This document shows positions 1 through 64,000 of a stretch of 64,000 bases of DNA, in pieces. The stretch lies in the NCBI GenBank assembly GCA_001800285.1, contig MGVC01000008.1:1-64000 (forward strand). Direction: 5' to 3'. The notes below the pieces were generated by a model, which did no database searches, was not told the origin of the DNA, and saw only the letters and a program-made list of their open reading frames with translations. The DNA comes from Elusimicrobia bacterium RIFOXYA2_FULL_39_19 (GTDB lineage Bacteria; Elusimicrobiota; Endomicrobiia; CG1-02-37-114; XYA2-FULL-39-19). Positions within the stretch are counted from its first letter, which is position 1, and every line of letters begins with the position of its first letter. Both the position numbers and the translations under genes were made by a program.

Positions 1-113
1 GGGTTTTAGGGGTAATTGGGTTTAATGTTTGCCCCATAGATTGTAGAAGTTATCCACAATTTCCCCATAGATTGGGAGACCCTTGATGAATAGAACTTTT
101 ATGGTATATCAAT
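1..113. promoter_or_regulatory. Leader of the polysaccharide locus with a 12-bp direct repeat
   Basis: The stretch before the first gene contains the 12-mer CCCCATAGATTG twice, at 32-43 and 63-74, which is a 31-bp spacing of about three helical turns. The upstream gene context is cut off by the window edge. No convincing -35/-10 pair or Shine-Dalgarno sequence is visible ahead of the first ATG. The repeats could be a regulator binding site for the locus, but this is inference. Confidence 0.3.
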
Positions 114-770
114 ATGTTAAGATATTGTATATGTTATTTATCTTTGTTACTCTTACTGTTTAATACAGGATGCCGTTCACTTTCCAATAACCAATCCATA
201 AAAACAAACTCAGACATTTCTAATCAACAATTTGCTCCTGCAGTTTTATACCCATCTAATATTCAGAAAGAATATAGAATAAATCCAATAGATTTAATTG
301 AAATCAGTGTATATCAAGAAGCTGATTTAACAAAACTTGCCAGAGTGTCACAAGATGGGTTTATCACATATCCACTAATAGGCAAAGTAAAGGTTGATGG
401 TTATACAGTTATTGAAGCTGAAAAAGTGATAGCTGATCTGTTGGAAAAAGATTTTTTAGTTGATCCTCAGGTTACAATATTTATTAAAGAATACCATAGT
501 AAAAAAGTGGTTATTATGGGAGAAGTAAAAAATCCTGGATCATATGAATTTCCCCAAGGCAGAGAGCTGACAGTTCTTGAAGCTATTGCTTTATCCGGTG
601 GTTTTTCTGATATCGCATCAGTAGATAAAACAAAGGTCATAAGGGTTGAAAATGGTGTTCAGCAGCATATACAGGTTAAAATTTCCGACATAACACAAGG
701 TGGCGACAAGTCTAAAAATATTAACTTGAAACCGGATGATATTGTCTTTGTCCCAGAGAGGATTTTTTAG
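114..770 (+). CDS. Polysaccharide export outer-membrane lipoprotein (OPX/Wza-like)
   Basis: This is a predicted outer-membrane lipoprotein of the polysaccharide biosynthesis/export (OPX) family, which forms the exit channel for capsule or exopolysaccharide. The N-terminus is a short hydrophobic signal ending in a lipobox-like LFNTGC (Cys20). It is followed by the Poly_export domain (YRINPIDLIEISVYQE, then GFITYPLIGKV) and an SLBB-type segment (VVIMGEVKNPGSYEFP). At 218 residues it is a short OPX protein with one SLBB domain, shorter than E. coli Wza (about 380 residues). The Wzc-like kinase begins 2 bp after its stop, which is the usual wza-wzc order. No Shine-Dalgarno sequence is obvious, so the start rests on the lipoprotein signal. 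Confidence 0.9.
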   Translation: MLRYCICYLSLLLLLFNTGCRSLSNNQSIKTNSDISNQQFAPAVLYPSNIQKEYRINPIDLIEISVYQEADLTKLARVSQDGFITYPLIGKVKVDGYTVIEAEKVIADLLEKDFLVDPQVTIFIKEYHSKKVVIMGEVKNPGSYEFPQGRELTVLEAIALSGGFSDIASVDKTKVIRVENGVQQHIQVKISDITQGGDKSKNINLKPDDIVFVPERIF

Positions 771-772
771 TA

Positions 773-2497
773 ATGAAAACGCAGATAGACCAAAATTCAC
801 ATTTAACAGACTATATTCATATACTTTTAAAGAGAAAATGGATAATAATAACGTTTTTTGTAATTGTGGTTACAACCGTTGTAATTGGAACCTTTAAAAC
901 GAGGCCTGTATACCGTGCTACAGCTCAATTATTAATAGATAAAGAAAATACAGCAACACCATATCAAGAAGGTATTTCAATAAATATTTCTGATGTTGAC
1001 TATTATCAAAGTCAGTATAAGATAATGAAAAGCAGGACTCTTGCAAGAAAAGTTATAGATGATTTGAATTTGAAGGAAGAAGAGGAATTTATTGGTTCAA
1101 ACGACATAGTAAGTAGTTTCTTAGGTAAGATTTTAATACAACCAGTACGAGGAAGTAGATTGGTAAATCTTAGCGCCGAATCATATTATCCGGAATTAGC
1201 AGCAAAAATGGCAAATAAACTTGTAGAAATATATGTAAAACAGAATTTGGAAAACAGGTTTTTTGCTTCAAGAGAAATTTTGAAGAAATTGCCAAAAGGG
1301 TCGTCTATAGAGAACCTTTCAATTAAAGAGGATTTTGTAAGATCACTTCCTTCAGTTGTGAATAACGGGTTAATTCAAAATTTAAAAGCAGAATATATTA
1401 ATCTTGAAACACAATATGCTGAATTATCCAGAAGATACAGGGATAAACACCCTAAAATTATTAGTTTAAAATCATCAATTGAAGCGTTGCAAAGCAGGAT
1501 TGATGCAGAAATAGAGAAAATTATTGCAAGTGTTAAGGTTGAATTATCCGGTGATTTAAAAGCAAATAATGTCAGAATAATAGATCCGGCGGAAATTCCT
1601 GATGAACCTGTAAGACCTAATAAAAGATTAAATATATCTTTAGGGATTTTTGCAGGTTTATTAATGGGAGCCGGATTAGCTTTGTTTTTCGATTATATGG
1701 ACAATACAATTAAAAGTGAACAAGATATTGAAAAATACTTAAATCTGGCATTAATAGGATTGATACCAAAAGTAAAAGATAAAGAAAAGAAAAAATATGG
1801 CGGCAGGAGTATTTTTGTATTAACACAACCAAAATCGCCAGCTACAGAATCTGTTAAAAGTATTAGGTCAAATATTTTATTTTCAGCGCCTAAAGATAAC
1901 TTAAAAGTAATTCTTATAACAAGCGCCGGCCCTGAAGAGGGTAAAACATTGACTTCTACTAATTTAGCTGTAACTTTCGCACAGTATGGTGAAAAAACAT
2001 TATTAATAGACATGGACCTGAGAAGGTCATCATTGCACAAAGTATTTAAAATAGGTGACTCAAACAGAAAAGGAATGAGTAATTGCTTAATAGGGGAAGA
2101 AAGGATTGAAGATGTAATTCAAAAAACAGAAATAGAGAATCTGGATATAATTTTTGCCGGGCCTCACCCGCCAAATCCAGCAGAATTGCTTAATCCAAAT
2201 AAAATTAAAGAATATTTCCTTAAATTAAGAAATATGTACGATAGAATAATACTGGACTCACCGCCCGTAATGCCAGTCAGTGATTCAATAAATTTATCAA
2301 GTATGGCCGATGGCGTAATTCAGGTCGTGAGGTATGGTAAATTAAGCAGGCAAGTTGTAATGCGTTCCAAAGGAATGCTCGCAGATGTCGGGGCAAAATA
2401 TATTGGTGTCATACTTAACAATATAGATATAGAAAGCGGCGGGCATTACTATTATCCTTATCAATATTATTACTATTATGGTAATGACAAAAAGTAA
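773..2497 (+). CDS. Wzz/Wzc-type chain-length regulator with BY-kinase domain
   Basis: This is a polysaccharide co-polymerase fused to a bacterial tyrosine autokinase; it controls chain length and export at the inner membrane. The Wzz domain has a first TM segment around residues 22-42. A coiled-coil periplasmic part follows (AEYINLETQYAELSRRYRDK region), then a second TM near residues 287-305 after a Pro-rich PDEPVRPNKR motif. The C-terminal kinase has Walker A GPEEGKT (386-392), Walker A' LLIDMDLR (about 410-417) and a Walker B-like IILDSPP. It ends in a tyrosine cluster (HYYYPYQYYYYYG), the typical autophosphorylation tail. The gene sits directly after the OPX lipoprotein. Its length of 574 residues is shorter than E. 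coli Wzc, consistent with a reduced periplasmic domain. Confidence 0.93.
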   Translation: MKTQIDQNSHLTDYIHILLKRKWIIITFFVIVVTTVVIGTFKTRPVYRATAQLLIDKENTATPYQEGISINISDVDYYQSQYKIMKSRTLARKVIDDLNLKEEEEFIGSNDIVSSFLGKILIQPVRGSRLVNLSAESYYPELAAKMANKLVEIYVKQNLENRFFASREILKKLPKGSSIENLSIKEDFVRSLPSVVNNGLIQNLKAEYINLETQYAELSRRYRDKHPKIISLKSSIEALQSRIDAEIEKIIASVKVELSGDLKANNVRIIDPAEIPDEPVRPNKRLNISLGIFAGLLMGAGLALFFDYMDNTIKSEQDIEKYLNLALIGLIPKVKDKEKKKYGGRSIFVLTQPKSPATESVKSIRSNILFSAPKDNLKVILITSAGPEEGKTLTSTNLAVTFAQYGEKTLLIDMDLRRSSLHKVFKIGDSNRKGMSNCLIGEERIEDVIQKTEIENLDIIFAGPHPPNPAELLNPNKIKEYFLKLRNMYDRIILDSPPVMPVSDSINLSSMADGVIQVVRYGKLSRQVVMRSKGMLADVGAKYIGVILNNIDIESGGHYYYPYQYYYYYGNDKK

Positions 2498-2521
2498 TTA
2501 ATTGGCAATTAACTCTTATGT

Positions 2522-4390
2522 ATGACAAGAATTTTAAAATACATTCAAAAATATGGTTTGTTGTTTTTAATAGTATTTACACCTTTTGCTTATGGTTCTG
2601 TTGAAGTATGGTCATTTAGTATACTTTGTTTTGTTAGTTTGATTATATTTTGTGTTTGGGTTTATTCAAAGATATCAAGTAAAGAAAATATAATTGATAG
2701 TTTTAAAAAACCTTACTTCCTTCCAATAATCTTCTTTTTAACTGTTCTTGCATTCCAGGTAATACCTATTCCGAAAGAAATATTAAAGACAATAGCACCT
2801 TCAACAAATGATATTTATTTGAAGTATTTATCAGGCATTTCAGAATGGAAATATGGTTGTATTTCTATTTATAGTTATGCATCCATTGTAGAAATAATAA
2901 AAATGTTAGCTTATATTATGGTTTTTATAGTTATTATAGACAATATTAAAACCAAAAAACAAATGGATGTTTTTATTACAGCAATTTTAATAACCGGTTT
3001 TTTAATAGCAATATTTGGAATTATCCAAAAATACAGCTGGAATGGTAAAATATTTTGGTTTAGAGAATTAATGCGCGGAGGAACACCTTTTGGCCCATTT
3101 GTAAATAGAAACCATGCTGCGGGATATCTGGACATGATAATGCCCATATCTTTAGGACTACTTTTAACTGAAAGAGATCAGAGCAAGAAAGTATTATTTG
3201 GTTTTATTTCAACTGTAATTGGAGGAGCTATAATAGTATCTCTTTCAAGAGGTGGAATATTCAGTTTTCTTTGGTCTGTAGTATTTATAAGTGTTCTATT
3301 AGTAATATTTACAAATAAATCAAAGGGTTTATTGGTTATATTTTCTTTAACTGTATTTTTGGTGATATTTGTGAATTGGCTTGGTAAAGATGAAGTTATA
3401 AAAAGAATAGCTACGGTAGCGAATGTAGAAGGAGAAAATTCTGTAAGTTTAAGGGCAGAAATCTGGAAAGATACGCTAAAAATAGTAAAAGATTTTCCAG
3501 TTATAGGTACAGGTATAGGAACATTTTCAAATATATTCCCTAAATATAAAACAATAAAAGAGCGATTAATATTTACTCATACTGAAAATGATTATATTCA
3601 GTTACTTGCTGAAACGGGATTTATTGGGTTTATCATATTTGTATGTTTGATGTTTATGTTTTTTTTAAGTGTTTTATTTAAAATGTTTAAAAGGAAGGAC
3701 AGGAATGTTCAGGAATTAACAATTTGTTTTTTAGGCAGCTGTATAGGCATGTGTATATTCAGTTTTCTTGATTTTAACTTACATATCCCATCAAATGCAT
3801 TATTGTTTACTATAATTATTGGCTTAACAATTAACATAGTAAATGTGCCTAGACTAAATGAATATAAACCAGATTTAGAAATAAAAGATGAAAAACAAGC
3901 AGTAAACAAGGGTCAAACATTAAAAAATAACATAGTTTTAGTAACCATTTCAATATTTGCAATAATTTATACATTCATGATAGCAAGAATATTTATTTCA
4001 GATATATATTTTAAAAACAAAGATTATGCTAAAGCAAGTTATATTAATGCTTCAAATGCAGAATATCAGTATCTGCTAGGCAAAAACAACAGTGATTTTA
4101 AGTTTGTTTATGAAAAGTATAAAAAAGCGATACAGCTTAACCCAACGAATGGAAGATACATGCTTAGTTTGGGCGGATTGTATGTACAGATGAAAGATAT
4201 TAAAAAAGCTGAAGATACATTTAATAAAGCATTAGCATTAGTTAATTATCAAGACCCATACTATTATTTTTATGCAGGATACTATTATAAAAAAATAGGT
4301 GAAAACAAATTGGCATCAAATTATTTTGCAAAAACACTGAAAATTGACCCTTCGTACGATAAAAAAATAAAAGAATTAGTAAACAAATAA
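2522..4390 (+). CDS. O-antigen ligase/polymerase-fold membrane protein with C-terminal TPRs
   Basis: This is a multi-spanning inner-membrane protein of the O-antigen ligase/Wzy (PF04932) superfamily, which polymerises repeat units or ligates glycan to an acceptor. Many hydrophobic helices precede the Wzy_C signature (SLSRGGIFSFLWS, then IGTGIGTFSNIFP and HTENDYIQLLAETG), with the family's large periplasmic loop. After the last TM (about residue 490) come at least two tetratricopeptide-like repeats (YKKAIQLNPTNGRYML; AEDTFNKALAL; YFAKTLKIDPSYDKK), an arrangement known in exopolysaccharide ligase-like proteins. The gene ends by sharing one base with the next start (TAATG), implying translational coupling. 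A second protein of this fold lies at 19631. Confidence 0.85.
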   Translation: MTRILKYIQKYGLLFLIVFTPFAYGSVEVWSFSILCFVSLIIFCVWVYSKISSKENIIDSFKKPYFLPIIFFLTVLAFQVIPIPKEILKTIAPSTNDIYLKYLSGISEWKYGCISIYSYASIVEIIKMLAYIMVFIVIIDNIKTKKQMDVFITAILITGFLIAIFGIIQKYSWNGKIFWFRELMRGGTPFGPFVNRNHAAGYLDMIMPISLGLLLTERDQSKKVLFGFISTVIGGAIIVSLSRGGIFSFLWSVVFISVLLVIFTNKSKGLLVIFSLTVFLVIFVNWLGKDEVIKRIATVANVEGENSVSLRAEIWKDTLKIVKDFPVIGTGIGTFSNIFPKYKTIKERLIFTHTENDYIQLLAETGFIGFIIFVCLMFMFFLSVLFKMFKRKDRNVQELTICFLGSCIGMCIFSFLDFNLHIPSNALLFTIIIGLTINIVNVPRLNEYKPDLEIKDEKQAVNKGQTLKNNIVLVTISIFAIIYTFMIARIFISDIYFKNKDYAKASYINASNAEYQYLLGKNNSDFKFVYEKYKKAIQLNPTNGRYMLSLGGLYVQMKDIKKAEDTFNKALALVNYQDPYYYFYAGYYYKKIGENKLASNYFAKTLKIDPSYDKKIKELVNK

Positions 4391-5919
4391 TGAAAATACT
4401 TTTTATATACCCTATTTGGCAAAAAAGTTTCTATGAAAATGAAATATCTAACAGATGGCCTCCTTTAGGTATAGCGTATATATCATCTTATTTAAAAAAA
4501 CATAATCATTCAGTCAAATATTTAGAAAGAAGAGATTTAATTGGAAACAGATTTGCGTTATCAGATGATGTTGAGCTAAATGAATTAACACTAAAAGCTA
4601 TAAATGAAACAAAACCAGATTTTGTTGGTATCACCGCTACTACTCCTTTAATAACCGATGCTTATCAAACAGCTCGTTTAATCAAAAAATACAATAAAGA
4701 TACCCCAGTGATTATTGGTGGCTGCCATCCTACCGCAGAGCCCTTAAGAACCCTCCAGGAATGCCCTGAAATTGATATTGTAGTAATAGGTGAAGGGGAG
4801 CAGACCTCTTTAGATATTGTTTCTGGTAAACCGTTAAACCAGATTAATGGTATTGCCTATAGGGAAAACGGTAAGATTCAAACAACAACTAAAAGGGAAT
4901 TCTACCAAAAACTAGATGATTTTCAATTTCCTGACAGGCACATGTTTAATCCTGAAAAGTATTTTATTGAGGATTCATATTTAATAAGGGGACATAGAAT
5001 AAAAGGGACTAACTTTTTAGCCGCTAGAGGGTGCCCATTCAGATGCAATTTTTGCCAGAGCGGACAGATGGCTTCATCCGGAACTGGTAATTACATGAGG
5101 CTTCATTCGCCTGAATATGTTATTGAACAAATCCAACAATTGATAAGTGATTTTGGTATCAACGGCCTATTGTTTTCAGAAGATTTGTTTTCAGTAAAAA
5201 AAGATAATGTAATTAAAATATGTGAATTAATGATAAAAGGACACCTAAATGAAAAAATCAAATGGGCGGCAAATCTCAGGGTAGATGCTGTTGATAAAGA
5301 AGTATTAAGAACCATGAAATCCGCCGGCTGCATTCAGATAGTATATGGATGTGAATCCGGGTCTCAAAGAACACTAGACCGGATGAAAAAGAAAACTACC
5401 GTAGAAAAGAACTATAATGCTATAAAAGTAACAAAAGAAGCAGGCTTGGATTTAGAAGTCAATATTATGACAGGTATACCAAACGAGAAAGAAGAGAACA
5501 TAATAGAAACAATTAATTTTTTAAAAAAATCCAAACCACACAGAATAAATAGAGGCAAATTGTACCCTCTACCGGGCACTCCTTTTTATGAAGAGCTGGT
5601 AAATTCCGGGAAAATAGATAAATCAATAAAATGGGAAGATCTTTGGGATAAGTATGTTTTACAGGATTTTACATTTGCTGATATAAAGCCTAAAAGATAT
5701 TTAGAATTACAGGCAAAAATGGACAGAGAAGTAACTTATCCTATCAACTATAGCTATCATATAAAAAATAATTATAAAAAATCACCATTAGTTGCAATGA
5801 AATATGTTTTATTACTTTTAGCAACATGTTTTATTTTATCTTTACCTGTAAACATACAACGATTGTTTAGAAAAATAGCAAAAGTATTGAAAATACAATC
5901 AAGGGTTGTTGCGAGTTGA
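4390..5919 (+). CDS. Cobalamin-binding radical SAM protein (class B type) no. 1
   Basis: The N-terminal B12-binding domain (about 1-150; MKILFIYPIWQ start, PPLGIAYISSYLKKH, VGITATTP, VIIGGCHPT, IVVIGEGE) is followed by a radical SAM TIM barrel. The barrel carries the [4Fe-4S] cluster motif RGCPFRCNFC (Cys215, Cys219, Cys222) and late strands with GCESGSQRTLDRMKK. A hydrophobic stretch near residues 465-482 could associate with the membrane. Proteins of this layout are methyltransferases or do other radical chemistry on lipids, phosphonates or sugars, and the substrate cannot be read from sequence. The gene is coupled to the preceding ligase-fold gene. It is one of four such proteins in the locus. 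Confidence 0.88.
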   Translation: MKILFIYPIWQKSFYENEISNRWPPLGIAYISSYLKKHNHSVKYLERRDLIGNRFALSDDVELNELTLKAINETKPDFVGITATTPLITDAYQTARLIKKYNKDTPVIIGGCHPTAEPLRTLQECPEIDIVVIGEGEQTSLDIVSGKPLNQINGIAYRENGKIQTTTKREFYQKLDDFQFPDRHMFNPEKYFIEDSYLIRGHRIKGTNFLAARGCPFRCNFCQSGQMASSGTGNYMRLHSPEYVIEQIQQLISDFGINGLLFSEDLFSVKKDNVIKICELMIKGHLNEKIKWAANLRVDAVDKEVLRTMKSAGCIQIVYGCESGSQRTLDRMKKKTTVEKNYNAIKVTKEAGLDLEVNIMTGIPNEKEENIIETINFLKKSKPHRINRGKLYPLPGTPFYEELVNSGKIDKSIKWEDLWDKYVLQDFTFADIKPKRYLELQAKMDREVTYPINYSYHIKNNYKKSPLVAMKYVLLLLATCFILSLPVNIQRLFRKIAKVLKIQSRVVAS

Positions 5920-5935
5920 AGTGCAAGTATAAATT

Positions 5936-7087
5936 ATGAGAATTTTATTTTTAAATTATGCGAAACAATTATTTCAACCAAAGAATGAAGCTATAGGAGA
6001 TGAATATAATAGAATGAAATCATATTCGGAGTTTATAGAAAAATTAGACATTATTGTTTTTACTCCGAATTGTGATTATAAAGCATTTAAAATAAATGAA
6101 AAAATTAGCGTGATTCCTACAAATGGTTCAGGTAAGTTATTTTCTTTTTTAAAAATGATTATTTTAAGTTCAAAAATATGTAAAGAAAATAATATAGATT
6201 TAATTCAAACGCAAGAATCATATTTTACAGGATTGTTAGGGCTTTACTTAAAAATAATATATGGGTGTAAACTGATTTCAACTGCTTATGGTGCAGACAT
6301 ATATGATAAAAATTGGGTTAAAGAAAATATTATTAGACATTTATTGAGAATAATTTCACGGATTGTAATGAAAAATTCAGACATAATACAAGTAGATGGA
6401 ACAAAAACGGAAAACAATCTAATGAAACACGGATTTACAAAAGAAAAAGTATACAAAAAAATTGTTGTACCAAGCGAAATAAACAGTTTTATTACATATA
6501 ATATAGTAAATGCAAAAGAAAATATTTATGAAAATAAGTACAAACAGATAATATTATTTATAGGGCGTATAGAAAAGCAGAAAAACGTAATGGGTTTAAT
6601 AAGTGTTATGCCAGACATAATAGAAAACATTGATAATGTATTGTTGGTTATAATAGGAGAAGGAAGGGAAAAACCAAATGTAGAAAAATATGTGAAGAAT
6701 TTGAAAATAGAAGAAAATGTCAAATTCATTAATAATGTACCATTTGAAGAGCTTCCAAAATATTATTCAGCAAGTGATGTTTTTGTGTTACCATCAAATT
6801 ACGAAGGTTTTGCTAGGGTTCTAATGTTAGCAGCGTTAAGTGCTAAGCCTATAGTGTCTACAGATGTTAGCGGAGCAAAAGATATAATAGAAGATGGTAA
6901 ATCAGGATACATTGTAGATGTAGGAGATATGGAATCATTTAAAAATAGAGTTATTGAATTACTGAAAGACAAAGATAAATGTCTTTTATTTGGAAAAAAT
7001 ATAAAAGATAATGCATTAAAGCTATTTGATTATAATAATATGATAAAGAAACAAATAGAAATTTGGGAAACCACTTATAGGAACTAA
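5936..7087 (+). CDS. GT4-family glycosyltransferase with an altered EX7E motif
   Basis: This is a GT-B fold glycosyltransferase of family 4 (Glycos_transf_1), expected to add a sugar from a nucleotide donor to the lipid-linked repeat unit at the cytoplasmic membrane. The C-terminal donor-binding half is clear (IILFIGRIEKQKNVMGLI; LLVIIGEGREKPNVE; YYSASDVFVLPSNYEGFARV). In the donor motif the second Glu of EX7E appears to be Leu (EGFARVLML rather than EGFxxxxLE), which is unusual and may alter catalysis or donor handling. The next gene starts after a 1-bp gap, so the two are probably co-translated. Donor and linkage are unknown. Confidence 0.85.
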   Translation: MRILFLNYAKQLFQPKNEAIGDEYNRMKSYSEFIEKLDIIVFTPNCDYKAFKINEKISVIPTNGSGKLFSFLKMIILSSKICKENNIDLIQTQESYFTGLLGLYLKIIYGCKLISTAYGADIYDKNWVKENIIRHLLRIISRIVMKNSDIIQVDGTKTENNLMKHGFTKEKVYKKIVVPSEINSFITYNIVNAKENIYENKYKQIILFIGRIEKQKNVMGLISVMPDIIENIDNVLLVIIGEGREKPNVEKYVKNLKIEENVKFINNVPFEELPKYYSASDVFVLPSNYEGFARVLMLAALSAKPIVSTDVSGAKDIIEDGKSGYIVDVGDMESFKNRVIELLKDKDKCLLFGKNIKDNALKLFDYNNMIKKQIEIWETTYRN

Positions 7088-7088
7088 T

Positions 7089-8075
7089 ATGGAAAACAAT
7101 TATTCAGGTAAAAAAATACTAATTACCGGAGGTTTGGGGTTTATAGGCAGTAATATAGCCCACCGTTTAGTCGAAATGGGTGCAGAGGTTACAATATTAG
7201 ATGCTCTTTTGCCTATATATGGCGGGAACAAATATAATATTAATGGAATAGAAAAGAAAATACAATTAGTAATCGGTGATTTAAGGGATTTCAGATTAGT
7301 AGAGAAGCTCGTAGAAGACAAGGATATAATATTTAATTTAGCTGCGCAGGTAAGCTACATAGACAGTATAAATATACCTTTTGAAGATTTAGATATAAAT
7401 TGTAAGGGGCACTTAATAGTTTTAGATGCCTGCCGGCATAAAAATCCTAAAGCTATAATTGTATTTTCAAGTTCAAGAATGGTTTTGGGTAAAATAGTAA
7501 AAACACCAGTAACTGAAAAACATCCAACAGAACCATTAAGTATTTATGGTATTCACAAATTAACCGCAGAAAAATACTATCTTGCCTACAACAAAACATA
7601 CGGCCTAAAAACAATAGTATTACGAATTACAAATCCTTATGGTCTAAGACAACAAATGAAACATAATAAATATTCTTTAATTGGTTGGTTTCTCAGGCAG
7701 GCAATGGAAAATAAAACTATCAAAATATTTGGTGACGGCAGTCAATTAAGAGATTACATATATATAGATGACATAGTAGAGGGGTTTTTAAAAGCGGCAA
7801 TCTGTGATAAAGCCATAGGCAGAATATACAACATTGGTTATGGACGTTCAGTAAAATTTTCAGAAATGGCAAAGACAGTAATAGATGTAGTGAAGAAAGG
7901 CAAAATAGAGTATATACCATGGCCAAAGAATTATGAAAAAATAGAAACCGGTAGTTTTGAAATGTCTTTAAAACAAGCCAGGTCAGATTTTAACTGGATA
8001 CCAAAGACTAAGTTAAAAAGCGGTATACAAGATATGTACGAATATTATAAAAAATACAAAAAATATTACTGGTGA
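7089..8075 (+). CDS. NAD-dependent nucleotide-sugar epimerase/dehydratase
   Basis: This is an extended short-chain dehydrogenase/reductase (328 residues, normal for the family) that would remodel an NDP-sugar for the glycan. The Rossmann NAD motif is ITGGLGFIGSN (Gly14, Gly17, Gly20). The catalytic Tyr153-Lys157 pair lies in YGIHK, preceded by the Ser-rich strand VFSSSRMV. NPYGLRQQ and DGSQLRDYIYIDD are typical of UDP-glucose/UDP-glucuronate epimerases and dehydratases. The closest functional class is probably UDP-glucose 4-epimerase or a decarboxylase-like relative, but the exact reaction is not determined. It is flanked by two glycosyltransferases with gaps of 1 and 3 bp. Confidence 0.88.
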   Translation: MENNYSGKKILITGGLGFIGSNIAHRLVEMGAEVTILDALLPIYGGNKYNINGIEKKIQLVIGDLRDFRLVEKLVEDKDIIFNLAAQVSYIDSINIPFEDLDINCKGHLIVLDACRHKNPKAIIVFSSSRMVLGKIVKTPVTEKHPTEPLSIYGIHKLTAEKYYLAYNKTYGLKTIVLRITNPYGLRQQMKHNKYSLIGWFLRQAMENKTIKIFGDGSQLRDYIYIDDIVEGFLKAAICDKAIGRIYNIGYGRSVKFSEMAKTVIDVVKKGKIEYIPWPKNYEKIETGSFEMSLKQARSDFNWIPKTKLKSGIQDMYEYYKKYKKYYW

Positions 8076-8078
8076 ACT

Positions 8079-9251
8079 ATGAAAATATGTTTAATATCTT
8101 CAGTATACCCTCCAAGAATAAGTGGTCCTTCTACTCAAACAAGGCAATTTGCGTTTTCATTGAAAAACTACAGCATAGAATCTTTTGTTGTAACTTTTGG
8201 AGATAAAAATAAAATAGTAGATGATGACGGGATCAAAGTTTATTGCTTAAATTCATTTGAACAACCCATTGTTGGACCTTTTTTACAGTATATTAATGCA
8301 TATATAAAGGTTAGACAGATACTAAAAGCGGAAAAGCCTGATATTCTTCAACATCATACAGGTATAGATTATTTAAGTGTAATAACGGGTTACTTAGCAA
8401 AAATAATGAATATTCCTTCAATAGTAAAATTTGCAGGAGATTTAGTCTGGGAGAGAATTGCTATTAAACATGATGTTAAATATGAGAAAATATTCAAATA
8501 CAACATAAAATCAAGAATAATATCACAAATTGAAAGATTTGCATTAAATAATTTTACAATGATTTGGGGTATTTCCAAATTTCAAGAGAATGCGTTAATA
8601 AAATATCATGGAATCAAAGAAGAAAAAATACGATCTTTGCCGAATGTTATTGATTTATCAAAAATTCAGAAGAAATCAAATCAAGTAAAAAATAATAAAG
8701 TTAAAGTACTATGTGTTAGCAGATTTGCAAAATGGAAAAAAATTGAAAACCTTATTAGTGCAGTATCAAAAATATCAATTGAAAAATACGATTTGGAAAT
8801 AATTGGCGGAGAAAACCCGGAATACCAGAAGGAATTGGAACAGTTGGTTAAGGAATACAAAATAGAAGGAAATGTTAAATTCAGGGGAAAAATATCACCA
8901 GTAGATATGAAAAATGAATTTAAAAACGCAGACATTTTCGTGCTACCCACAGCTCATGATCCTTGCCCCATAGTTATTATAGAAGCAATGTCTGCGGGAT
9001 TACCTGTAATTGCAACCAGGACAGGTGGTATAGTAGATTTAATTACAGACAGAAAGGAAGGGTTGCTAATAGAATCATTTGATATAAATAATATGTCAGA
9101 AAAGATAGAAGAATTAATAAATGATGAACGTTTAAGGATAGAAATGGGGGAAAACGGAATAATTAAATCAAAAAAATATGATTTAAATATAAATATTAAA
9201 CTTTTTGCAGAAGCATATAAAGAATTGTTGATTAAAAAAGGAATAAAATGA
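8079..9251 (+). CDS. GT4-family glycosyltransferase
   Basis: This is a GT-B family 4 glycosyltransferase. The N-terminal acceptor domain begins with the common MKICLISSVYPP pattern followed by a GPSTQTRQFA loop. The donor domain shows VLCVSRFAKWKKIENLI and ADIFVLPTAHDPCPIVIIEAMS, a DX7E variant of the EX7E motif, then GLPVIATRTGGIVDLI. The length of 390 residues is usual. The 4-bp ATGA overlap with the following methyltransferase implies coupling. It presumably builds the repeat unit; the sugar is unknown. Confidence 0.87.
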   Translation: MKICLISSVYPPRISGPSTQTRQFAFSLKNYSIESFVVTFGDKNKIVDDDGIKVYCLNSFEQPIVGPFLQYINAYIKVRQILKAEKPDILQHHTGIDYLSVITGYLAKIMNIPSIVKFAGDLVWERIAIKHDVKYEKIFKYNIKSRIISQIERFALNNFTMIWGISKFQENALIKYHGIKEEKIRSLPNVIDLSKIQKKSNQVKNNKVKVLCVSRFAKWKKIENLISAVSKISIEKYDLEIIGGENPEYQKELEQLVKEYKIEGNVKFRGKISPVDMKNEFKNADIFVLPTAHDPCPIVIIEAMSAGLPVIATRTGGIVDLITDRKEGLLIESFDINNMSEKIEELINDERLRIEMGENGIIKSKKYDLNINIKLFAEAYKELLIKKGIK

Positions 9252-9877
9252 AAAAGAATGAGTTGTCAGAGTATTATACAAATTATCATATTTCTAAAAA
9301 TAAATTAGGTACTACATTTGCTGATGAAAAAAAAGGTGAAATAATTAAGAATTGGATAGGTCAAAATAAAAAAGTATTAGATTTAGGCTGCAGGGACGGA
9401 TATTTAACAAAGCATTATAGTGCTGGTAATGATTTGACAGGTGTGGATATTGATAAATCAGCATTGCAAATATGTGCTAACAATTTAAAAATAAATACAC
9501 TTTGGTTGAACCTTAACGAAGAAAACATTCCTTTTGATGATAATACGTTTGATGTTGTAGTAGCAAGTGAAATAATAGAACACTTGTTTTCCCCAGAAAA
9601 AACATTAGAAAAAGTGATGAAAGTGTTAAAGAGAAACGGATTATTTATAGGTTCTGTTCCAAATTCTTTTAGATTGAAAAATAGAATTAAATTCATGTTA
9701 GGTAAAGAATTTGAAGATGATATTACACATTTGCATCATTTTTCTATAAAAGAACTAAAAATATTATTGAATAGATATTTTTACTATATTGAAATAATAC
9801 CTTTTGCAAGCAAGTATTTATTCCTTGCACCAAAACTATTTGCAAATGATTTGATTTGGAAATGCAAGAAAAAGTGA
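9248..9877 (+). CDS. Class I SAM-dependent methyltransferase
   Basis: This is a small Rossmann-fold methyltransferase (209 residues). Motif I is VLDLGCRDGYLT, the acidic end of strand 2 is LTGVDIDKSAL, and motif IV is FDVVVASEIIEHLF followed by VLKRNGLFIGSVPN. This is the Methyltransf_11/UbiE-like arrangement often found in O-antigen loci, where such enzymes O-methylate sugars. It overlaps the preceding glycosyltransferase by 4 bp. A second, similar methyltransferase follows after a 56-bp gap. The substrate is not deducible. Confidence 0.85.
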   Translation: MKKNELSEYYTNYHISKNKLGTTFADEKKGEIIKNWIGQNKKVLDLGCRDGYLTKHYSAGNDLTGVDIDKSALQICANNLKINTLWLNLNEENIPFDDNTFDVVVASEIIEHLFSPEKTLEKVMKVLKRNGLFIGSVPNSFRLKNRIKFMLGKEFEDDITHLHHFSIKELKILLNRYFYYIEIIPFASKYLFLAPKLFANDLIWKCKKK

Positions 9878-9933
9878 AATATTTATAAAATACATTGCTA
9901 TAGGAACAAATAATATTAAAGAAAGGGTAATTC

Positions 9934-10719
9934 ATGAAAAATGATTTTAAATTAGATTACGATTGGAAAGAGTTAAAAAATATTTATGAAGAAAGAGCTC
10001 TTAAGATAAGTAAGAGTACGCAATCAAAACAATCAAGATTATCACGAAAGCATGAAGTGATAATAAAAGTAATTGACAAGTATTTTACAGATTGCAGTAT
10101 GATTCTAGATGCTGGTTGCGGTACAGGCCCATACACTGCACATTTAGCTAAAAGGCAAAATAATAAAGTATATGCAATAGATATTTCATTTGAAATCATA
10201 AAACAAACAAAAATACGAATAAAAAATGAAAACAATCAAGATGAAAGTAATATGGTAAATGCAAATTTAGAGAAGCTGCCTTTTAAAAATGAAGCATTTG
10301 AAGGCATTGTATGTTCACAAGTTATCGAACATTTATTAAAAGATATGGATGGGTTTGATGAATTGCAAAGAGTACTAAAAAAGGACGGATTAATGGTATT
10401 TTCTACAGACAATAAACGAAATTATATAAGTCGTATTTTAGCTATTCCGGTTAATATATACAAAAAGATAATAAAATACAAAGGCGAAGAATGGGAATAT
10501 TATCATGGAGAGTATAATATAGAAGATTTAAGTGAAATACTAAAACAAAAGGGATTTAGTATTAAAGAAGAATTTACGTTTAGAGTAGCAAATCCAATAT
10601 CATCAAAAAATGTAAAAATAGCTGATATATTAACAGAAATAGTAGAAAAAATATTAATAAAATTGCCTATTATTAAGAATTACGGTGATATCGTTGTTTT
10701 TGTCTGTAAAAAGAATTGA
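9934..10719 (+). CDS. Class I SAM-dependent methyltransferase
   Basis: This is a methyltransferase of 261 residues. Motif I is ILDAGCGTGPYTAHLA, with VYAIDISFEII at strand 2 and GIVCSQVIEHLL at motif IV. The post-core helix region contains a basic stretch (NIYKKIIKYKGEEW). It resembles the neighbouring methyltransferase only at the family level. GAAAGGG lies 6-10 bases upstream of the ATG as a ribosome-binding site. It probably modifies a sugar or lipid intermediate of the same glycan. Confidence 0.83.
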   Translation: MKNDFKLDYDWKELKNIYEERALKISKSTQSKQSRLSRKHEVIIKVIDKYFTDCSMILDAGCGTGPYTAHLAKRQNNKVYAIDISFEIIKQTKIRIKNENNQDESNMVNANLEKLPFKNEAFEGIVCSQVIEHLLKDMDGFDELQRVLKKDGLMVFSTDNKRNYISRILAIPVNIYKKIIKYKGEEWEYYHGEYNIEDLSEILKQKGFSIKEEFTFRVANPISSKNVKIADILTEIVEKILIKLPIIKNYGDIVVFVCKKN

Positions 10720-10750
10720 AAAAGTAATATAAGTAATTGTGAGGGCTAAA

Positions 10751-12196
10751 ATGAATATATATTTAGTACAAGTAGATTACAGTAAGTATTTTTCACAAGA
10801 AATTGTTCCTTTAGGGCTACTCCATATTGGAAGTGCTTTATATAATAAGGGATATAAGGTTAATATTATTCATTGCACAGAACAAGAAATTGACAAAAAT
10901 GTTGAGGAAATTGTAAAAAATAAACCATTGTGGGTGGGTTTTTCCGTTATGACTGGCCCTCAGACAATGCATTCAGCATGGATGTCTAAAAAGATAAAAG
11001 ATAAAAGTGATGTACCTATAGTCTGGGGAGGAATTCATCCATCAATATTACCTGATCAATGTTTAGAAGAAGATTATATAGATGCAGTTATAATAGGTGA
11101 GGGTGAAGAAACTGCAATAGAATTAACAAAAGTATTAGAAGAAAAAAAGGATTTAGAAGGAATATTAGGATTAGGGCATAGAAATGTAAATAAAAAACCA
11201 TGTGTACATCAAAAACGGCCTTTTATAAAAAATCTTGATGAAGACAGATATAAATTAGAATTCGACTTATTAGATATGAGCAAATATTTCCTTAAGGCAG
11301 GAAAATACAAGCGTGTGTTTTCTTATAAATCTAGCAGAGGATGTCCCTACAATTGTAGTTTTTGTTACAATTTGGAATTTAATCAAAGAAAATGGAGGGC
11401 AAAATCCGCAGAAAGAGTTATAGAAGAAATAAAATATTTGAAAAATAAATATTCAATTGACGGTATAAAATTTTATGACGATAACTTTTATGTTGATAAA
11501 AACAGAGCATTAAAAATATTAGAAAACATAGGAATTCCTGCAAAAACAGATATTAGAATAGATATGTTAACAGAAGATTTAGCATCAAAAATAAAAAATT
11601 ATAATGTATTTGATATTTTAATAGGTATTGAATCAGGCAGTAACAGAATTTTAGAATTAATAAATAAAGGATTTACAGTAGAGTGCATAAAAGAAGGTGT
11701 GAAAATATTAGCAAAATATGACCTTAGGGTAGGATATTCTGCAATCGTAGGAATTCCTACGGAAACAAATGAAGAAATGAACGCTACGATTGATTTAATA
11801 TTATGGATTAATAGTATTCATAAAAATAAAACAGTCACTATAGGCCCATTTTTACCATATCCAGGATCTCCGTTATATGATTGGTCAATAAATCAGGGTT
11901 TTGTACCACCAAAAAAAACAGAAGATTGGGGATTTATAGAAAGATGGAAAAAAGATTTATACAAATATTTACCATGGGTTAAAGATGAGTATATTTACCG
12001 CATAAGAGAATATATGAAATTTTTTAATTATAGTGTTCCATTATTAAGCAATATCGCAGAATTTAGATTAAAAAATAAATTTATGAGTTTTCCAATAGAT
12101 ATTTATGTGATAAATTATTTGTATGATGAAGCTGTTCAAGAAAAAACATGGCTAGGTAAATTAGTAAGAAAAATACATAAGTTAATTAAAGTATAA
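10751..12196 (+). CDS. Cobalamin-binding radical SAM protein (class B type) no. 2
   Basis: The N-terminal B12-binding domain (MNIYLVQVDYS; VPLGLLHIGSALYNKG; VGFSVMTGPQ; VWGGIHPSILP; VIIGEGEE) precedes a radical SAM barrel with SSRGCPYNCSFC (Cys198, Cys202, Cys205). IGIESGSNRILELINKG and PFLPYPGSPLYDW follow. An upstream in-frame GTG (10739) exists, but GTGAGGG covering it looks like the Shine-Dalgarno sequence for the ATG at 10751, so the latter start is chosen. The substrate is unknown. Methylation or other radical chemistry on a glycan or lipid precursor is plausible from family knowledge and context. Confidence 0.87.
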   Translation: MNIYLVQVDYSKYFSQEIVPLGLLHIGSALYNKGYKVNIIHCTEQEIDKNVEEIVKNKPLWVGFSVMTGPQTMHSAWMSKKIKDKSDVPIVWGGIHPSILPDQCLEEDYIDAVIIGEGEETAIELTKVLEEKKDLEGILGLGHRNVNKKPCVHQKRPFIKNLDEDRYKLEFDLLDMSKYFLKAGKYKRVFSYKSSRGCPYNCSFCYNLEFNQRKWRAKSAERVIEEIKYLKNKYSIDGIKFYDDNFYVDKNRALKILENIGIPAKTDIRIDMLTEDLASKIKNYNVFDILIGIESGSNRILELINKGFTVECIKEGVKILAKYDLRVGYSAIVGIPTETNEEMNATIDLILWINSIHKNKTVTIGPFLPYPGSPLYDWSINQGFVPPKKTEDWGFIERWKKDLYKYLPWVKDEYIYRIREYMKFFNYSVPLLSNIAEFRLKNKFMSFPIDIYVINYLYDEAVQEKTWLGKLVRKIHKLIKV

Positions 12197-12209
12197 GAGC
12201 ATAAATAGA

Positions 12210-13655
12210 ATGAATACAGCAAAAAGAGGAATTAAGAATTTCGTATACTTAATATCATCAAATATTTTAACTGTATCAATAAGTATATTATCAGCGAATT
12301 TATTGGGCAGATATTTAAGCATAGAAAGTTTTGGTAGCTACAGTTATGCCCTTGCATTTGCATCAATTTTAATGGGTTTTACAGACCTTGGTATTAAAAA
12401 CATGGTCTTAAGAGAGATTTCAAAAGATAAAACCCAAACGAAAAATTACTATGTTTTTACTATATTATTTAAATTAGTGTTATATGTGATTGTGTTTGTT
12501 GCTACGTTAGCTGTAATGTATTTAAGTTTGTACAGTATTGATTTAAAATATGCAATAGTTCTTGTGTTAGTAGTAAATGCTATAGGAGGGATATCAAGGA
12601 TATTTCAGGTTGTATTAAGAGCCTATGAAAGATTTGAGTATGAATCAATTATTGGTGTATCAGGGAGTATTTTAAATGTAGGCCTGTTGTGGATACTACT
12701 ACATAGCGGTTATGATTATTTTGGGGCAATATTATCAATATTAATTACAACTTCCTTTGAGTTTATAGCCATCTATTATTTTTTCAGAAGTATTATAAAA
12801 CAAAATACGGCTGGTACGTATTTTAAAATAGATATACCATTTGCAAAAGAATACATCAAAAAATCATTACCGTTTATATTATGGTCTATATTAGGAATAC
12901 TGTATTTTAAAATAGATACAATAATACTGCAGTATTTAAAAGGATTAGAAGCAGTTGGTATTTACAGTGCTTCAAGAAGAATAATAGAAGCGTTAATATT
13001 TATTCCTGCATCTTTAAGCGGTGTGTTTTTTCCGGTGCTATCACGAAAATATAAAGAATCACAAGAAGAATTTAAAGAAATATATATGAAGGGCTTGAAA
13101 ATAGCATTTATTATTGGGTTGCCATCTTCAATAGCCTTATTTCTCTTATCTGAAAAGATTATTCCTTTAATATGGACAGCTAAATACGTAGGTTCTATTG
13201 ATTCTATGCGTATATTAGGTATATTTTATGTATTTTGTTTTTTACAGTCTATAACTTCAACAGCTTTAACAGCAATGAATAAGCAAAACATGGTAACATT
13301 CTACGCATTTATTGGGTTTTTGATAAGCATAACAGCAAACATTGTACTAATTCCAAAATACAGTGCAAGCGGCGCAAGTATAGCAACGTTGATTACTGAA
13401 GCAGGCATATTTTTATTAGGTATAATATATATATCAAAAAAGCTGTTGTTAAAAATACCGTTGTTGTTTTTTATTAAAGTAATTATTAGTGCAGTAATTA
13501 TGGGCTTGGTAATGAGATTATTAATAAATCAGAATCTATTAGTGCTTATTATTGTAGGTATTATAACATATTTATTGTTAATTAATGGCCTCAAAATAGT
13601 AACTGAAGAAGAAAAAAGAATAATAAGAAGTATATTTATAAAAAAACCAGCATAA
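12210..13655 (+). CDS. Wzx-type polysaccharide flippase (MOP superfamily)
   Basis: This is an inner-membrane flippase that moves undecaprenyl-linked repeat units to the periplasm. About 12-14 hydrophobic helices are visible over 481 residues. The start is typical of the Polysacc_synt (PF01943) family (RGIKNFVYLISSNILTVSISILSANLLGRYL, written here as its general pattern of GxxxFxxxLxxNxL then LLGRYL). ASRRIIEALIFIPASLSGVFFP and FxVLSRK-like segments recur mid-protein. Its presence beside two Wzy-fold proteins and a WbaP-like initiator supports a Wzx/Wzy-dependent pathway. It is not expected to transport the phosphonate precursors themselves. Confidence 0.9.
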   Translation: MNTAKRGIKNFVYLISSNILTVSISILSANLLGRYLSIESFGSYSYALAFASILMGFTDLGIKNMVLREISKDKTQTKNYYVFTILFKLVLYVIVFVATLAVMYLSLYSIDLKYAIVLVLVVNAIGGISRIFQVVLRAYERFEYESIIGVSGSILNVGLLWILLHSGYDYFGAILSILITTSFEFIAIYYFFRSIIKQNTAGTYFKIDIPFAKEYIKKSLPFILWSILGILYFKIDTIILQYLKGLEAVGIYSASRRIIEALIFIPASLSGVFFPVLSRKYKESQEEFKEIYMKGLKIAFIIGLPSSIALFLLSEKIIPLIWTAKYVGSIDSMRILGIFYVFCFLQSITSTALTAMNKQNMVTFYAFIGFLISITANIVLIPKYSASGASIATLITEAGIFLLGIIYISKKLLLKIPLLFFIKVIISAVIMGLVMRLLINQNLLVLIIVGIITYLLLINGLKIVTEEEKRIIRSIFIKKPA

Positions 13656-13671
13656 AACAAGAGGATTAAAT

Positions 13672-14688
13672 ATGAAAATATTATTTTGCACACCTTACAG
13701 AACCTGGGATATGGGCAGATTTGTAGAAAAAGCATTTAGGAAATTAGGACACGAAATCAAGGTATATGATTATAGAACTGAAGCAAAGGTTTTAAACCTT
13801 GATTTATTGTCGCAATATCAAATTACAAGAACATTAGGTATAAATAAATCAAACAGAAAATTAAAAAGGGTGATAAAGAAATTTAAACCGGATATGTTTT
13901 TTGTTTTAAAGGGTGAAATTATAAAACCGGAAACCATTAAATGGATAAAAGAAACATTCAAAATACCTGCCGTGTTATGGTTTGGTGATGATCCACATTT
14001 ATTCCATACAATGTCAAGAAAATTAGCTCCTTTATACGATTACGTATTTACTAGTTCACAAGATGCTGTTAAATGGCATAAAGAATTAGGTGTGAAGAAT
14101 GTTCAATGGATAGGTTTTGCATGTGACCCGGAGTTACATAAAAACATGGAATTGTCTGATGAAGATAAAATAAAATACGGCAGTGATATATGTTTTGTTG
14201 GTGTATATTATAAGGAAAGGGAAGAATTATTCAAAAAATTAACAAGTTACAACTTTAAAATATTTGGCAGGGGATGGAAAGATAAAGAAATAATCAAAAA
14301 TAACCCTCATATATATGGTGGTGAAGGATTGTACCTAAATGATATGATGAAGGCATTCAATGCAAGTAAAATCATTCTAAATATGCATGATGTTCAGCAA
14401 AAACATGGGGGATTAAAGGCAACATTTAGAGTATATGAAGTCACAGGTTGTAGGGGATTCCTGTTAACAGATAAGCCCTATGGCATAGAAGAACAATTTG
14501 AGATCAATAAAGAGATCGTTTGTTATGAATCAACCGAAGAATTAAAGGAAAAAATAGATTATTATTTAGAAAATTCATGGAAAAGAGAAAATATTGCAAA
14601 AGCAGGTCAGTTGAGAACATATAAAGATCATACTTTTGAGCATCGAGCAAAACAAATAATTGACTTTGTATTTAAGGATAATATATGA
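13672..14688 (+). CDS. CgeB-like glycosyltransferase family protein
   Basis: This protein of 338 residues resembles the CgeB/YkvP-type GT-B proteins. The N-terminal part has VLWFGDDPHLFH and YVFTSSQDAVKWHKELGVKNVQWIG-type segments. The C-terminal part carries DICFVGVYYKEREELF and a donor-site-like FRVYEVTGCRGFLLTD followed by a late YKDHTFEHRA. A purine-rich AAGAGGA lies just before the ATG as ribosome-binding site. The Gly-rich EX7E motif of GT4 is replaced by the VxEVTGCRGFLLT pattern common in CgeB proteins. It probably transfers a sugar in the repeat unit, and its specificity is unknown. It overlaps the next gene by 4 bp. Confidence 0.75.
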   Translation: MKILFCTPYRTWDMGRFVEKAFRKLGHEIKVYDYRTEAKVLNLDLLSQYQITRTLGINKSNRKLKRVIKKFKPDMFFVLKGEIIKPETIKWIKETFKIPAVLWFGDDPHLFHTMSRKLAPLYDYVFTSSQDAVKWHKELGVKNVQWIGFACDPELHKNMELSDEDKIKYGSDICFVGVYYKEREELFKKLTSYNFKIFGRGWKDKEIIKNNPHIYGGEGLYLNDMMKAFNASKIILNMHDVQQKHGGLKATFRVYEVTGCRGFLLTDKPYGIEEQFEINKEIVCYESTEELKEKIDYYLENSWKRENIAKAGQLRTYKDHTFEHRAKQIIDFVFKDNI

Positions 14689-15551
14689 ATATATCTGTAA
14701 TAATATGCTCTACGGTTAATAGAACAGAAGATTTAAAAAAGTGTATAGATAGTCTTTTGAATGCGGATAGTAGTAGAGAGATAGAGATTATCGTTGTTTG
14801 TGATAACCAGTTTAATAAAATAATCAGTGAAATAGCAGATAAATACAAAGAAAAGATAAAAATTATAAATGCAATAAATAAAGGATTGTCTATAAAAAGA
14901 AATAAAGGTATAAGAGAAGCGCGAAATGAAATAGTTGCTTTTCTGGATGATGATGTTATTGTTGATAATAGATGGATTCATAAAATGAGTGAAGCATATA
15001 AAGAAAAGAATGTAGGATTTGCTGGAGGAAAGATAATTCCAGAATTTGAACAAGATATCCCTAAATGGTTAGAGGAAGATATTTTTGTACTTGGCGGGTT
15101 TAACTATTATGAAAAAGGAAATAAAATTAATGAAACCAGAAAGATTATTGGATGCAACATGTCGGTCAAAAAAGAAGTTTTTAATAGAATAGGTTATTTT
15201 AATGAAGATTTTGGAAGAGGTGCAAAAAAATATTCATCCGGTGAAGAACAGGAATTATTTCAAAGAATAAGAAAAATGACGGGTTATCAAAGTTTTTATA
15301 AACATGATGCAATAGTTACACATAAAATACAAAAAGAGAGAATAAATAAAGAATATATAAAAGAAAGATATTATGAATTAGGATATTGTAATGGAGGTAT
15401 CACATTATTGAATTCAAAAGTCAGTGTTTTAAAAACATATACAAAATTATTATTTTCATTTATTTGTTATATATTAAACAATAGTTTGCGAAATTATACA
15501 GCGGTTAACTATAATAGAGGTTTGTTGAAAGCAGTAACAGAGGATAATTAA
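14685..15551 (+). CDS. GT2-family glycosyltransferase
   Basis: This is a GT-A fold inverting glycosyltransferase of family 2. It opens with ISVIICSTVNRTEDLKKCIDSL, has the nucleotide-binding strand IEIIVVCDNQ, and the metal-binding acidic cluster VAFLDDDVIVD in place of the DXD motif. GCNMSVKKEVFNRIGYFNEDFGRG and the downstream GEEQELFQRI match the family's acceptor and catalytic (ED/E) region. A C-terminal hydrophobic segment may anchor it to the membrane. It overlaps the preceding gene by 4 bp (ATGA) and the following gene by 1 bp (TAATG), so the three are translationally coupled. Confidence 0.88.
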   Translation: MNISVIICSTVNRTEDLKKCIDSLLNADSSREIEIIVVCDNQFNKIISEIADKYKEKIKIINAINKGLSIKRNKGIREARNEIVAFLDDDVIVDNRWIHKMSEAYKEKNVGFAGGKIIPEFEQDIPKWLEEDIFVLGGFNYYEKGNKINETRKIIGCNMSVKKEVFNRIGYFNEDFGRGAKKYSSGEEQELFQRIRKMTGYQSFYKHDAIVTHKIQKERINKEYIKERYYELGYCNGGITLLNSKVSVLKTYTKLLFSFICYILNNSLRNYTAVNYNRGLLKAVTEDN

Positions 15552-16678
15552 TGAATTTGCAAAGTATTATAAATTACTATAAGGACAACAAAACAATGTT
15601 AAAAAGCTGGGAAAATAATACTTCTTATGTTTCTCCAGTATTTATAATTGAGTTAACATATAAATGCAATGCAAAATGTGGATTTTGTGACAGATGGAAA
15701 AATGAAAATATAATAGAATCAGAATTAACAAAAGAAAAAATCATAAATTTAGCTGTAGAGATGAAAAATTTAGGAGTACAACGTGTTAATTTTACTGGAG
15801 GAGAACCATTCTTAAAGAAAGGTGTATTCGAAATAATAAAATATTACAGAGCCCAAGGTATGCAGGTAAGCGCAAACTCAAACGGTATATTGTTAGAAAA
15901 GTATTTTGAAGAAATAAAAAACAGTAATATTTCTTCGATAAAAGTATCAATAGACAGTCCTTTCGCCGATGTGCATGATGAAATAAGAGGAATTAAAGGT
16001 GCATATGAAAAGGCAATAAATGGATTATTGAAATTAAAAGAAGCAGGTATTTCTATAGGATTGGGTGCAGTAATTACAAAAAGAGGTATTGAAGAATCAA
16101 AAATTCTTTTAGAAAAAGCAATGGAATTAGATTTGCAAATAAGATTTCAACCTATTCACGATGACCGTAAGTATAATGCTACTTTAAGGGTGACTGATAA
16201 TTCGCTTTTATTTTCAAAAAACGATTATGAGTATTTAAATACACAAATAAAAGGGCTTATTGAAAAGATGAGAAGTAATAGTTGGTTTAATTGGATAGAA
16301 GAAGTATATTATAAACAAGTACCAATGTTTTTAAGTACGCCGGAAAAAATGAGTAGATTAAGATGTTTTACAGCAGGAAGGATGATATATTTTATTAATC
16401 CAAAAGGTGATGTGTTTCCTTGCGAAAGCAGAAGGGATGTTCTGTTAGGAAATGTAAATAAAAATACAATTAAAGAAATAATAAATTCTGAAAAAGCAGT
16501 TGAGTTTAGAGATAGGCTTGCAAAAAGTAGAGAAAATTGTTTTTGTATGTACAGATGTGTTGCCTTAAGCAATATTCAATATCAATTTTTACCATTGATA
16601 CCTATTCCTGGGATGAACGGATTTCCTGTAAGGAATAAATGGATGAAATGGTTGAAGGAAAAGCATGGAAAATACTAA
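15551..16678 (+). CDS. Radical SAM/SPASM-domain protein
   Basis: A radical SAM enzyme without a B12 domain. The cluster motif is YKCNAKCGFC (Cys39, Cys43, Cys46), followed by VNFTGGEPFLKKG and SIDSPFADVHDEIRG. The C-terminal part has a SPASM-type Cys array (RCFTAGRMIYFINPKGDVFPC, then ENCFCMYRC), which binds auxiliary Fe-S clusters. Such proteins mature peptides or modify small molecules including sugars and nucleosides. No RiPP precursor peptide is evident nearby, so a carbohydrate or lipid substrate is likelier here. It overlaps the next methyltransferase by 14 bp. The function is unassigned. Confidence 0.87.
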   Translation: MNLQSIINYYKDNKTMLKSWENNTSYVSPVFIIELTYKCNAKCGFCDRWKNENIIESELTKEKIINLAVEMKNLGVQRVNFTGGEPFLKKGVFEIIKYYRAQGMQVSANSNGILLEKYFEEIKNSNISSIKVSIDSPFADVHDEIRGIKGAYEKAINGLLKLKEAGISIGLGAVITKRGIEESKILLEKAMELDLQIRFQPIHDDRKYNATLRVTDNSLLFSKNDYEYLNTQIKGLIEKMRSNSWFNWIEEVYYKQVPMFLSTPEKMSRLRCFTAGRMIYFINPKGDVFPCESRRDVLLGNVNKNTIKEIINSEKAVEFRDRLAKSRENCFCMYRCVALSNIQYQFLPLIPIPGMNGFPVRNKWMKWLKEKHGKY

Positions 16679-17315
16679 CATGAGATATTATCAAAGCCCT
16701 AGAAAAGACCTTGTTGACATTATCCCAAAAGAAGTCAAAAAGCTGTTAGATATAGGCTGCGGAGAAGGGACGATGGGTAAAGTATTCAAGCAAGAAAGGC
16801 CGGATGCGTTTGTGGCTGGCATAGAAAGCAACAATGTTTCAACACAAATAGCGAAAAGCAATATTGATGATATCATTACAGGAGACGTTGAAACTGTCCT
16901 TATAAAATTTCCAAATGAACATTTTGAATGTATTGTATTCGGCGATGTTTTAGAACATCTCATAGATCCCTGGAAACAATTAAAGAAATACAGTAAATAT
17001 TTATGTAAAGACGGTTACATACTGGTTAGTGTTCCAAATGTGTCATATTATTCAATAGTAGTAGGACTTATGTTTGGGAGATGGCATTATAAAGACAGGG
17101 GAATACTTGATAAAGGGCATCTTAGGTTTTTTACTCTAAAAAGTTTGAAAGATTTAGTAGAAACAGCCGGTTATAAAATAATCAAAGTTGATAAAAGATA
17201 CAGGTTTTGTGAAAGAGGTTCAAGGTTTGACAGATTTGCTAAAGTAATGATGTTTGTACCTTTAATAGGCAAGTATTTTATCAATAAACATGTTATTTTA
17301 GCCAAAAAGCAATAA
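16665..17315 (+). CDS. Class I SAM-dependent methyltransferase
   Basis: This methyltransferase of 216 residues has motif I LLDIGCGEGTMGKVF, strand-2 VAGIESNNV, and motif IV FECIVFGDVLEHLIDPW followed by CKDGYILVSVPNVSYYS. GHLRFFTLKSLKDLVETAGY is the characteristic late segment of sugar/O-antigen methyltransferases of the Methyltransf_23 type. It begins inside the end of the SPASM gene. An alternative ATG six codons in is possible. It is the third SAM methyltransferase of the locus, besides the radical SAM proteins. Confidence 0.86.
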   Translation: MENTNMRYYQSPRKDLVDIIPKEVKKLLDIGCGEGTMGKVFKQERPDAFVAGIESNNVSTQIAKSNIDDIITGDVETVLIKFPNEHFECIVFGDVLEHLIDPWKQLKKYSKYLCKDGYILVSVPNVSYYSIVVGLMFGRWHYKDRGILDKGHLRFFTLKSLKDLVETAGYKIIKVDKRYRFCERGSRFDRFAKVMMFVPLIGKYFINKHVILAKKQ

Positions 17316-17329
17316 ACAGTAAAATAAAT

Positions 17330-18478
17330 ATGCATATATGTTTTATAATAGAATCTTATCTTTCAGAAACAGCCCTATCATCAAATAATATTCATTCAGA
17401 AGCCGTTAAATTGCATGAAAACGGAATTCATGTTTCAGTAGTAACTAACGGTGAGAAAAATATTTATGTTGATGGAATCAGGGTGTTAGGTTTAAAATGC
17501 TGGAAATCAAAATTATACTATTTTATATTTATTGTAAAAGCTATACACAGCATAGCAAAACTGAATAAAGAGGAAAAAATTGACATTGTTCATGCTCAAT
17601 GGGCAGGAGTTACAGGTTTTACTGCGGTGTTAATCAGTAAATTATTTAAAATACCAGCAATAGCTACTTGTAGGGGTTTTGATATAAATTATTCAGAGAA
17701 ACAAATGGAATATGGTGCATATAGAAGTATATTTGCAAGAATGTTTGTGAAATATACATTGAATTATGCAAAAAAAATTGTATGCATAAGCGGTAAACTA
17801 AAAGAAAGTATTCTACAGTTATGGAAAATACAACGTAAAGATATAGCTGTTATATATCCGGCTGTAAATCCTATATTTTTAAGAAGTAAAAATGAAAACA
17901 GTAAAAACACCAATAATACTGTAATTCTTACTGCAGGAGGTTTAAGAAAAATTAAGCGGATTGAAGATGTTTTGGGGGCATTGAAATTATTAAAGAAAAA
18001 GAAAATAAAGTTTGAATACTGGATAGCAGGCCCTGAAACAGACAATAAAAAAGGATTGTTGGCCTTAGTAAATGAAAATGAATTAGTAAATGAAGTAAAG
18101 TTTTTAGGTTATAATAATATAGAAAATATGGTTGAAATTTATGATAAATCGGATATTTATATTAATGTATCTGTATTAGAGGGATTTGGAAGAACTTATT
18201 TAGAAGCGATGGCAAGAAAAAAACCGATAATATTAACTTCGGTTACAGGTTGTTCAGAAGTTATAAGAAATATGGAAACGGGAATTATTGTAGAATCTTA
18301 TAATACAGAGCAAATAGCACAGTCGTTAGAACTGCTTATTACAAACAAGAAATTTGCGGAAAAGATAGGCCAAAAAGGATATGAATACTTGATAGAAAAT
18401 CACAGTATGGATAAATTTGCGGCAAAACAAATAAATATATATAAGGATTTACTTTTAAATAACAGCAAACATGCCTAA
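17330..18478 (+). CDS. GT4-family glycosyltransferase
   Basis: This is a family 4 GT-B glycosyltransferase of 382 residues. The acceptor domain contains DIVHAQWAGVTGFTAVLISK and IPAIATCRGFDINYS, which suggests a membrane-lipid acceptor. The donor domain has a canonical EX7E motif (VLEGFGRTYLEAMARKKPII) and VILTAGGLRKIKRIEDVLGA. It overlaps the next glycosyltransferase by 8 bp. The donor sugar is unknown. Confidence 0.88.
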   Translation: MHICFIIESYLSETALSSNNIHSEAVKLHENGIHVSVVTNGEKNIYVDGIRVLGLKCWKSKLYYFIFIVKAIHSIAKLNKEEKIDIVHAQWAGVTGFTAVLISKLFKIPAIATCRGFDINYSEKQMEYGAYRSIFARMFVKYTLNYAKKIVCISGKLKESILQLWKIQRKDIAVIYPAVNPIFLRSKNENSKNTNNTVILTAGGLRKIKRIEDVLGALKLLKKKKIKFEYWIAGPETDNKKGLLALVNENELVNEVKFLGYNNIENMVEIYDKSDIYINVSVLEGFGRTYLEAMARKKPIILTSVTGCSEVIRNMETGIIVESYNTEQIAQSLELLITNKKFAEKIGQKGYEYLIENHSMDKFAAKQINIYKDLLLNNSKHA

Positions 18479-19625
18479 AAATGATTCAAAACTATGTTAT
18501 GTTCTTCCATTGTATGATTTAGACACAGATACGCATTATTTTCATTTATATGAATTTATAGAAGAAATAGGCCGTAAATGTAGTGTTTATCTGGTAGTAG
18601 AAAAAGCAAAAAGCGACGTACAGATAAAAAATATTGAGGGTTGTTATATTCAGCGGTTTAGATGGTTTCCTTTAAGAATAGCAGAATTAATTTTTGTTGT
18701 TTTTAAAGTACGTTTACTAGGATATAGAAAATATTATATACATTATTCAATTTTACCGGCATTAATAATAGCAATTATTGCTAAAGCAACAAGAGCAAAA
18801 ACGTATTTATGGTGTTGTGTAATGGCAAAAACACATTATGCTAAATGGGAAATGAATTTTAATTCAATTAAAAGAAAGTTATTTATAGATATACCAATGG
18901 ATATATCTTTTAGTATGGTTGACTATCTTGTGACATGCAATTGTTTTATGAAAGAATATTTAAGGATAAATTATAAAAAAAACAATGTAATAGTTATTCC
19001 TAACTGGGTAAATTTAAAAAGATTTAATATAGAAAATTCAAAAGATAAAGAAAAATACAAAAAGAGCCTTAATATTCTCGAAGACAAAAAAATAGTACTA
19101 TACCTTCATTCAATAGACGTAAACAGAGGGTCACATTTGATTACAACTATTGCACAAAAAGTAATAGAAAAATATAAAAACGTTTTATTTATTATAGCCG
19201 GTAGTGGGCCTTATGAAAACAAATTGAAAAAAGATATTGCAGATACAAATTTTCATGATATTATAAAATATATAGGAAAAATTCCAAATAAGGATGTTGT
19301 CTCACTATTCTGTGTTGCAGATATATTTATTAATCCTACAGTGCAGGAAGCCTTTGGACGAGTGCTTTTAGAGTCCATGGCTATGGGTGTACCATTTGTC
19401 TCTACTGATGGTGGTGGAGGTGTATTGTCATTTACAAGCAAAAAACAACAAAAATATATAGCAAAACCCGAAGATATAGAAGAATTTTCAGAAAAAATAT
19501 TAGAATTATTGAATAATAAAGAAAAACGAGATGTGCTTAAAAAAGAAGGCTTGGAATTAGTGAGAAATTATAATATTGAAAATATTGCTGAAAAATACAT
19601 TGAATTAGTAATTATGGACAATTAA
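18471..19625 (+). CDS. GT4-family glycosyltransferase
   Basis: This is a GT4 glycosyltransferase of 384 residues. The C-terminal half has KIVLYLHSIDVNRGSHLI, LFIIAGSGPYENKLK and FINPTVQEAFGRVLLESMAMG, with both glutamates of the EX7E motif present, followed by VPFVSTDGGGG. The N-terminal half has hydrophobic and basic stretches (FVVFKVRLLGYRKYYIHY) suited to the membrane interface. It is located between another GT4 gene and the Wzy-type gene. It presumably extends the repeat unit. Confidence 0.87.
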   Translation: MPKNDSKLCYVLPLYDLDTDTHYFHLYEFIEEIGRKCSVYLVVEKAKSDVQIKNIEGCYIQRFRWFPLRIAELIFVVFKVRLLGYRKYYIHYSILPALIIAIIAKATRAKTYLWCCVMAKTHYAKWEMNFNSIKRKLFIDIPMDISFSMVDYLVTCNCFMKEYLRINYKKNNVIVIPNWVNLKRFNIENSKDKEKYKKSLNILEDKKIVLYLHSIDVNRGSHLITTIAQKVIEKYKNVLFIIAGSGPYENKLKKDIADTNFHDIIKYIGKIPNKDVVSLFCVADIFINPTVQEAFGRVLLESMAMGVPFVSTDGGGGVLSFTSKKQQKYIAKPEDIEEFSEKILELLNNKEKRDVLKKEGLELVRNYNIENIAEKYIELVIMDN

Positions 19626-19630
19626 AAAAT

Positions 19631-21118
19631 ATGAAAATATTTGAAGATATTAAAAACAACTCTAATTTCACATCAATATTTAAAGTAATAATTACAGGAT
19701 GCTTTGGATATATTATAGGCAAAGGCATAGTAAATGCTAAATACGAATATATAATTATTCCTATTATTTCTTTGATAGTATTTATTCCTTTAATTATTCT
19801 TTTTTTAATATGTTATTTTTTAGTTCAATTCGCTCCTTTACCAATATTGAAAATATTTTCTGCAGGACCAGTTGATATATACATATGGGATGTTTTTTTA
19901 ATAGTTATTACTGTAAAATTATTAATGAAGGCATATTTAAATAAAAAAGAATTATATTCTACTCCAGTAAATGCAAATATAGTAGTCTTTTTTTTATGGG
20001 GTTTAATTTGTACTTTGTATGGGTATTATAGGTTTGGAGAAGAACATTTTGTTTTTACTTTTGTATCTTACTTAAGGACTATTTCTTTAGTTTCATTGTT
20101 TTTCTTTGCAAGCAATGTTATAAATAGCAAGAAGGATATAGAGATATTCGTTAAAGCAGTTTTATTAATATTAATGTTTCAGTCTTTGTTGGGGATTGTA
20201 CAAAGATCGGGTTCTGTTTTTGGATTTAATATTTTATTTACTATTTTTAGTCCAAATAAAGGAGCTCTCGAAGGGATAGATTTTCGTAGTGTAGGAACTA
20301 TGGGTAATCCTAATAATTATGGTCAAACACTTGTTTTATTTTCATTTGCTGTAATAGTAAATTTATTAAAAACAAAAAATAATGTAAAAAGTATATTATT
20401 AGTTTTGTTTGTTTTTGTTGGAATTATTCTTTCAGGCTCAAAATCAGCGTATCTTGCTTCTTTGGTTCTTGTATTCACAGTGATATATCAAAAAAGTAAA
20501 GATAGGTTTAAAAATATTGTAATATTTATATCATTACTTATTGCAGTAGTTTATTTTTTTCAAAATTATGTTTCACATAGGATTTTTAGTGAATTTACAG
20601 TATTTGATGTAGATAATAATACAATTGATATTATGCAGACTTCAAGTACTATGAGAAGAAGCGATATTTGGATAACAAAATTGAAATTACTGTATGAAAG
20701 TCCTATTTTTGGGTTGGGTTGGTTTGGGGATTTAAAAGTACATAGCGGGGAACAGTATGGATTTGGAACATATTCACATAATCAATATATTGGAACTCTT
20801 GTGAATGTAGGTGTTCCTGGATTATTTTTATTTATAATATTGCATTATCGAATTCTTTACTTAGCCTGGAACTTGAGAAACATAACAAATGATATTTTTA
20901 TGAAAAATATAAGTATTGCATGTTTCTCTGCTCTTCTGGCATTTTATGTTACAATGATATTTAATTCGCCTTTAGAAACAGGGACTACACCTTCTGCAAT
21001 ATTTTGGGCTATGGCAGGATTTGTAATGAGTCTAAATAGGATAGCAAAAAGAGAAAAATTGGAAAATGATAAATTGTTGTTGGAGGGTAAAGATGAAAAA
21101 TATAAGTATAGTACTTAG
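19631..21118 (+). CDS. Wzy/O-antigen ligase-fold membrane protein
   Basis: This is a polytopic inner-membrane protein of 495 residues with about 10-12 helices. It carries the O-antigen polymerase/ligase pattern GTMGNPNNYGQTLVLFSF, GIILSGSKSAYLASLVLVF, FGLGWFGD and SHNQYIGTLVNVGVPGLF. It is the better candidate for the repeat-unit polymerase, since the copy at 2522 carries TPRs typical of ligase-like accessory proteins; this assignment is inference. The last 26 bp overlap the start of the following small gene, and the phosphonate module begins immediately downstream. Confidence 0.86.
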   Translation: MKIFEDIKNNSNFTSIFKVIITGCFGYIIGKGIVNAKYEYIIIPIISLIVFIPLIILFLICYFLVQFAPLPILKIFSAGPVDIYIWDVFLIVITVKLLMKAYLNKKELYSTPVNANIVVFFLWGLICTLYGYYRFGEEHFVFTFVSYLRTISLVSLFFFASNVINSKKDIEIFVKAVLLILMFQSLLGIVQRSGSVFGFNILFTIFSPNKGALEGIDFRSVGTMGNPNNYGQTLVLFSFAVIVNLLKTKNNVKSILLVLFVFVGIILSGSKSAYLASLVLVFTVIYQKSKDRFKNIVIFISLLIAVVYFFQNYVSHRIFSEFTVFDVDNNTIDIMQTSSTMRRSDIWITKLKLLYESPIFGLGWFGDLKVHSGEQYGFGTYSHNQYIGTLVNVGVPGLFLFIILHYRILYLAWNLRNITNDIFMKNISIACFSALLAFYVTMIFNSPLETGTTPSAIFWAMAGFVMSLNRIAKREKLENDKLLLEGKDEKYKYST

Positions 21119-21287
21119 TACATGTGTAATGGTTGTTTTTGTCAGCAATGCCTATGCATATATTGATCCGGGTAGCACAAGTGTGATTTTACAGGTGATT
21201 TTTGCTTTTGTCATAGGCGGATTGTTGGCTTTTAAAAATTATATTAAAAACATATTTGGACAAATATTTAAAAGGAAGCAAAAATAA
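21093..21287 (+). CDS. Small exported/membrane protein with AYIDPG motif
   Basis: This encodes 64 residues. The start is ATG 21093, because GGAGGG sits at 21082-21087 and an upstream in-frame codon would lack this site. The protein has a cleavable-looking signal ([22 protein letters not shown]), then [12 protein letters not shown], one TM helix (about 31-47) and a basic tail (FKRKQK). It overlaps the Wzy-type gene by 26 bp and shares one base (TAATG) with the PEP mutase fusion, so it is tightly coupled to the phosphonate module. I recognise the AYIDPG pattern as recurring in small proteins of surface-glycan loci but know no function. It could be a chaperone or subunit for the sulfatase-fold protein at 26020. 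Confidence 0.72.
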
Positions 21288-22588
21288 TGAAAAAAATATA
21301 TGTAGCAATGAGTGCAGATTTAATTCATCCGGGTCACATTAATATTATAGAACAAGCAAGACAGTATGGCGAAGTAACTATTGGATTGTTGACAGATAAG
21401 GCTATTGCCAGTTACAAACGCCTGCCTTTTTTGGCATATGAACAGAGAAAAGCCGTAGTAGCTAACATTAAAGGTGTAAAAGATGTTATTCCACAGGAAA
21501 CATTGGATTATGTGCCAAATTTAAAAAGAATTAGGCCGGATTTTGTAATACACGGCGATGACTGGAAAAAAGGCGTCCAAAGCGAAACAAGGCAAAGAGT
21601 AATATTGGTTTTGAAAGAATGGGGTGGAAAACTTATAGAAATTCCATACACTAAAGATATATCTTCTACAAAACTAAATAACGCAATAAAAGAAGTTGGT
21701 ACTACACCAGGGCTTAGAATGAGCAGGTTAAAGAGGCTTCTTGATGCAAAACCTATAGTTAGAATACTGGAAGTTCATAACGGACTTTCGGGTTTAATAG
21801 TAGAAAATGTAAAAATACGAAAAAATACTATTGAACAAGAGTTTGATGGTATGTGGCTTAGTAGTTTGGCTGATTCGCTGGCAAAAGGTAAACCTGATAT
21901 TGAATGTGTAGATTTAACTTCCAGGTTAAATACAATAAATGAAGTTATGGAAGTTACTACAAAGCCGATTATTTTTGATGGCGATACAGGTGGTATTCCG
22001 GAGCATTTTGTGTTTTATGTAAAAACATTAGAAAGGCTTGGGGTATCAGCGATAATAATAGAAGATAAAACCGGGTTAAAAAAGAATTCGTTATTTGGTA
22101 CTGATGTTTTTCAGGTTCAGGATTCAATAAAAAGTTTTTCTTACAAAATATCAAAAGGTAAAAAAGCGCAGATTACAAATGATTTTATGATTATAGCAAG
22201 AATTGAAAGCATGATATTGGGAAAAGGCGTAAATGATGCTATTAATAGAGCAAAAGCATATATTGATGCAGGGGCAGATGGGATAATGATACACAGCAGC
22301 AAAAAAGATCCGGACGAAATATTTAATTTTTGTGATAAATATTCAAAAATCAGAGGAAGGGTTCCGCTGGTTGCTGTTCCTACAACATATTGTGCAATCA
22401 AGGAAAACAGTCTTATTAATGCAGGAGTTAATATTGTAATATACGGAAATCATTTGTTAAGAAGTGCTTATCCTGCAATGGTAAAAACAGCAGAGTCAAT
22501 TTTAACACACAGCAGAAGTTATGAGGCATCATCAAAATATTGTACTCCGGTTAATGAAATTATTACATTGATACCAGGAAGTAAATAG
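21287..22588 (+). CDS. Bifunctional cytidylyltransferase-phosphoenolpyruvate mutase (Fom1-like layout)
   Basis: The protein has 433 residues in two domains. Residues 1-135 form a nucleotidyltransferase of the glycerol-3-phosphate cytidylyltransferase type, with HPGH (14-17) and the late ISST (125-128) signature. Residues about 150-433 are PEP mutase: DGDTGG (231-236) and the diagnostic [10 protein letters not shown] (259-268), whose pattern EDKxxxxxNS separates true mutases from isocitrate lyase relatives. PEP mutase rearranges phosphoenolpyruvate to phosphonopyruvate, forming the C-P bond. The fused domain in Fom1 and in PntC-type enzymes makes a CMP-phosphonate. Both active sites look intact. 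The decarboxylase follows after 9 bp, giving the expected pathway order. Confidence 0.93.
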
Positions 22589-22597
22589 GATAAGAAA

Positions 22598-23728
22598 ATG
22601 CTAAATCCGGAATTTTTTTATAGATTGCTTATAAATAAAGATATTAGTTTTTACTGCGGTGTACCGGATTCACTTTTGAAAGATTTTCTTTCATATTTAG
22701 CTGTTAATGTTGACCCTGAAAATAATATTATTACCGCAAATGAAGGAAACGCAATAGCTCTATCTGCAGGGTATTATCTGGCTACAGGTAACCCAGGGCT
22801 TGTTTATATGCAGAATTCAGGACTTGGTAATTGTGTAAACCCTTTGCTTTCGTTAACAGACCCGGAAGTTTACAGTATTCCATCTTTGCTATTAATAGGA
22901 TGGAGAGGAGAACCCGGGAAAAAGGATGAACCTCAGCATGTTAAGCAGGGAAAGGTAACAAATAATCTGTTAAAAGCTATGAAAATACCCTTTAGCATTT
23001 TACCCGATAAGATTAAAGAAGCAGAAAAAACAGTAAATACGGTGTTGAAATATTTAAACAAAGAAAAGGCTCCTTACGCATTAATTGTAAAAAAAGGGAC
23101 ATTTGAAAGTTATAAATCAAAGAATCTCTTGAAAACAGTTTATGAACTAACCCGTGAAGACACTTTAAAAATAATTGTAGATAAACTATCTTCTAAAGAT
23201 ATGGTAGTAGCTACAACAGGGGAAACATCCAGGGAACTTTTTGAATATAGAGATAAATTAAATCAAGGCCATAATAATGATTTTCTTACGGTAGGTTCTA
23301 TGGGGCATTCATCACATATTGCTCTGGGAATTGCAAAAGCAAAAAAGAATAAAAATGTTTACTGTATAGATGGTGATGGTTCACTGCTTATGCATATGGG
23401 TGCCCTGGCAGTTATTGGTTCACAAAATCCTTCAAATTTTAAGCACATTGTTATAAATAATGGTGCTCATTGTTCAGTAGGCGGGCAATTAACCTGCGGA
23501 TTTAAAATAGATATCCCTAAAATTGCTAAAGCCTGCGGTTATAACCATGTTTTTAGGGTTAAGACAAAAAAAGAACTTGTTGAGAAAATATTAATGATAA
23601 ATAAATTAGAAGGCCCTTCGTTAATAGAAGTCAGGGTTAAAATTGAAACAAGAAAAGACCTGGGAAGGCCGACAATAACACCAAGAGATTGTAAAAAAGC
23701 GTTTATGAATAAATTGCGCGGTAAATAA
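22598..23728 (+). CDS. Phosphonopyruvate decarboxylase (TPP-dependent)
   Basis: This enzyme converts phosphonopyruvate to phosphonoacetaldehyde, the step that pulls the unfavourable mutase equilibrium forward. The 376-residue length is right for the aepY/Ppd/Fom2 family. Glu49 in ITANEGNAIALSAGY is the likely TPP-activating glutamate. The TPP/Mg motif GDGS (259-262) is followed by INNGAHCSVGGQ (287-291 for NNGAH). The motif NSGLGNCVNPLLSL is a family hallmark. The gene lies directly behind the mutase fusion and overlaps the next gene by 1 bp. The three-gene order matches phosphonate operons. Confidence 0.93.
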   Translation: MLNPEFFYRLLINKDISFYCGVPDSLLKDFLSYLAVNVDPENNIITANEGNAIALSAGYYLATGNPGLVYMQNSGLGNCVNPLLSLTDPEVYSIPSLLLIGWRGEPGKKDEPQHVKQGKVTNNLLKAMKIPFSILPDKIKEAEKTVNTVLKYLNKEKAPYALIVKKGTFESYKSKNLLKTVYELTREDTLKIIVDKLSSKDMVVATTGETSRELFEYRDKLNQGHNNDFLTVGSMGHSSHIALGIAKAKKNKNVYCIDGDGSLLMHMGALAVIGSQNPSNFKHIVINNGAHCSVGGQLTCGFKIDIPKIAKACGYNHVFRVKTKKELVEKILMINKLEGPSLIEVRVKIETRKDLGRPTITPRDCKKAFMNKLRGK

Positions 23729-24861
23729 TGAACCAAATAGTATTTTCAGGTTATAAATCCTACGAAAATCTTCATAACATACTAAAAAACTGCCAACCAA
23801 ACAAAATATTGCTTGTAACGGGAAAGCAATCCTATTCATTATCCGGAGCAAAGAAATTAATAGGCAAAATAACGGATAAGTACAACACTGTAAGGTTCTG
23901 TAGTTTTCATTCCAATCCAGAAATTAATGACATAAAAAAAGGTATTTCAACATTTAAAAAAGAAGGCTGTGATTTTATTATCGGTATTGGCGGGGGAAGC
24001 GTAATTGATGTTGCAAAATCAATAGCGCTATTAGGCGGAAATAATAATGATATAGCAGGCATTCTTAAAGGCAAAGTGAAATCCGGAAAAAGGCTGATAA
24101 AAACTGTTATTATACCTACAACAGCAGGGACAGGAAGTGAATCAACTCATTTTTCAGTAATATATTTGGCAGGGGAAAAGTATTCTTTAGCGGATAGTTC
24201 TATGTTACCGGATTTCATAATATTAGATCCGGCATTTTTAGAAAATGTTCCGCCAAATGTTGCATCTTCAAGCGCAATGGATGCTCTTTGCCAGGGTATA
24301 GAATCATATTGGTCTGTAGAATCAACAAACGAGTCAAGAAACTATAGCAGAATGGCTATTAAACTTGTTTTGGCTAATATTGTAAAAAATGTAAATAATC
24401 CGGATAAAGTATCACGGATAAACATGCTAAGAGCAGCCAATTACTCAGGAAAAGCAATAAACATTGCAAAAACAACCGCGGCCCATTCAATTTCATATAC
24501 CATAACTTCTATGTTTAAAATACAACATGGGCATGCAGTTGCATTAATATTGCCAAAACTTATAGAAGTAAATTATAGTATCAATAAAGATTGTTTAAAT
24601 GATAAAAGGGGAATAGCATTTACAAATAAAAGAATGAATGAATTACTGGATATATTAAATGTTGTTTCCCCTGCTGAAGCAAAAAATAAAATAACGAATA
24701 TTATGAAATCAATTGGATTAAAAACCCGTCTTTTTGAATTAGGAATAAAAAAAAGCAATATAAATCAAATAATCAAAGGATATAATCCAGAAAGAATGAA
24801 GAATAATCCCAGAACACTCACAAAAAACGATATAAAAGGTATTTTAGAGGAAATCTTATAA
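23728..24861 (+). CDS. Iron-type alcohol dehydrogenase, probable phosphonoacetaldehyde reductase
   Basis: This is a group III (Fe-ADH) dehydrogenase of 377 residues. The NAD(P) loop is GIGGGSVIDVAKS, the substrate region is IPTTAGTGSESTHFSV, and metal ligands lie in DALCQGIES, AHSISY and HGHAVAL. In known pathways (FomC, PhpC, DhpG) a homologue reduces phosphonoacetaldehyde to 2-hydroxyethylphosphonate. Placement immediately after the decarboxylase gives the same assignment here. No 2-aminoethylphosphonate transaminase is present in the module, which supports the hydroxy rather than the amino product. The specificity is inferred from position. Confidence 0.82.
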   Translation: MNQIVFSGYKSYENLHNILKNCQPNKILLVTGKQSYSLSGAKKLIGKITDKYNTVRFCSFHSNPEINDIKKGISTFKKEGCDFIIGIGGGSVIDVAKSIALLGGNNNDIAGILKGKVKSGKRLIKTVIIPTTAGTGSESTHFSVIYLAGEKYSLADSSMLPDFIILDPAFLENVPPNVASSSAMDALCQGIESYWSVESTNESRNYSRMAIKLVLANIVKNVNNPDKVSRINMLRAANYSGKAINIAKTTAAHSISYTITSMFKIQHGHAVALILPKLIEVNYSINKDCLNDKRGIAFTNKRMNELLDILNVVSPAEAKNKITNIMKSIGLKTRLFELGIKKSNINQIIKGYNPERMKNNPRTLTKNDIKGILEEIL

Positions 24862-24863
24862 AA

Positions 24864-26012
24864 ATGTTAAGAGAAATATTAAGTTTATATAAAATATTTA
24901 AAACTATTCCTGAAAATGAAAGACAGGTAGTATTTTATTCTGAAAACAGAAATTATTTTGTCAATTATGAGGGTATTATAAACGAATTATTAACAAACAC
25001 AGATGAATGTATGTGTTATATAACATCTGATGCCAATGATCCGGCTTTTAAAATAAAAAACAAAAGATTCAAAGTATTTTATATTAAAGATTTGCTTGTA
25101 TTATTTATGTCATTTATAAAATGCAGAGTTCTTATAATGACTACCCCGGATTTAAATAAGTATCATATTAAACGTTCATCAGACCCAACTGTTCACTACA
25201 CATATGTGTTCCATTCTATGGTAAGTACTCATATGATGTATTTAAAGGAAGCATTTGATTATTATGACTCCATTATGTGCGTGGGCCCCTATCAGAAAAA
25301 TGAAATAAGAAAAAATGAAGAATTGAACAAATTGAACAATAAAATGCTTGTAGAATGCGGGTATTACAGATTAGAGAGAATATATAGGAAATTTAAGGAA
25401 TATAAGCAGGATAATACAAAAGATACAACCGTACTAATAGCACCTTCATGGGGAAACAAAAATATACTTGAATCCTGCGGTGAAGAGCTGGTTAATATAC
25501 TCCTTGATAAAGGTTGCAAGGTAATAATAAGGCCTCATCCGGAAACTGTAAAAAGAAACCATGAATTGATAAACAATTTAAATGAAAAGTATAAAAACAA
25601 TATATCTTTTACACTTGAAACTACCGTAGAATCTGATGATTCATTAATAAAGGCAGATGTGCTAATATGCGATTGTTCAGGAGTTGCATTGGAATATGCA
25701 TTTGGCACGGAAAGGCCTGTATTATTTATAGATGTACCTTATAAAATAAGAAATGAGGAATATAACAAATATGGCATTGAACCTTTTGAGCTGGGGATTA
25801 GGGATAAAATAGGTGTAATAGTAAAATCTGAAGGATTAGAGAACATCACTACGGTTATAGAAAACTTAAAAGCAGATAAAGATAAGTACAAAGAAAAAAT
25901 AACAACATTACGTGAAACAAATATATATAATTTCAATAATTCTTCGAAAATAGCTGTAAAACACATAAATAATTTACTAAAAGAGAAGAGAACAATAGAA
26001 AGGAAAGGTTAG
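24864..26012 (+). CDS. TagB/TagF-like CDP-alcohol phosphotransferase, candidate phosphonyl transferase
   Basis: This 382-residue protein resembles the CDP-glycerol glycerophosphotransferase family (PF04464): YVFHSMVSTH, SIMCVGPYQKNE, VLIAPSWGNKNIL, VIIRPHPETVK and ADVLICDCSGVALEYAF all fit the GT-B-like core. Family members transfer an alcohol phosphate from a CDP-alcohol to a membrane-bound glycan. Because the neighbouring fusion enzyme should make a CMP-activated phosphonate and no CDP-glycerol synthase stands alone here, the likely substrate is CMP-hydroxyethylphosphonate. That is inference. The gap to the preceding gene is 2 bp. Confidence 0.75.
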   Translation: MLREILSLYKIFKTIPENERQVVFYSENRNYFVNYEGIINELLTNTDECMCYITSDANDPAFKIKNKRFKVFYIKDLLVLFMSFIKCRVLIMTTPDLNKYHIKRSSDPTVHYTYVFHSMVSTHMMYLKEAFDYYDSIMCVGPYQKNEIRKNEELNKLNNKMLVECGYYRLERIYRKFKEYKQDNTKDTTVLIAPSWGNKNILESCGEELVNILLDKGCKVIIRPHPETVKRNHELINNLNEKYKNNISFTLETTVESDDSLIKADVLICDCSGVALEYAFGTERPVLFIDVPYKIRNEEYNKYGIEPFELGIRDKIGVIVKSEGLENITTVIENLKADKDKYKEKITTLRETNIYNFNNSSKIAVKHINNLLKEKRTIERKG

Positions 26013-26019
26013 TAATAAA

Positions 26020-27468
26020 ATGTTATTCCAGCAGATTTATTATGCTTTTGTTATGACGATGATGTTTTTTTCAAAGCATATATTCACTATGAGAGATCCG
26101 GAAAATTATTATTATCATAATCAGGCATTGAGTAATTATATTTTCCTTATAATATTAAATATTATTCTATTTTTGTTGATAATTACAACTATGAAACTAG
26201 CAGAGAGATATTTAAATAAATATTATGACAAAATATTATTTATTATATTCTTTTTGTCTCTTTATAATTTTCTTGATTATATAAGAGATATAATTTTCAG
26301 ACCTCTTCCAGATATGTCGTTCAACGGAAGAATAGCATACCTGGTAATTTTTACATTGTATATCCCCATGTTAATTATAATGCCTTTAATATTCAAAAAA
26401 CTAAATTATGAAAAAATACACAAAAGTGCTATATCCTTATTTACTTTGATAGCTATATTGGCTGTATATTACATAATACCAAAAGAATTCAGTGTAACAC
26501 ATATAGATAAAGAATTAAAGCCTGGGAAAAGAAATAATATTCATTTGATTCTATTTGATGGTGTTGCATATGTCCCTATATACAACGGAGATAAAATAAG
26601 CGAAGAATTTCCTAATATAGCGGAATTAGCCAAAAATAGCTGTGTGTTTTATAATGGATATTCACCAGGTACGCAAACATTTACTTCAATGGGCCGTTTA
26701 ACAACAGGCATCAACTACAAGTATTTCAAGGCCCATTATTGCGGTTTATACGGAAAGATGAATGATAATGATGAATGGAACAAGGTTGATGTAAGTAAAT
26801 CCCTGTTTAAAGTATCAAAAGATTATGGATATAATAATGTTTTATTGGGTGAATATCATCAATACGGAACATTGTTTGAAAAGTACCTAGATTATGCAAG
26901 GGTATATTCTGTGGACTCAAAGTATAACTACATGTTGGGCAAACTGATCAATTACCTGTTCTTAAGAGGGGACATTTATGCAAGGGATACATTTTATGCT
27001 TTGTTTAAAGGATATATAGAAAAAGCTAACGAAAACAAGTCAAATACTTTATTTTTTACGCATTTTAATACTCCTCATGTACCGTATATATTTAATAAAA
27101 ATGGATTTAAAAACGAATATCATAAAATGCTATTAAAAGGAACCACTTATAAAGAAGAGGAAAGATACCTTGATCAATTAAGGTATGTGGATGTTAAGGT
27201 AGGGGAGATAATAAAAACATTAAAAGAAAACGGGTCTTATGAAGACAGTCTGATAATTCTTACTACTGACCATCCTTGGCCTTGGATTTATAGAAAGGAA
27301 TCAGAGAGAATACCTTTTATAATAAAAAAACCTAATCAAAAAAAAGGTTTGAAAATATACAATAAAAGTTATACTTTCAATTCAAACAAAATGCTTAAAA
27401 AATATTATAAAACAAATAAAATAGATTTGAATATATTGTCTGAATATCCCGGAGAATTTGTAAAGTAG
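26020..27468 (+). CDS. Sulfatase/LtaS-fold membrane phosphotransferase-like protein
   Basis: Four or five N-terminal TM helices (about residues 38-60, 71-92, 104-126, 136-152) precede a periplasmic alkaline-phosphatase-superfamily domain. The likely metal ligand is Asp180 (LILFDG). Thr220 in GTQTFTSMGRLTTG occupies the nucleophile position ten residues before the TG, as in LTA synthase and EptA-type enzymes. HFNTPHVPY and LTTDHPWPW supply further ligands. Thr rather than Cys/Ser at the nucleophile fits a phospho- or phosphonotransferase better than a sulfatase. It may transfer or remove a phosphoryl/phosphonyl group on the exported glycan. The length of 482 residues is compact. Confidence 0.8.
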   Translation: MLFQQIYYAFVMTMMFFSKHIFTMRDPENYYYHNQALSNYIFLIILNIILFLLIITTMKLAERYLNKYYDKILFIIFFLSLYNFLDYIRDIIFRPLPDMSFNGRIAYLVIFTLYIPMLIIMPLIFKKLNYEKIHKSAISLFTLIAILAVYYIIPKEFSVTHIDKELKPGKRNNIHLILFDGVAYVPIYNGDKISEEFPNIAELAKNSCVFYNGYSPGTQTFTSMGRLTTGINYKYFKAHYCGLYGKMNDNDEWNKVDVSKSLFKVSKDYGYNNVLLGEYHQYGTLFEKYLDYARVYSVDSKYNYMLGKLINYLFLRGDIYARDTFYALFKGYIEKANENKSNTLFFTHFNTPHVPYIFNKNGFKNEYHKMLLKGTTYKEEERYLDQLRYVDVKVGEIIKTLKENGSYEDSLIILTTDHPWPWIYRKESERIPFIIKKPNQKKGLKIYNKSYTFNSNKMLKKYYKTNKIDLNILSEYPGEFVK

Positions 27469-27487
27469 ATAAAAAAGGTAAAACATA

Positions 27488-28867
27488 ATGAAAGTAGCTC
27501 TTGTATACCCTCCATTAATAAACAGAACTGATTCTTATGATTTTTATAAAACACCTTTGCTTTCAATGGGTTACCTTTCTGGTTTTCTGAAATCAAAAGG
27601 AATAGAAGTTACTGTTTTTGACTACCGCAGCGATAATTTGGATATTTCAGGAACTGTTTCAAAAATAAAAGAATTCAATCCGGATTTAATAGGTCTAACA
27701 GCAAAAACAAATGAAATTACTGATGCTTCTGGTTTTGCAGATATGTTAAAAAAAGAATTGCCATCTGTTCCTATAGTCGTTGGTGGACCTCATACAACAG
27801 CCATGACCAAAGAAACCATGGAATCATTTCAGTCGTTTGATTTTTCTGTGTTTGGCGAAGGGGAGATAACTCTTTATGAATTATGTGAGAAAATACAAAA
27901 TGACGAGCATAATTACGAAAACATTCAGGGCCTAGCATTCAGGAAGAATGGTTCAATAATAATCAATCAGCCGAGGCCGTTTAATGAAGCTATAGATTTA
28001 TTACCTTTTCCTGAGTGGGGACTATGGCAGAAGAAGCATGATAATTATTGTGTAATGGGTTCAAGAGGATGCCCTTTTCAATGTATATTTTGTATGCGAG
28101 TACTTGGTAAAAAGGTAAGGTTTAGGTCCCCGGAAAATATTGTAGGTGAAATAGAATATTTGATAAATAAGTTTGATGTAAAATCAATAGATTTTGAAGA
28201 TGAAACTCTGAATATAAGAAAAGACTTTGTAAATAAATTCTGCCAGTTAATTATTGATAAGCAAATTGAAAAAAAGATTTATTGGACGTCAAATCTGAGG
28301 GCAGATTTAACTGATATAGAAACACTGAAAATCATGAAAAGAGCCGGCTGTAGTAAGGTTGCTATAGGTATTGAGTCAGGCAATGCGGAAATGCTGAAAA
28401 CAATAGGAAAGGGTATAAAAAAAGAACAGATAGAAAATGTAGTAAAAATGGCTAAAAAAGTAGGATTAAAAACAACAGGTTTATTCATCCTCGGCCATCC
28501 AAATGAAACCATAAAAACAATAAAAGATACAATAAATTATGCTGCAAAACTTAATACTTCGCAGGTTGCCTTTGGCATCATGGTACCGTATCCAGGAACA
28601 AAGATATATGAAATGGCAAAAAAAAATGAAGGCGGATACAGGTTGATATCAAATGATTGGAAAAATTATGATAAATATATGGGAAATTCTGTTGAATTTG
28701 TTAACATATCAAGAAAAAAAATTGAATATTATCAATTTTATGCTTATCTGAAGTTTTATGTATGGAATTTTAAAATAATTGAAATGATAAAATTTGTTTT
28801 ACTGCACAGAAAATCTGCCGTAGAATTAATTAAGAGAATAACCAATGTATTCGTTAGAAATAATTAA
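27488..28867 (+). CDS. Cobalamin-binding radical SAM protein (class B type) no. 3
   Basis: The B12-binding domain (MKVALVYPPL; PLLSMGYLSGFLKSKG; LIGLTAKTNE; IVVGGPHTTAM; VFGEGEITLYEL) is followed by the barrel with SRGCPFQCIFC (Cys195, Cys199, Cys202), IGIESGNAEMLKTIGKG and MVPYPGTKIYEMA. It directly follows the phosphonate module. Class B radical SAM enzymes include Fom3, which methylates cytidylyl-hydroxyethylphosphonate, and P-methylases, so action on a phosphonate intermediate is conceivable. The motifs alone do not separate these from sugar or lipid methylases. It overlaps the next gene by 23 bp. Confidence 0.87.
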   Translation: MKVALVYPPLINRTDSYDFYKTPLLSMGYLSGFLKSKGIEVTVFDYRSDNLDISGTVSKIKEFNPDLIGLTAKTNEITDASGFADMLKKELPSVPIVVGGPHTTAMTKETMESFQSFDFSVFGEGEITLYELCEKIQNDEHNYENIQGLAFRKNGSIIINQPRPFNEAIDLLPFPEWGLWQKKHDNYCVMGSRGCPFQCIFCMRVLGKKVRFRSPENIVGEIEYLINKFDVKSIDFEDETLNIRKDFVNKFCQLIIDKQIEKKIYWTSNLRADLTDIETLKIMKRAGCSKVAIGIESGNAEMLKTIGKGIKKEQIENVVKMAKKVGLKTTGLFILGHPNETIKTIKDTINYAAKLNTSQVAFGIMVPYPGTKIYEMAKKNEGGYRLISNDWKNYDKYMGNSVEFVNISRKKIEYYQFYAYLKFYVWNFKIIEMIKFVLLHRKSAVELIKRITNVFVRNN

Positions 28868-31103
28868 GGACTTAAATAAAATAAAAGAAATGCCTAATAA
28901 ATGGGATTCGCTTATTGAAAAAAGTGGGTCTTTACCGTTGTTTCTTTCTTATGACTGGATTATTAATTGGTTAAACGAGATGGGAGCAGATGTTAAACCG
29001 TATGTAGTTATAGTAAAAGAATCAGAAAAAATAACAGGTATTTTACCTCTTGTAATAAAAAAAAGCGTGTTTATTAATAAACTTGAATTTATAGGAAGTA
29101 GTGAATCAGATTATCTGGATTTTATAATTGAAAAAGGCAAAGAAAAAACTGTAATTCAATATGTTTTAAATGAATTACAGAAGGATAACACTTGGGATAT
29201 ATGTGAATTAGTGAATTTAAGAGAAGATTCCTGCAATATTGAAATATTGGAAGAGTTGCTGAAAACAGGAGGCTATGCATCAAAAAAAATAAAAAACTGG
29301 GATGCAGAATGCCCATATTTAAACATAGAAGGTTCCTGGGATGATTATTTAAATAAAAAGAAAAAGAAAGCTAGGTATAACCTTAAAAGAGAAGTAAGGC
29401 TTTTAGAGGAGCTTGGGAATCTTGAGTTTAAAAAAATAACTGAAATAAAAGAAATAGAAAGAATATTGCCGGAATTATTTGAAATATATAATAATAGATG
29501 GAAAAGGTATTACACGGGAAGCAGTTTGAATGATTATAAAAAAAGGAGATTTTATAGATTATTAGCTGTTAAATATCAGCAGAAAAATTGGCTGAGCCTG
29601 TCAGTAATGAAATTAAACGGTAAAATAGTATCTTTCGCTTTATCATTTATATATAAAAACAAGTATTATTTTTATATGCCGTCTTACGATGTAAAATATT
29701 CAAAATATTCTCCAGGCACAATAATGGTGTATTACTTGCTAAAAGAAGCCCATGATAACAAAATTGAAGTATATGACTTTATGAAAGGCAACGAAACTTA
29801 TAAAAAAAGATGGGCAAATGATTTTATAAGATGTTTTAATATATCTTTTGCAAACAAATGTGTTAAAAGCAGAATGTTATTTAGAATTTATATATTTAGC
29901 ATGAATGTTAAGCAGGGATTAAGAAAAGCTGTTGTTGCAAGGCACATATTAGGGAATATTTTAAATATAATAAATGAAATAAAAACAAGATATTTCAGTT
30001 ATGTTCCTCCTGAAGCGGTTTGGCATATTAGTTTAAAAGAAAAAAAAGCAGAGAAGAACACAATAAGAGAAATATATAAATATAATAAGGTGTTAAGATA
30101 CGGTAGAGAAGCATTGCTGAAATATTTTGACAGTGTAAATATAAATATCGGAGATGAGATGCTGCTACCATCATATTTGTGTGGCTCAATAACGCATGAG
30201 ATAAAAAAAAGAGGGATAGTAGTGGAATATTATAAGATAAAAGATAATTTTATGGTCGATATAGAAGATATAAAATTAAAAATAAATCATAAAAAAGCAT
30301 TACTGGTGATTCATTATTTTGGGTTTCCACAAAACATTGAAAGCATAAAGGAAATATGCAGAAACAATAATGTGTTATTGATAGAAGATTGCGCACATTC
30401 ATTGTTTTCAAAATATAATGATAGATATCTGGGTACATTTGGAGATTCAGGTATATTCAGCTTAAGAAAAACATTGCCCGTTTATGAGGGGAGTATTTTA
30501 TTGGAAAATAACAAATCTGTGTTTAAAGATGAAGATAGTACAGTCACGAGAAAATACGCTAGCGTAAACAAGGTTTCTATGTTTTCAATGATCACTAAAT
30601 ATTTTGAATATTGCACGGGCATAAGCCCAAGGCCTATATTTTTAAAAAATGAAAATATGAGGAGAAAATATATAATGAATAATGAAAATATTCAAATAGA
30701 AGACAATAGAGGAATATCAGGTTTTACACAAATAATATTAGACAAAGTAGATGCCGTAAAAGTGATAAACAAGAGGCGTGAAAACTATATGTTTTATCTT
30801 CAGAACATAATAAAAACAGATAAAATAATAATTCCTTTTAACGAATTGCCTGAAGGAATATGCCCTATAGGTTTTCCTGTGTTAGCAGAAAACCGCAACA
30901 CAATAAGAAAAAAGCTTTTGAATTATGGTATAAATTTAAGAACATACTGGGATTATTTGCCGGAAGATATAAAAGAAGATGAATTCCCTGTGTCCCATAA
31001 TTTGTCCAAGAAAATAATTATTCTCCCTGTACATCAAGATTTAAAGTTTAAACACATACAAAAGGTAATTGAAAAAATTAATAATGAAATATTTAATTGT
31101 TAA
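28845..31103 (+). CDS. Fusion of FemAB/CelD-type GNAT and DegT-type PLP aminotransferase
   Basis: This protein of 752 residues has two enzyme halves. Residues about 1-340 form a FemAB-like/GNAT_6 acyltransferase (GSLPLFLSYDWIINWL start, KKKKKARYNLKRE, then YDFMKGNETYKKRWAND as the characteristic end). Residues about 400-752 are a DegT/DnrJ/EryC1 family PLP protein: LVIHYFGFPQNI, IEDCAHS with Asp515 pairing to the PLP nitrogen, GTFGDSGIFSLRK with probable Schiff-base Lys542, and a C-terminal LRTYWDYLP. An aminotransferase plus an N-acyltransferase would together install an acylated amino sugar. I know no characterised enzyme with this order. It overlaps both neighbours. Confidence 0.82.
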   Translation: MYSLEIIKDLNKIKEMPNKWDSLIEKSGSLPLFLSYDWIINWLNEMGADVKPYVVIVKESEKITGILPLVIKKSVFINKLEFIGSSESDYLDFIIEKGKEKTVIQYVLNELQKDNTWDICELVNLREDSCNIEILEELLKTGGYASKKIKNWDAECPYLNIEGSWDDYLNKKKKKARYNLKREVRLLEELGNLEFKKITEIKEIERILPELFEIYNNRWKRYYTGSSLNDYKKRRFYRLLAVKYQQKNWLSLSVMKLNGKIVSFALSFIYKNKYYFYMPSYDVKYSKYSPGTIMVYYLLKEAHDNKIEVYDFMKGNETYKKRWANDFIRCFNISFANKCVKSRMLFRIYIFSMNVKQGLRKAVVARHILGNILNIINEIKTRYFSYVPPEAVWHISLKEKKAEKNTIREIYKYNKVLRYGREALLKYFDSVNINIGDEMLLPSYLCGSITHEIKKRGIVVEYYKIKDNFMVDIEDIKLKINHKKALLVIHYFGFPQNIESIKEICRNNNVLLIEDCAHSLFSKYNDRYLGTFGDSGIFSLRKTLPVYEGSILLENNKSVFKDEDSTVTRKYASVNKVSMFSMITKYFEYCTGISPRPIFLKNENMRRKYIMNNENIQIEDNRGISGFTQIILDKVDAVKVINKRRENYMFYLQNIIKTDKIIIPFNELPEGICPIGFPVLAENRNTIRKKLLNYGINLRTYWDYLPEDIKEDEFPVSHNLSKKIIILPVHQDLKFKHIQKVIEKINNEIFNC

Positions 31104-31956
31104 TGCTGATGAATTTGGGCTTTCTGAAGGTGTAAATAAAGGCATTATAGAAGCCTATAAAAATGGCATAGTAAAAAGTACAACTCTGGTTGTATGCGGA
31201 AAAGGATATTCACAGGCAGTAGAGTATTTAAAAAATAACAATGGATTAGCTGCAGGGGTGCATTTAACTCTTACTGACGGAATGCCGATTGCGTCAAATG
31301 ATAAAGTAATTACTCTTGTGAATAAAGAAAATAAATTTTATAAAAGAGATGAATTTATAAAAAAAATGATGTTAGGAAAAATATCAACAGAAGAAATAAA
31401 GACAGAATTTGTTGCACAGATAGATAAAACGAACGCATCCGGTATATCTTTATCACATCTGGATAGCCATCAAAGCACATATATACATCCAAAAATATTT
31501 CCAATTGTTATTGAAATAGCAAAAAAATATGGTCTGCCCATTAGATTTCCAATTGATCCTGTTTTTTTAAATAAGAAACCGTCTTTTAAATTTAAAACAA
31601 ACATTCATATAGCAAAAAAAATACTTTTGAAGGTATTTTCAATTAAACAGAAGAATCAAATGAGGGTTTTGGGAGTAAAAACATCAGATCATTTCAGGAC
31701 CTATTTTGATTTTCATGCAGATAAAAGAGATTATGAAGAAGCATTTATAAGACTTTTAAGTTCATTAAATGAAGGTGTGACTGAGGTAATGACACATCCG
31801 GGATATTGGGATGCAGATTTGTGTGAATGGGTTTACGGAGAAGAAGATAAACTGCTTAGAGAAAATGAATTAAAAGTATTAGTTTCCGACAAGATAAAAA
31901 ACTATATAAAAGATAATAGTATTGAAGTAATAAATTACAAAAAGGTGAAAATATGA
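31084..31956 (+). CDS. YdjC/ChbG-family carbohydrate deacetylase
   Basis: This metal-dependent deacetylase-like protein has 290 residues. MKYLIVNADEFGLSEGVNKGI is the family start (shown by NADEFG, metal Asp) and fixes ATG 31084 over an upstream TTG at 31069. GVHLTLTDG, LDSHQSTYIHP and EVMTHPGYWD carry the usual His and Asp ligands. Known members deacetylate N-acetylated oligosaccharides such as chitobiose, and HpnK acts in hopanoid synthesis. Beside the aminotransferase/acyltransferase fusion it may remove an N- or O-acetyl group from the repeat unit. It overlaps the fusion gene by 20 bp and the next gene by 4 bp. Confidence 0.86.
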   Translation: MKYLIVNADEFGLSEGVNKGIIEAYKNGIVKSTTLVVCGKGYSQAVEYLKNNNGLAAGVHLTLTDGMPIASNDKVITLVNKENKFYKRDEFIKKMMLGKISTEEIKTEFVAQIDKTNASGISLSHLDSHQSTYIHPKIFPIVIEIAKKYGLPIRFPIDPVFLNKKPSFKFKTNIHIAKKILLKVFSIKQKNQMRVLGVKTSDHFRTYFDFHADKRDYEEAFIRLLSSLNEGVTEVMTHPGYWDADLCEWVYGEEDKLLRENELKVLVSDKIKNYIKDNSIEVINYKKVKI

Positions 31957-33443
31957 AAATACTGCTTGTAAACCCGCCATTTAGAAGAATGACTGGTATG
32001 GCGGATTTTTATTATCCTGCAGGACTGGCATCATTAGCTGCTGTTTGCAAGGATTTAGGCCACGAAGTCATAGTATATGATGTTGACCGTTCAAGTAAAA
32101 AACAAGGCAGTTTAAGTTATGGAACAGAATATTACCAAATGGAAAATTATTTAAAAGTTATAAATGACAGTTATAATCCGTTATGGATAGAAATAAGAGA
32201 ATTCATTTCCAGGTATAATCCGGATATAGTAGGTATAAGAGCGCAGACCACTACTTATATTTCAGCTGCAAAAACAGCAGAAAATACAAAGATGGCTAAT
32301 AGGAATATTAAAGTAATAATGGGAGGCCCACACCCTACAATCCGTCCTTTACAAGTGTTAGAAGACGAAAATGTTGATTTTGTGGTAACAGGTGAAGGTG
32401 AAATTACTTTAAGGGAGTTACTGGATGATATTAAAGTAAATAAAAATGAATATAAAAGTATTCCTGGATTGTATTATAAAGTAAACGGAAAAATTGAAAA
32501 TACCGGAATAAGGAAGTTTGTTGAAAACGCAGACTTACTGCCTTTACCAGACCGGGCTTCGTTGAAATATTTAAAGAATTATTCCTCAGAAGACCTTGGT
32601 GTGATAATGGCTTCAAGAGGATGTCCGTTTTCTTGTTCTTATTGTTTCAGTATGTGGGGTAAAAAAGTAAGGTACAGAACAGTTAAAAATGTCCTTGAAG
32701 AAGTAAAACAGGTTAAAAAGAACTATAGTACATATCAGTTTTCATTTAAAGACGATACTTTTACATTAAATAAAAAGTGGATAAATGAGTTTTGCGGGGA
32801 ATTGCTTTCAAAAAATATAAAAATTAACTGGGATTGCACTACCCGGGCAGACACATTAGATGATGACCTTTTAAGAATAATGAAAAAGTCAGGATGTAAT
32901 GTTATAAAACTTGGGGTGGAAAGCGGGAGTAAAAAAATTCTAGAAGATTTAAAAAAAGGTGAAACAATGGATGAAATTCGCCAAACAGCCAAACTATTGA
33001 ATAAACACAATATATATTGGAGTGCCTATTTCATTTTTGGTTTGCCCCAGGAAACCGAAAAAGATATTGAATTAACTTGTGATTTCATGAGAGAATTAAA
33101 CCCGCCGTATGCATCTATAGGGCCATATAAGGCTTTTCCTAACACAAATCTGTTTAATCAGGGTGTAGAAATGGGTATATTAAAGGAAGATATGCAAAGA
33201 GAAGAATATTTTAAGATTAATCCTCTTGATTATTACTACAAAAACCCTGAAAAACGAACAATTACAATAAATAAAGAACAATTTGAAAAAATATCAGAAA
33301 AAGTTCTAGGAATATTTGATTCTAACAACAAAAGATTTTATTCTTTGTTTAGAAGAGGCTTAGCAAGAAAAGATGTATATATAAATAACCCGTTGATGCT
33401 AAAAAGTGATTTTGGAAAGCTTATAAGCTGGATGAAAAAATGA
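31953..33443 (+). CDS. Cobalamin-binding radical SAM protein (class B type) no. 4
   Basis: The B12-binding domain (MKILLVNPPF; GLASLAAVCKDLGHEV; VGIRAQTTTYISAA; VIMGGPHPTIRP; VVTGEGEITLREL) is followed by the radical SAM barrel with SRGCPFSCSYC (Cys224, Cys228, Cys231), LGVESGSKKILEDLKKG and FGLPQETEKDIEL. This is the HpnJ/BchE-like layout, in which the enzyme acts on lipids, sugars or tetrapyrroles. It sits between the deacetylase and two glycosyltransferases, each overlapping by 4 bp, so it is co-translated with glycan genes. Confidence 0.88.
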   Translation: MKILLVNPPFRRMTGMADFYYPAGLASLAAVCKDLGHEVIVYDVDRSSKKQGSLSYGTEYYQMENYLKVINDSYNPLWIEIREFISRYNPDIVGIRAQTTTYISAAKTAENTKMANRNIKVIMGGPHPTIRPLQVLEDENVDFVVTGEGEITLRELLDDIKVNKNEYKSIPGLYYKVNGKIENTGIRKFVENADLLPLPDRASLKYLKNYSSEDLGVIMASRGCPFSCSYCFSMWGKKVRYRTVKNVLEEVKQVKKNYSTYQFSFKDDTFTLNKKWINEFCGELLSKNIKINWDCTTRADTLDDDLLRIMKKSGCNVIKLGVESGSKKILEDLKKGETMDEIRQTAKLLNKHNIYWSAYFIFGLPQETEKDIELTCDFMRELNPPYASIGPYKAFPNTNLFNQGVEMGILKEDMQREEYFKINPLDYYYKNPEKRTITINKEQFEKISEKVLGIFDSNNKRFYSLFRRGLARKDVYINNPLMLKSDFGKLISWMKK

Positions 33444-34594
33444 AAAAATCAAAAATATTGCTTTTAACGTACGGTTGTACTGTAGGCGGGGCAGAAAACC
33501 ATATTCTGTCACTTGCAAAACATTTGAATAAAGAAAAGTATGATATTACTCTTGGTTATTTTTATGAAAAACCGGATGAAGCCAGGCCTATGAAGGATGA
33601 TTTTATAAAAACAGGCATAAAAATAATAGATTTTAAAGGTGGGTCGAAGTATGACTTTAGATACTTTTTAAATTATTTAAAACATATTAAGAAAAATAGA
33701 TTTGATATTATTCATACTCATTTGTTGCGTGCAGATTTTGCCGGTGCTATTGCAAAAAAACTTGGTTATGCATCAATTCTTATTTCATCAATTCACAATA
33801 CAGAAGAATTTATGAAAAATAAAGTAATGAAGGGCATACAAAAACATTCTCTTTCTTGTGCTGATGAGGTTATAGTAATATCAAAAGCAGTAGGGCAATA
33901 TTTAAAAGAAACTACAAAAATAAATGAGAACAAACTAAAAACAATTTACTATGGATATACCAGAAAAACTGACAGGTTAGAAGTTAGTGAAAATATAAAA
34001 GAAAAATATAATATAACTAAAAATGAGCTGATAATAGGAATGATTGGCAGGTATTGCCAACAAAAAGGGCACAGGTATTTAATTGAATCATTTAAGAAAA
34101 TATTAAAAGAAGTACCTGAAGCCAGGTTGTTTATAGCAGGACATGGAAATAACGAATATAAAAAGGAAATAATCGAACTTGCAAAAAACCTAGGTGTATC
34201 TGAAAAAATAATATTTGAAGGCTATAGGGATGATGTGATAAATCTTATGAATCAATTTGATGTATTTGTTTTACCTTCACTTTGGGAAGGTTTTGGTTTG
34301 GTTTTTCTTGAAGCTATGAGTGTAGCCAAGCCGATAGTAGCTACGGACGTAGGACCGATATCAGAAGTTGTAATCAACGGAGAAACCGGTTATTTAGTAG
34401 AACCAAAGAATTTTGATGTATTAGCTGAGAAGATAATAATACTGTTAAAAGATATTGAATTAAGGAATAAAATGGGATTGTCCGGTAAAGAACGTTTGGA
34501 AAAACAATTCACAATAGAAAAAATGATTTCTGAAACAGAAAAAGTTTATGATCATTGGTTGAATAGAAAAAAGAGTATTGAAGATGAAAAATAA
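33440..34594 (+). CDS. GT4-family glycosyltransferase
   Basis: This is a GT4 glycosyltransferase of 384 residues. The N-terminal GGAENHILSLAKHLNKEKYD and DIIHTHLLRADFAGAIA are typical of GT4 enzymes with Gly-rich acceptor loops. The donor half has IGMIGRYCQQKGHRYLI, LFIAGHGNNEYKKE and the EX7E motif SLWEGFGLVFLEAMS, followed by KPIVATDVGPISEVV. It overlaps both neighbours and is paralogous in layout to the next gene. Confidence 0.9.
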   Translation: MKKSKILLLTYGCTVGGAENHILSLAKHLNKEKYDITLGYFYEKPDEARPMKDDFIKTGIKIIDFKGGSKYDFRYFLNYLKHIKKNRFDIIHTHLLRADFAGAIAKKLGYASILISSIHNTEEFMKNKVMKGIQKHSLSCADEVIVISKAVGQYLKETTKINENKLKTIYYGYTRKTDRLEVSENIKEKYNITKNELIIGMIGRYCQQKGHRYLIESFKKILKEVPEARLFIAGHGNNEYKKEIIELAKNLGVSEKIIFEGYRDDVINLMNQFDVFVLPSLWEGFGLVFLEAMSVAKPIVATDVGPISEVVINGETGYLVEPKNFDVLAEKIIILLKDIELRNKMGLSGKERLEKQFTIEKMISETEKVYDHWLNRKKSIEDEK

Positions 34595-35756
34595 GAAAAT
34601 TAAAATATTTTATGTTATCACACAAGCAGAATTTGGCGGAGCACAGAAGTATGTGTATATGCTTTCAAAATATATGGATAAAAACAAATATGATGTAAAA
34701 GTAATTTGCGGCGATAAGGGCGGATTAATAGAAAAGTTAAGAAATGATGACATAGATGTATTGGTGCTTCCTGAAATGAAAAGGCAAATAAGCCCTTATA
34801 ATGATTTTAAAGCGTTAATTAAATTATATAAATTATTTAAAATGGATAAACCAGAAATAGTGCATACAAACAGCAGTAAAGCCGGCCTTTTAGGAAGGAT
34901 ATCTGCAAAAATGGCTGGAGTGCCGGTTATTATTTTTACTGCCCATGGTTTTGTTTTTAATGAACCAATGCCAGTTTTAAAAAAATCATTTTATTTACTT
35001 GCTGAGTACTTTTCCGGTTTGTTCACCGATATGATAATTTCTGTTTCACGGATGGATTTAAACAGCGCACTTAAAAAAAAGATTATTAGTAAAAACAAAA
35101 TAAAAGTAGTATATCACGGGTTGGAAAACGAAGAGATAAAAAAAATACAATCATCAAATAAAACCAAAAATAGTATTGGTTTATCTAATGAAAACATAGT
35201 TGTAGGAACTATAGCACATTTTTATAAAACGAAAGGGCTTGAATATTTGGTGAATGCAGCTGAGTTTATTGTAAAAGAAGTTAAAAATGTAAAATTTGTT
35301 ATAATTGGCGACGGAATATTAGAAAAAGAAATAAAAAGTCTCATTATTTCAAAAGATTTAAATGAAAATGTCTTGATGCTGGGTTATAGGCAAGATGCCG
35401 TTGAAATAATGAAGATATTTGATATTTTTGTAATGTCATCTATAAAAGAAGGTTTTCCATTCATCCTATTAGAAGCAATGGCTGCCGGAAAAGCAATTGT
35501 GGCAACAAAAGTAGGGGGCATTCCGGAGATGATAGAGGACAGGAAGGAAGGCATTTTGGTAAATTCGGGTGATGTTAAGGCGCTTTCAGAAGCAATACTG
35601 GGACTAATTAACAATAAAACACTAGCAGATACCTTAGCCAAGAATGCAAGGGAAAAAATAGAAAAGAGATTTTTGTCACAGGATATGATAAATAACACTG
35701 AAAAATTATATAATGAACTAATACTAAAAAAGTGTGGAGGTAGTTATGCCGCTTAA
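34584..35756 (+). CDS. GT4-family glycosyltransferase
   Basis: This is a GT4 glycosyltransferase of 390 residues, with [22 protein letters not shown]-type N-terminus and [19 protein letters not shown]. The donor half has [16 protein letters not shown] and [28 protein letters not shown], with an intact EX7E motif. ATG 34584 is preferred to the in-frame TTG at 34578. It resembles the second or third glycosyltransferases that act after a WbaP-like initiator. Its last 11 bp overlap the small Trm112-like gene. Confidence 0.9.
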
Positions 35757-35913
35757 AAAAGAGCTTTTGGAGATTTTAGCTTGTCCTGTATGTAAGGGAG
35801 ATTTGGAGAATGATGAAAAAAATAACATGCTTATCTGCAATAAATGCAAACTTAAGTATCCTGTAAAAGACGATATTCCAATAATGTTGGAAGAAGAAGC
35901 ACAAAAATTCTAA
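35746..35913 (+). CDS. Trm112/YcaR-family small zinc-ribbon protein
   Basis: A 55-residue protein with a strong Shine-Dalgarno (GGAGG at 35736-35740) ahead of ATG 35746. [14 protein letters not shown] and [20 protein letters not shown] are the Trm112p/YcaR (PF03966) signature, with four Cys for a zinc ribbon. In other systems Trm112 proteins activate methyltransferases, and bacterial homologues often lie in lipid A or surface-glycan loci. Its partner here may be one of the locus methyltransferases or glycosyltransferases; this is inference. It starts inside the preceding gene and is below common ORF length cutoffs. Confidence 0.88.
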
Positions 35914-35938
35914 GCTTGAATTAAAAACAGGGCTGAAT

Positions 35939-37315
35939 ATGTTGAAATATATTTTCAGAAAAATATCAAGAAGAAAACTACTATTAGTGTTTATTGATGC
36001 AGCGGTGCTTACAGCTGCAATAAACATTTCGTCTTATTTATGGGTAGGCAGTTCAAATTATTTGCAGTTTTATATATATCAAATAATAGGTACAATTATA
36101 ATCCAGATTTTAGTATTAATGATAAGCGGCCTTTATGAAATAAACAATGATAATGCAAAAACAGGCATTATCTTTAAAATTACAGGTTCTGTAATAGTTG
36201 CTTCCGCAGCAATATTGATGATTTTCTTTTTCTTTCCCGAACTAAAATCTCCCAGCAGGCCGATATTCCTTATTAATATATTTGTAAAAACGGTTTTATT
36301 ATATACCGGCAGAAGATTCTATGCAAAATTATTTGGCATTACTATTAGTAATAATGTTCTTATATTGGGTACTACCGCTATTGCAAGGGCTTTTGTAAGA
36401 GAGTTCAAAGAACTGACTCCAACTGGCTATAAAATTATTGGTTTTATAGATGATAAACACGGCACAGAAACACACTTTGAAGGTTATGAAATCTTTGGCA
36501 ATACAGGCAGATTAAAGGAAATAGTAAAAGAAAAGAAGATAGACCTTGTAATAGTGTCGTTAAAGCACCATGAAAGAAATGAAGAGTTTATTAAAAATCT
36601 TATTTCCTGCATGCATTCAGGTATAGAGGTAGAAGATATTTCGCTTTTATATGAAGAAATAACCGGCAGAATACCTTACGAACATTTAAACGATGCCTGG
36701 TTTTTAGATACACGTTTTGGTGCAGGTACAATTTACAGAAGATACTTTAAAAAAATACTGGGCAAAGCGATAGCAGCTGTTATTTTGCTTATTACTTCAC
36801 CAGTTTTCATTATCGCCCTTTTGTATGAATTAGTATTTTCGGGTAAAGTATTTTACACTCAGGAAAGATTAGGAAAATTCGGCAAAAAGTTTAAGATAAT
36901 AAAATTCAGAACCATGAAACATAAAGCTGAGGAAGAAACAGGGCCTGTCTGGGTAAAAAAGGATGACCCCAGAATTACCCGTTTCGGCAGATTTCTGCGT
37001 ATTACCCGCATAGATGAACTGCCTCAGCTGATAAATGTACTAAAAGGGGACATGAGCCTGGTAGGCCCGCGACCTGAAAGGGAACACTTTATTAGAAAAT
37101 TCCAGGAAGAAATACCCTTTTACACATACAGGCTTACCGCTTTTCCGGGCATTACCGGCTGGGCACAGATAAACTGGGGTTATGACGCCAGCGTAGAAGA
37201 TGTAAAAAGAAAACTTGAATATGATTTATACTACATTAAAAATAAATCTTTTGTACTTGACCTGGTAATTATTTTAAGAACTCTTCAAACGGTTTTCACC
37301 GCAAAAGGTAGATAA
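35939..37315 (+). CDS. Undecaprenyl-phosphate sugar-1-phosphate transferase (WbaP/WcaJ type)
   Basis: This is the polyprenyl-phosphate glycosyl-1-phosphate transferase expected to begin repeat-unit synthesis on undecaprenyl phosphate. Four N-terminal TM helices (about residues 14-125) are followed by a CoA-binding-like Rossmann segment (VLILGTTAIARAFVREF, IIGFIDDKHG). A further TM (about 281-300) leads into the bacterial sugar transferase catalytic domain (IKFRTMK, DELPQLINVLKGDMSLVGPRPE, FPGITGWAQINWG, LEYDLYYI). The 458-residue length is standard. As the last gene of the run, it completes the Wzx/Wzy-type pathway. It ends shortly before the accessory patch at 37.3 kb. Confidence 0.93.
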   Translation: MLKYIFRKISRRKLLLVFIDAAVLTAAINISSYLWVGSSNYLQFYIYQIIGTIIIQILVLMISGLYEINNDNAKTGIIFKITGSVIVASAAILMIFFFFPELKSPSRPIFLINIFVKTVLLYTGRRFYAKLFGITISNNVLILGTTAIARAFVREFKELTPTGYKIIGFIDDKHGTETHFEGYEIFGNTGRLKEIVKEKKIDLVIVSLKHHERNEEFIKNLISCMHSGIEVEDISLLYEEITGRIPYEHLNDAWFLDTRFGAGTIYRRYFKKILGKAIAAVILLITSPVFIIALLYELVFSGKVFYTQERLGKFGKKFKIIKFRTMKHKAEEETGPVWVKKDDPRITRFGRFLRITRIDELPQLINVLKGDMSLVGPRPEREHFIRKFQEEIPFYTYRLTAFPGITGWAQINWGYDASVEDVKRKLEYDLYYIKNKSFVLDLVIILRTLQTVFTAKGR

Positions 37316-37333
37316 TAAAAAATTATGAATTTA

Positions 37334-37361
37334 AAACAAACAAACAAACAAACAAACAAAC
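37334..37361. repeat. (AAAC)7 tetranucleotide tract
   Basis: Seven perfect AAAC units follow the polysaccharide locus. An ATG at 37325 begins a short frame reading through the tract (MNLKQTNKQ...). The remnant ORF starting at 37374 is 49 bp downstream of that ATG, so loss of one 4-bp unit or gain of two would bring the two into one frame. That is the geometry of a phase-variable tract. However, the downstream ORF looks decayed, so a functional switch is uncertain. Confidence 0.85.
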
Positions 37362-37373
37362 AAATTAGATTAT

Positions 37374-37532
37374 ATGACCTACCCGGAAGATGCCATTTAT
37401 AAAACCATCCTTGTAGTTGACGATAAAAAAACAATTCATTATACAATAGAACAATTATTTCTCAATGCCTACAATGTTGTTAATAATTATCTATTGCGAT
37501 TAGTTAACATATATGTTAATATAATGCCATGA
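37374..37532 (+). pseudogene. Truncated response-regulator receiver remnant
   Basis: A 52-codon ORF whose centre, YKTILVVDDKKTIHYTIEQLF followed by YNVV, resembles the first strand, acidic pair and first helix of a CheY-like receiver domain. The phosphoacceptor Asp, the remaining strands and any output domain are missing. It stops 4 bp into the start of the antitoxin gene (ATGA). The fragment may be what is left of a regulator interrupted when the AbiE module entered. It is too short for firm family assignment. Confidence 0.5.
37504..37519. promoter_or_regulatory. Perfect 16-bp palindrome, candidate AbiEi operator
   Basis: The 16-mer TTAACATATATGTTAA is its own reverse complement and ends 9 bp before the antitoxin ATG. 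AbiEi antitoxins are known to autorepress by binding inverted repeats in their promoter. A weak -35 (TTGCGA, 37494-37499) and -10 (TAATAT, 37517-37522) bracket the palindrome. With no Shine-Dalgarno sequence visible, the mRNA might be leaderless. The promoter is inference; the palindrome is directly visible. Confidence 0.6.
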
Positions 37533-38167
37533 AATGGGAAGAGTTAATTAGAGTTACCAGGAATCTGCCAGTTATTGATACTGAAACCTTGCTTACTGGT
37601 GTTTCCAATTCAGAATCTACTAAAGTTCAGCTGAGCCGATGGACAAAATCGGGAAAACTCATTCAACTCAAGAAGGGTATTTATCTTTTGTCAAAAGATT
37701 ATAGAAAAATTGACATTTATGAGCCCTATATTGCCTCGCTTCTTAAGAAACCTTCCTATATTAGTTTAGAAAAAGCGTTTGAACATTATGGTTTGATTCC
37801 TGAAGCTGTTAATGTATATACTTCAGTTACTCCTAAACGACAGGGGAGATTTGTTTCTGAACCAGGAACCTTTGATTATAAACATATTCAAACTTCACTG
37901 TTCTGGGGATACGATTCTGTTACGGTGAATAAACAAACTGCATTTATTGCAGCTCCCGAAAAAGCTTTGCTTGATTATTTCTATCTTAAGGGGATGAATA
38001 TTTCATTGGAATATTTAAAAGAACTAAGGCTTCAGAATGTTGAAAAGATTAACCTCAAGAGGTTATTTGAATTTGCTGATAAATTCAAAAGGCCGGGAAT
38101 CACAAAAATTGCAGAAATACTCAAAAAATATATTATTTCTTTTAAAAATGAGGAAAAATCCTTATGA
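37529..38167 (+). CDS. AbiEi-type antitoxin (type IV toxin-antitoxin)
   Basis: This 212-residue protein has an N-terminal winged helix-turn-helix segment (VQLSRWTKSGKLIQLKKGIYLLSKDYR), the usual AbiEi_4 start. It is followed by the AbiEi C-terminal antitoxin region (PSYISLEKAFEHYGLIPEAVNVYTSVT as general pattern; KALLDYFYLKG). The family represses its own operon and counteracts the nucleotidyltransferase toxin without binding it. It overlaps the toxin gene by 4 bp. A perfect palindrome lies just upstream. It probably acts in phage defence or plasmid/element stability. Confidence 0.88.
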   Translation: MKWEELIRVTRNLPVIDTETLLTGVSNSESTKVQLSRWTKSGKLIQLKKGIYLLSKDYRKIDIYEPYIASLLKKPSYISLEKAFEHYGLIPEAVNVYTSVTPKRQGRFVSEPGTFDYKHIQTSLFWGYDSVTVNKQTAFIAAPEKALLDYFYLKGMNISLEYLKELRLQNVEKINLKRLFEFADKFKRPGITKIAEILKKYIISFKNEEKSL

Positions 38168-38967
38168 AAGATTATGTCCTTGAACTTGTTTCTAAAAAGT
38201 CAGGGCTTAACACAAAGTTGAATACAATGAGGGAATACCTTCAGGCATATGTTTTAAGGATTTTACATGATGAAGGTGTATTCAGGTCAACCTCGTTTGT
38301 TGGCGGTACGGCTTTAAGGTTTTTGTATGATCTTCCACGTTTCTCGGAAGACCTGGATTTTTCAAGTACAAAAAATAACAAGGACTATTCCTTTTTAGAT
38401 TTAATTAAAAAAATAAAGGAAGAATTTACTCATGCTGGTTACGAAGTCGCTGTTTCCTACAATGATAAAAAAACAGTTCAACATGCTTTTATTAAATTTA
38501 AGGGATTAATGCACGAAGCGGCCATTTCTCCGTTTAAAGATCAACATTTTTCCATTAAACTTGAAATTGACACGAATCCTCCTGTTGGAGCTGTTTTAAA
38601 GCCGTATATTGTGAATAAATATTTTCCATTATCGTTTTTATCATATGATAATGCTTCGCTTTTTTCAGGGAAAGTGCATGCGGTGTTGTGCAGGAAATAT
38701 ACTAAGGGCCGTGATTTTTTTGATTTGGGATGGTACCTTTCTAAATGGAAAGATTTAGTTCCTAATTTTGGCTTACTTAACAATGCGCTTGTACAAACTG
38801 ATTGGAAGGGAGAAATTCCTAATCCGGAAAACTGGCGTTTACTATTACGTGATGCTGTCAATAAGACAGATTGGTCTAAGGTAAAAAAAGACGTAGAGAA
38901 TTTTCTTGAGAATGAATCAGATATCAAGGTTTTCACAAAAGAGAACGTTTTGGGTATAATCGGGTAG
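38164..38967 (+). CDS. AbiEii-type nucleotidyltransferase toxin
   Basis: This 267-residue nucleotidyltransferase (PF08843 type) has the active-site pattern FVGGTALRFLYDLPRFSEDLDF, with Gly47-Gly48-Thr49 and Asp63/Asp65. KVHAVLCRKYTKGRDFFDLGWYL is the second conserved family block, carrying the Lys/Asp residues thought to be catalytic. AbiEii toxins transfer nucleotides to RNA (tRNA in related MenT proteins) and stop growth. Both key motifs look intact. It is coupled to the antitoxin by an ATGA overlap. Confidence 0.9.
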   Translation: MKDYVLELVSKKSGLNTKLNTMREYLQAYVLRILHDEGVFRSTSFVGGTALRFLYDLPRFSEDLDFSSTKNNKDYSFLDLIKKIKEEFTHAGYEVAVSYNDKKTVQHAFIKFKGLMHEAAISPFKDQHFSIKLEIDTNPPVGAVLKPYIVNKYFPLSFLSYDNASLFSGKVHAVLCRKYTKGRDFFDLGWYLSKWKDLVPNFGLLNNALVQTDWKGEIPNPENWRLLLRDAVNKTDWSKVKKDVENFLENESDIKVFTKENVLGIIG

Positions 38968-38989
38968 TATATATTTTAATGTATTTATT

Positions 38990-39018
38990 TTGACAAACTA
39001 TCAAAAACATGCTATTTT
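38990..39018 (+). promoter_or_regulatory. Sigma70-type promoter of the DedA gene
   Basis: A perfect -35 TTGACA (38990-38995) is separated by 17 bp from TATTTT (39013-39018). TG at 39010-39011 adds an extended -10 element. The predicted start of transcription near 39025 leaves a leader of about 35 bases. TATAGGAAACTC, with AGGA as ribosome-binding site, precedes ATG 39059. Confidence 0.65.
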
Positions 39019-39058
39019 ATCCTTCCAGAACACAAATAATAAACTATAGGAAACTCAA

Positions 39059-39748
39059 ATGATTGAAAAACTTATTAAATTTTTAGGTGGGATTGTAATA
39101 TACCTTATTTCTAAAACGGGTTATTGGGGTATTGTTATTGCTATGGGCATAGAAAGCGCCTGTATACCGTTGCCTAGCGAAATTATTATGCCGTTTTCAG
39201 GTTATCTGGTAGCTACCGGCAGGTTTACATCAGTATATGGTCCCTGGATGGCATTGGTTTATGTTTCTGCTGCAGGTGCTTTTGGGTGCGTAATAGGTTC
39301 AATAATTGCTTATGTTGTAGGTTTGCGCGGCGGCAGGCCGTTTCTGGAAAAATATGGTAAATATATACTGATTTCAAAGCATGATATGGATAATGCAGAC
39401 CGTTGGTTTGCTAAATACGGTCAAATGTCAGCTTTTATCAGCAGAATGCTTCCTGTTATAAGGACTTTTATTTCTTTGCCGGCAGGTATAGGCAGAGTAC
39501 CATTTGTAAAATTTGTAGTTTATACTTTTGTAGGTTCTTTTCCGTGGTGTTTTTTGCTGGCATATATAGGTTATGAGTTTGGTAAACGTGTAAATACGTT
39601 TATTGAATGGGAATTACTGCTTAAGGATAAACTGGGCAAATGGATGCATGCAGTTGATGCAGTTATTATAATTGTAATTTTAGCCGGTATTGTGTGGTTT
39701 GTAAAACGCCATCTTTCGCATAGGAAAACCGAAGTAAAGAGTAAATAG
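39059..39748 (+). CDS. DedA-family inner-membrane protein
   Basis: This 229-residue protein belongs to the DedA/SNARE-associated family, implicated in lipid-carrier (undecaprenyl phosphate) or phospholipid translocation and membrane homeostasis. Characteristic segments are IESACIPLPSEIIMPFSGYL, with the conserved acidic Glu, the Gly-rich YVVGLRGGRPFLEKYGKY and FISRMLPVIRTFISLPAG followed by VPFVKF. Four or more TM helices are visible. It has its own promoter. The last codons and the stop lie inside a 7-bp tandem repeat, so the final residues are repeat-derived. Confidence 0.9.
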   Translation: MIEKLIKFLGGIVIYLISKTGYWGIVIAMGIESACIPLPSEIIMPFSGYLVATGRFTSVYGPWMALVYVSAAGAFGCVIGSIIAYVVGLRGGRPFLEKYGKYILISKHDMDNADRWFAKYGQMSAFISRMLPVIRTFISLPAGIGRVPFVKFVVYTFVGSFPWCFLLAYIGYEFGKRVNTFIEWELLLKDKLGKWMHAVDAVIIIVILAGIVWFVKRHLSHRKTEVKSK

Positions 39749-39763
39749 TAAAGAGTAAAGAGT
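39733..39763. repeat. 7-bp tandem repeat (AGTAAAG/AGTAAAT)
   Basis: Four consecutive heptamers, AGTAAAG, AGTAAAT, AGTAAAG and AGTAAAG, are followed by a partial AGT. The tract contains the end of the DedA gene. Another short copy (GTAAAGAGTAAAT) lies at about 39810-39822. It belongs with similar degenerate heptads at 42.7, 44.1, 46.4 and 49.05 kb. Confidence 0.8.
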
Positions 39764-40011
39764 CCGTCCTGCCACACTGGATGGGACCTCGTCTGATAAT
39801 GCAAGACGGGTAAAGAGTAAATAAAATATTGTGTCGTCCTCTCGAAAGCGGGGAACCACAAAGAAGTAAGGCAAATGGATGCCCGGGTCAAGCCCGAGCA
39901 TGACAAATTTGCTAAATATCTAAAGATGACCCATTAGACTTTGCCCTTCAATTTCAATCAGAGAATAAAAGTAACATACCATCAATTCAGCGTTTAGAGT
40001 TTTCTTTCATA
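39764..40011. repeat. Convergent intergenic region with REP-like palindromes
   Basis: No gene is seen between the converging DedA and clpB genes. The region contains palindromic fragments of the kind that recur across genomes, such as TGGATGCCCGGGTCAAGCCC followed by GAGCATGACA (about 39876-39903), in which GCCCGGG...CCCGAGC can pair. An upstream mate is built around CGTCCTGCCACACTGGATGG. Small ORFs here (for example a minus-strand frame with GLDPGIH) are the familiar artefact of this repeat type. They may act as transcription terminators between the two genes. Confidence 0.5.
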
Positions 40012-42606
40012 TTATTCAAACTTCAGGCTTTCAGTCTTCTTATCAAAACCAACCTTTATTTTATTTAAGACTTCATTTTTATTTTCTGGAACTCCGGATA
40101 GTATTTTCTGAGAAAGCGCGTTTACAATGTATCTCTGCACCGCTCTTTTCAGCGGTCTGGCGCCATACACATCGTCATAGCCTTCTTTTGCAAGAAACTC
40201 TTTTACTTCATCTGCCGTTTCCAGGACAAAACCCTGTTCTTCCAGCCGTTTATTTAACTGTGCCAGCTGAATATCCACAATTTCACGGATATTTCCCGGA
40301 GTTAACCTGTGAAAAACTACTATTTCATCAACCCGGTTTAAAAACTCCGGCCTGAAATATTTTTTCAGTTCATCAGACACCTTATCATTAAACTTTCTGT
40401 CAGCTGTTTTATTGTCATTATTAAACCCCATTTCCTTGGTAATAAACTCCGTGCCTATATTGGAAGTCATAATAATCAGCGTGTTTTTAAAATTTACCAC
40501 TTTTCCTTTGCCGTCAGTCAGCCTGCCGTCATCTAAAATCTGCAGGAGCACGTTAAACACATCGGTGTGCGCTTTTTCAATTTCATCAAACAGTATTACA
40601 GAGTAAGGCCGCCTGCGGATAGCTTCCGTAAGCTGGCCGCCCTCATCATAACCCACATAGCCCGGGGGCGCGCCTAAGAGCCTGGCTACAGTATGTTTTT
40701 CCATATATTCAGACATGTCTACGCGGACAATATTTTTTTCATCATCAAACAAATATTCCGCCAATGCTTTTGCCAGCTCCGTTTTACCGACACCCGTCGG
40801 GCCCAGAAATAGAAATGAGCCTATGGGTTTATTCGGGTCTGCCAGCCCTGAGCGGGACCTTCTGATAGCATTGGATACCAGTGTTATGGGTTCATTCTGG
40901 CCGATTACCCGTGAATGGAGAATATCTTCCATTTTTATCAGTTTCTGGGTTTGGGTTTCCAATAGTTTGGTTAAGGGTATATTGGTCCATTTGGATACAA
41001 CTTCTGCAATATCTTCTTCATCCACTTCTTCCTTTAATATTTTCGTAGTTTTTTGAAGTTTTTGCAGTTGTTCATTTTCATTTTCCAGTTCTTTCTCCAG
41101 TTGGGGCAGTGTGCTGTAGCGGATTTCTGCTACCTTACCTAGATTGCCTTCTCTTTCCAGTTGTTGTTCCTGTATTTTTAATTTTTCCAGTTTTTCTTTT
41201 GCTTTGCCGATATTTTTTATTAATTTTTTTTCTTTTTTCCAGTGCGAACTTATTTTTTCATGATGGTTTTTAAGTTCTTTTAATTTCTCATCAATTTCCT
41301 TTATTTTTTGCGGTTCTTTGCCCACCGCCTGTTTTTCTATTTCCAGCTGGCGGATTTTCCTTTCAATGGTATCCAGTTCAGCCGGCATAGAATCTATTTC
41401 TATGCGCAGTTTTGACGCCGCTTCATCTATAAGGTCAATGGCTTTATCCGGCAGAAAACGATCTGTAATGTAGCGGTCTGAAAGTTTGACAGCAGAAATA
41501 AGCGCGGAATCTTTAATTTTTATGCCATGGTGCAGTTCATACTTTTCTTTAAGGCCGCGCAAAATAGCTACAGTATCTTCCTGGGAAGGCTCGCCAATCA
41601 TTACCGGCTGAAACCTTCTTTCCAGGGCGGCATCTTTTTCAATATATTTTCTGTATTCATCCAGCGTGGTGGCGCCTATACAGCGCAGTTCACCGCGCGC
41701 CAGCATGGGTTTAAGCAGGTTAGATGCATCCATAGAGCCTTCCGCAGACCCTGCGCCTACAATGGTGTGCAATTCATCAATAAAAAGGATTATGTTTCCC
41801 GCACTGTCATTTATTTCCTTTAATACGGCTTTCAGGCGGTCTTCAAATTCGCCGCGGTATTTGGTGCCGGCTACCAGAGCGCCCAGGTCTAACTGCATGA
41901 TACGTTTTTTCTTCAAGGATTCAGGCACGTCGTTTGACACTATCCTTTGCGCCAGACCTTCAATTATGGCGGTTTTGCCTACTCCGGGATCTCCGATAAG
42001 AACCGGGTTGTTTTTTGTTCTGCGGGAAAGTACCTGTATGGCGCGCCTTATTTCGTTGTCTCTGCCTATTACGGGGTCAAGTTTGTTTCTTTGCGCCAGC
42101 TCTGTCAGGTCTTTGCCGTATTTTTCAAGCGGCTGAAATTTAGCTTCCGGGTTCTGGTCTGTTACTCTCTGGCTGCCGCGCAGTGTCTGCAGGCTCTGGT
42201 AAACCTGTTCTTTGGTGACGCCGGTTTTTTTGAGTATTTTTGCCGCTTCGCCGTTTTCTTCAAGCAGGGAAAGAAGAATATGTTCAACGGAGACGTATTC
42301 GTCTTTTAGCTTTTTTGTTTCATCTACTGCCAGATCAAAAACTTTTTTTGTTCTGGGGGATAAATAGAGCTCCGCCATGCCTGTAACTTTTGGCACGGTT
42401 TCAAGGTGGGCGTGTATTTCGTTTTCTATGTGTGTGGAATCCGCCCCTATTTTTTCAACTATCTGGTATACAAAGTCTTCCTTGGTTTCCAGCAGGGAAA
42501 GCAGGATATGTTCGGGCAGGAGCTGTTGGTTCTGGTTTTCCTGCGCTATGTTCTGGGCCTTTTGCAGGGACTCCTGGGCTTTAAGGGTAAATTTGTTGAA
42601 CATCAT
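40012..42606 (-). CDS. clpB: Chaperone ClpB (AAA+ disaggregase)
   Basis: This protein of 864 residues, the standard length for ClpB, uses ATP to solubilise aggregated proteins with DnaK. Two Clp_N repeats (about 1-145) precede AAA domain 1 with Walker A GDPGVGKT (205-212) and Walker B-like [10 protein letters not shown] long charged coiled-coil M-domain (about 400-530) and AAA domain 2 with GPTGVGKT and [11 protein letters not shown] follow. The C-terminal D2-small domain ends the protein. A clear Shine-Dalgarno GGAGG (complement of 42613-42617) lies 6 bases before the first of two adjacent ATGs. No CIRCE-type operator is seen upstream. Confidence 0.97.
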
Positions 42607-42663
42607 GATAAACCTCCGGTAACAGTTAATTGAATAATTTGTTTTATGTTTTTGCTATACACA

Positions 42664-42698
42664 TAATCACGTATTCACTTATTCACTATCACTGGTTA
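42664..42698. repeat. Degenerate heptad repeat (TATTCAC/TATCACT type)
   Basis: The stretch around AATCACGTATTCACTTATTC and ACTATCACTGGTTAG consists of imperfect 7-8-bp units. It closely resembles the copy at 44130-44160 (AATCACGTAGCCACTTATTC), so the two share an origin. It lies upstream of clpB. Confidence 0.55.
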
Positions 42699-42791
42699 GA
42701 TGCGTAGATGGGAGTTTGGATTCAGGTTTAAGGAATGGTTTTTGCTGAATTTTAAAATTCAAAAATCAAAATAAATAAATCTTTTCTTTTT

Positions 42792-42965
42792 TTAAACAGT
42801 TTATTCGTGATTCTTTATAATTTTTATCTGCAAAAAAGCAGATATCGGTTAATTAAACCTAAATTTTCAAAACTCCTCAACAGGTAAATAATAGTTTCGT
42901 CAAACAGTTGAAAATTTACTGGTTTGAATTAACCTAAAATTATAATATCACTCAAAACTGTTTAA
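42792..42965. repeat. 174-bp imperfect long inverted repeat in the 400-bp gene-free stretch
   Basis: The gene-free interval 42607-43018 is mostly filled by this element. Paired segments include TTAAACAGTTT (42792-42802) with AAACTGTTTAA (42955-42965), and GGTTAATT (42847-42854) with AATTAACC (42927-42934). AAATTTTCAA (42861-42870) also pairs with TTGAAAATTT (42908-42917). The left arm carries an extra small hairpin, TCTGCAAAAAAGCAGA (42827-42842). The loop is about 37 bases. It looks like a MITE-type remnant or a structured RNA; no ORF is present. Confidence 0.6.
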
Positions 42966-43018
42966 TTTGCTTTTCACAAAACAACGAAATAATCATTGAG
43001 GCAAGGAAATGATGGAAA

Positions 43019-43471
43019 TTAGAGCTGTTTTACCAGAGGGACTTCGTTACAATCCGGGAATATGGGGCATTTTATGCAGTCTGTCCATACTTTGTGGGGC
43101 AGAGTGTCGCGGGAAACTATATGGTAGCCGATTTTTTTAAAGAATTCCGGTATAAGGGTAAGCGCAAATACTTTTTTTACGCCTAATTTTTTTGCTTCTT
43201 TGTGGCAGGCTTTCATAAGCTCCAATCCGTAGCCTTTGCCTTTGGTTTTCGGGTCAACTGCAAGTGAACGGATTTCTGCCAGGTCTTCCCAGGTTACATG
43301 CAATGCGCAGCAACCGACTATCTTTTTATTTTCTTCTGCTACATAAAAATCAGACAAATGGTCATAAATTTCACTTAGTGCCTTGGAAAGCATAAGTTTT
43401 TTGCTGGCATAGTTATTTATCAGTTTGTGCATTGTGGGGACATCCTGCACTTTAGCTTTGCGAATAGTCAT
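43019..43471 (-). CDS. GNAT acetyltransferase, N-acetylglutamate synthase-like
   Basis: This 150-residue single-domain GNAT has the acetyl-CoA loop VDPKTKGKGYGLELM and IVGCCALHVTWEDLAEIRSLAV. The C-terminal tail FFKKIGYHIVSRDTLPHKVWTDC, ending in CIKCPIFPDCNE, matches the short ArgA-like N-acetylglutamate synthases found in bacteria that lack the fused kinase-like form. It would supply N-acetylglutamate for arginine synthesis. No other arg gene is present in the window. It overlaps the upstream gamma-subunit gene by 4 bp, so the pair is co-translated. Confidence 0.85.
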   Translation of the reverse strand: MTIRKAKVQDVPTMHKLINNYASKKLMLSKALSEIYDHLSDFYVAEENKKIVGCCALHVTWEDLAEIRSLAVDPKTKGKGYGLELMKACHKEAKKLGVKKVFALTLIPEFFKKIGYHIVSRDTLPHKVWTDCIKCPIFPDCNEVPLVKQL

Positions 43472-44010
43472 AGGGGTTTTACTCCTTCAATGCCTTTTTT
43501 AAAGGCCTCAATGTTTAATTTTACAAGTTCAGGTTTTTTAAAAGTTGATTCAATGGCTTTAGCCATATATTCTACAGAGATTAGTTTCTTTATTCCTTCA
43601 TAAGCGCCCAGCATAACCATGTTGGCGCACCTGATGTCGCCCAGTTCCTGTGCAATATCCGTAGCAGGTATAGCATAAGAGGCGGTTTTTGCTTTTACGG
43701 GTTTTGCCGATACATCAACAAGAGATGAATTTATTACAAGCAGTCCTCCCGGGTTTAACCGCGGGATAAACTTGTTATAAGACTGGGTATTCATTACCAG
43801 CATAGATCTGACATTGCTTACTGTTGGGGAACCAATGGCTTCATCAGAAATTATTACGGTGCAGTTGGTTGTGCCGCCGCGTATTTCAGCACCATAACTG
43901 GGGTAAAAGGTTACCTGCAGGTTTTTCTCTGCCACAGCTTCCGCCAGGGTTTTACCCAGGGACAAAATGCCCTGCCCGCCTGCTCCTGCAATAAATATTT
44001 CGTCACGCAT
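43468..44010 (-). CDS. 2-oxoacid:ferredoxin oxidoreductase gamma subunit
   Basis: This protein has 180 residues. RDEIFIAGAGGQGILSLGKTLA is the family start, and YPSYGAEIRGGTTNC is the POR gamma (PF01558) signature. The length fits the gamma subunit of 2-oxoglutarate or branched-chain oxoacid ferredoxin oxidoreductases. ATG 44010 is preferred to an in-frame TTG at 44025. No alpha, beta or ferredoxin (delta) subunit gene lies next to it; the upstream neighbour is the pseudouridine synthase. It is therefore an orphan here, unless those subunits are encoded elsewhere. Confidence 0.87.
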   Translation of the reverse strand: MRDEIFIAGAGGQGILSLGKTLAEAVAEKNLQVTFYPSYGAEIRGGTTNCTVIISDEAIGSPTVSNVRSMLVMNTQSYNKFIPRLNPGGLLVINSSLVDVSAKPVKAKTASYAIPATDIAQELGDIRCANMVMLGAYEGIKKLISVEYMAKAIESTFKKPELVKLNIEAFKKGIEGVKPL

Positions 44011-44102
44011 AGTTTTATTATACAATTTCTGGTTTAAAAATCAAAAAATCAGAGAATTCAGATAATGCGATTATAGGTTTATATGAAAAGTAACATTTGT
44101 AG

Positions 44103-44160
44103 CTGCAACCTTTAAGTTGCGAAACGCTAATCACGTAGCCACTTATTCACTTAACCACTG
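44103..44160. repeat. Small hairpin plus degenerate heptad repeat
   Basis: GCAAC (44105-44109) pairs with GTTGC (44116-44120) across a CTTTAA loop. It is followed by heptad-like units CCACTTA, TTCACTTA and ACCACTGA. There is no T-run, so it is not a good intrinsic terminator. The heptad part matches the copy upstream of clpB. The rest of the 44026-44163 gap holds no gene. Confidence 0.5.
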
Positions 44161-44163
44161 AAT

Positions 44164-45684
44164 TTAGAATATCAGCGCCAGTACAGCCACGCCCAACGCA
44201 ATAAGCGGGGTCCATTTATAAGAGGCTATCTTTTCAATTCCGTTTTCTTCTTGAAGGGTTGTTTCTTGTGCGTTTTTTGCCTGCTGTATTCCTATTTTTT
44301 CCTGTATCCTGCTGAGGTCTTTTTTTATAAGTTCCAGGTTTGACTGGAAATCGTTGAGTTTTTCTTCTACATTTAATTCTATGGCAGGCGCATTATTGGT
44401 TTTACGGATATTTTCCATATTTATCTTATCCTGCTCTTTTACTTTGTCTATTTTGGTTTCGTTTTTAAAACGCTCCAGCTGAACCTGCAAATCCGCTATT
44501 TTTCTATTTAAATCTGTAAGCGCGAGGTTCCCTTCTTTTACACGTTCTTTTAGCTCTGATTGTTCATAGGTAAAGGTTTTACTGGATTCTTCAACCATAA
44601 CATTCAGGGCTTCAATATCGGTAAATAGTTTTTCGGTTTTTGTATTTAATATTTTTATTTCCTGTTTTATAGCGGTGTCATTGTATGCTGCAGCTGAAGC
44701 AGTTGAAGAAGGTGAAGAAGTTTTTTTTGCAGGGCCTGCGCAGTAAGCGTTTAAAGCGGCAACGGTAATTAAAAGCATTAAAACTGCGGTTTTTTTCAGC
44801 AGATTTAACGTATCAGAAAAATCTTTTGGGGGTTTGGCAATGAAGGCTTTTTCTTTTCTGGTTTCCGGGTGAATGATATTAAGTTTCCAGGCGTGCAGCA
44901 TATGCCTTTTTGCCCTTAATATTTCAGATTCTGCCTGCGATTCCTGCGTAAAATACAGTTTGTCACCCAGAATGGGGTGGCCTATGGATGTCAGGTGCAC
45001 GCGTATCTGGTGCGTTCTTCCGGTTAAGGGGTGTACTTCAAGCAGTGAATTGTTTTTGAATTTTTCTTTGACTATAAAATCAGTCATGGCTTCTCTCCCG
45101 TTTCCTATTCTGAATTTCTTTTTATCAAAACAATCCCTGGTGATTTGTTTGTCTATATGGCCTTTTTTTTCTGTAAAAGTGCTGTGAGCCAGTGCCAGGT
45201 AGGTTTTATCTACGGTTCTGTTTTTAAACTGTTTCATAAGGCTGAACTGGGACTTGGGGTTTTTGGCAATAACTAAAACACCGGATGTTTCTTTATCCAG
45301 CCGGTGCACTATACCGAGGCGCTGGGAAGTAATGCCTTTGCGTTCCCTGGCTATGATATCGGCTATGGTAACTTCAGTAAAATTTACTCCGGCTGAGTGA
45401 ACACTTATGCCCGGCTGCTTGTTAATTACAAGAATTGATTCATCTTCGTGCAATATGTCCAGCGGGCAGTTTGAAAAATCAACGTCGCGGTGTTCCGGAA
45501 ACGATATATTAATGGTATCAGAATCCATCGGAATTCTTGAAATTTCTGTTTTTTTGCCGTTTAAGAGGACTAATCCGTCTTTTATAAGTTTCTGAAAATA
45601 ATTACGCGAATAATCCGGAAAAATTCCCGCTAGATACGCGTCAATTCTTTTGTTTCCTTTTATTACTTTAAGTTCTTTTTCCAT
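44164..45684 (-). CDS. RluD-type pseudouridine synthase joined in frame to a secreted coiled-coil protein
   Basis: Residues 1-298 are a complete large-subunit rRNA pseudouridine synthase: S4 domain (about 10-70), HRLDKETSG with catalytic Asp130, HPLTGRTHQIRVHL and GDKLY. Directly at the expected end, with no stop codon, comes KKTAVLMLLITVAALNAYCAG (297-317), which looks like a secretion signal. A Ser/Ala-rich linker, a long coiled coil (about 340-480) and a C-terminal hydrophobic helix (WTPLIALGVAVLALIF) follow. A second start inside (CTG at 44799 or ATG at 44778) could yield a separate protein. Which form is made is unknown. It overlaps lgt by 22 bp. Confidence 0.8.
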   Translation of the reverse strand: MEKELKVIKGNKRIDAYLAGIFPDYSRNYFQKLIKDGLVLLNGKKTEISRIPMDSDTINISFPEHRDVDFSNCPLDILHEDESILVINKQPGISVHSAGVNFTEVTIADIIARERKGITSQRLGIVHRLDKETSGVLVIAKNPKSQFSLMKQFKNRTVDKTYLALAHSTFTEKKGHIDKQITRDCFDKKKFRIGNGREAMTDFIVKEKFKNNSLLEVHPLTGRTHQIRVHLTSIGHPILGDKLYFTQESQAESEILRAKRHMLHAWKLNIIHPETRKEKAFIAKPPKDFSDTLNLLKKTAVLMLLITVAALNAYCAGPAKKTSSPSSTASAAAYNDTAIKQEIKILNTKTEKLFTDIEALNVMVEESSKTFTYEQSELKERVKEGNLALTDLNRKIADLQVQLERFKNETKIDKVKEQDKINMENIRKTNNAPAIELNVEEKLNDFQSNLELIKKDLSRIQEKIGIQQAKNAQETTLQEENGIEKIASYKWTPLIALGVAVLALIF

Positions 45685-46427
45685 AAATAAATTAAGGCCC
45701 CGCTTAGTAAAGCAAAGATAACGATGGATAGAGTCTGCGAAGGGTAAAGCCTGGTGAAAAGAAACATTCCGCGGTCATCGCCTCTGTAAAACTCAATTAT
45801 AAATCTCCATACGCAATAAAGCATAGTTGAAAGCATAAACACTTGCCCGTGAAACTTTTTCCTGCCGTAAAACAGTTGTCCGGCAAGGAAAAGCGTAAAA
45901 CAAAACAGTGATTCATAAATTTGTGTGGGAATCAGCAGTATGTTTAACGGCGCAAAGGATTTCGGGTTTGAAAAAACAATTCCCAGCGGTCCTGTCGCGG
46001 GTTTGCCGTAGCAGCAGCCCGCGCAAAGACAGCCAATTCTGCCTATAGCAAGCCATAAAAAGGCAGGGGCAATAAAAATGTCAGCTAATTGCCAGTAATT
46101 GAGCTTATTTTTCTTTACGTAGTAAATGGATGCCAGCAGGCCTGTAATAACACCGCCGTAAAGCACCAGCCCGCCGGACCACACATACAGTATTTCAATT
46201 AAATTGTTTCTGTAATAATCCCAGCTGAGAATAACATACAAAACTCTGGCACCTATAATACCAGAAATAAGCAGATAAAAGTTCAGGTCCATTATGATAT
46301 CTAAGTTAAGAGCTTCTTTTTTTGCCCTGCGCTGGGTAAAGTAGAGCGCGGCAAGAAAACCAATAGCTATAAAGAAACCATAGGATTTAATGGATATGGG
46401 GCCGATTGTTAAAAGTTCTGGAAACAT
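45663..46427 (-). CDS. lgt: Prolipoprotein diacylglyceryl transferase
   Basis: This inner-membrane enzyme adds diacylglycerol to the lipobox Cys of prolipoproteins. The 254-residue protein has about seven TM helices. ARVLYVILSWDYY, WSGGLVLYGGVITG and IGRIGCLCAGCCYG, with the last Lgt signature (IGRxGCxxAGCCYG-like), are followed by MLYCVWRFIIEFYRGDDRG. All are typical Lgt blocks, including the conserved Arg. It overlaps the downstream pseudouridine synthase gene by 22 bp. Upstream, lspA follows the same pathway order of lipoprotein maturation. Confidence 0.95.
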   Translation of the reverse strand: MFPELLTIGPISIKSYGFFIAIGFLAALYFTQRRAKKEALNLDIIMDLNFYLLISGIIGARVLYVILSWDYYRNNLIEILYVWSGGLVLYGGVITGLLASIYYVKKNKLNYWQLADIFIAPAFLWLAIGRIGCLCAGCCYGKPATGPLGIVFSNPKSFAPLNILLIPTQIYESLFCFTLFLAGQLFYGRKKFHGQVFMLSTMLYCVWRFIIEFYRGDDRGMFLFTRLYPSQTLSIVIFALLSGALIYLWKKNLK

Positions 46428-46437
46428 AATTTTTAAA

Positions 46438-46503
46438 AATAGTGGTTATGTGATTAGTTGTTAAGTGGTTAGTTAAGGTTTTGCTAACCGCGTATTTACT
46501 TAA
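46438..46503. repeat. Degenerate heptad repeat between lspA and lgt
   Basis: Units GTGGTTA, TGTGATTA, GTTGTTA, AGTGGTTA and GTTAAGG (46441-46480) are followed by GTATTTACTTAATCACGCAT in the other orientation. The run is the reverse-complement sense of the copies at 42.7 and 44.1 kb. It fills the gap between the two lipoprotein-maturation genes. Confidence 0.6.
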
Positions 46504-46971
46504 TCACGCATTCAATTTTTTATCGTTTCTTTTTAAAATAAACGATAAAAACAATAGTATACCGCCGATAGTTATGCAGGAGTCCGCTGCGTTAAAGACC
46601 GGAAAAAAGTGGAAATCAATAAAATCTACCACTTTGCCTACAAAAATCCTGTCAATCAAATTTCCAAACGCACCGCCGTAAATAAATACCAGTGCTGCGG
46701 GGGTTGTTTTGCTGCCAAGTTCCGTAAGGCTCTTCTGATTATAAATGAAAACACCGATTATAGCAATCATTACAAATATTAAAATAAGGTTTGAATAATC
46801 TTTGTTTTGAAATACGCCGAAGGCAATGCCGGTGTTATGAATGTACGTTAAGGAAAGAAAAGAAAAAATATCCTTTGATTCATAAAGCGCCAGGTTGGTT
46901 TTTATAAGGTATTTGGTGAACTGATCTATGAAAACCAGCGCTGCTATGGCGCCTATCTGTAAATAATTCAT
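46504..46971 (-). CDS. lspA: Lipoprotein signal peptidase (signal peptidase II)
   Basis: This inner-membrane aspartyl protease cleaves diacylated prolipoproteins. It has 155 residues and four TM helices. AALVFIDQFTKYLIK, THNTGIAFG, GGAFGNLIDRIFVGKVVDFID and FNAADSCITIGG contain the two catalytic aspartates (NLIDR and NAADS). The start at ATG 46971 overlaps the ileS stop in an ATGA junction. Longer upstream frames run inside ileS and are not used. Order ileS-lspA is widely conserved. Confidence 0.95.
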   Translation of the reverse strand: MNYLQIGAIAALVFIDQFTKYLIKTNLALYESKDIFSFLSLTYIHNTGIAFGVFQNKDYSNLILIFVMIAIIGVFIYNQKSLTELGSKTTPAALVFIYGGAFGNLIDRIFVGKVVDFIDFHFFPVFNAADSCITIGGILLFLSFILKRNDKKLNA

Positions 46972-49751
46972 AAGTTTTGAGCTTCTACGGCAGTTTTGCA
47001 TTTCGGGCATAACCCTTCGGCATCCGGCCTTGTAGAAAAATTCCAGCATCTGGGGCATTTGGTGCCGTCTGCGGGTGTTACAACTGCCTTGTTTTCTGAT
47101 TTAGTATCTGAAGCGGTTTTCAGCTCTACCTGGGACACTATAAATACTTCCGGTATGCCTGGTTCATATTTTTTTAGCAGGGTATAGGTTTCCGGGTTCA
47201 GGTCAAAGATTAATTTTGCATCCAGAGAACTGCCTATAATGTTTGCTTTTCTGGCGGTTTCCAGCTCTAAGTTGGTTTTTTCTTTCAGCTCAAGGAGTTT
47301 GGTCCAGTCATCAAGGAGCTGTTGTGAAAAATATTTTTCATTTATTTCAGGAATTATTTCCGCAAAAATGCTGTCAGAAGTTTCATTGATATTTTTTGAT
47401 TCCTGCCTGAGTGTCTGCCAGGCTTCTTCCGCGGTGAAAGAAAGAATGGGGGAAACAAGTTTAAGCAGAGTGGTTAATATTTCAAAAAGCACTGTTTGGG
47501 CACTGCGCCTTTCAGGTGAATTTGCGCCGAAAGTATATAAACGGTCTTTCAGTATGTCCAGGTAAAAGCCTGACAGGTCCAGTACGCAGAAGTTGTTTAC
47601 CAGATAAATAACCTGGTGAAACTCATAGTTATCATAAGACTTGGTAACTTCCTTATTAAGCCTTGTAAGACGCAGGAGCATCCATTTATCAACTTCCAGT
47701 AGTTTTTCATAGGGGACTTTATTTGCGGTAGTATCATAATCGCTCAAATTGCCCAGCGTAAAACGGATAGTGTTTCGTATTTTTCTATAAGTTTCCACAA
47801 GGCGCTGGATAATTTCTTTGGATATTCTGATATCTTCGCTGTAATCGCTGGAACTGACCCAGAGGCGCAGAATTTCAGCGCCGAAATTTTTAATAATTTC
47901 CTGAGGGGCCACTACGTTACCCTGGGACTTTGACATTTTCTTGCCATCGCCGTCTACTACAAACCCGTGGGTTAATACGGTATTATACGGGGCCCGGCTG
48001 TGCAGCGCTACGGAAGGAATCAATGATGTTTGAAACCACCCGCGGTGCTGGTCACTGCCTTCCAGATATATGTCAGCCGGCCAGTGCAAATTGAAATTTG
48101 AGTTTTTAGTTAGTACCGCTTCATGAGATACACCTGAGTCAAACCAGACATCAAAAATATCGTTTTCTTTCTTAAATTTGTTTTCACCGCATTTGCACGT
48201 GAAGCCCTTAGGCAGAAAATCTTCTATAGGCCTTATAAACCAGCAGTCTGCTGATTCCTGTGCTGTAAATTTTTCAAAGTTATCAATAATGGTTTTGTTA
48301 AGCATTACTTCGCCGCATTTTTCACAGTAAACAGCCGGTATAGGCACGCCCCAGTGCCTTTGCCTGGATAAGCACCAGTCCGGCCTGTTTTCCAGCATGG
48401 CGGTAATTCTTTTAATCCCGTATTCCGGCACCCATTGTACATTTTTTACTGTATCCAGCAGAGCTTTACGCAGAGCGTTGTGTTCAATGTTCATAAACCA
48501 CTGGTAAGTGGCGCGGAAAATTACAGCGTGCTTACAGCGCCAGCAATGCGGGTATGAATGCGTCAGTTTATCTTCAAATACCAGAGCGCCGGTAGAGTTA
48601 AGTTTTTCAATAATAAGCGGATTTGCGTCAAATACTTTCTGGCCTTTAAAATCCGGCACTTCATCCGTAAACATACCTCTGTCATCTACCGGTGAAATAA
48701 CCGGCAGTTTATACTTTAATCCTACATGGTAGTCATCGGCGCCGTGGCCAGGGGCAATATGTACTACGCCGGTGCCGTCTTCCATGCTTACAAAATCTGC
48801 CAGAACCCCTGTTGATTCGCGGTCAAGAAGAGGATTTTTGCATTTTATCTGTTCCAGGTCTTTGCCTGAAAATTCTTTTAAAACTGAATAATCCGTATCT
48901 TTGATTTTTTCCATCACGGTTTTCAGTAGTTTTTGTGCTATTATCAAGTTTCCGCGGCTGGTTTTTACAAGCACATACTTTTCATCTTTATTAAAAGCTA
49001 TCGCCACATTTGCAGGAAGTGTCCAGGGGGTGGTGGTCCAAATGAGGACGTAAGTGGCAAGTGGTAAGTGGTAAGTGGATAAAGAACTGTCCGTAACCTG
49101 AAATTTTACAAACACGGAGTGGGAAACATGGTCTGCGTACTCTACTTCGGCATCTGCCAGGGCGGTTTCACAGGTGGTGCACCAGTAAATAGGTTTTTTT
49201 GACCGGTAGATAAAACCTTTTTCTACCAGTTGCCCGAAAATTTTTATAATAGTTGCTTCATAATCGTTGGTCATGGTTAGGTAGGGGTTGTCCCACTGCC
49301 CTAAAATGCCAAGGCGGATAAATTCATCTCTCTGGATATTTACAAACTTCATGGCAAATTCTTTTGCTTTTTTGCGGAACTCAACTTTATCAATCTGTCT
49401 TTTGCTGATTTTCAGTTCTTTAAAGAGCTGGTGCTCAATAGGCAGGCCGTGGCAGTCCCAGCCGGGCACATAGGGTGTGGAATAACCGCGCATAGATTTA
49501 TATTTGACTACAATGTCTTTTAAAATTTTATTAAGCGCATGGCCTATGTGGATGACGCCGTTGGCATAAGGCGGGCCGTCATGCAGTACAAACTGTTTAT
49601 CGCTTTTATTTAGTATTTTTGCATAGGTTTTTGATTTATTCCAGTGTTCAATAATTTTAGGTTCCATTACAGGCAGGTTTGCCTTCATAGAAAACTGGGT
49701 TTTAGGAAGATTTACTGTTTTTGAATAATTCTTTTTTTCGGTATTGTCCAT
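46968..49751 (-). CDS. ileS: Isoleucyl-tRNA synthetase
   Basis: This class Ia synthetase of 927 residues charges tRNA-Ile. The HIGH motif is HIGH at 68-71 (GVIHIGHA) and the KMSKS motif is KMSKS at 605-609. WTTTPWTLPANVA and the CP1 editing domain lie between them. The C-terminal zinc-binding end has CPRCWNFSTRPDAEGLCPKC. An unusual insert near residues 225-235 (SLSTYHLPLATY), just before the conserved IWTTTPW block, is encoded by a heptanucleotide repeat. It is co-transcribed with lspA through the ATGA overlap. Confidence 0.97.
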   Translation of the reverse strand: MDNTEKKNYSKTVNLPKTQFSMKANLPVMEPKIIEHWNKSKTYAKILNKSDKQFVLHDGPPYANGVIHIGHALNKILKDIVVKYKSMRGYSTPYVPGWDCHGLPIEHQLFKELKISKRQIDKVEFRKKAKEFAMKFVNIQRDEFIRLGILGQWDNPYLTMTNDYEATIIKIFGQLVEKGFIYRSKKPIYWCTTCETALADAEVEYADHVSHSVFVKFQVTDSSLSTYHLPLATYVLIWTTTPWTLPANVAIAFNKDEKYVLVKTSRGNLIIAQKLLKTVMEKIKDTDYSVLKEFSGKDLEQIKCKNPLLDRESTGVLADFVSMEDGTGVVHIAPGHGADDYHVGLKYKLPVISPVDDRGMFTDEVPDFKGQKVFDANPLIIEKLNSTGALVFEDKLTHSYPHCWRCKHAVIFRATYQWFMNIEHNALRKALLDTVKNVQWVPEYGIKRITAMLENRPDWCLSRQRHWGVPIPAVYCEKCGEVMLNKTIIDNFEKFTAQESADCWFIRPIEDFLPKGFTCKCGENKFKKENDIFDVWFDSGVSHEAVLTKNSNFNLHWPADIYLEGSDQHRGWFQTSLIPSVALHSRAPYNTVLTHGFVVDGDGKKMSKSQGNVVAPQEIIKNFGAEILRLWVSSSDYSEDIRISKEIIQRLVETYRKIRNTIRFTLGNLSDYDTTANKVPYEKLLEVDKWMLLRLTRLNKEVTKSYDNYEFHQVIYLVNNFCVLDLSGFYLDILKDRLYTFGANSPERRSAQTVLFEILTTLLKLVSPILSFTAEEAWQTLRQESKNINETSDSIFAEIIPEINEKYFSQQLLDDWTKLLELKEKTNLELETARKANIIGSSLDAKLIFDLNPETYTLLKKYEPGIPEVFIVSQVELKTASDTKSENKAVVTPADGTKCPRCWNFSTRPDAEGLCPKCKTAVEAQNL
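49050..49077. repeat. In-frame heptad repeat inside ileS
   Basis: Four units GTAAGTG, GCAAGTG, GTAAGTG and GTAAGTG, followed by GATAAAG, lie within the coding sequence. On the coding strand they read as the Leu/Thr/Tyr/His-rich insert before IWTTTPW. The unit sequence is related to the intergenic heptads of this window. The reading frame is kept. Confidence 0.8.
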
Positions 49752-49821
49752 TTTGTGTCCGCCTTCGCTAATAGGGTAATAGATTTTAGTGATGATTACT
49801 ATTTTTTTGTTTGTTATCCTC

Positions 49822-49836
49822 TCCTCCCGGGGAGGA
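49822..49836. repeat. GC-rich palindrome in the ileS upstream region
   Basis: TCCTCCC (49822-49828) and GGGAGGA (49830-49836) are perfect inverted arms around one G, followed by TTGAGGTGAGGGA. This resembles short dispersed palindromes seen in many bacterial genomes and a related CCTCCCCGGGAGG at 53198-53210. It lies between the phosphoesterase stop and the ileS start on the minus strand and could act as an attenuating hairpin. Confidence 0.5.
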
Positions 49837-49862
49837 TTGAGGTGAGGGAATGGATGTTTTAT

Positions 49863-50348
49863 CTATATTTCAATTATTTCGCATTTCAGGGTTTGCAAAT
49901 CAAGCACTGCTGCGGTGCTTTTGCCGTGAAGCCAGCCGCAGGCTTCCCCGGGGTTGATAATCAGGGTTTTGCCTTGTGTTTTTATTTCTGCAATATGGGT
50001 GTGGCCGTAAATAATAACATCGTATTTCCCGGAATCAGCCAGTTGGGCAAGCAGTTCCGGCTCATGCATCATTAATATTTTTCTGTCTTCAAGAGTGGTT
50101 TCAAAATATCTTTCGGACACGGTGCCTGTTTCTTTCAGTTTTTCGCGCAGTACCTTTTTTTCACCGTCATTATTGCCGAAAACCAGGTGCATTTTGCTTT
50201 TAAGGTTTTTTAATTCTTTCAGTGTTATGGGTGATATCAGATCACCTGCATGGAAAACCGCGTCAACACCGCTGCTGTTGAACAACTCAACAGCCCTGGA
50301 GATTTTAGGCATATTTTCGTGCGTGTCCGCAATAATTCCTATTTTCAT
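49863..50348 (-). CDS. YfcE/MJ0936-family metallophosphoesterase
   Basis: This 161-residue phosphodiesterase-like protein has all expected metal motifs: IGIIADTHENM (Asp8, His10), VFHAGDLIS, LVFGNNDGE, MMHEPE and YGHTHIAEI. INPGEACGWLHGKSTAAVLDL is the typical family end. Members hydrolyse small phosphodiesters in vitro and the natural substrate is usually unknown. The upstream exonuclease gene ends 1 bp before its start, so the two are probably co-expressed. Confidence 0.9.
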   Translation of the reverse strand: MKIGIIADTHENMPKISRAVELFNSSGVDAVFHAGDLISPITLKELKNLKSKMHLVFGNNDGEKKVLREKLKETGTVSERYFETTLEDRKILMMHEPELLAQLADSGKYDVIIYGHTHIAEIKTQGKTLIINPGEACGWLHGKSTAAVLDLQTLKCEIIEI

Positions 50349-50349
50349 A

Positions 50350-50889
50350 TTATTGATAATAATGGTCCATTATATCTATACCGCGCCTATCAAACTGTTC
50401 AAAGAAATACTTTAATACTTCTTTGGTTGTGTAAACATCAGCCAGGGCACGGTGTTTTTCTTTGGGAGTGATGTTGAGCAAGTCAGCAATACTCTGAAGT
50501 TTATTTGAAGGAAAATTAAAAAATTTCCTTGCAATTTTAAGCGTATCCATTACCGGGTTGTCCGGCATGGGCAGGCTCATCATGGCAAGTTCGTGCCGTA
50601 AAAACTTAAAATCAAAAGGAACATTATGGCAGACTATAATCCTGTCTGAAAAATGTTTTAATATCTTGTCAGCCACCTGTGAAAATTTGGGTGCATCCGC
50701 TACCATTTCATCGGTTATACCGTTTATCATGCTGGCAGACGGGTTAATAGGCATGGAGGGATTTATCAGCGTACTGTAACGTTTTTTTATAATAAAGTCA
50801 TCCGTACAGAGTATGCCTACTTCACAAATCCTGTCGCCGTTTGAGGGGCTTAAACCGGTAGTTTCTACGTCAAAAAATGCCAGTTTCAT
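50350..50889 (-). CDS. DnaQ-like 3'-5' exonuclease
   Basis: This 179-residue DEDDh exonuclease resembles the DNA polymerase III epsilon subunit. Exo I is MKLAFFDVETTG (Asp7, Glu9), Exo II is VCHNVPFDFKFLRHE and Exo III is HRALADVYTT with the catalytic His. The start is set at ATG 50889 because FFDVETTG is the usual N-terminus; an upstream extension would add only a hydrophobic stretch. It could proofread or process DNA or RNA ends. Whether it is the replicative epsilon cannot be told from the window. Confidence 0.88.
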   Translation of the reverse strand: MKLAFFDVETTGLSPSNGDRICEVGILCTDDFIIKKRYSTLINPSMPINPSASMINGITDEMVADAPKFSQVADKILKHFSDRIIVCHNVPFDFKFLRHELAMMSLPMPDNPVMDTLKIARKFFNFPSNKLQSIADLLNITPKEKHRALADVYTTKEVLKYFFEQFDRRGIDIMDHYYQ

Positions 50890-50999
50890 AAGTATGGCAC
50901 TAATTATATAAATTATTACCCCGAAAAACAATGTTTGGGCGTTGAAACACGAAGAAATGTTCGTTGACTTTGGAGTCAGGAAAAGATAAAATCAAACTC

Positions 51000-51857
51000 A
51001 TGAAATACACCAGAGAAAATGTAATTTTCACTGACAAGCAGGTACCGGTGAAATTGAGTTATGTTAATACACCGTTAGCCCGAAGCGTTTCTTTTTCCTA
51101 CCATGACAGCATAGAAATTCAGTACATATTTTCCGGAAAATGCACCTACTTTATCAGAAATAAATTATACGAGCTTGAAAAAAACGATTTGCTGATAATT
51201 CACAATAACGAACCTCATTGTTTTGTTAACAGTCCGAAAATAGAAAAACTCTGCCTGATTATATCCAAAGACTTTTTAAAGAACATTGAAAACAAACAAA
51301 TCAATTTGAAACCGCTGTTAACCTGTAGAAAAGGATTTGCACACAAAGTGCGGTTCCCCGACCCTGCCGAAACAGAACTGCTGGTTGTGCTTAAACAGCT
51401 TATAAAAGAATACGAAGACATTAAATCAAACAGACAGCCGTTTTCAGGCCGGTTGGTTTATCTGTTTTCAATGATTTTAAAATATCACTCCGAAAAGAAA
51501 ACAATCAATAAAAAGCCTGCCCTAAACACCAGTCAGCAGAAATACGTTAAGGAAGCCCTTTATTTTATAGATCAAAACTATACCCGGGATATTGATCTTA
51601 ACGATTTAGCTAAAGCAGTGCATATAACACCAACTTATTTCAGCCATCTTTTCAAGAAACTTACCGGCAACACCTTTAAGGATTATCTTATAAACAAAAG
51701 AATTTCTTTTGCAAAAGAGCAGATAGCAAAAAACCCTACGGAGAAGATTATTTCAGCAGCGCTTTTTTCAGGATTCAGTGATTTAAGCAATTTTAATCAT
51801 GTATTTAAAAAATTGGTAGGTACTACGCCTTCCGAATATCGTAAAATACACCAATAA
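51000..51857 (+). CDS. AraC-family transcriptional regulator
   Basis: This protein has about 285 residues. The N-terminal cupin-like sensor half (SFSYHDSIEIQYIFSGKCTYFI, YELEKNDLLIIHNNEPH) is followed by a C-terminal AraC/XylS double HTH (IDLNDLAKAVHITPTYFSHLFKKLTG, then AALFSGFSDLSNFNHVFKKLVGTTPSEYR). The start is uncertain: ATG 51000 lacks a close Shine-Dalgarno, and in-frame TTG codons lie at 50964 and 50970. It heads the glycan-use locus on the same strand and probably controls it in response to a sugar. Confidence 0.88.
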   Translation: MKYTRENVIFTDKQVPVKLSYVNTPLARSVSFSYHDSIEIQYIFSGKCTYFIRNKLYELEKNDLLIIHNNEPHCFVNSPKIEKLCLIISKDFLKNIENKQINLKPLLTCRKGFAHKVRFPDPAETELLVVLKQLIKEYEDIKSNRQPFSGRLVYLFSMILKYHSEKKTINKKPALNTSQQKYVKEALYFIDQNYTRDIDLNDLAKAVHITPTYFSHLFKKLTGNTFKDYLINKRISFAKEQIAKNPTEKIISAALFSGFSDLSNFNHVFKKLVGTTPSEYRKIHQ

Positions 51858-51904
51858 AAAATATAAGATTTTCCAAGATTGTCATTTATTTTCAGGGGGA
51901 TTAG

Positions 51905-53050
51905 ATGAACTCAAAAGAAAGATTTATGAAAGCGTTTAAAAACGAAAAGCCGGACAGGATACCTGTATTTGAGCAGTCTTTTTATTCCGATGTGGCAGCA
52001 AAAATAATCGGCCGTGAAGCATTTACCGGCGGCACGAGCCTCCATTTTGAAGAGTCAAAAGCCTGGTATAACGGCGAAGCGGCCCATAAAGAGTTTGTGG
52101 ATAAGATGCGCGAAGACGTGTTAGAGCTTTACAAGGTCCTGGAATTTGACGCGATACACGTCCCCTGGAGATTAACAGAAAAACCTGCAAAAAAAATTGA
52201 CGAATATACATTTTTCTACGGTGATGAAAAAGCAGACTGGGTATTAAGAAGGTATGACCCGGGTTCTAAAACCTTTGGAGATGTGGATTCAAGCGAAAGA
52301 AACCAGACGGCAGAGGATATAGAAAAATATGTGGAATCACTGGAGAAAAGTTTCACTGAAAAAATTACAGCTGAAGATTTCCGGCCTGCCTACGAAGATT
52401 TAAAGTATTATGCTTCAAAAGTCGGTAAAAACCTGGCAGTGGCAGGCGGTTCAGGTATTTATATTTCACCCACACAGGCCTGGCTGGAAGCTATATTACT
52501 GTATCCTGAAATGGTAGAGCGTTACCTGGACTGGATGGTAAAAGTAGAGAAAAAGAGAATTAAGATACAGCAAGAAATCGGAGTAGATGTTTTTTGGGCA
52601 GGCGGCGACATGGCGGATAAAAATGGCCCTCTATATTCACCGAAAGTATTTGGCAAAATGATAATGCCCAGATTAAAAGAAATATGCGACTACTGCCACA
52701 GCCTGGGACTGTTTTACCTTTTCCGCAGTGATGGCAATATCTGGCCGGTAGCTGACGAGATATTTAGCAAAGCCGGGGCAGACGGTTACGGCGAAATTGA
52801 TTACAGCGCAGGTATGAGGTTTAAAGACTTAAGGCAGAAATTTCCTAAACTTACGCTCTGGGGCAATGTCAGCTGCGGTGATGTGCTTTTTTCCGGAACA
52901 AAACAGCAGGTTATTGATATTACCAAAGAATGCATAGAGGCCACAGGCGGCATTGGCGTGATTATCGGCTCGTCAAATTCCGTTTTGCCGGGCACGCCGG
53001 TAGAAAATGTTTTGGCCATGTATGATACGGCAAAAAAATATAAACTATAA
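51905..53050 (+). CDS. URO-D-family protein (not a haem enzyme by context) no. 1
   Basis: This 381-residue protein of the uroporphyrinogen decarboxylase superfamily has MNSKERFMKAFKNEKPDRIPV as a typical start, the barrel segments AGGSGIYISPTQAWLEA and DVFWAGGDMADKNGPLYSP, and LTLWGNVSCGD. In the place where MtaA-type methyltransferases have an HxC zinc motif it shows FRSDGNI (Arg274-Ser275-Asp276), so those ligands are absent. No haem or corrinoid genes are near. Context suggests a role in sugar or methylated-sugar breakdown. GGGGGA precedes the ATG. It ends at a terminator-like hairpin. Confidence 0.8.
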   Translation: MNSKERFMKAFKNEKPDRIPVFEQSFYSDVAAKIIGREAFTGGTSLHFEESKAWYNGEAAHKEFVDKMREDVLELYKVLEFDAIHVPWRLTEKPAKKIDEYTFFYGDEKADWVLRRYDPGSKTFGDVDSSERNQTAEDIEKYVESLEKSFTEKITAEDFRPAYEDLKYYASKVGKNLAVAGGSGIYISPTQAWLEAILLYPEMVERYLDWMVKVEKKRIKIQQEIGVDVFWAGGDMADKNGPLYSPKVFGKMIMPRLKEICDYCHSLGLFYLFRSDGNIWPVADEIFSKAGADGYGEIDYSAGMRFKDLRQKFPKLTLWGNVSCGDVLFSGTKQQVIDITKECIEATGGIGVIIGSSNSVLPGTPVENVLAMYDTAKKYKL

Positions 53051-53067
53051 GTAAATTCCCATTAACA

Positions 53068-53100
53068 CGCCTGTGAAACTCTTCACAGGCGCCTTTCTAT
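53068..53100 (+). terminator. Hairpin terminator after the first URO-D gene
   Basis: CGCCTGTGAA (53068-53077) and TTCACAGGCG (53082-53091) form a perfect 10-bp stem with loop ACTC, followed by a pyrimidine-rich CCTTTCTAT. The stem begins 17 bases after the gene's stop codon. The T-run is weak, so termination may be partial. Confidence 0.7.
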
Positions 53101-53164
53101 AACCAATCGTAAAAAAAACCAATAAAATCGTAAATAATACCAGGATTATCTCCTGATTTCATAG

Positions 53165-53210
53165 TATAATTATAACAGAAGGAAGGGAGTTGAATTCCCT
53201 CCCCGGGAGG
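53165..53210 (+). promoter_or_regulatory. Possible -10 element and ribosome-binding site of the oxidoreductase operon
   Basis: A perfect TATAAT lies at 53165-53170, downstream of the terminator. No good -35 hexamer is visible at the right spacing, so an activator such as the AraC protein may be needed; this is inference. GGGAGG (53205-53210) is the Shine-Dalgarno, 9 bases before ATG 53220, and lies within a CCTCCCCGGGAGG palindrome that could occlude it. Confidence 0.4.
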
Positions 53211-53219
53211 TAACACAAA

Positions 53220-54257
53220 ATGGAAAAAAAAGTCGGTTTTGGAATTATTGGCTGCGGGACTATTTCTCGTCATCACACTAACGCGGTGATGGAAAATGCG
53301 GAGGCGAAGTTAATTGCGGTATGCGATCAAAATGAGGAAGCGGCAAAAGAATTAGCCGTGGAATACGGTGTTAAATATTACACCGATTACAGGAAAATGC
53401 TTGAAGATAAAGAGATTGATGCTGTTTCCATATGCACCCCAAGTTTTCTTCACCCGGAACAGGCGATAGCAGCAGCGCAGGCGGGAAAACATGTATTAAC
53501 AGAAAAGCCGATGGCAATAAACCTTGAAGATGCAGACAAAATGATTAAGGCCTGCAAAAAGGCTAACGTAAAATTAGGCGTTATTTTCCAGAGAAGAACC
53601 CAGTCCGCTTTTAAACGCATAAAAAAAGCTGTAGAAACCAATGAACTCGGAAAAATTGTTTTAGGTGATGCCTGTATGAAATATTACCGCAGTCAGGAGT
53701 ATTATAATAGTGCTGGCTGGCGCGGAACCTGGAAGTTTGACGGTGGCGGTGCGCTGATGAACCAGGGAATTCATTTTATTGACTTACTGCAGTGGATCAT
53801 GGGCCCGGTGGATACGGTGTTTGCTCAGGCAGGGGCACTGGTAAGGAAGATAGAAGTAGAAGATACTTCTGTGACTGTAGTAAAATTCAAAAATGGAGCG
53901 TTCGGCACCATTACCGGTACCACTTCAGTGTTTCCTCCTATACAACGTTTGGAAATTCACGGTGAAAAAGGTTCAATAATTGTAAATGATGAAGATATAA
54001 CCAAATGGGATATGCTGGGGCCGGATGATAAAGCGGTAAGCCAGCTGGAGAGCATGAAAAGCGATACACAAAATCCTGGCATTGACCCAAAAAATGTAGG
54101 CAAGGAAGGCCACTCAATGCAGGTTGCTGATTTTATTGATTCAATAAAAACCGGCAGGGAACCGATGACCAACGGCGAAGAAGGAAGAAAATCATTGGAA
54201 TTGATTCTTGCTATTTACAAGTCGGCAAAAACAGGTTTGCCGGTTAAATTATCTTGA
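53220..54257 (+). CDS. Gfo/Idh/MocA-family oxidoreductase
   Basis: This 345-residue NAD(P)-dependent sugar or cyclitol oxidoreductase has the Rossmann start VGFGIIGCGTISRHHTNAV. The substrate-side signature is VLTEKPMAINLEDADKMI (EKP), followed by GWRGTWKFDGGGALMNQGIHFIDLLQWIMGP, which contains the Asp/His catalytic pair. Members act on glucose, inositol, N-acetyl sugars or their derivatives. It opens a tightly spaced run with a second Gfo/Idh protein and glycoside hydrolases, so it probably processes a released sugar. Confidence 0.92.
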   Translation: MEKKVGFGIIGCGTISRHHTNAVMENAEAKLIAVCDQNEEAAKELAVEYGVKYYTDYRKMLEDKEIDAVSICTPSFLHPEQAIAAAQAGKHVLTEKPMAINLEDADKMIKACKKANVKLGVIFQRRTQSAFKRIKKAVETNELGKIVLGDACMKYYRSQEYYNSAGWRGTWKFDGGGALMNQGIHFIDLLQWIMGPVDTVFAQAGALVRKIEVEDTSVTVVKFKNGAFGTITGTTSVFPPIQRLEIHGEKGSIIVNDEDITKWDMLGPDDKAVSQLESMKSDTQNPGIDPKNVGKEGHSMQVADFIDSIKTGREPMTNGEEGRKSLELILAIYKSAKTGLPVKLS

Positions 54258-54264
54258 GGATACC

Positions 54265-55152
54265 ATGGACAAAACAATAAAAGCAGCAATAATAGGATTA
54301 GATACCAGTCATACCCTTGAATTTACGGAAAGATTGCAGTCTCCGGAGTGTGAACCGGAGCAGAAAGTTACCGGAATGGAAATAACTGCCTGCCTGCGGT
54401 TTGCAACGCCTTTTCAAAATGACGAAGGGCTGGATAAAAGACAAAAAGAGATGGAAGGCTGGGGCGTAAAAGTAACAAAAGATTTTTCGGAAGCGGTTGT
54501 AAATTGCGATGCCGTTATGATAGAAATAAACGACCCCTCACTGCATCTTGAGTATTTCAAAAAATGCGCGGAGCTTGGCAAACCTATATTTCTTGATAAA
54601 CCGCTGGCGGATAATATTAAAAACGGCAAAGAAATACATGATATTGTAAAAAAGAAAAATTTGAGAATGTTTTCTGCTTCATCGTTAAGATTTGTGCCGC
54701 AACTTAATAAAGCTATTGCCCAAATGCCTAATCCTGTGTTTTCTCACTTTTACGGTCCGTTAGGCATTGCGCCTGCCGGAAGCAGTATTATCTGGTACGG
54801 TGTCCATGCTTTTGAAATGCTGGAAAAAGCCATGGGTAAAGGCGCCTTAAGCGTAACGACCAAAAAGGACCCTGCAGGAATTGTTTCAATTGTTGAGTAT
54901 CCGGAAGGCAGGAGAGGCGTAGTAGAATTGCGTGAAGGTGCCTGGGTATTTGGCGGAAGTTTAAGCGATACGAAAAAATCTTTTCCTTTTGTTGTGGACA
55001 TGAGCCGCGCTTATGCCGACCTGGTGATTGAAGTTAATAAGTTTTTCAGCGGCGGCAACACACCGGTTGCTCTGGAAGACACTCTTGAAGTTATGGCACT
55101 CCTTGATTGCGCGCAGAGGTCTTTGGACTCAGGAAAAAAAGAAAAAATATGA
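54265..55152 (+). CDS. Gfo/Idh/MocA-like oxidoreductase, shorter form
   Basis: This 295-residue protein starts with IKAAIIGLDTSHTLEFTERL, a divergent Rossmann glycine pattern, and has GKPIFLDKPLADNIKNGKEI (DKP instead of EKP) and GVHAFEMLEKAMG at the substrate site. ATG 54265 has GAGGA before it. The length is below the usual 330-390 residues, because the C-terminal sheet domain is reduced. It may be an NAD-binding partner or a divergent enzyme. It overlaps the GH31 gene by an ATGA junction. Confidence 0.85.
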   Translation: MDKTIKAAIIGLDTSHTLEFTERLQSPECEPEQKVTGMEITACLRFATPFQNDEGLDKRQKEMEGWGVKVTKDFSEAVVNCDAVMIEINDPSLHLEYFKKCAELGKPIFLDKPLADNIKNGKEIHDIVKKKNLRMFSASSLRFVPQLNKAIAQMPNPVFSHFYGPLGIAPAGSSIIWYGVHAFEMLEKAMGKGALSVTTKKDPAGIVSIVEYPEGRRGVVELREGAWVFGGSLSDTKKSFPFVVDMSRAYADLVIEVNKFFSGGNTPVALEDTLEVMALLDCAQRSLDSGKKEKI

Positions 55153-57143
55153 TAAGAAAAAAAGATGAGTTGATGGCAAATATTTATAAAGATAGTTTTG
55201 CAGTTTTTACCAATACAAATCTTGGCGCTAAATTAAGATTTACATTTCCTGAAAACAATGTTTGCCGCATACAATCAGCCGGTAAAGATGGTGCTTTTGA
55301 TAACCGGGGGGCAGTACAAACGTTGGCCCGCGATTTTGACAAAAACATAATTGAAACTTGTCTGCCAATTTTGTTGAAAAAAGACAAGAATAGCATAACA
55401 ACTATAATGTCGGCCGATAGTTCTATCAGGGTCTCTATTACTCCAACACAATTTAGAATTTATTTATCAGAAAATAAAAAACAAAATAGTTGTGCATTAT
55501 TGGAATTTGGCCCGGAGGGCAATTCAGTTTCAGGGCAATTGCGGGGGAAAGAAAATATTTACGGGTTGGGCCAAAGATTCAATGGTGTAAATCAAAGAAA
55601 AAAATCTGTCAACATCTGGGCAGAAGACCAATGGAACGAAATTGAAGATAATAGTTATGTGTCAATCCCATTTTTTTTAAGCACTTGCGGATACGGTGTT
55701 TTCCTCAACCGGTTTGAAAGCTCAATATTTGATTTAGGTAAAAAAAATAGAGATAACTGGTACATAAAGACTGAAAGCCCCTGTTTGGATTTATACGTTT
55801 TTCTTGGAAATTCGCCAAAGAAGATTATCGGAGCTTTCAATAAACTCTCCGGAATTACCCCAATACCGCCGCAATGGAGTTTTTCACCCTGGATTTGCCG
55901 GCATCTTCGATTAAGAGAACTAAGTTCCATTGATACCGTTCATGCTGTAATTAAAAAAATGGAAACACATTCCTTGCCCTGGGGAGTAATCATTCTTGAA
56001 GGATGGGAAACACATGATATCAAAACATATAAATACCTCAAAACTCTTGTTGCTGAATTGCATAAAAAAGGTAAAAAGGTATTACTTTATAGTACAGCCG
56101 GAAGGCTTCCGCAGGAATATTGGGCCGGTTTAAAGGCTAAACCTGAATACTTTGTCAGGAATCAACAAAATAATCCGTTCATTAAGGAAGCGCCTCATTT
56201 CAATCCTATGGATGCGCCCGATCGAAGAGAATCGTGTTTTATTGATATCACAAATCAGAAAGCTCTCAAGTGGTGGAAAGAGAAAGTTTGGGGTTCCCTT
56301 CTTGGTGACATAGGTGTTGACGGTTCAAAGATAGATTTTGGAGAACAATTTCCTGAAGATGATGATATTAAGTTTAAATCGGGAGTTGGCTCGAAAGGGA
56401 TGCATCAGTATTATCCGGTATTTTATAATACCATGATGTATCGTCTCTTTCAGGAAAAACGCCCCGAAGGCGGATTATGTTTCAGCCGCGGCGGCGGCAT
56501 AGGTGCTCAGCGATATCCATTTATCTGGTGCGGGGACCAGTCTCGTGAGTTTTCCAGATTACGCGCCATTGTGTCGGCTTCTCTTAGTTCCGGATTTTCC
56601 GGTGTTCCTTTTATGTGTCACGACATGGGAGGATATATACCTGCCCGCAAGAATATTAAAGATGATGAAACTGAAGTTTTTATCAGAGGCGTACAGCTGG
56701 CATGTTTTAGCCCCGTAATGCAGTTTCACGGCACTTCAAAACCGCCTTACGATTTTCCTGATAAAGTTATAGATATTTACCGTTTTTATTCAAAACTAAG
56801 ATATGCATTAATTCCTTACATTAAAAAGCAATCAAAAATATGCTGCGAAACAGGACTGCCTTTAATGCGTCATCTGTATATTGAATATCCTGATGATATA
56901 AGAACGCTTGATATTGAAGATCAATATATGTTTGGGAACGAAATACTTGTTGCCCCGGTTCTCGCTCACTCTACAAACAGAAATATATATTTACCGGAAG
57001 GGAAATGGCTGGATTTATGGGAAAATAAAATATACACCGGCCCGATTCAATTAAAAAAATATTCCTCCCCTTTGGAAAATATTCCAATTTTTATAAGATA
57101 TAGAGAATCAAAGCTGGCAGATAAATTAAGGATAAGTTTATGA
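55149..57143 (+). CDS. Glycoside hydrolase family 31 (alpha-glycosidase)
   Basis: This 664-residue enzyme cleaves alpha-glucosidic or alpha-xylosidic bonds. NIYGLGQRFNG is the N-terminal domain mark. The catalytic barrel has nucleophile Asp396 in GSKIDFGEQ and acid/base Asp463 in IWCGDQS, with the FSRGGGIG and HDMGGYI blocks between and after. The KIDFGE pattern is nearer to alpha-xylosidases or sulfoquinovosidase-like groups than to maltases, but specificity is open. No signal peptide is seen, so it is probably cytoplasmic. The start may also be the ATG at 55173. Confidence 0.9.
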   Translation: MIRKKDELMANIYKDSFAVFTNTNLGAKLRFTFPENNVCRIQSAGKDGAFDNRGAVQTLARDFDKNIIETCLPILLKKDKNSITTIMSADSSIRVSITPTQFRIYLSENKKQNSCALLEFGPEGNSVSGQLRGKENIYGLGQRFNGVNQRKKSVNIWAEDQWNEIEDNSYVSIPFFLSTCGYGVFLNRFESSIFDLGKKNRDNWYIKTESPCLDLYVFLGNSPKKIIGAFNKLSGITPIPPQWSFSPWICRHLRLRELSSIDTVHAVIKKMETHSLPWGVIILEGWETHDIKTYKYLKTLVAELHKKGKKVLLYSTAGRLPQEYWAGLKAKPEYFVRNQQNNPFIKEAPHFNPMDAPDRRESCFIDITNQKALKWWKEKVWGSLLGDIGVDGSKIDFGEQFPEDDDIKFKSGVGSKGMHQYYPVFYNTMMYRLFQEKRPEGGLCFSRGGGIGAQRYPFIWCGDQSREFSRLRAIVSASLSSGFSGVPFMCHDMGGYIPARKNIKDDETEVFIRGVQLACFSPVMQFHGTSKPPYDFPDKVIDIYRFYSKLRYALIPYIKKQSKICCETGLPLMRHLYIEYPDDIRTLDIEDQYMFGNEILVAPVLAHSTNRNIYLPEGKWLDLWENKIYTGPIQLKKYSSPLENIPIFIRYRESKLADKLRISL

Positions 57144-59215
57144 GTTCCGATCAACCTCAAAAATGGTGGCAAAAACCTTTTACTATCATGGCGCAATGCT
57201 ATGAAGGAATGGATTTGCCCAAAAGCAACGAAAAAGTAATTAAATTGAAAAAATCGCTCGGTTTTGATGTTGAACACTGGCTGGGTTCGTCAGATCAGAA
57301 TCTTGGCGATATTGGCGGAGACAGTGGAAGAAACTATAATTTTAAAACAAGGGTGGGCTATAAAAAAGACCTGCTGAAAGATTATCTGAAAACATCAAAA
57401 AAGCTAAACCATAAAATGATTGTTTATCTTAACGTACACTGGTTCAGGCCTGAGTTTGGTGCAGATAAATTTATACGCGATGCCAGGGGGGGTAATGTCA
57501 CAGGTTATGGCAGCGGAAACCTGGTATGCCCTGCAGGGCCTTTTCTTGAATGGGCAAAAATAATTGCAGAAGATTTAGGAAGGTATGCTATCCAGGGAGT
57601 CTTTCTTGACGGGCCTGTTTACAGGCTTTGTTACTGTGAATCCTGCAAAAATAAATTCAAGGAAAAATACGGCATTGAAATGCCCGAAAATATAACTCAT
57701 GCTTCTGAGAATGAAAAAAAATATTTAAGGGAATTTCCTGTCAGCAATCTGGTAAATTTTCTAAACTGTTTTAGAAAAGCATTCAACATGCATAACCCAG
57801 AAGGAATTATCTATCATAACGGAGAAACATTGTCATCTCCAGGTTTTGCAAATGAAGCTGCCATTGAAGTTGATGATATACTCGGAAGCGAGGGCGGATT
57901 TTTAGGATACGACCCGCTCAGGACAAATTTTTTCTTTAATACATCCGCAACCGCTAAATTACTCAATTCCCAGGCCCGGGGCAAACCGACAGTTGTTTTT
58001 ATTGATTATGGTTTTAAAAAATACGATTATTACGGCCATCCTGAGCCGGAAATCGGCAGAATGTATGCTGAAACGATAGCAAATAATGCCAATCCCTGGT
58101 TTTTATGGTATGAACTTACACCAGGAACAAAAATTGCTGTAAAAATGAACAAATTAATACAGGAAAACAGGGAAGTCCTTTCAAATACAAAATCACTGGC
58201 AAAAGTTGCCGTTCTTTATTCCGGGTTAAACCAACAGCTAACCGCCCAAAAACGTAAAATTTCACAGGATGATGTCCATTCATCATTAAAAACAAATACT
58301 ATAGAGCTGTCGGGCAATCACTTTGACGCTTTTATGGGAATATATACTGCCCTAACCAGGTCTCAGGTTGTTTTTGACCTTATAACTGAAAAAAACCTGG
58401 AAACAAAATTGAATGATTATCAACTACTTGTGCTGCCGCAGGTGCTCGCGATGGATGAATATACAATTACTGCTATTAAGGAGTTTGTTAAAAACGGCGG
58501 CAACTTAATTGCAACTTTTGACACATCTCTTTATACGGCTGAGGGCAATAAAAGAGATGATTTCGGACTTAGAGAACTTTTTGGCTGTAATGCCGGAGAA
58601 ATGGCACCTACTACGATGATTGACTACATTTCTGCTGATAATAATAATTTTCTGACAAATGGAATCAGCCAGAGCAGAATACCCTGCCCGCCAAAAAGAA
58701 GGTATGTAAAACCTCAAAAATATTCCAGGGAACTGATGTTTTATTATAAAGAAATGCCAAGAAGGTACTTAAGACTTGCAAACATTTCAGAAAAGCCGGC
58801 GGCATTATTAAACACATACGGAAAAGGGAAGGTGTTGTTTTTTCCTGAGGAAATAGACAGCAATTACATTGAGTTTTGTTTCCCTGAAGAAAGACAGCTT
58901 ATTTCTAATGCGGTAAATTATTTAGCACCCCGGCAATTGAAATTTAATAAAGGGCTGAACTTTATTGAAACTACGCTTATGCAGAATGAAAAAGGTCAGA
59001 TTTTAATACATCTGATCAATCTTTCAGGCGCAGAAAGGCCTGTTGAAAATATAATACCTTTTGAAAATCTGGAAATAACCTATAAAACAGGCAAAAAGAT
59101 CAAAAATGTATACGCAGCTTTAAACAGGCAAGTTTTAAAATTCAAAATATTAAAAAACCAAATAGTAATTACCCTTCCAAAACTTGACCACTACGAAATT
59201 GTTGTTTTAAGTTGA
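57140..59215 (+). CDS. GHL6-like protein with beta-galactosidase trimerisation-like domain
   Basis: This 691-residue protein has no clear characterised relative. The N-terminal half looks like a TIM barrel of the hypothetical glycosyl hydrolase 6 type (MIVYLNVHWFRP, LVCPAGPFLEWAKIIAEDLGRY, GVFLDGPVYRLCYCESC, CKNKFKEKYG). The middle (about 350-540) resembles the glutamine-amidotransferase-like trimerisation domain of GH42 enzymes (AVLYSG, DYQLLVLPQVLAMDE, FVKNGGNLIATFD). A beta-rich end follows. It overlaps the GH31 gene by 4 bp, so a role in the same glycan's breakdown is likely. Confidence 0.7.
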   Translation: MSSDQPQKWWQKPFTIMAQCYEGMDLPKSNEKVIKLKKSLGFDVEHWLGSSDQNLGDIGGDSGRNYNFKTRVGYKKDLLKDYLKTSKKLNHKMIVYLNVHWFRPEFGADKFIRDARGGNVTGYGSGNLVCPAGPFLEWAKIIAEDLGRYAIQGVFLDGPVYRLCYCESCKNKFKEKYGIEMPENITHASENEKKYLREFPVSNLVNFLNCFRKAFNMHNPEGIIYHNGETLSSPGFANEAAIEVDDILGSEGGFLGYDPLRTNFFFNTSATAKLLNSQARGKPTVVFIDYGFKKYDYYGHPEPEIGRMYAETIANNANPWFLWYELTPGTKIAVKMNKLIQENREVLSNTKSLAKVAVLYSGLNQQLTAQKRKISQDDVHSSLKTNTIELSGNHFDAFMGIYTALTRSQVVFDLITEKNLETKLNDYQLLVLPQVLAMDEYTITAIKEFVKNGGNLIATFDTSLYTAEGNKRDDFGLRELFGCNAGEMAPTTMIDYISADNNNFLTNGISQSRIPCPPKRRYVKPQKYSRELMFYYKEMPRRYLRLANISEKPAALLNTYGKGKVLFFPEEIDSNYIEFCFPEERQLISNAVNYLAPRQLKFNKGLNFIETTLMQNEKGQILIHLINLSGAERPVENIIPFENLEITYKTGKKIKNVYAALNRQVLKFKILKNQIVITLPKLDHYEIVVLS

Positions 59216-59220
59216 TATAA

Positions 59221-59730
59221 TTCCTTTTAAAAAAAACATTTCCTTTGGATTTCTTTGGTGTAAATGTTTATAGCCCGAAAATAGTTGCCGCAGACAAAAA
59301 TAATCCGGATGGTTTCAAAAAAATCCCTTACCCGAAAAAACACCCAAAAACCAGTATGGGTTGGGATATTAACCCTGATTGTATTTATTACGCAATTAAA
59401 TTTCTTGCAGAAACTTACAAGGTTAAGAAATTTTATTTGACGGAAAACGGTGCTGCCTTTAAAGATATAGTTGCAAAAGATGGCAGGGTTCATGATAAAA
59501 ATCGTATTGAATACTTGAAGGCACATTTTACCAGTGCACAAAGGCTTATTAAAGATGGTATAAACCTTGCCGGGTATTTTGTATGGTTGCTGATGGATAA
59601 TTTTGAGTGGACGTACGGTTATGATAAAAGGTTTGGGCTTATTTATGTTGATTTTAAAACACAAAAAAGAATATTGAAAGACAGTGCGTTATGGTATAAG
59701 GAAGTAATAAAGAAAAATTCAAACATGTAA
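59221..59730 (+). pseudogene. C-terminal fragment of a GH1 beta-glucosidase
   Basis: About 165 codons are open from 59221. They match the last third of a family 1 glycoside hydrolase: DFFGVNVYSPK, FYLTENGAAF (nucleophile Glu in TENG) and GYFVWLLMDNFEWTYGY followed by KRFGLIYVDF. Intact GH1 enzymes have about 440-450 residues, and the acid/base half (TxNEP) is absent. No real start codon or ribosome-binding site precedes it; only TTG 59245 is available. The break lies 6 bp after the preceding stop, pointing to a deletion. Confidence 0.82.
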
Positions 59731-59788
59731 TATGGAGTTGACAATTCCAAAATATACATGTAATATGGAGTTATGTATTCCAGAATAA
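59723..59788. repeat. 33-bp imperfect tandem repeat before the DUF4143 ATPase
   Basis: ACATGTAATATGGAGTT occurs at 59723-59739 and again at 59756-59772, each followed by a similar tail (ACAATTCCAAAATA and TGTATTCCAGAATA). The second copy ends exactly at the ATPase start codon, and its GGAG serves as the ribosome-binding site. The first copy contains an almost perfect inverted repeat, TGGAGTTG-A-CAATTCCA. The layout suggests an operator or a duplicated insertion boundary. Confidence 0.7.
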
Positions 59789-60909
59789 TTAAGCCTCCAA
59801 AAGATAAAAGTTTTTTCTTGTTCGGTCCGCGCGGTACCGGAAAAACTACCTGGGTAAAATCATGTTTTCCTAATGCATTGTATTTTGATTTGTTAGAAGC
59901 CGAAATATATAACGATCTTTTAGCTAGACCGCAGCAGCTTGAAAATTTAATCCCAAAAGATTTTAAGAATTGGCTGATTATTGATGAGATACAAAGAGTC
60001 CCTGAATTGCTCAATGAAGTTCATCGTTTAATTGAAAAGTATAAATACAAATTTATACTGACCGGATCCAGCGCCCGCAAGCTAAGGAAAAAAGGGCATA
60101 ATCTTTTAGGCGGCCGCGCGCTAACTTACTCAATGTATCCATTAACTGTTGGTGAATTAGGGAAAGATTTTGATTTTAATCATTCCCTGAAGTATGGCTT
60201 CCTGCCGAGTGTTTATACCGAAGATAATCCGAAAGCGTATTTGGAAAGCTATGTTAAAACTTACCTGGATGAAGAAGTGCGTTCTGAAGGCCTGACAAGG
60301 AACCTGAGCGCGTTTTCAAGATTTTTGGAAGCTGCGAGTTTTTCCCAGGGGTCTATTTTAAGCGTATCCGCAATTGCCAGGGAGTGCGCGGTTGAAAGAA
60401 AAGTAGTAGAAAACTATTTTTCTATCCTTGAGGACTTGCTCATAGCATACAAACTGCCGGTTTTTACGAAAAGAGCGAAGAGACGAATGATTTCTCATCC
60501 CAAATTTTATTTTTTTGATGTTGGAATTTTTAGAACCTTGAGGCCGATGGGCCCCTTGGACAGGCCTGAAGAAGCTGAAGGCATTGCATTAGAAACTCTT
60601 TTATTTCAGGAAATAAAGGCAGTTAATGAATCCCTGGGACTGGGCTATTCAATTTACTATTGGCGGACTTCCAACAATATGGAAGTGGATTTTGTGATGT
60701 ATGGGGAAAAAGGTATCAAGGCTTTTGAAATCAAGCGTGCCGGGAAAGTTTCAGGCTCCATGCTTTCGGGTTTAAAGTCATTTTTAAAAGAATATCCTAT
60801 GGCAAGGGCCTATTTTGTGTATGGCGGAGATAAATATATGCGGGAAGGCAATATTGAAATCCTGCCTGTCAACAATTTGCTAAAAAATCTTCCTGATATT
60901 TTAGGTTAA
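59773..60909 (+). CDS. AAA ATPase with DUF4143 domain
   Basis: This 378-residue protein has Walker A FGPRGTGKTTW (Gly18-Thr25) and Walker B WLIIDEIQR (Asp71-Glu72). A sensor-like ILTGSSARKL is followed by LLGGRALTYSMYPLTVGEL. The C-terminal DUF4143 part (VERKVVENYFSILEDLLIAYKLP, EVDFVMYG, AFEIKRAG) has a PD-(D/E)XK-like end. The family is common, often in multiple copies, and is of unknown function. It breaks the run of glycan genes and probably arrived independently next to the GH1 remnant. Confidence 0.9.
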   Translation: MYSRIIKPPKDKSFFLFGPRGTGKTTWVKSCFPNALYFDLLEAEIYNDLLARPQQLENLIPKDFKNWLIIDEIQRVPELLNEVHRLIEKYKYKFILTGSSARKLRKKGHNLLGGRALTYSMYPLTVGELGKDFDFNHSLKYGFLPSVYTEDNPKAYLESYVKTYLDEEVRSEGLTRNLSAFSRFLEAASFSQGSILSVSAIARECAVERKVVENYFSILEDLLIAYKLPVFTKRAKRRMISHPKFYFFDVGIFRTLRPMGPLDRPEEAEGIALETLLFQEIKAVNESLGLGYSIYYWRTSNNMEVDFVMYGEKGIKAFEIKRAGKVSGSMLSGLKSFLKEYPMARAYFVYGGDKYMREGNIEILPVNNLLKNLPDILG

Positions 60910-60928
60910 AAAGAGTATAGAAGAATTA

Positions 60929-63199
60929 ATGATGAAAAATAAAATATGTCTAAACGGCAGTAACTGGTTTTTTAAAGATAGTAAATCAACAAAATGGTTT
61001 AGCGCCTCCGTGCCGGGCTGTATACACACAGATTTAGCGGCTGCAGGCAAGATTTCTGACCCTTTTTACGGCACAAACGAAAAAGACCTTCAATGGATAA
61101 GCGGCATTGACTGGGATTATAAAACCCGGTTTGATATAGCAGACAAAAACCTGTTTCAAAAAGACAGGATTGATCTGCTTTTTGAAGGAATAGATACTTT
61201 TGCGCAAATCAGCTTAAACGGCAAAAACCTGGGCCGATCCGATAATATGTTTCACGAATACAGGTTTGATGTAAAAAGCCTCCTGAAAGAAAAAAACAAC
61301 ATCCTTCTGATAAATTTCAAATCCCCGCTAAAATCATCAAAAAACCTGGAAAAAAAATACGGTAAACTGTACGCCAGCAACGGCGATATAAGCCGTGTCT
61401 ATGCACGCAAAGCACAATATTCTTACGGGTGGGACTGGGGCCCGTGTTTTACTACCTCGGGGCTTTATAAAGGCGTAAGCATAGAAGGAAGCGATAACGC
61501 AAGAATTATTTCTTTATTTGCGCAAACTACTGAAATCTCATCAAAAAAAGCAACTCTTAAAATTGATTATGAAATTGATTCTTTTAACGGTTCAGAATTA
61601 GAAGCAGATTTGAAAATCCTGTTTAACAATACAGTTTTAACAACCAGCACAGAATCTTTGAAATTACAAAAGGGCAGAAATGAAGGCAGTTTCAAGGTTG
61701 AAATAAAAGATCCTCAGCTGTGGTACCCCAACGGTTACGGAAAACAACCGCTATATAAAATTGATTTTCAACTTAAGTGCAAGAACAAAATCATTGACAG
61801 TTTCAGTGACAGATTCGGCATCAGAAAAATACAGGTAATCCAGGACAAGGATAGTGTAGGAAGAACATTCATATTTGAAGTAAACGGTATAAAGATTTTC
61901 AGCAAAGGCTATAACTGGATTCCCGCAGACTCATTCCTTCCCAACGTAACTGCAAAACAATACAAAAAACTATTAAACCTTGCCAAAGAGTCTAACGCAA
62001 ACATGATGCGTATCTGGGGCGGCGGCATTTATGAAGATGACCAGTTCTATAAAACATGTGATGAACTGGGCCTGCTGGTCTGGCAGGATTTCATGTTTGC
62101 CTGCGCTGTTTATCCCGGGTACAAAGGTTTCCTTGATTCCGTAACAAGAGAAGCCAACTATCAGATAAGGCGCCTGCGCAACCACCCCTGTATAGCACTC
62201 TGGTGCGGGAATAATGAAAACGAGGCTTATAAATGGGACGGCTGGGATGGCTATCCGATAGGCAAAAAAACACCCGATGAAACTATTTTTTATAAAATTC
62301 TTCCCGGGCTTTTAAAGAAACTGGACCCGGCAACTTTATACTGGCCGTCAAGCCCCTGGGGTTATGAAAAAGCGTATGATTCAAAAACCACAGGTGACAG
62401 CCATTCCTGGGAAGTGTGGAATTTAAGGGATTACACAGCCTATTCAAAAGAAACCGGGCGCTTTATAAGCGAATTCGGGTTCCAGTCTATGCCGAATTTT
62501 TCTACCATTCCTTCCTATGCAGGCGCCTCTGAAAGAGCCTTAACCAGCGAAGTAATGGAAAACCACAACAAACAAATTGAAGGTACTTCAAAGCTGTACC
62601 GCCACATGGCATTATGGTTTCCTGTAACAGAAGATTTAAAAGAGTTTGTTTTCCGTACCCAGATGCTCCAGGGCCAAGCGCTGAAATATGGTATAGAGCA
62701 CTGGCGCAGGAGAAAGTTTAAAACTGCCGGCGCGCTTATCTGGCAGTTGAATGACTGCTGGCCGGTTGCCAGCTGGTCTTTGGTTGATTATTCCCTGAAA
62801 CCCAAATTGTCTTATGCTTATATAAAAAAAGTATTCAGCCCGCTTTTGGTATCTATTGAAAAACAGGAAAATGGTATTTCAGTATGGCTTATAAATGACA
62901 CACAGAGTAAAGCAGCAGGAAAACTTACGGTAAGCATTAAGAGTTTGATTGATGATAAAGTTTCTTTTGAAAAAAAGCTTAATGTTTCAGTAAATGCAAA
63001 CACATCTAAAAAAGCTGTCACTTTAAAACTTGATAATGCCCATCAAAGTTGCGGAAAATATGTCTATGCTGTTTTTGAAGCTCAGGGCAGGCAATATTCA
63101 AACGCGCTTCTATTTAAACCCCTGAAATACCTGAGACTGGGCAAAAACGAAATTAAAAAAATAATTCATAAATATTCAAGCATTGAAACCAAATCTTAA
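60929..63199 (+). CDS. Glycoside hydrolase family 2, beta-mannosidase type
   Basis: This 756-residue enzyme releases terminal beta-linked mannose. The N-terminal sandwich has FSASVPGCIHTDLAAAGKI and YGWDWGPCFTTSGLYKGV, both typical of beta-mannosidases. Acid/base Glu430 is in WCGNNENEAYKW and nucleophile Glu515 in ISEFGFQSMP. ALIWQLNDCWPVASWSLVDY is the last barrel block. It is somewhat shorter than the usual 800-850 residues. No signal peptide is seen. The gene is followed by a URO-D-family gene after 15 bp, with AGGAG as its ribosome-binding site. Confidence 0.93.
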   Translation: MMKNKICLNGSNWFFKDSKSTKWFSASVPGCIHTDLAAAGKISDPFYGTNEKDLQWISGIDWDYKTRFDIADKNLFQKDRIDLLFEGIDTFAQISLNGKNLGRSDNMFHEYRFDVKSLLKEKNNILLINFKSPLKSSKNLEKKYGKLYASNGDISRVYARKAQYSYGWDWGPCFTTSGLYKGVSIEGSDNARIISLFAQTTEISSKKATLKIDYEIDSFNGSELEADLKILFNNTVLTTSTESLKLQKGRNEGSFKVEIKDPQLWYPNGYGKQPLYKIDFQLKCKNKIIDSFSDRFGIRKIQVIQDKDSVGRTFIFEVNGIKIFSKGYNWIPADSFLPNVTAKQYKKLLNLAKESNANMMRIWGGGIYEDDQFYKTCDELGLLVWQDFMFACAVYPGYKGFLDSVTREANYQIRRLRNHPCIALWCGNNENEAYKWDGWDGYPIGKKTPDETIFYKILPGLLKKLDPATLYWPSSPWGYEKAYDSKTTGDSHSWEVWNLRDYTAYSKETGRFISEFGFQSMPNFSTIPSYAGASERALTSEVMENHNKQIEGTSKLYRHMALWFPVTEDLKEFVFRTQMLQGQALKYGIEHWRRRKFKTAGALIWQLNDCWPVASWSLVDYSLKPKLSYAYIKKVFSPLLVSIEKQENGISVWLINDTQSKAAGKLTVSIKSLIDDKVSFEKKLNVSVNANTSKKAVTLKLDNAHQSCGKYVYAVFEAQGRQYSNALLFKPLKYLRLGKNEIKKIIHKYSSIETKS

Positions 63200-63214
63200 A
63201 AACAGGAGATTCAA

Positions 63215-64000
63215 ATGACCGGAAGAGAACTTGTAAAAAAAGCAGTTTTATTTCAGGGCCCGGAGAGAACTCCAAGAAATTTGCCTGAGCCCTGGGGAAC
63301 GGATTTTCTGCACGTAGCTATAGGGCCGAATCCGGATTTTAAACCAAAGGTTGAAGGTGAAGATGAATGGGGCTGTATCTGGGAAAAAGTGGATGCAGAT
63401 AAAACCATGGGCCAGGTGAAAGGCCATCCGTTGAAAGACTATGCCCTGCTGGATAATTTTAAATTTCCTGATTATAAATTGGATTCCAGGTACGTAAAAA
63501 TAAAAAATGACATTGAAGGAAATAAAGAACAGAAATTTGTCCTGGTTAATGTTCAATTCAGCCTTATTCACAGGCTGGAATATTTAAGAGGCCATGAACA
63601 GGCCTGGATGGACCCGTATTTATACCCGGAAGAATTAGGCAAATTGCTGGATAGATTAGCGGACATTGTAATCGGTTCCATTGATAAATTATCAGAAATG
63701 GGAGTAGACGGCATAATGGCTTATGATGACTGGGGTTTACAGGACCGGCCTATTCTTTCACCGGAAATGTTTAATAAATATTTTCAGCCCAGATATAAAA
63801 GAGTCTACCAGCACGCTCACAAGAAAGGCATGCTTACATTTCTTCACAGCTGCGGATACATTATTGACTTACTGCCGGGTTTCATTGACGCCGGTTTAAA
63901 TGTAATTCAGATGGACCAGCAGGAAAATATGGGGGTTGAAAATCTTTCCAGAAGATTTGGCGGCAAGATATGTTTCTGGAGCCCTGTTGATATACAGAAA
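63215..64000 (+). CDS. URO-D-family protein no. 2 (3' end outside window)
   Basis: 262 codons are open to the window edge from ATG 63215, preceded by AGGAG. TGRELVKKAVLFQGPERTPRN is the family's N-terminus, and MAYDDWGLQDRPILSPEMF and LTFLHSCGYIIDLLPGF follow. The latter has His211-Ser212-Cys213, the HxC pattern that binds zinc in MtaA/CmuA-type corrinoid:coenzyme methyltransferases, unlike the first URO-D protein here. The end (FWSPVDIQK) matches the strand before the C-terminal third. It may be a demethylase component for methylated sugars; this is inference. Confidence 0.85.
   Translation, partial: MTGRELVKKAVLFQGPERTPRNLPEPWGTDFLHVAIGPNPDFKPKVEGEDEWGCIWEKVDADKTMGQVKGHPLKDYALLDNFKFPDYKLDSRYVKIKNDIEGNKEQKFVLVNVQFSLIHRLEYLRGHEQAWMDPYLYPEELGKLLDRLADIVIGSIDKLSEMGVDGIMAYDDWGLQDRPILSPEMFNKYFQPRYKRVYQHAHKKGMLTFLHSCGYIIDLLPGFIDAGLNVIQMDQQENMGVENLSRRFGGKICFWSPVDIQK

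Follow-up and report, generated by a model that had tools for sequence, protein, structure and literature searches.

A gene for a protein resembling TagF, a CDP-glycerol glycerophosphotransferase, stands at the end of a run of phosphonate genes in an Elusimicrobia genome, which raises the question of what such an enzyme would transfer and to which acceptor. The window considered here is the whole stretch of 64,000 nucleotides that was analysed. An earlier, sequence-only reading of this DNA had proposed a CMP-phosphonate as the donor and a glycan as the acceptor, and had cast the protein as a teichoic-acid polymerase in phosphonate form.

The TagF-like protein and its cassette

The gene lies at 24864-26012 on the forward strand and is an intact open reading frame with an ATG start, encoding 382 amino acids before its stop. 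It is the single PF04464 gene of the 3.09-Mb genome, which is 97.8% complete. PF04464 (Glyphos_transf) is the sole Pfam family recognised in the protein (31.3 bits against a cut-off of 22.1, E 1.4e-07), with no NCBIfam matches. The CDP-glycerol phosphotransferase core expected from the letters is present, as the motifs FHSM (H117), RPHPE (R223-E227) and CDCSG (C269-G273). Searches of the PDB by sequence, using either the protein or a 13-row profile as the query, returned no matches and a fold comparison was therefore used. The AlphaFold2 model, from an alignment of only 3 sequences, has a mean pLDDT of 82.2 and a pTM of 0.82, and its top match among 350,542 PDB chains is TagF (3l7l/3l7k; for 3l7l, E 6.6e-13, TM 0.63 and a global rmsd of 6.1 Å, as expected for two hinged domains). 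The polymerase domains of the capsule enzymes Cps3D and Bcs3 are likewise near the top. The protein is thus modelled as a GT-B fold with TagF as its nearest kin, a match that speaks to the overall fold and not to the detail of the pocket. The protein is a single catalytic domain, and a check for a tandem polymerase architecture was negative. No confirmed relative was found in viral contigs.

The catalytic histidines of TagF are H444 and H584 (PMC5974469; their catalytic role is also described in PMC11666461). By alignment H117 and H225 are the equivalents of both, and they are invariant in 15 aligned homologues. Among the conserved donor residues described in PMC11666461, H-G-T-P and S-S...D are absent in their canonical form (HGTP and SSxxxD), the window protein having HSMV and SGVALE. 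Across its clade the first histidine and the arginine of RxH are kept, in place of G-T-P there is S, A or G and then M, I, V or T, and S-S varies at its second position. Judged on these residues, the change of motif is consistent with a shift in donor recognition, short of proof of which donor is used.

The TagF-like gene is the last of four in a cassette with gaps of a few bases, all on the forward strand. The first gene (21287-22588) encodes a cytidylyltransferase-PEP mutase fusion (PF01467-PF13714; TIGR02320 388.5 bits, cut-off 319.6), in which residues 4-137 are a Fom1-type cytidylyltransferase with HPGH intact and residues 148-432 are a PEP mutase with a 10-residue motif. The HxGH and EDKxxxxxNS motifs (14 residues) are both carried. 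It is followed by a phosphonopyruvate decarboxylase (22598-23728; TIGR03297 489 bits, cut-off 312.5) and an iron-containing alcohol dehydrogenase (Fe-ADH; 23728-24861), which scores below all NCBIfam equivalog cut-offs and would be a phosphonoacetaldehyde reductase yielding 2-hydroxyethylphosphonate (HEP). The presumed maker of a CMP-phosphonate is in the same cassette as the TagF-like gene, as had been noted. Adjoining the cassette on the same strand is a gene (26020-27468) for a membrane-anchored protein of the alkaline phosphatase superfamily (PF00884), with a hydrophobic N-terminal region and, on inspection by eye, no cysteine sulfatase motif. The cassette has 31.0% G+C, compared with about 40% in the 40 kb of contig downstream of the window, suggesting that it was acquired by transfer; the closest relative found is in a Desulfobacterales metagenome-assembled genome (MAG). 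A promoter and terminator scan of the cassette gave no signal above shuffled sequences.

The cassette is embedded in a Wzx/Wzy-type polysaccharide locus that has Wzz, Wzx and Wzy-like proteins, glycosyltransferases and an initiating transferase. A Wzx-type flippase (PF01943) is encoded at 12210-13655, a Wzy_C or O-antigen ligase-like protein at 19631-21118, directly upstream of the cassette, and an initiating sugar-phosphate transferase (Bac_transf, PF02397) at 35939-37315, all on the forward strand. The LicD-type transferase family PF04991 is absent from the 30 window proteins scanned. Four genes for B12-binding radical SAM proteins are also found in the locus (4390-5919, 10739-12196, 27488-28867 and 31953-33443), and it is possible that these methylate CMP-HEP or the glycan. 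At 28845-31103 a 752-aa protein joins a GNAT (Acetyltransf_6) domain to a DegT-type aminotransferase region; its gene overlaps that of a YdjC-like deacetylase, and the locus ends with an AbiEi/AbiEii-like toxin-antitoxin pair (37529-38967).

Linkage to PEP mutase in other genomes

A scan of 84,980 species genomes, of a kind that finds close relatives only, identified two relatives of the TagF-like protein, both beside a PEP mutase. In the Desulfobacterales MAG (L056) the four genes are in the same order (66, 53, 51 and 56% identity). In an Omnitrophota MAG (L057) the homologue is accompanied by a LicC-like gene, a PEP mutase-LicC fusion, an Fe-ADH and a PF00884 protein. Within the class of L056, 4 of 390 genomes have a homologue: that of L056 itself, G360 (L108), where the four-gene order is found again (65, 51, 31 and 35% identity), G419 (L106), with an aminoethyl-type set, and G644 (L107), where the locus ends at a contig edge. 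All four close homologues with full context (L056, L057, L106 and L108) have a PEP mutase on the same contig, which is the co-occurrence that had been anticipated. A strict association of close homologues with CDP-glycerol synthases instead of PEP mutase was looked for and not found.

The two genes also occur together more broadly, in tests that ignore genome relatedness and whose rows are not independent. In the class of the window (96 genomes) the TagF-like protein is in 12 and PEP mutase in 12, with 8 shared (p 1.6e-6); collapsed to genera, the protein is in 6 of 7 genera with PEP mutase compared with 7 of 29 (p 1e-4). In the phylum (320 genomes) PF04464 is present in 9 of the 12 PEP mutase genomes and in 26 genomes overall (Fisher 7e-9). 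TIGR02320 matches of 115-141 bits were not counted as PEP mutase. These figures are inflated because both PEP mutase and PF04464 favour surface-polysaccharide islands. The conservation of the order across distant genomes, together with the spacing of 1.0-5.4 kb, is stronger evidence than the co-occurrence statistics.

In a tree of 37 rows the window protein falls in a supported clade of 16 rows (98/93). PEP mutase is in the genome for 12 of these, on the same contig in 11 and 1.0-5.4 kb away where measured. Two further rows end at contig edges (G132 and G644) and two carry another cytidylyltransferase instead. In G055 and its near copies G036 and G063 there is a TagD-like cytidylyltransferase (106 bits, cut-off 165) with a class-V aminotransferase and no PEP mutase; G132 has the same set, on a contig (L160) other than that of its TagF-like gene. 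G177 likewise lacks PEP mutase and has a CobD-like PLP domain joined to a LicC-like one. Since G055 is nested beside the PEP mutase-linked G077 (98/97), its set looks, on the tree, like a later donor swap. The G055-type donor may carry the phosphate of a two-carbon amino alcohol, for example ethanolamine phosphate, which is similar in shape to 2-aminoethylphosphonate (AEP). It is clear that the whole clade is not exclusive to phosphonates, and CDP-glycerol may be the donor in its members that lack PEP mutase. PEP mutase is found beside further lineages of PF04464 too (G058, G321 and G038, the last having a divergent PF04464 protein immediately upstream of PEP mutase), so PF04464 proteins may have been recruited to phosphonate clusters more than once.

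Several other arrangements were seen around these genes. The variant at L034, L035, L066 and L160 (with L064), free of PEP mutase, has a TagF-like protein, a YidC-like partner, a class-V aminotransferase and a TagD-like cytidylyltransferase below the cut-off; a CDP-ethanolamine-type donor is possible there. At L062:11100-12896, next to the TagF-like gene, a 599-aa protein combines a LicC-like nucleotidyltransferase and a CobD-like PLP enzyme and may make a CDP-amino alcohol. Proteins of 820-880 aa with YidC-like N-terminal parts are encoded beside the TagF-like gene at L038:3812-6280, L062:7135-9753 and L043:12646-15162. The idea that these neighbours are copies of TagF was rejected, as the N-terminal part alone matches YidC and the C-terminal region is alkaline phosphatase-like by eye, judged in L038 only. 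G060 has a PEP mutase and its contig (L041) stops inside the YidC-like partner. In G087, on a contig of 4 kb, a LicC-PhnW fusion adjoins a TagF-like gene that is interrupted by a stop. A 997-aa protein at L046:6098-9088 joins LicC-like, PhnW and PEP mutase regions and is truncated by the end of the contig.

The donor and the probable reaction

The cytidylyltransferase domain of the window fusion is 69.4% identical to PDB entry 5x3d over 134 residues (208.8 bits), and scores lower elsewhere (53 bits to ethanolamine-phosphate cytidylyltransferase and 41 bits to TagD, 1coz). This entry, named only 'phosphoenolpyruvate phosphomutase' in the PDB table, is taken here to be the cytidylyltransferase domain of Fom1. 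The Fom1 domain makes CMP-HEP from CTP and HEP (PMC6697681, PMC8158854). Among 12 fusions compared for this motif and for identity to 5x3d, the six from clusters with Fe-ADH keep HPGH and are 63-69% identical, the four beside a LicC-PhnW fusion have HPGV or HPGI, the second histidine being lost, and the two with separate PhnW and LicC keep HDGH or HEGH at 34% identity. Because the Fe-ADH clusters keep HPGH and the LicC-PhnW clusters lose it, the intact Fom1-type domain accompanies the HEP branch, with a LicC-type enzyme present in the aminoethyl branch. The proposal of a CMP-phosphonate donor is well supported by this kinship, taken with the PEP mutase linkage of the close homologues.

The fused cytidylyltransferase had been described as the only visible donor maker, with no CDP-glycerol or CDP-ribitol synthase alongside, and this holds for the whole genome at the sensitivity used. 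The six PF01467 matches of the genome, read from sequence, are CoaD, NadD, RibF, two of HldE type and the fusion itself. The sole TIGR01518 (TagD) match is the fusion, at 53.7 bits against a cut-off of 165.4, there is a single genuine, ordinary IspD, and no other CDP-polyol maker was found. Nor was any TagD over the cut-off present in 18 examined genomes that carry the homologue. The absence of TagD alone says little, because true TagD is rare in the phylum (4 of 320 genomes). In two relatives outside the clade, G016 and G144, an IspD/TarI-type gene is adjacent to PF04464; as a positive control, this indicates that the neighbouring gene can report the donor maker.

The TagF-like protein probably carries out the final transfer in a phosphonate-tailoring operon, adding one HEP per site to the glycan of the locus. 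The PEP mutase domain would generate phosphonopyruvate, which the decarboxylase would convert to phosphonoacetaldehyde. Reduction of this by Fe-ADH would give HEP, for activation to CMP-HEP by the Fom1-type domain. In the last step the TagF-like enzyme would attach the hydroxyethylphosphonyl group of CMP-HEP to a hydroxyl of a lipid-linked glycan in the cytoplasm and set CMP free, with the role of H117 and H225 modelled on the two histidines of TagF acting on CDP-glycerol. The likeliest acceptor, by analogy with the HEP glycan esters of marine organic matter (PMC9381506), is the lipid-linked repeat unit of the surrounding Wzx/Wzy-type polysaccharide.

Single decoration is likelier than chain growth, since the AEP of the sister clusters ends in an amine and offers no hydroxyl for elongation. 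Chain growth is the point on which the sequence-only reading is not supported. In a polymerase, HEP units from CMP-HEP would be chained through the free 2-hydroxyl into a C-P-bonded, teichoic acid-like poly(hydroxyethylphosphonate). HEP does have this free hydroxyl, TagF of the same fold polymerises, and TagF-like domains polymerise with CDP-glycerol (PMC5974469); however, homologues of the same clade occur with PhnW and a LicC-type cytidylyltransferase, pointing to CMP-AEP. With the window protein a single domain as well, polymerisation is considered very improbable. At 382 aa it is also closer in size to the single-addition PF04464 enzymes of the TagB/CpsA type.

An ordinary CDP-alcohol donor (CDP-glycerol, CDP-ribitol or CDP-ethanolamine) could instead be made elsewhere, the TagF-like gene and the phosphonate genes then being no more than neighbours in an island. 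Polysaccharide islands often hold both kinds of gene, and other cytidylyltransferases serve the clade members that lack PEP mutase, but the genome offers neither TagD nor a second IspD, the gene order and short spacing are conserved between two phyla and the donor motif is altered, making this unlikely. A similarly low probability is given to CMP-2-hydroxypropylphosphonate as the donor, which would follow if one of the B12-radical SAM proteins (27488-28867 or 31953-33443) methylated CMP-HEP before transfer in the manner of Fom3. The substrate of Fom3 is cytidylylated HEP (PMC8158854) and these two genes are downstream of the cassette. Both proteins, however, are below all NCBIfam cut-offs and are best matched to HpnJ/BchE, and among the ORFs scanned no B12-radical SAM protein was recognised beside the cassette in L056 or L108.

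Somewhat less doubtful, though still unlikely, is a route in which the TagF-like protein first attaches the phosphonate to a lipid, from which the PF00884 membrane protein transfers it to the final glycan in the periplasm, as enzymes of the EptA/LtaS type do with phospholipid head groups. Pfam places a PF00884 protein next to the TagF-like gene in four loci (the window, L056, L057 and L106), and the C-terminal region of the YidC-like partner of other clusters appears by eye to be of the same superfamily. This recurrence suggests a periplasmic second step, and in the preferred reading of direct transfer to the lipid-linked glycan the 26020-27468 protein would likewise have a later periplasmic role. 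Against the lipid route, the partners are divergent (25-27% identity), the structural model of the 26020-27468 protein is too poor to use (AlphaFold pLDDT 45.9) and hydrolase roles are equally possible.

Known systems and significance

The window protein resembles the CDP-glycerol glycerophosphotransferases TagF, TagB and CpsA in its family, GT-B fold, two histidines, probable CMP-linked donor and tie to a cytidylyltransferase gene. It differs in the replacement of HGTP, the linkage to PEP mutase, its separate supported clade and a genome in which no CDP-glycerol or CDP-ribitol maker is found. The catalytic histidines and the fold of the TagF-like domain are shared with Cps3D, Cps7D and Bcs3 (PMC5974469, PMC11666461), but those enzymes are polymerases of several domains that use CDP-glycerol or CDP-ribitol, whereas this is a single-domain protein beside phosphonate genes. 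The fusion has the domain order and HPGH of Fom1 from fosfomycin biosynthesis, as well as the closely related cytidylyltransferase, yet its setting is a polysaccharide locus that has a glycan-type transferase and lacks recognised fosfomycin genes. The Pnt pathway (PntC with a LicD-like transferase; Rice et al. 2019, PMC6697681) has the same CMP-phosphonate logic, with PEP mutase joined to a cytidylyltransferase, by fusion or by linkage, in a surface-glycan locus. In contrast, the window transferase belongs to PF04464 instead of LicD and its donor would be CMP-HEP instead of CMP-AEP.

The coupling of PEP mutase to cytidylyltransferases was established by Rice et al., who pointed to LicD-like or glycosyl transferases; a TagF-type transferase is not named there (PMC6697681). 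A full-text search of the open literature, with subscription papers mostly outside its scope, gave no paper in which PF04464 is connected with PEP mutase. The fold and the chemistry are known and, as far as could be checked, the phosphonate-associated branch of PF04464 is new.

Most bacterial phosphonate capacity is thought to be directed to the cell surface, with cytidylyl activation established and the later tailoring steps 'enigmatic' (PMC6697681). In the sea, polysaccharide esters of HEP and methylphosphonate account for a notable share of the high-molecular-weight dissolved phosphorus (PMC9381506). The TagF-like enzyme would probably fill the missing last step of the phosphonate decoration pathway. 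The compact four-gene cassette, with a characterised precedent for each donor step, makes this final step directly testable in vitro. Linkage to PF04464 is also a marker separating glycan-directed from small-molecule phosphonate clusters. If the polymerase reading were true, some bacteria would have a backbone of phosphonate units instead of phosphate diesters.
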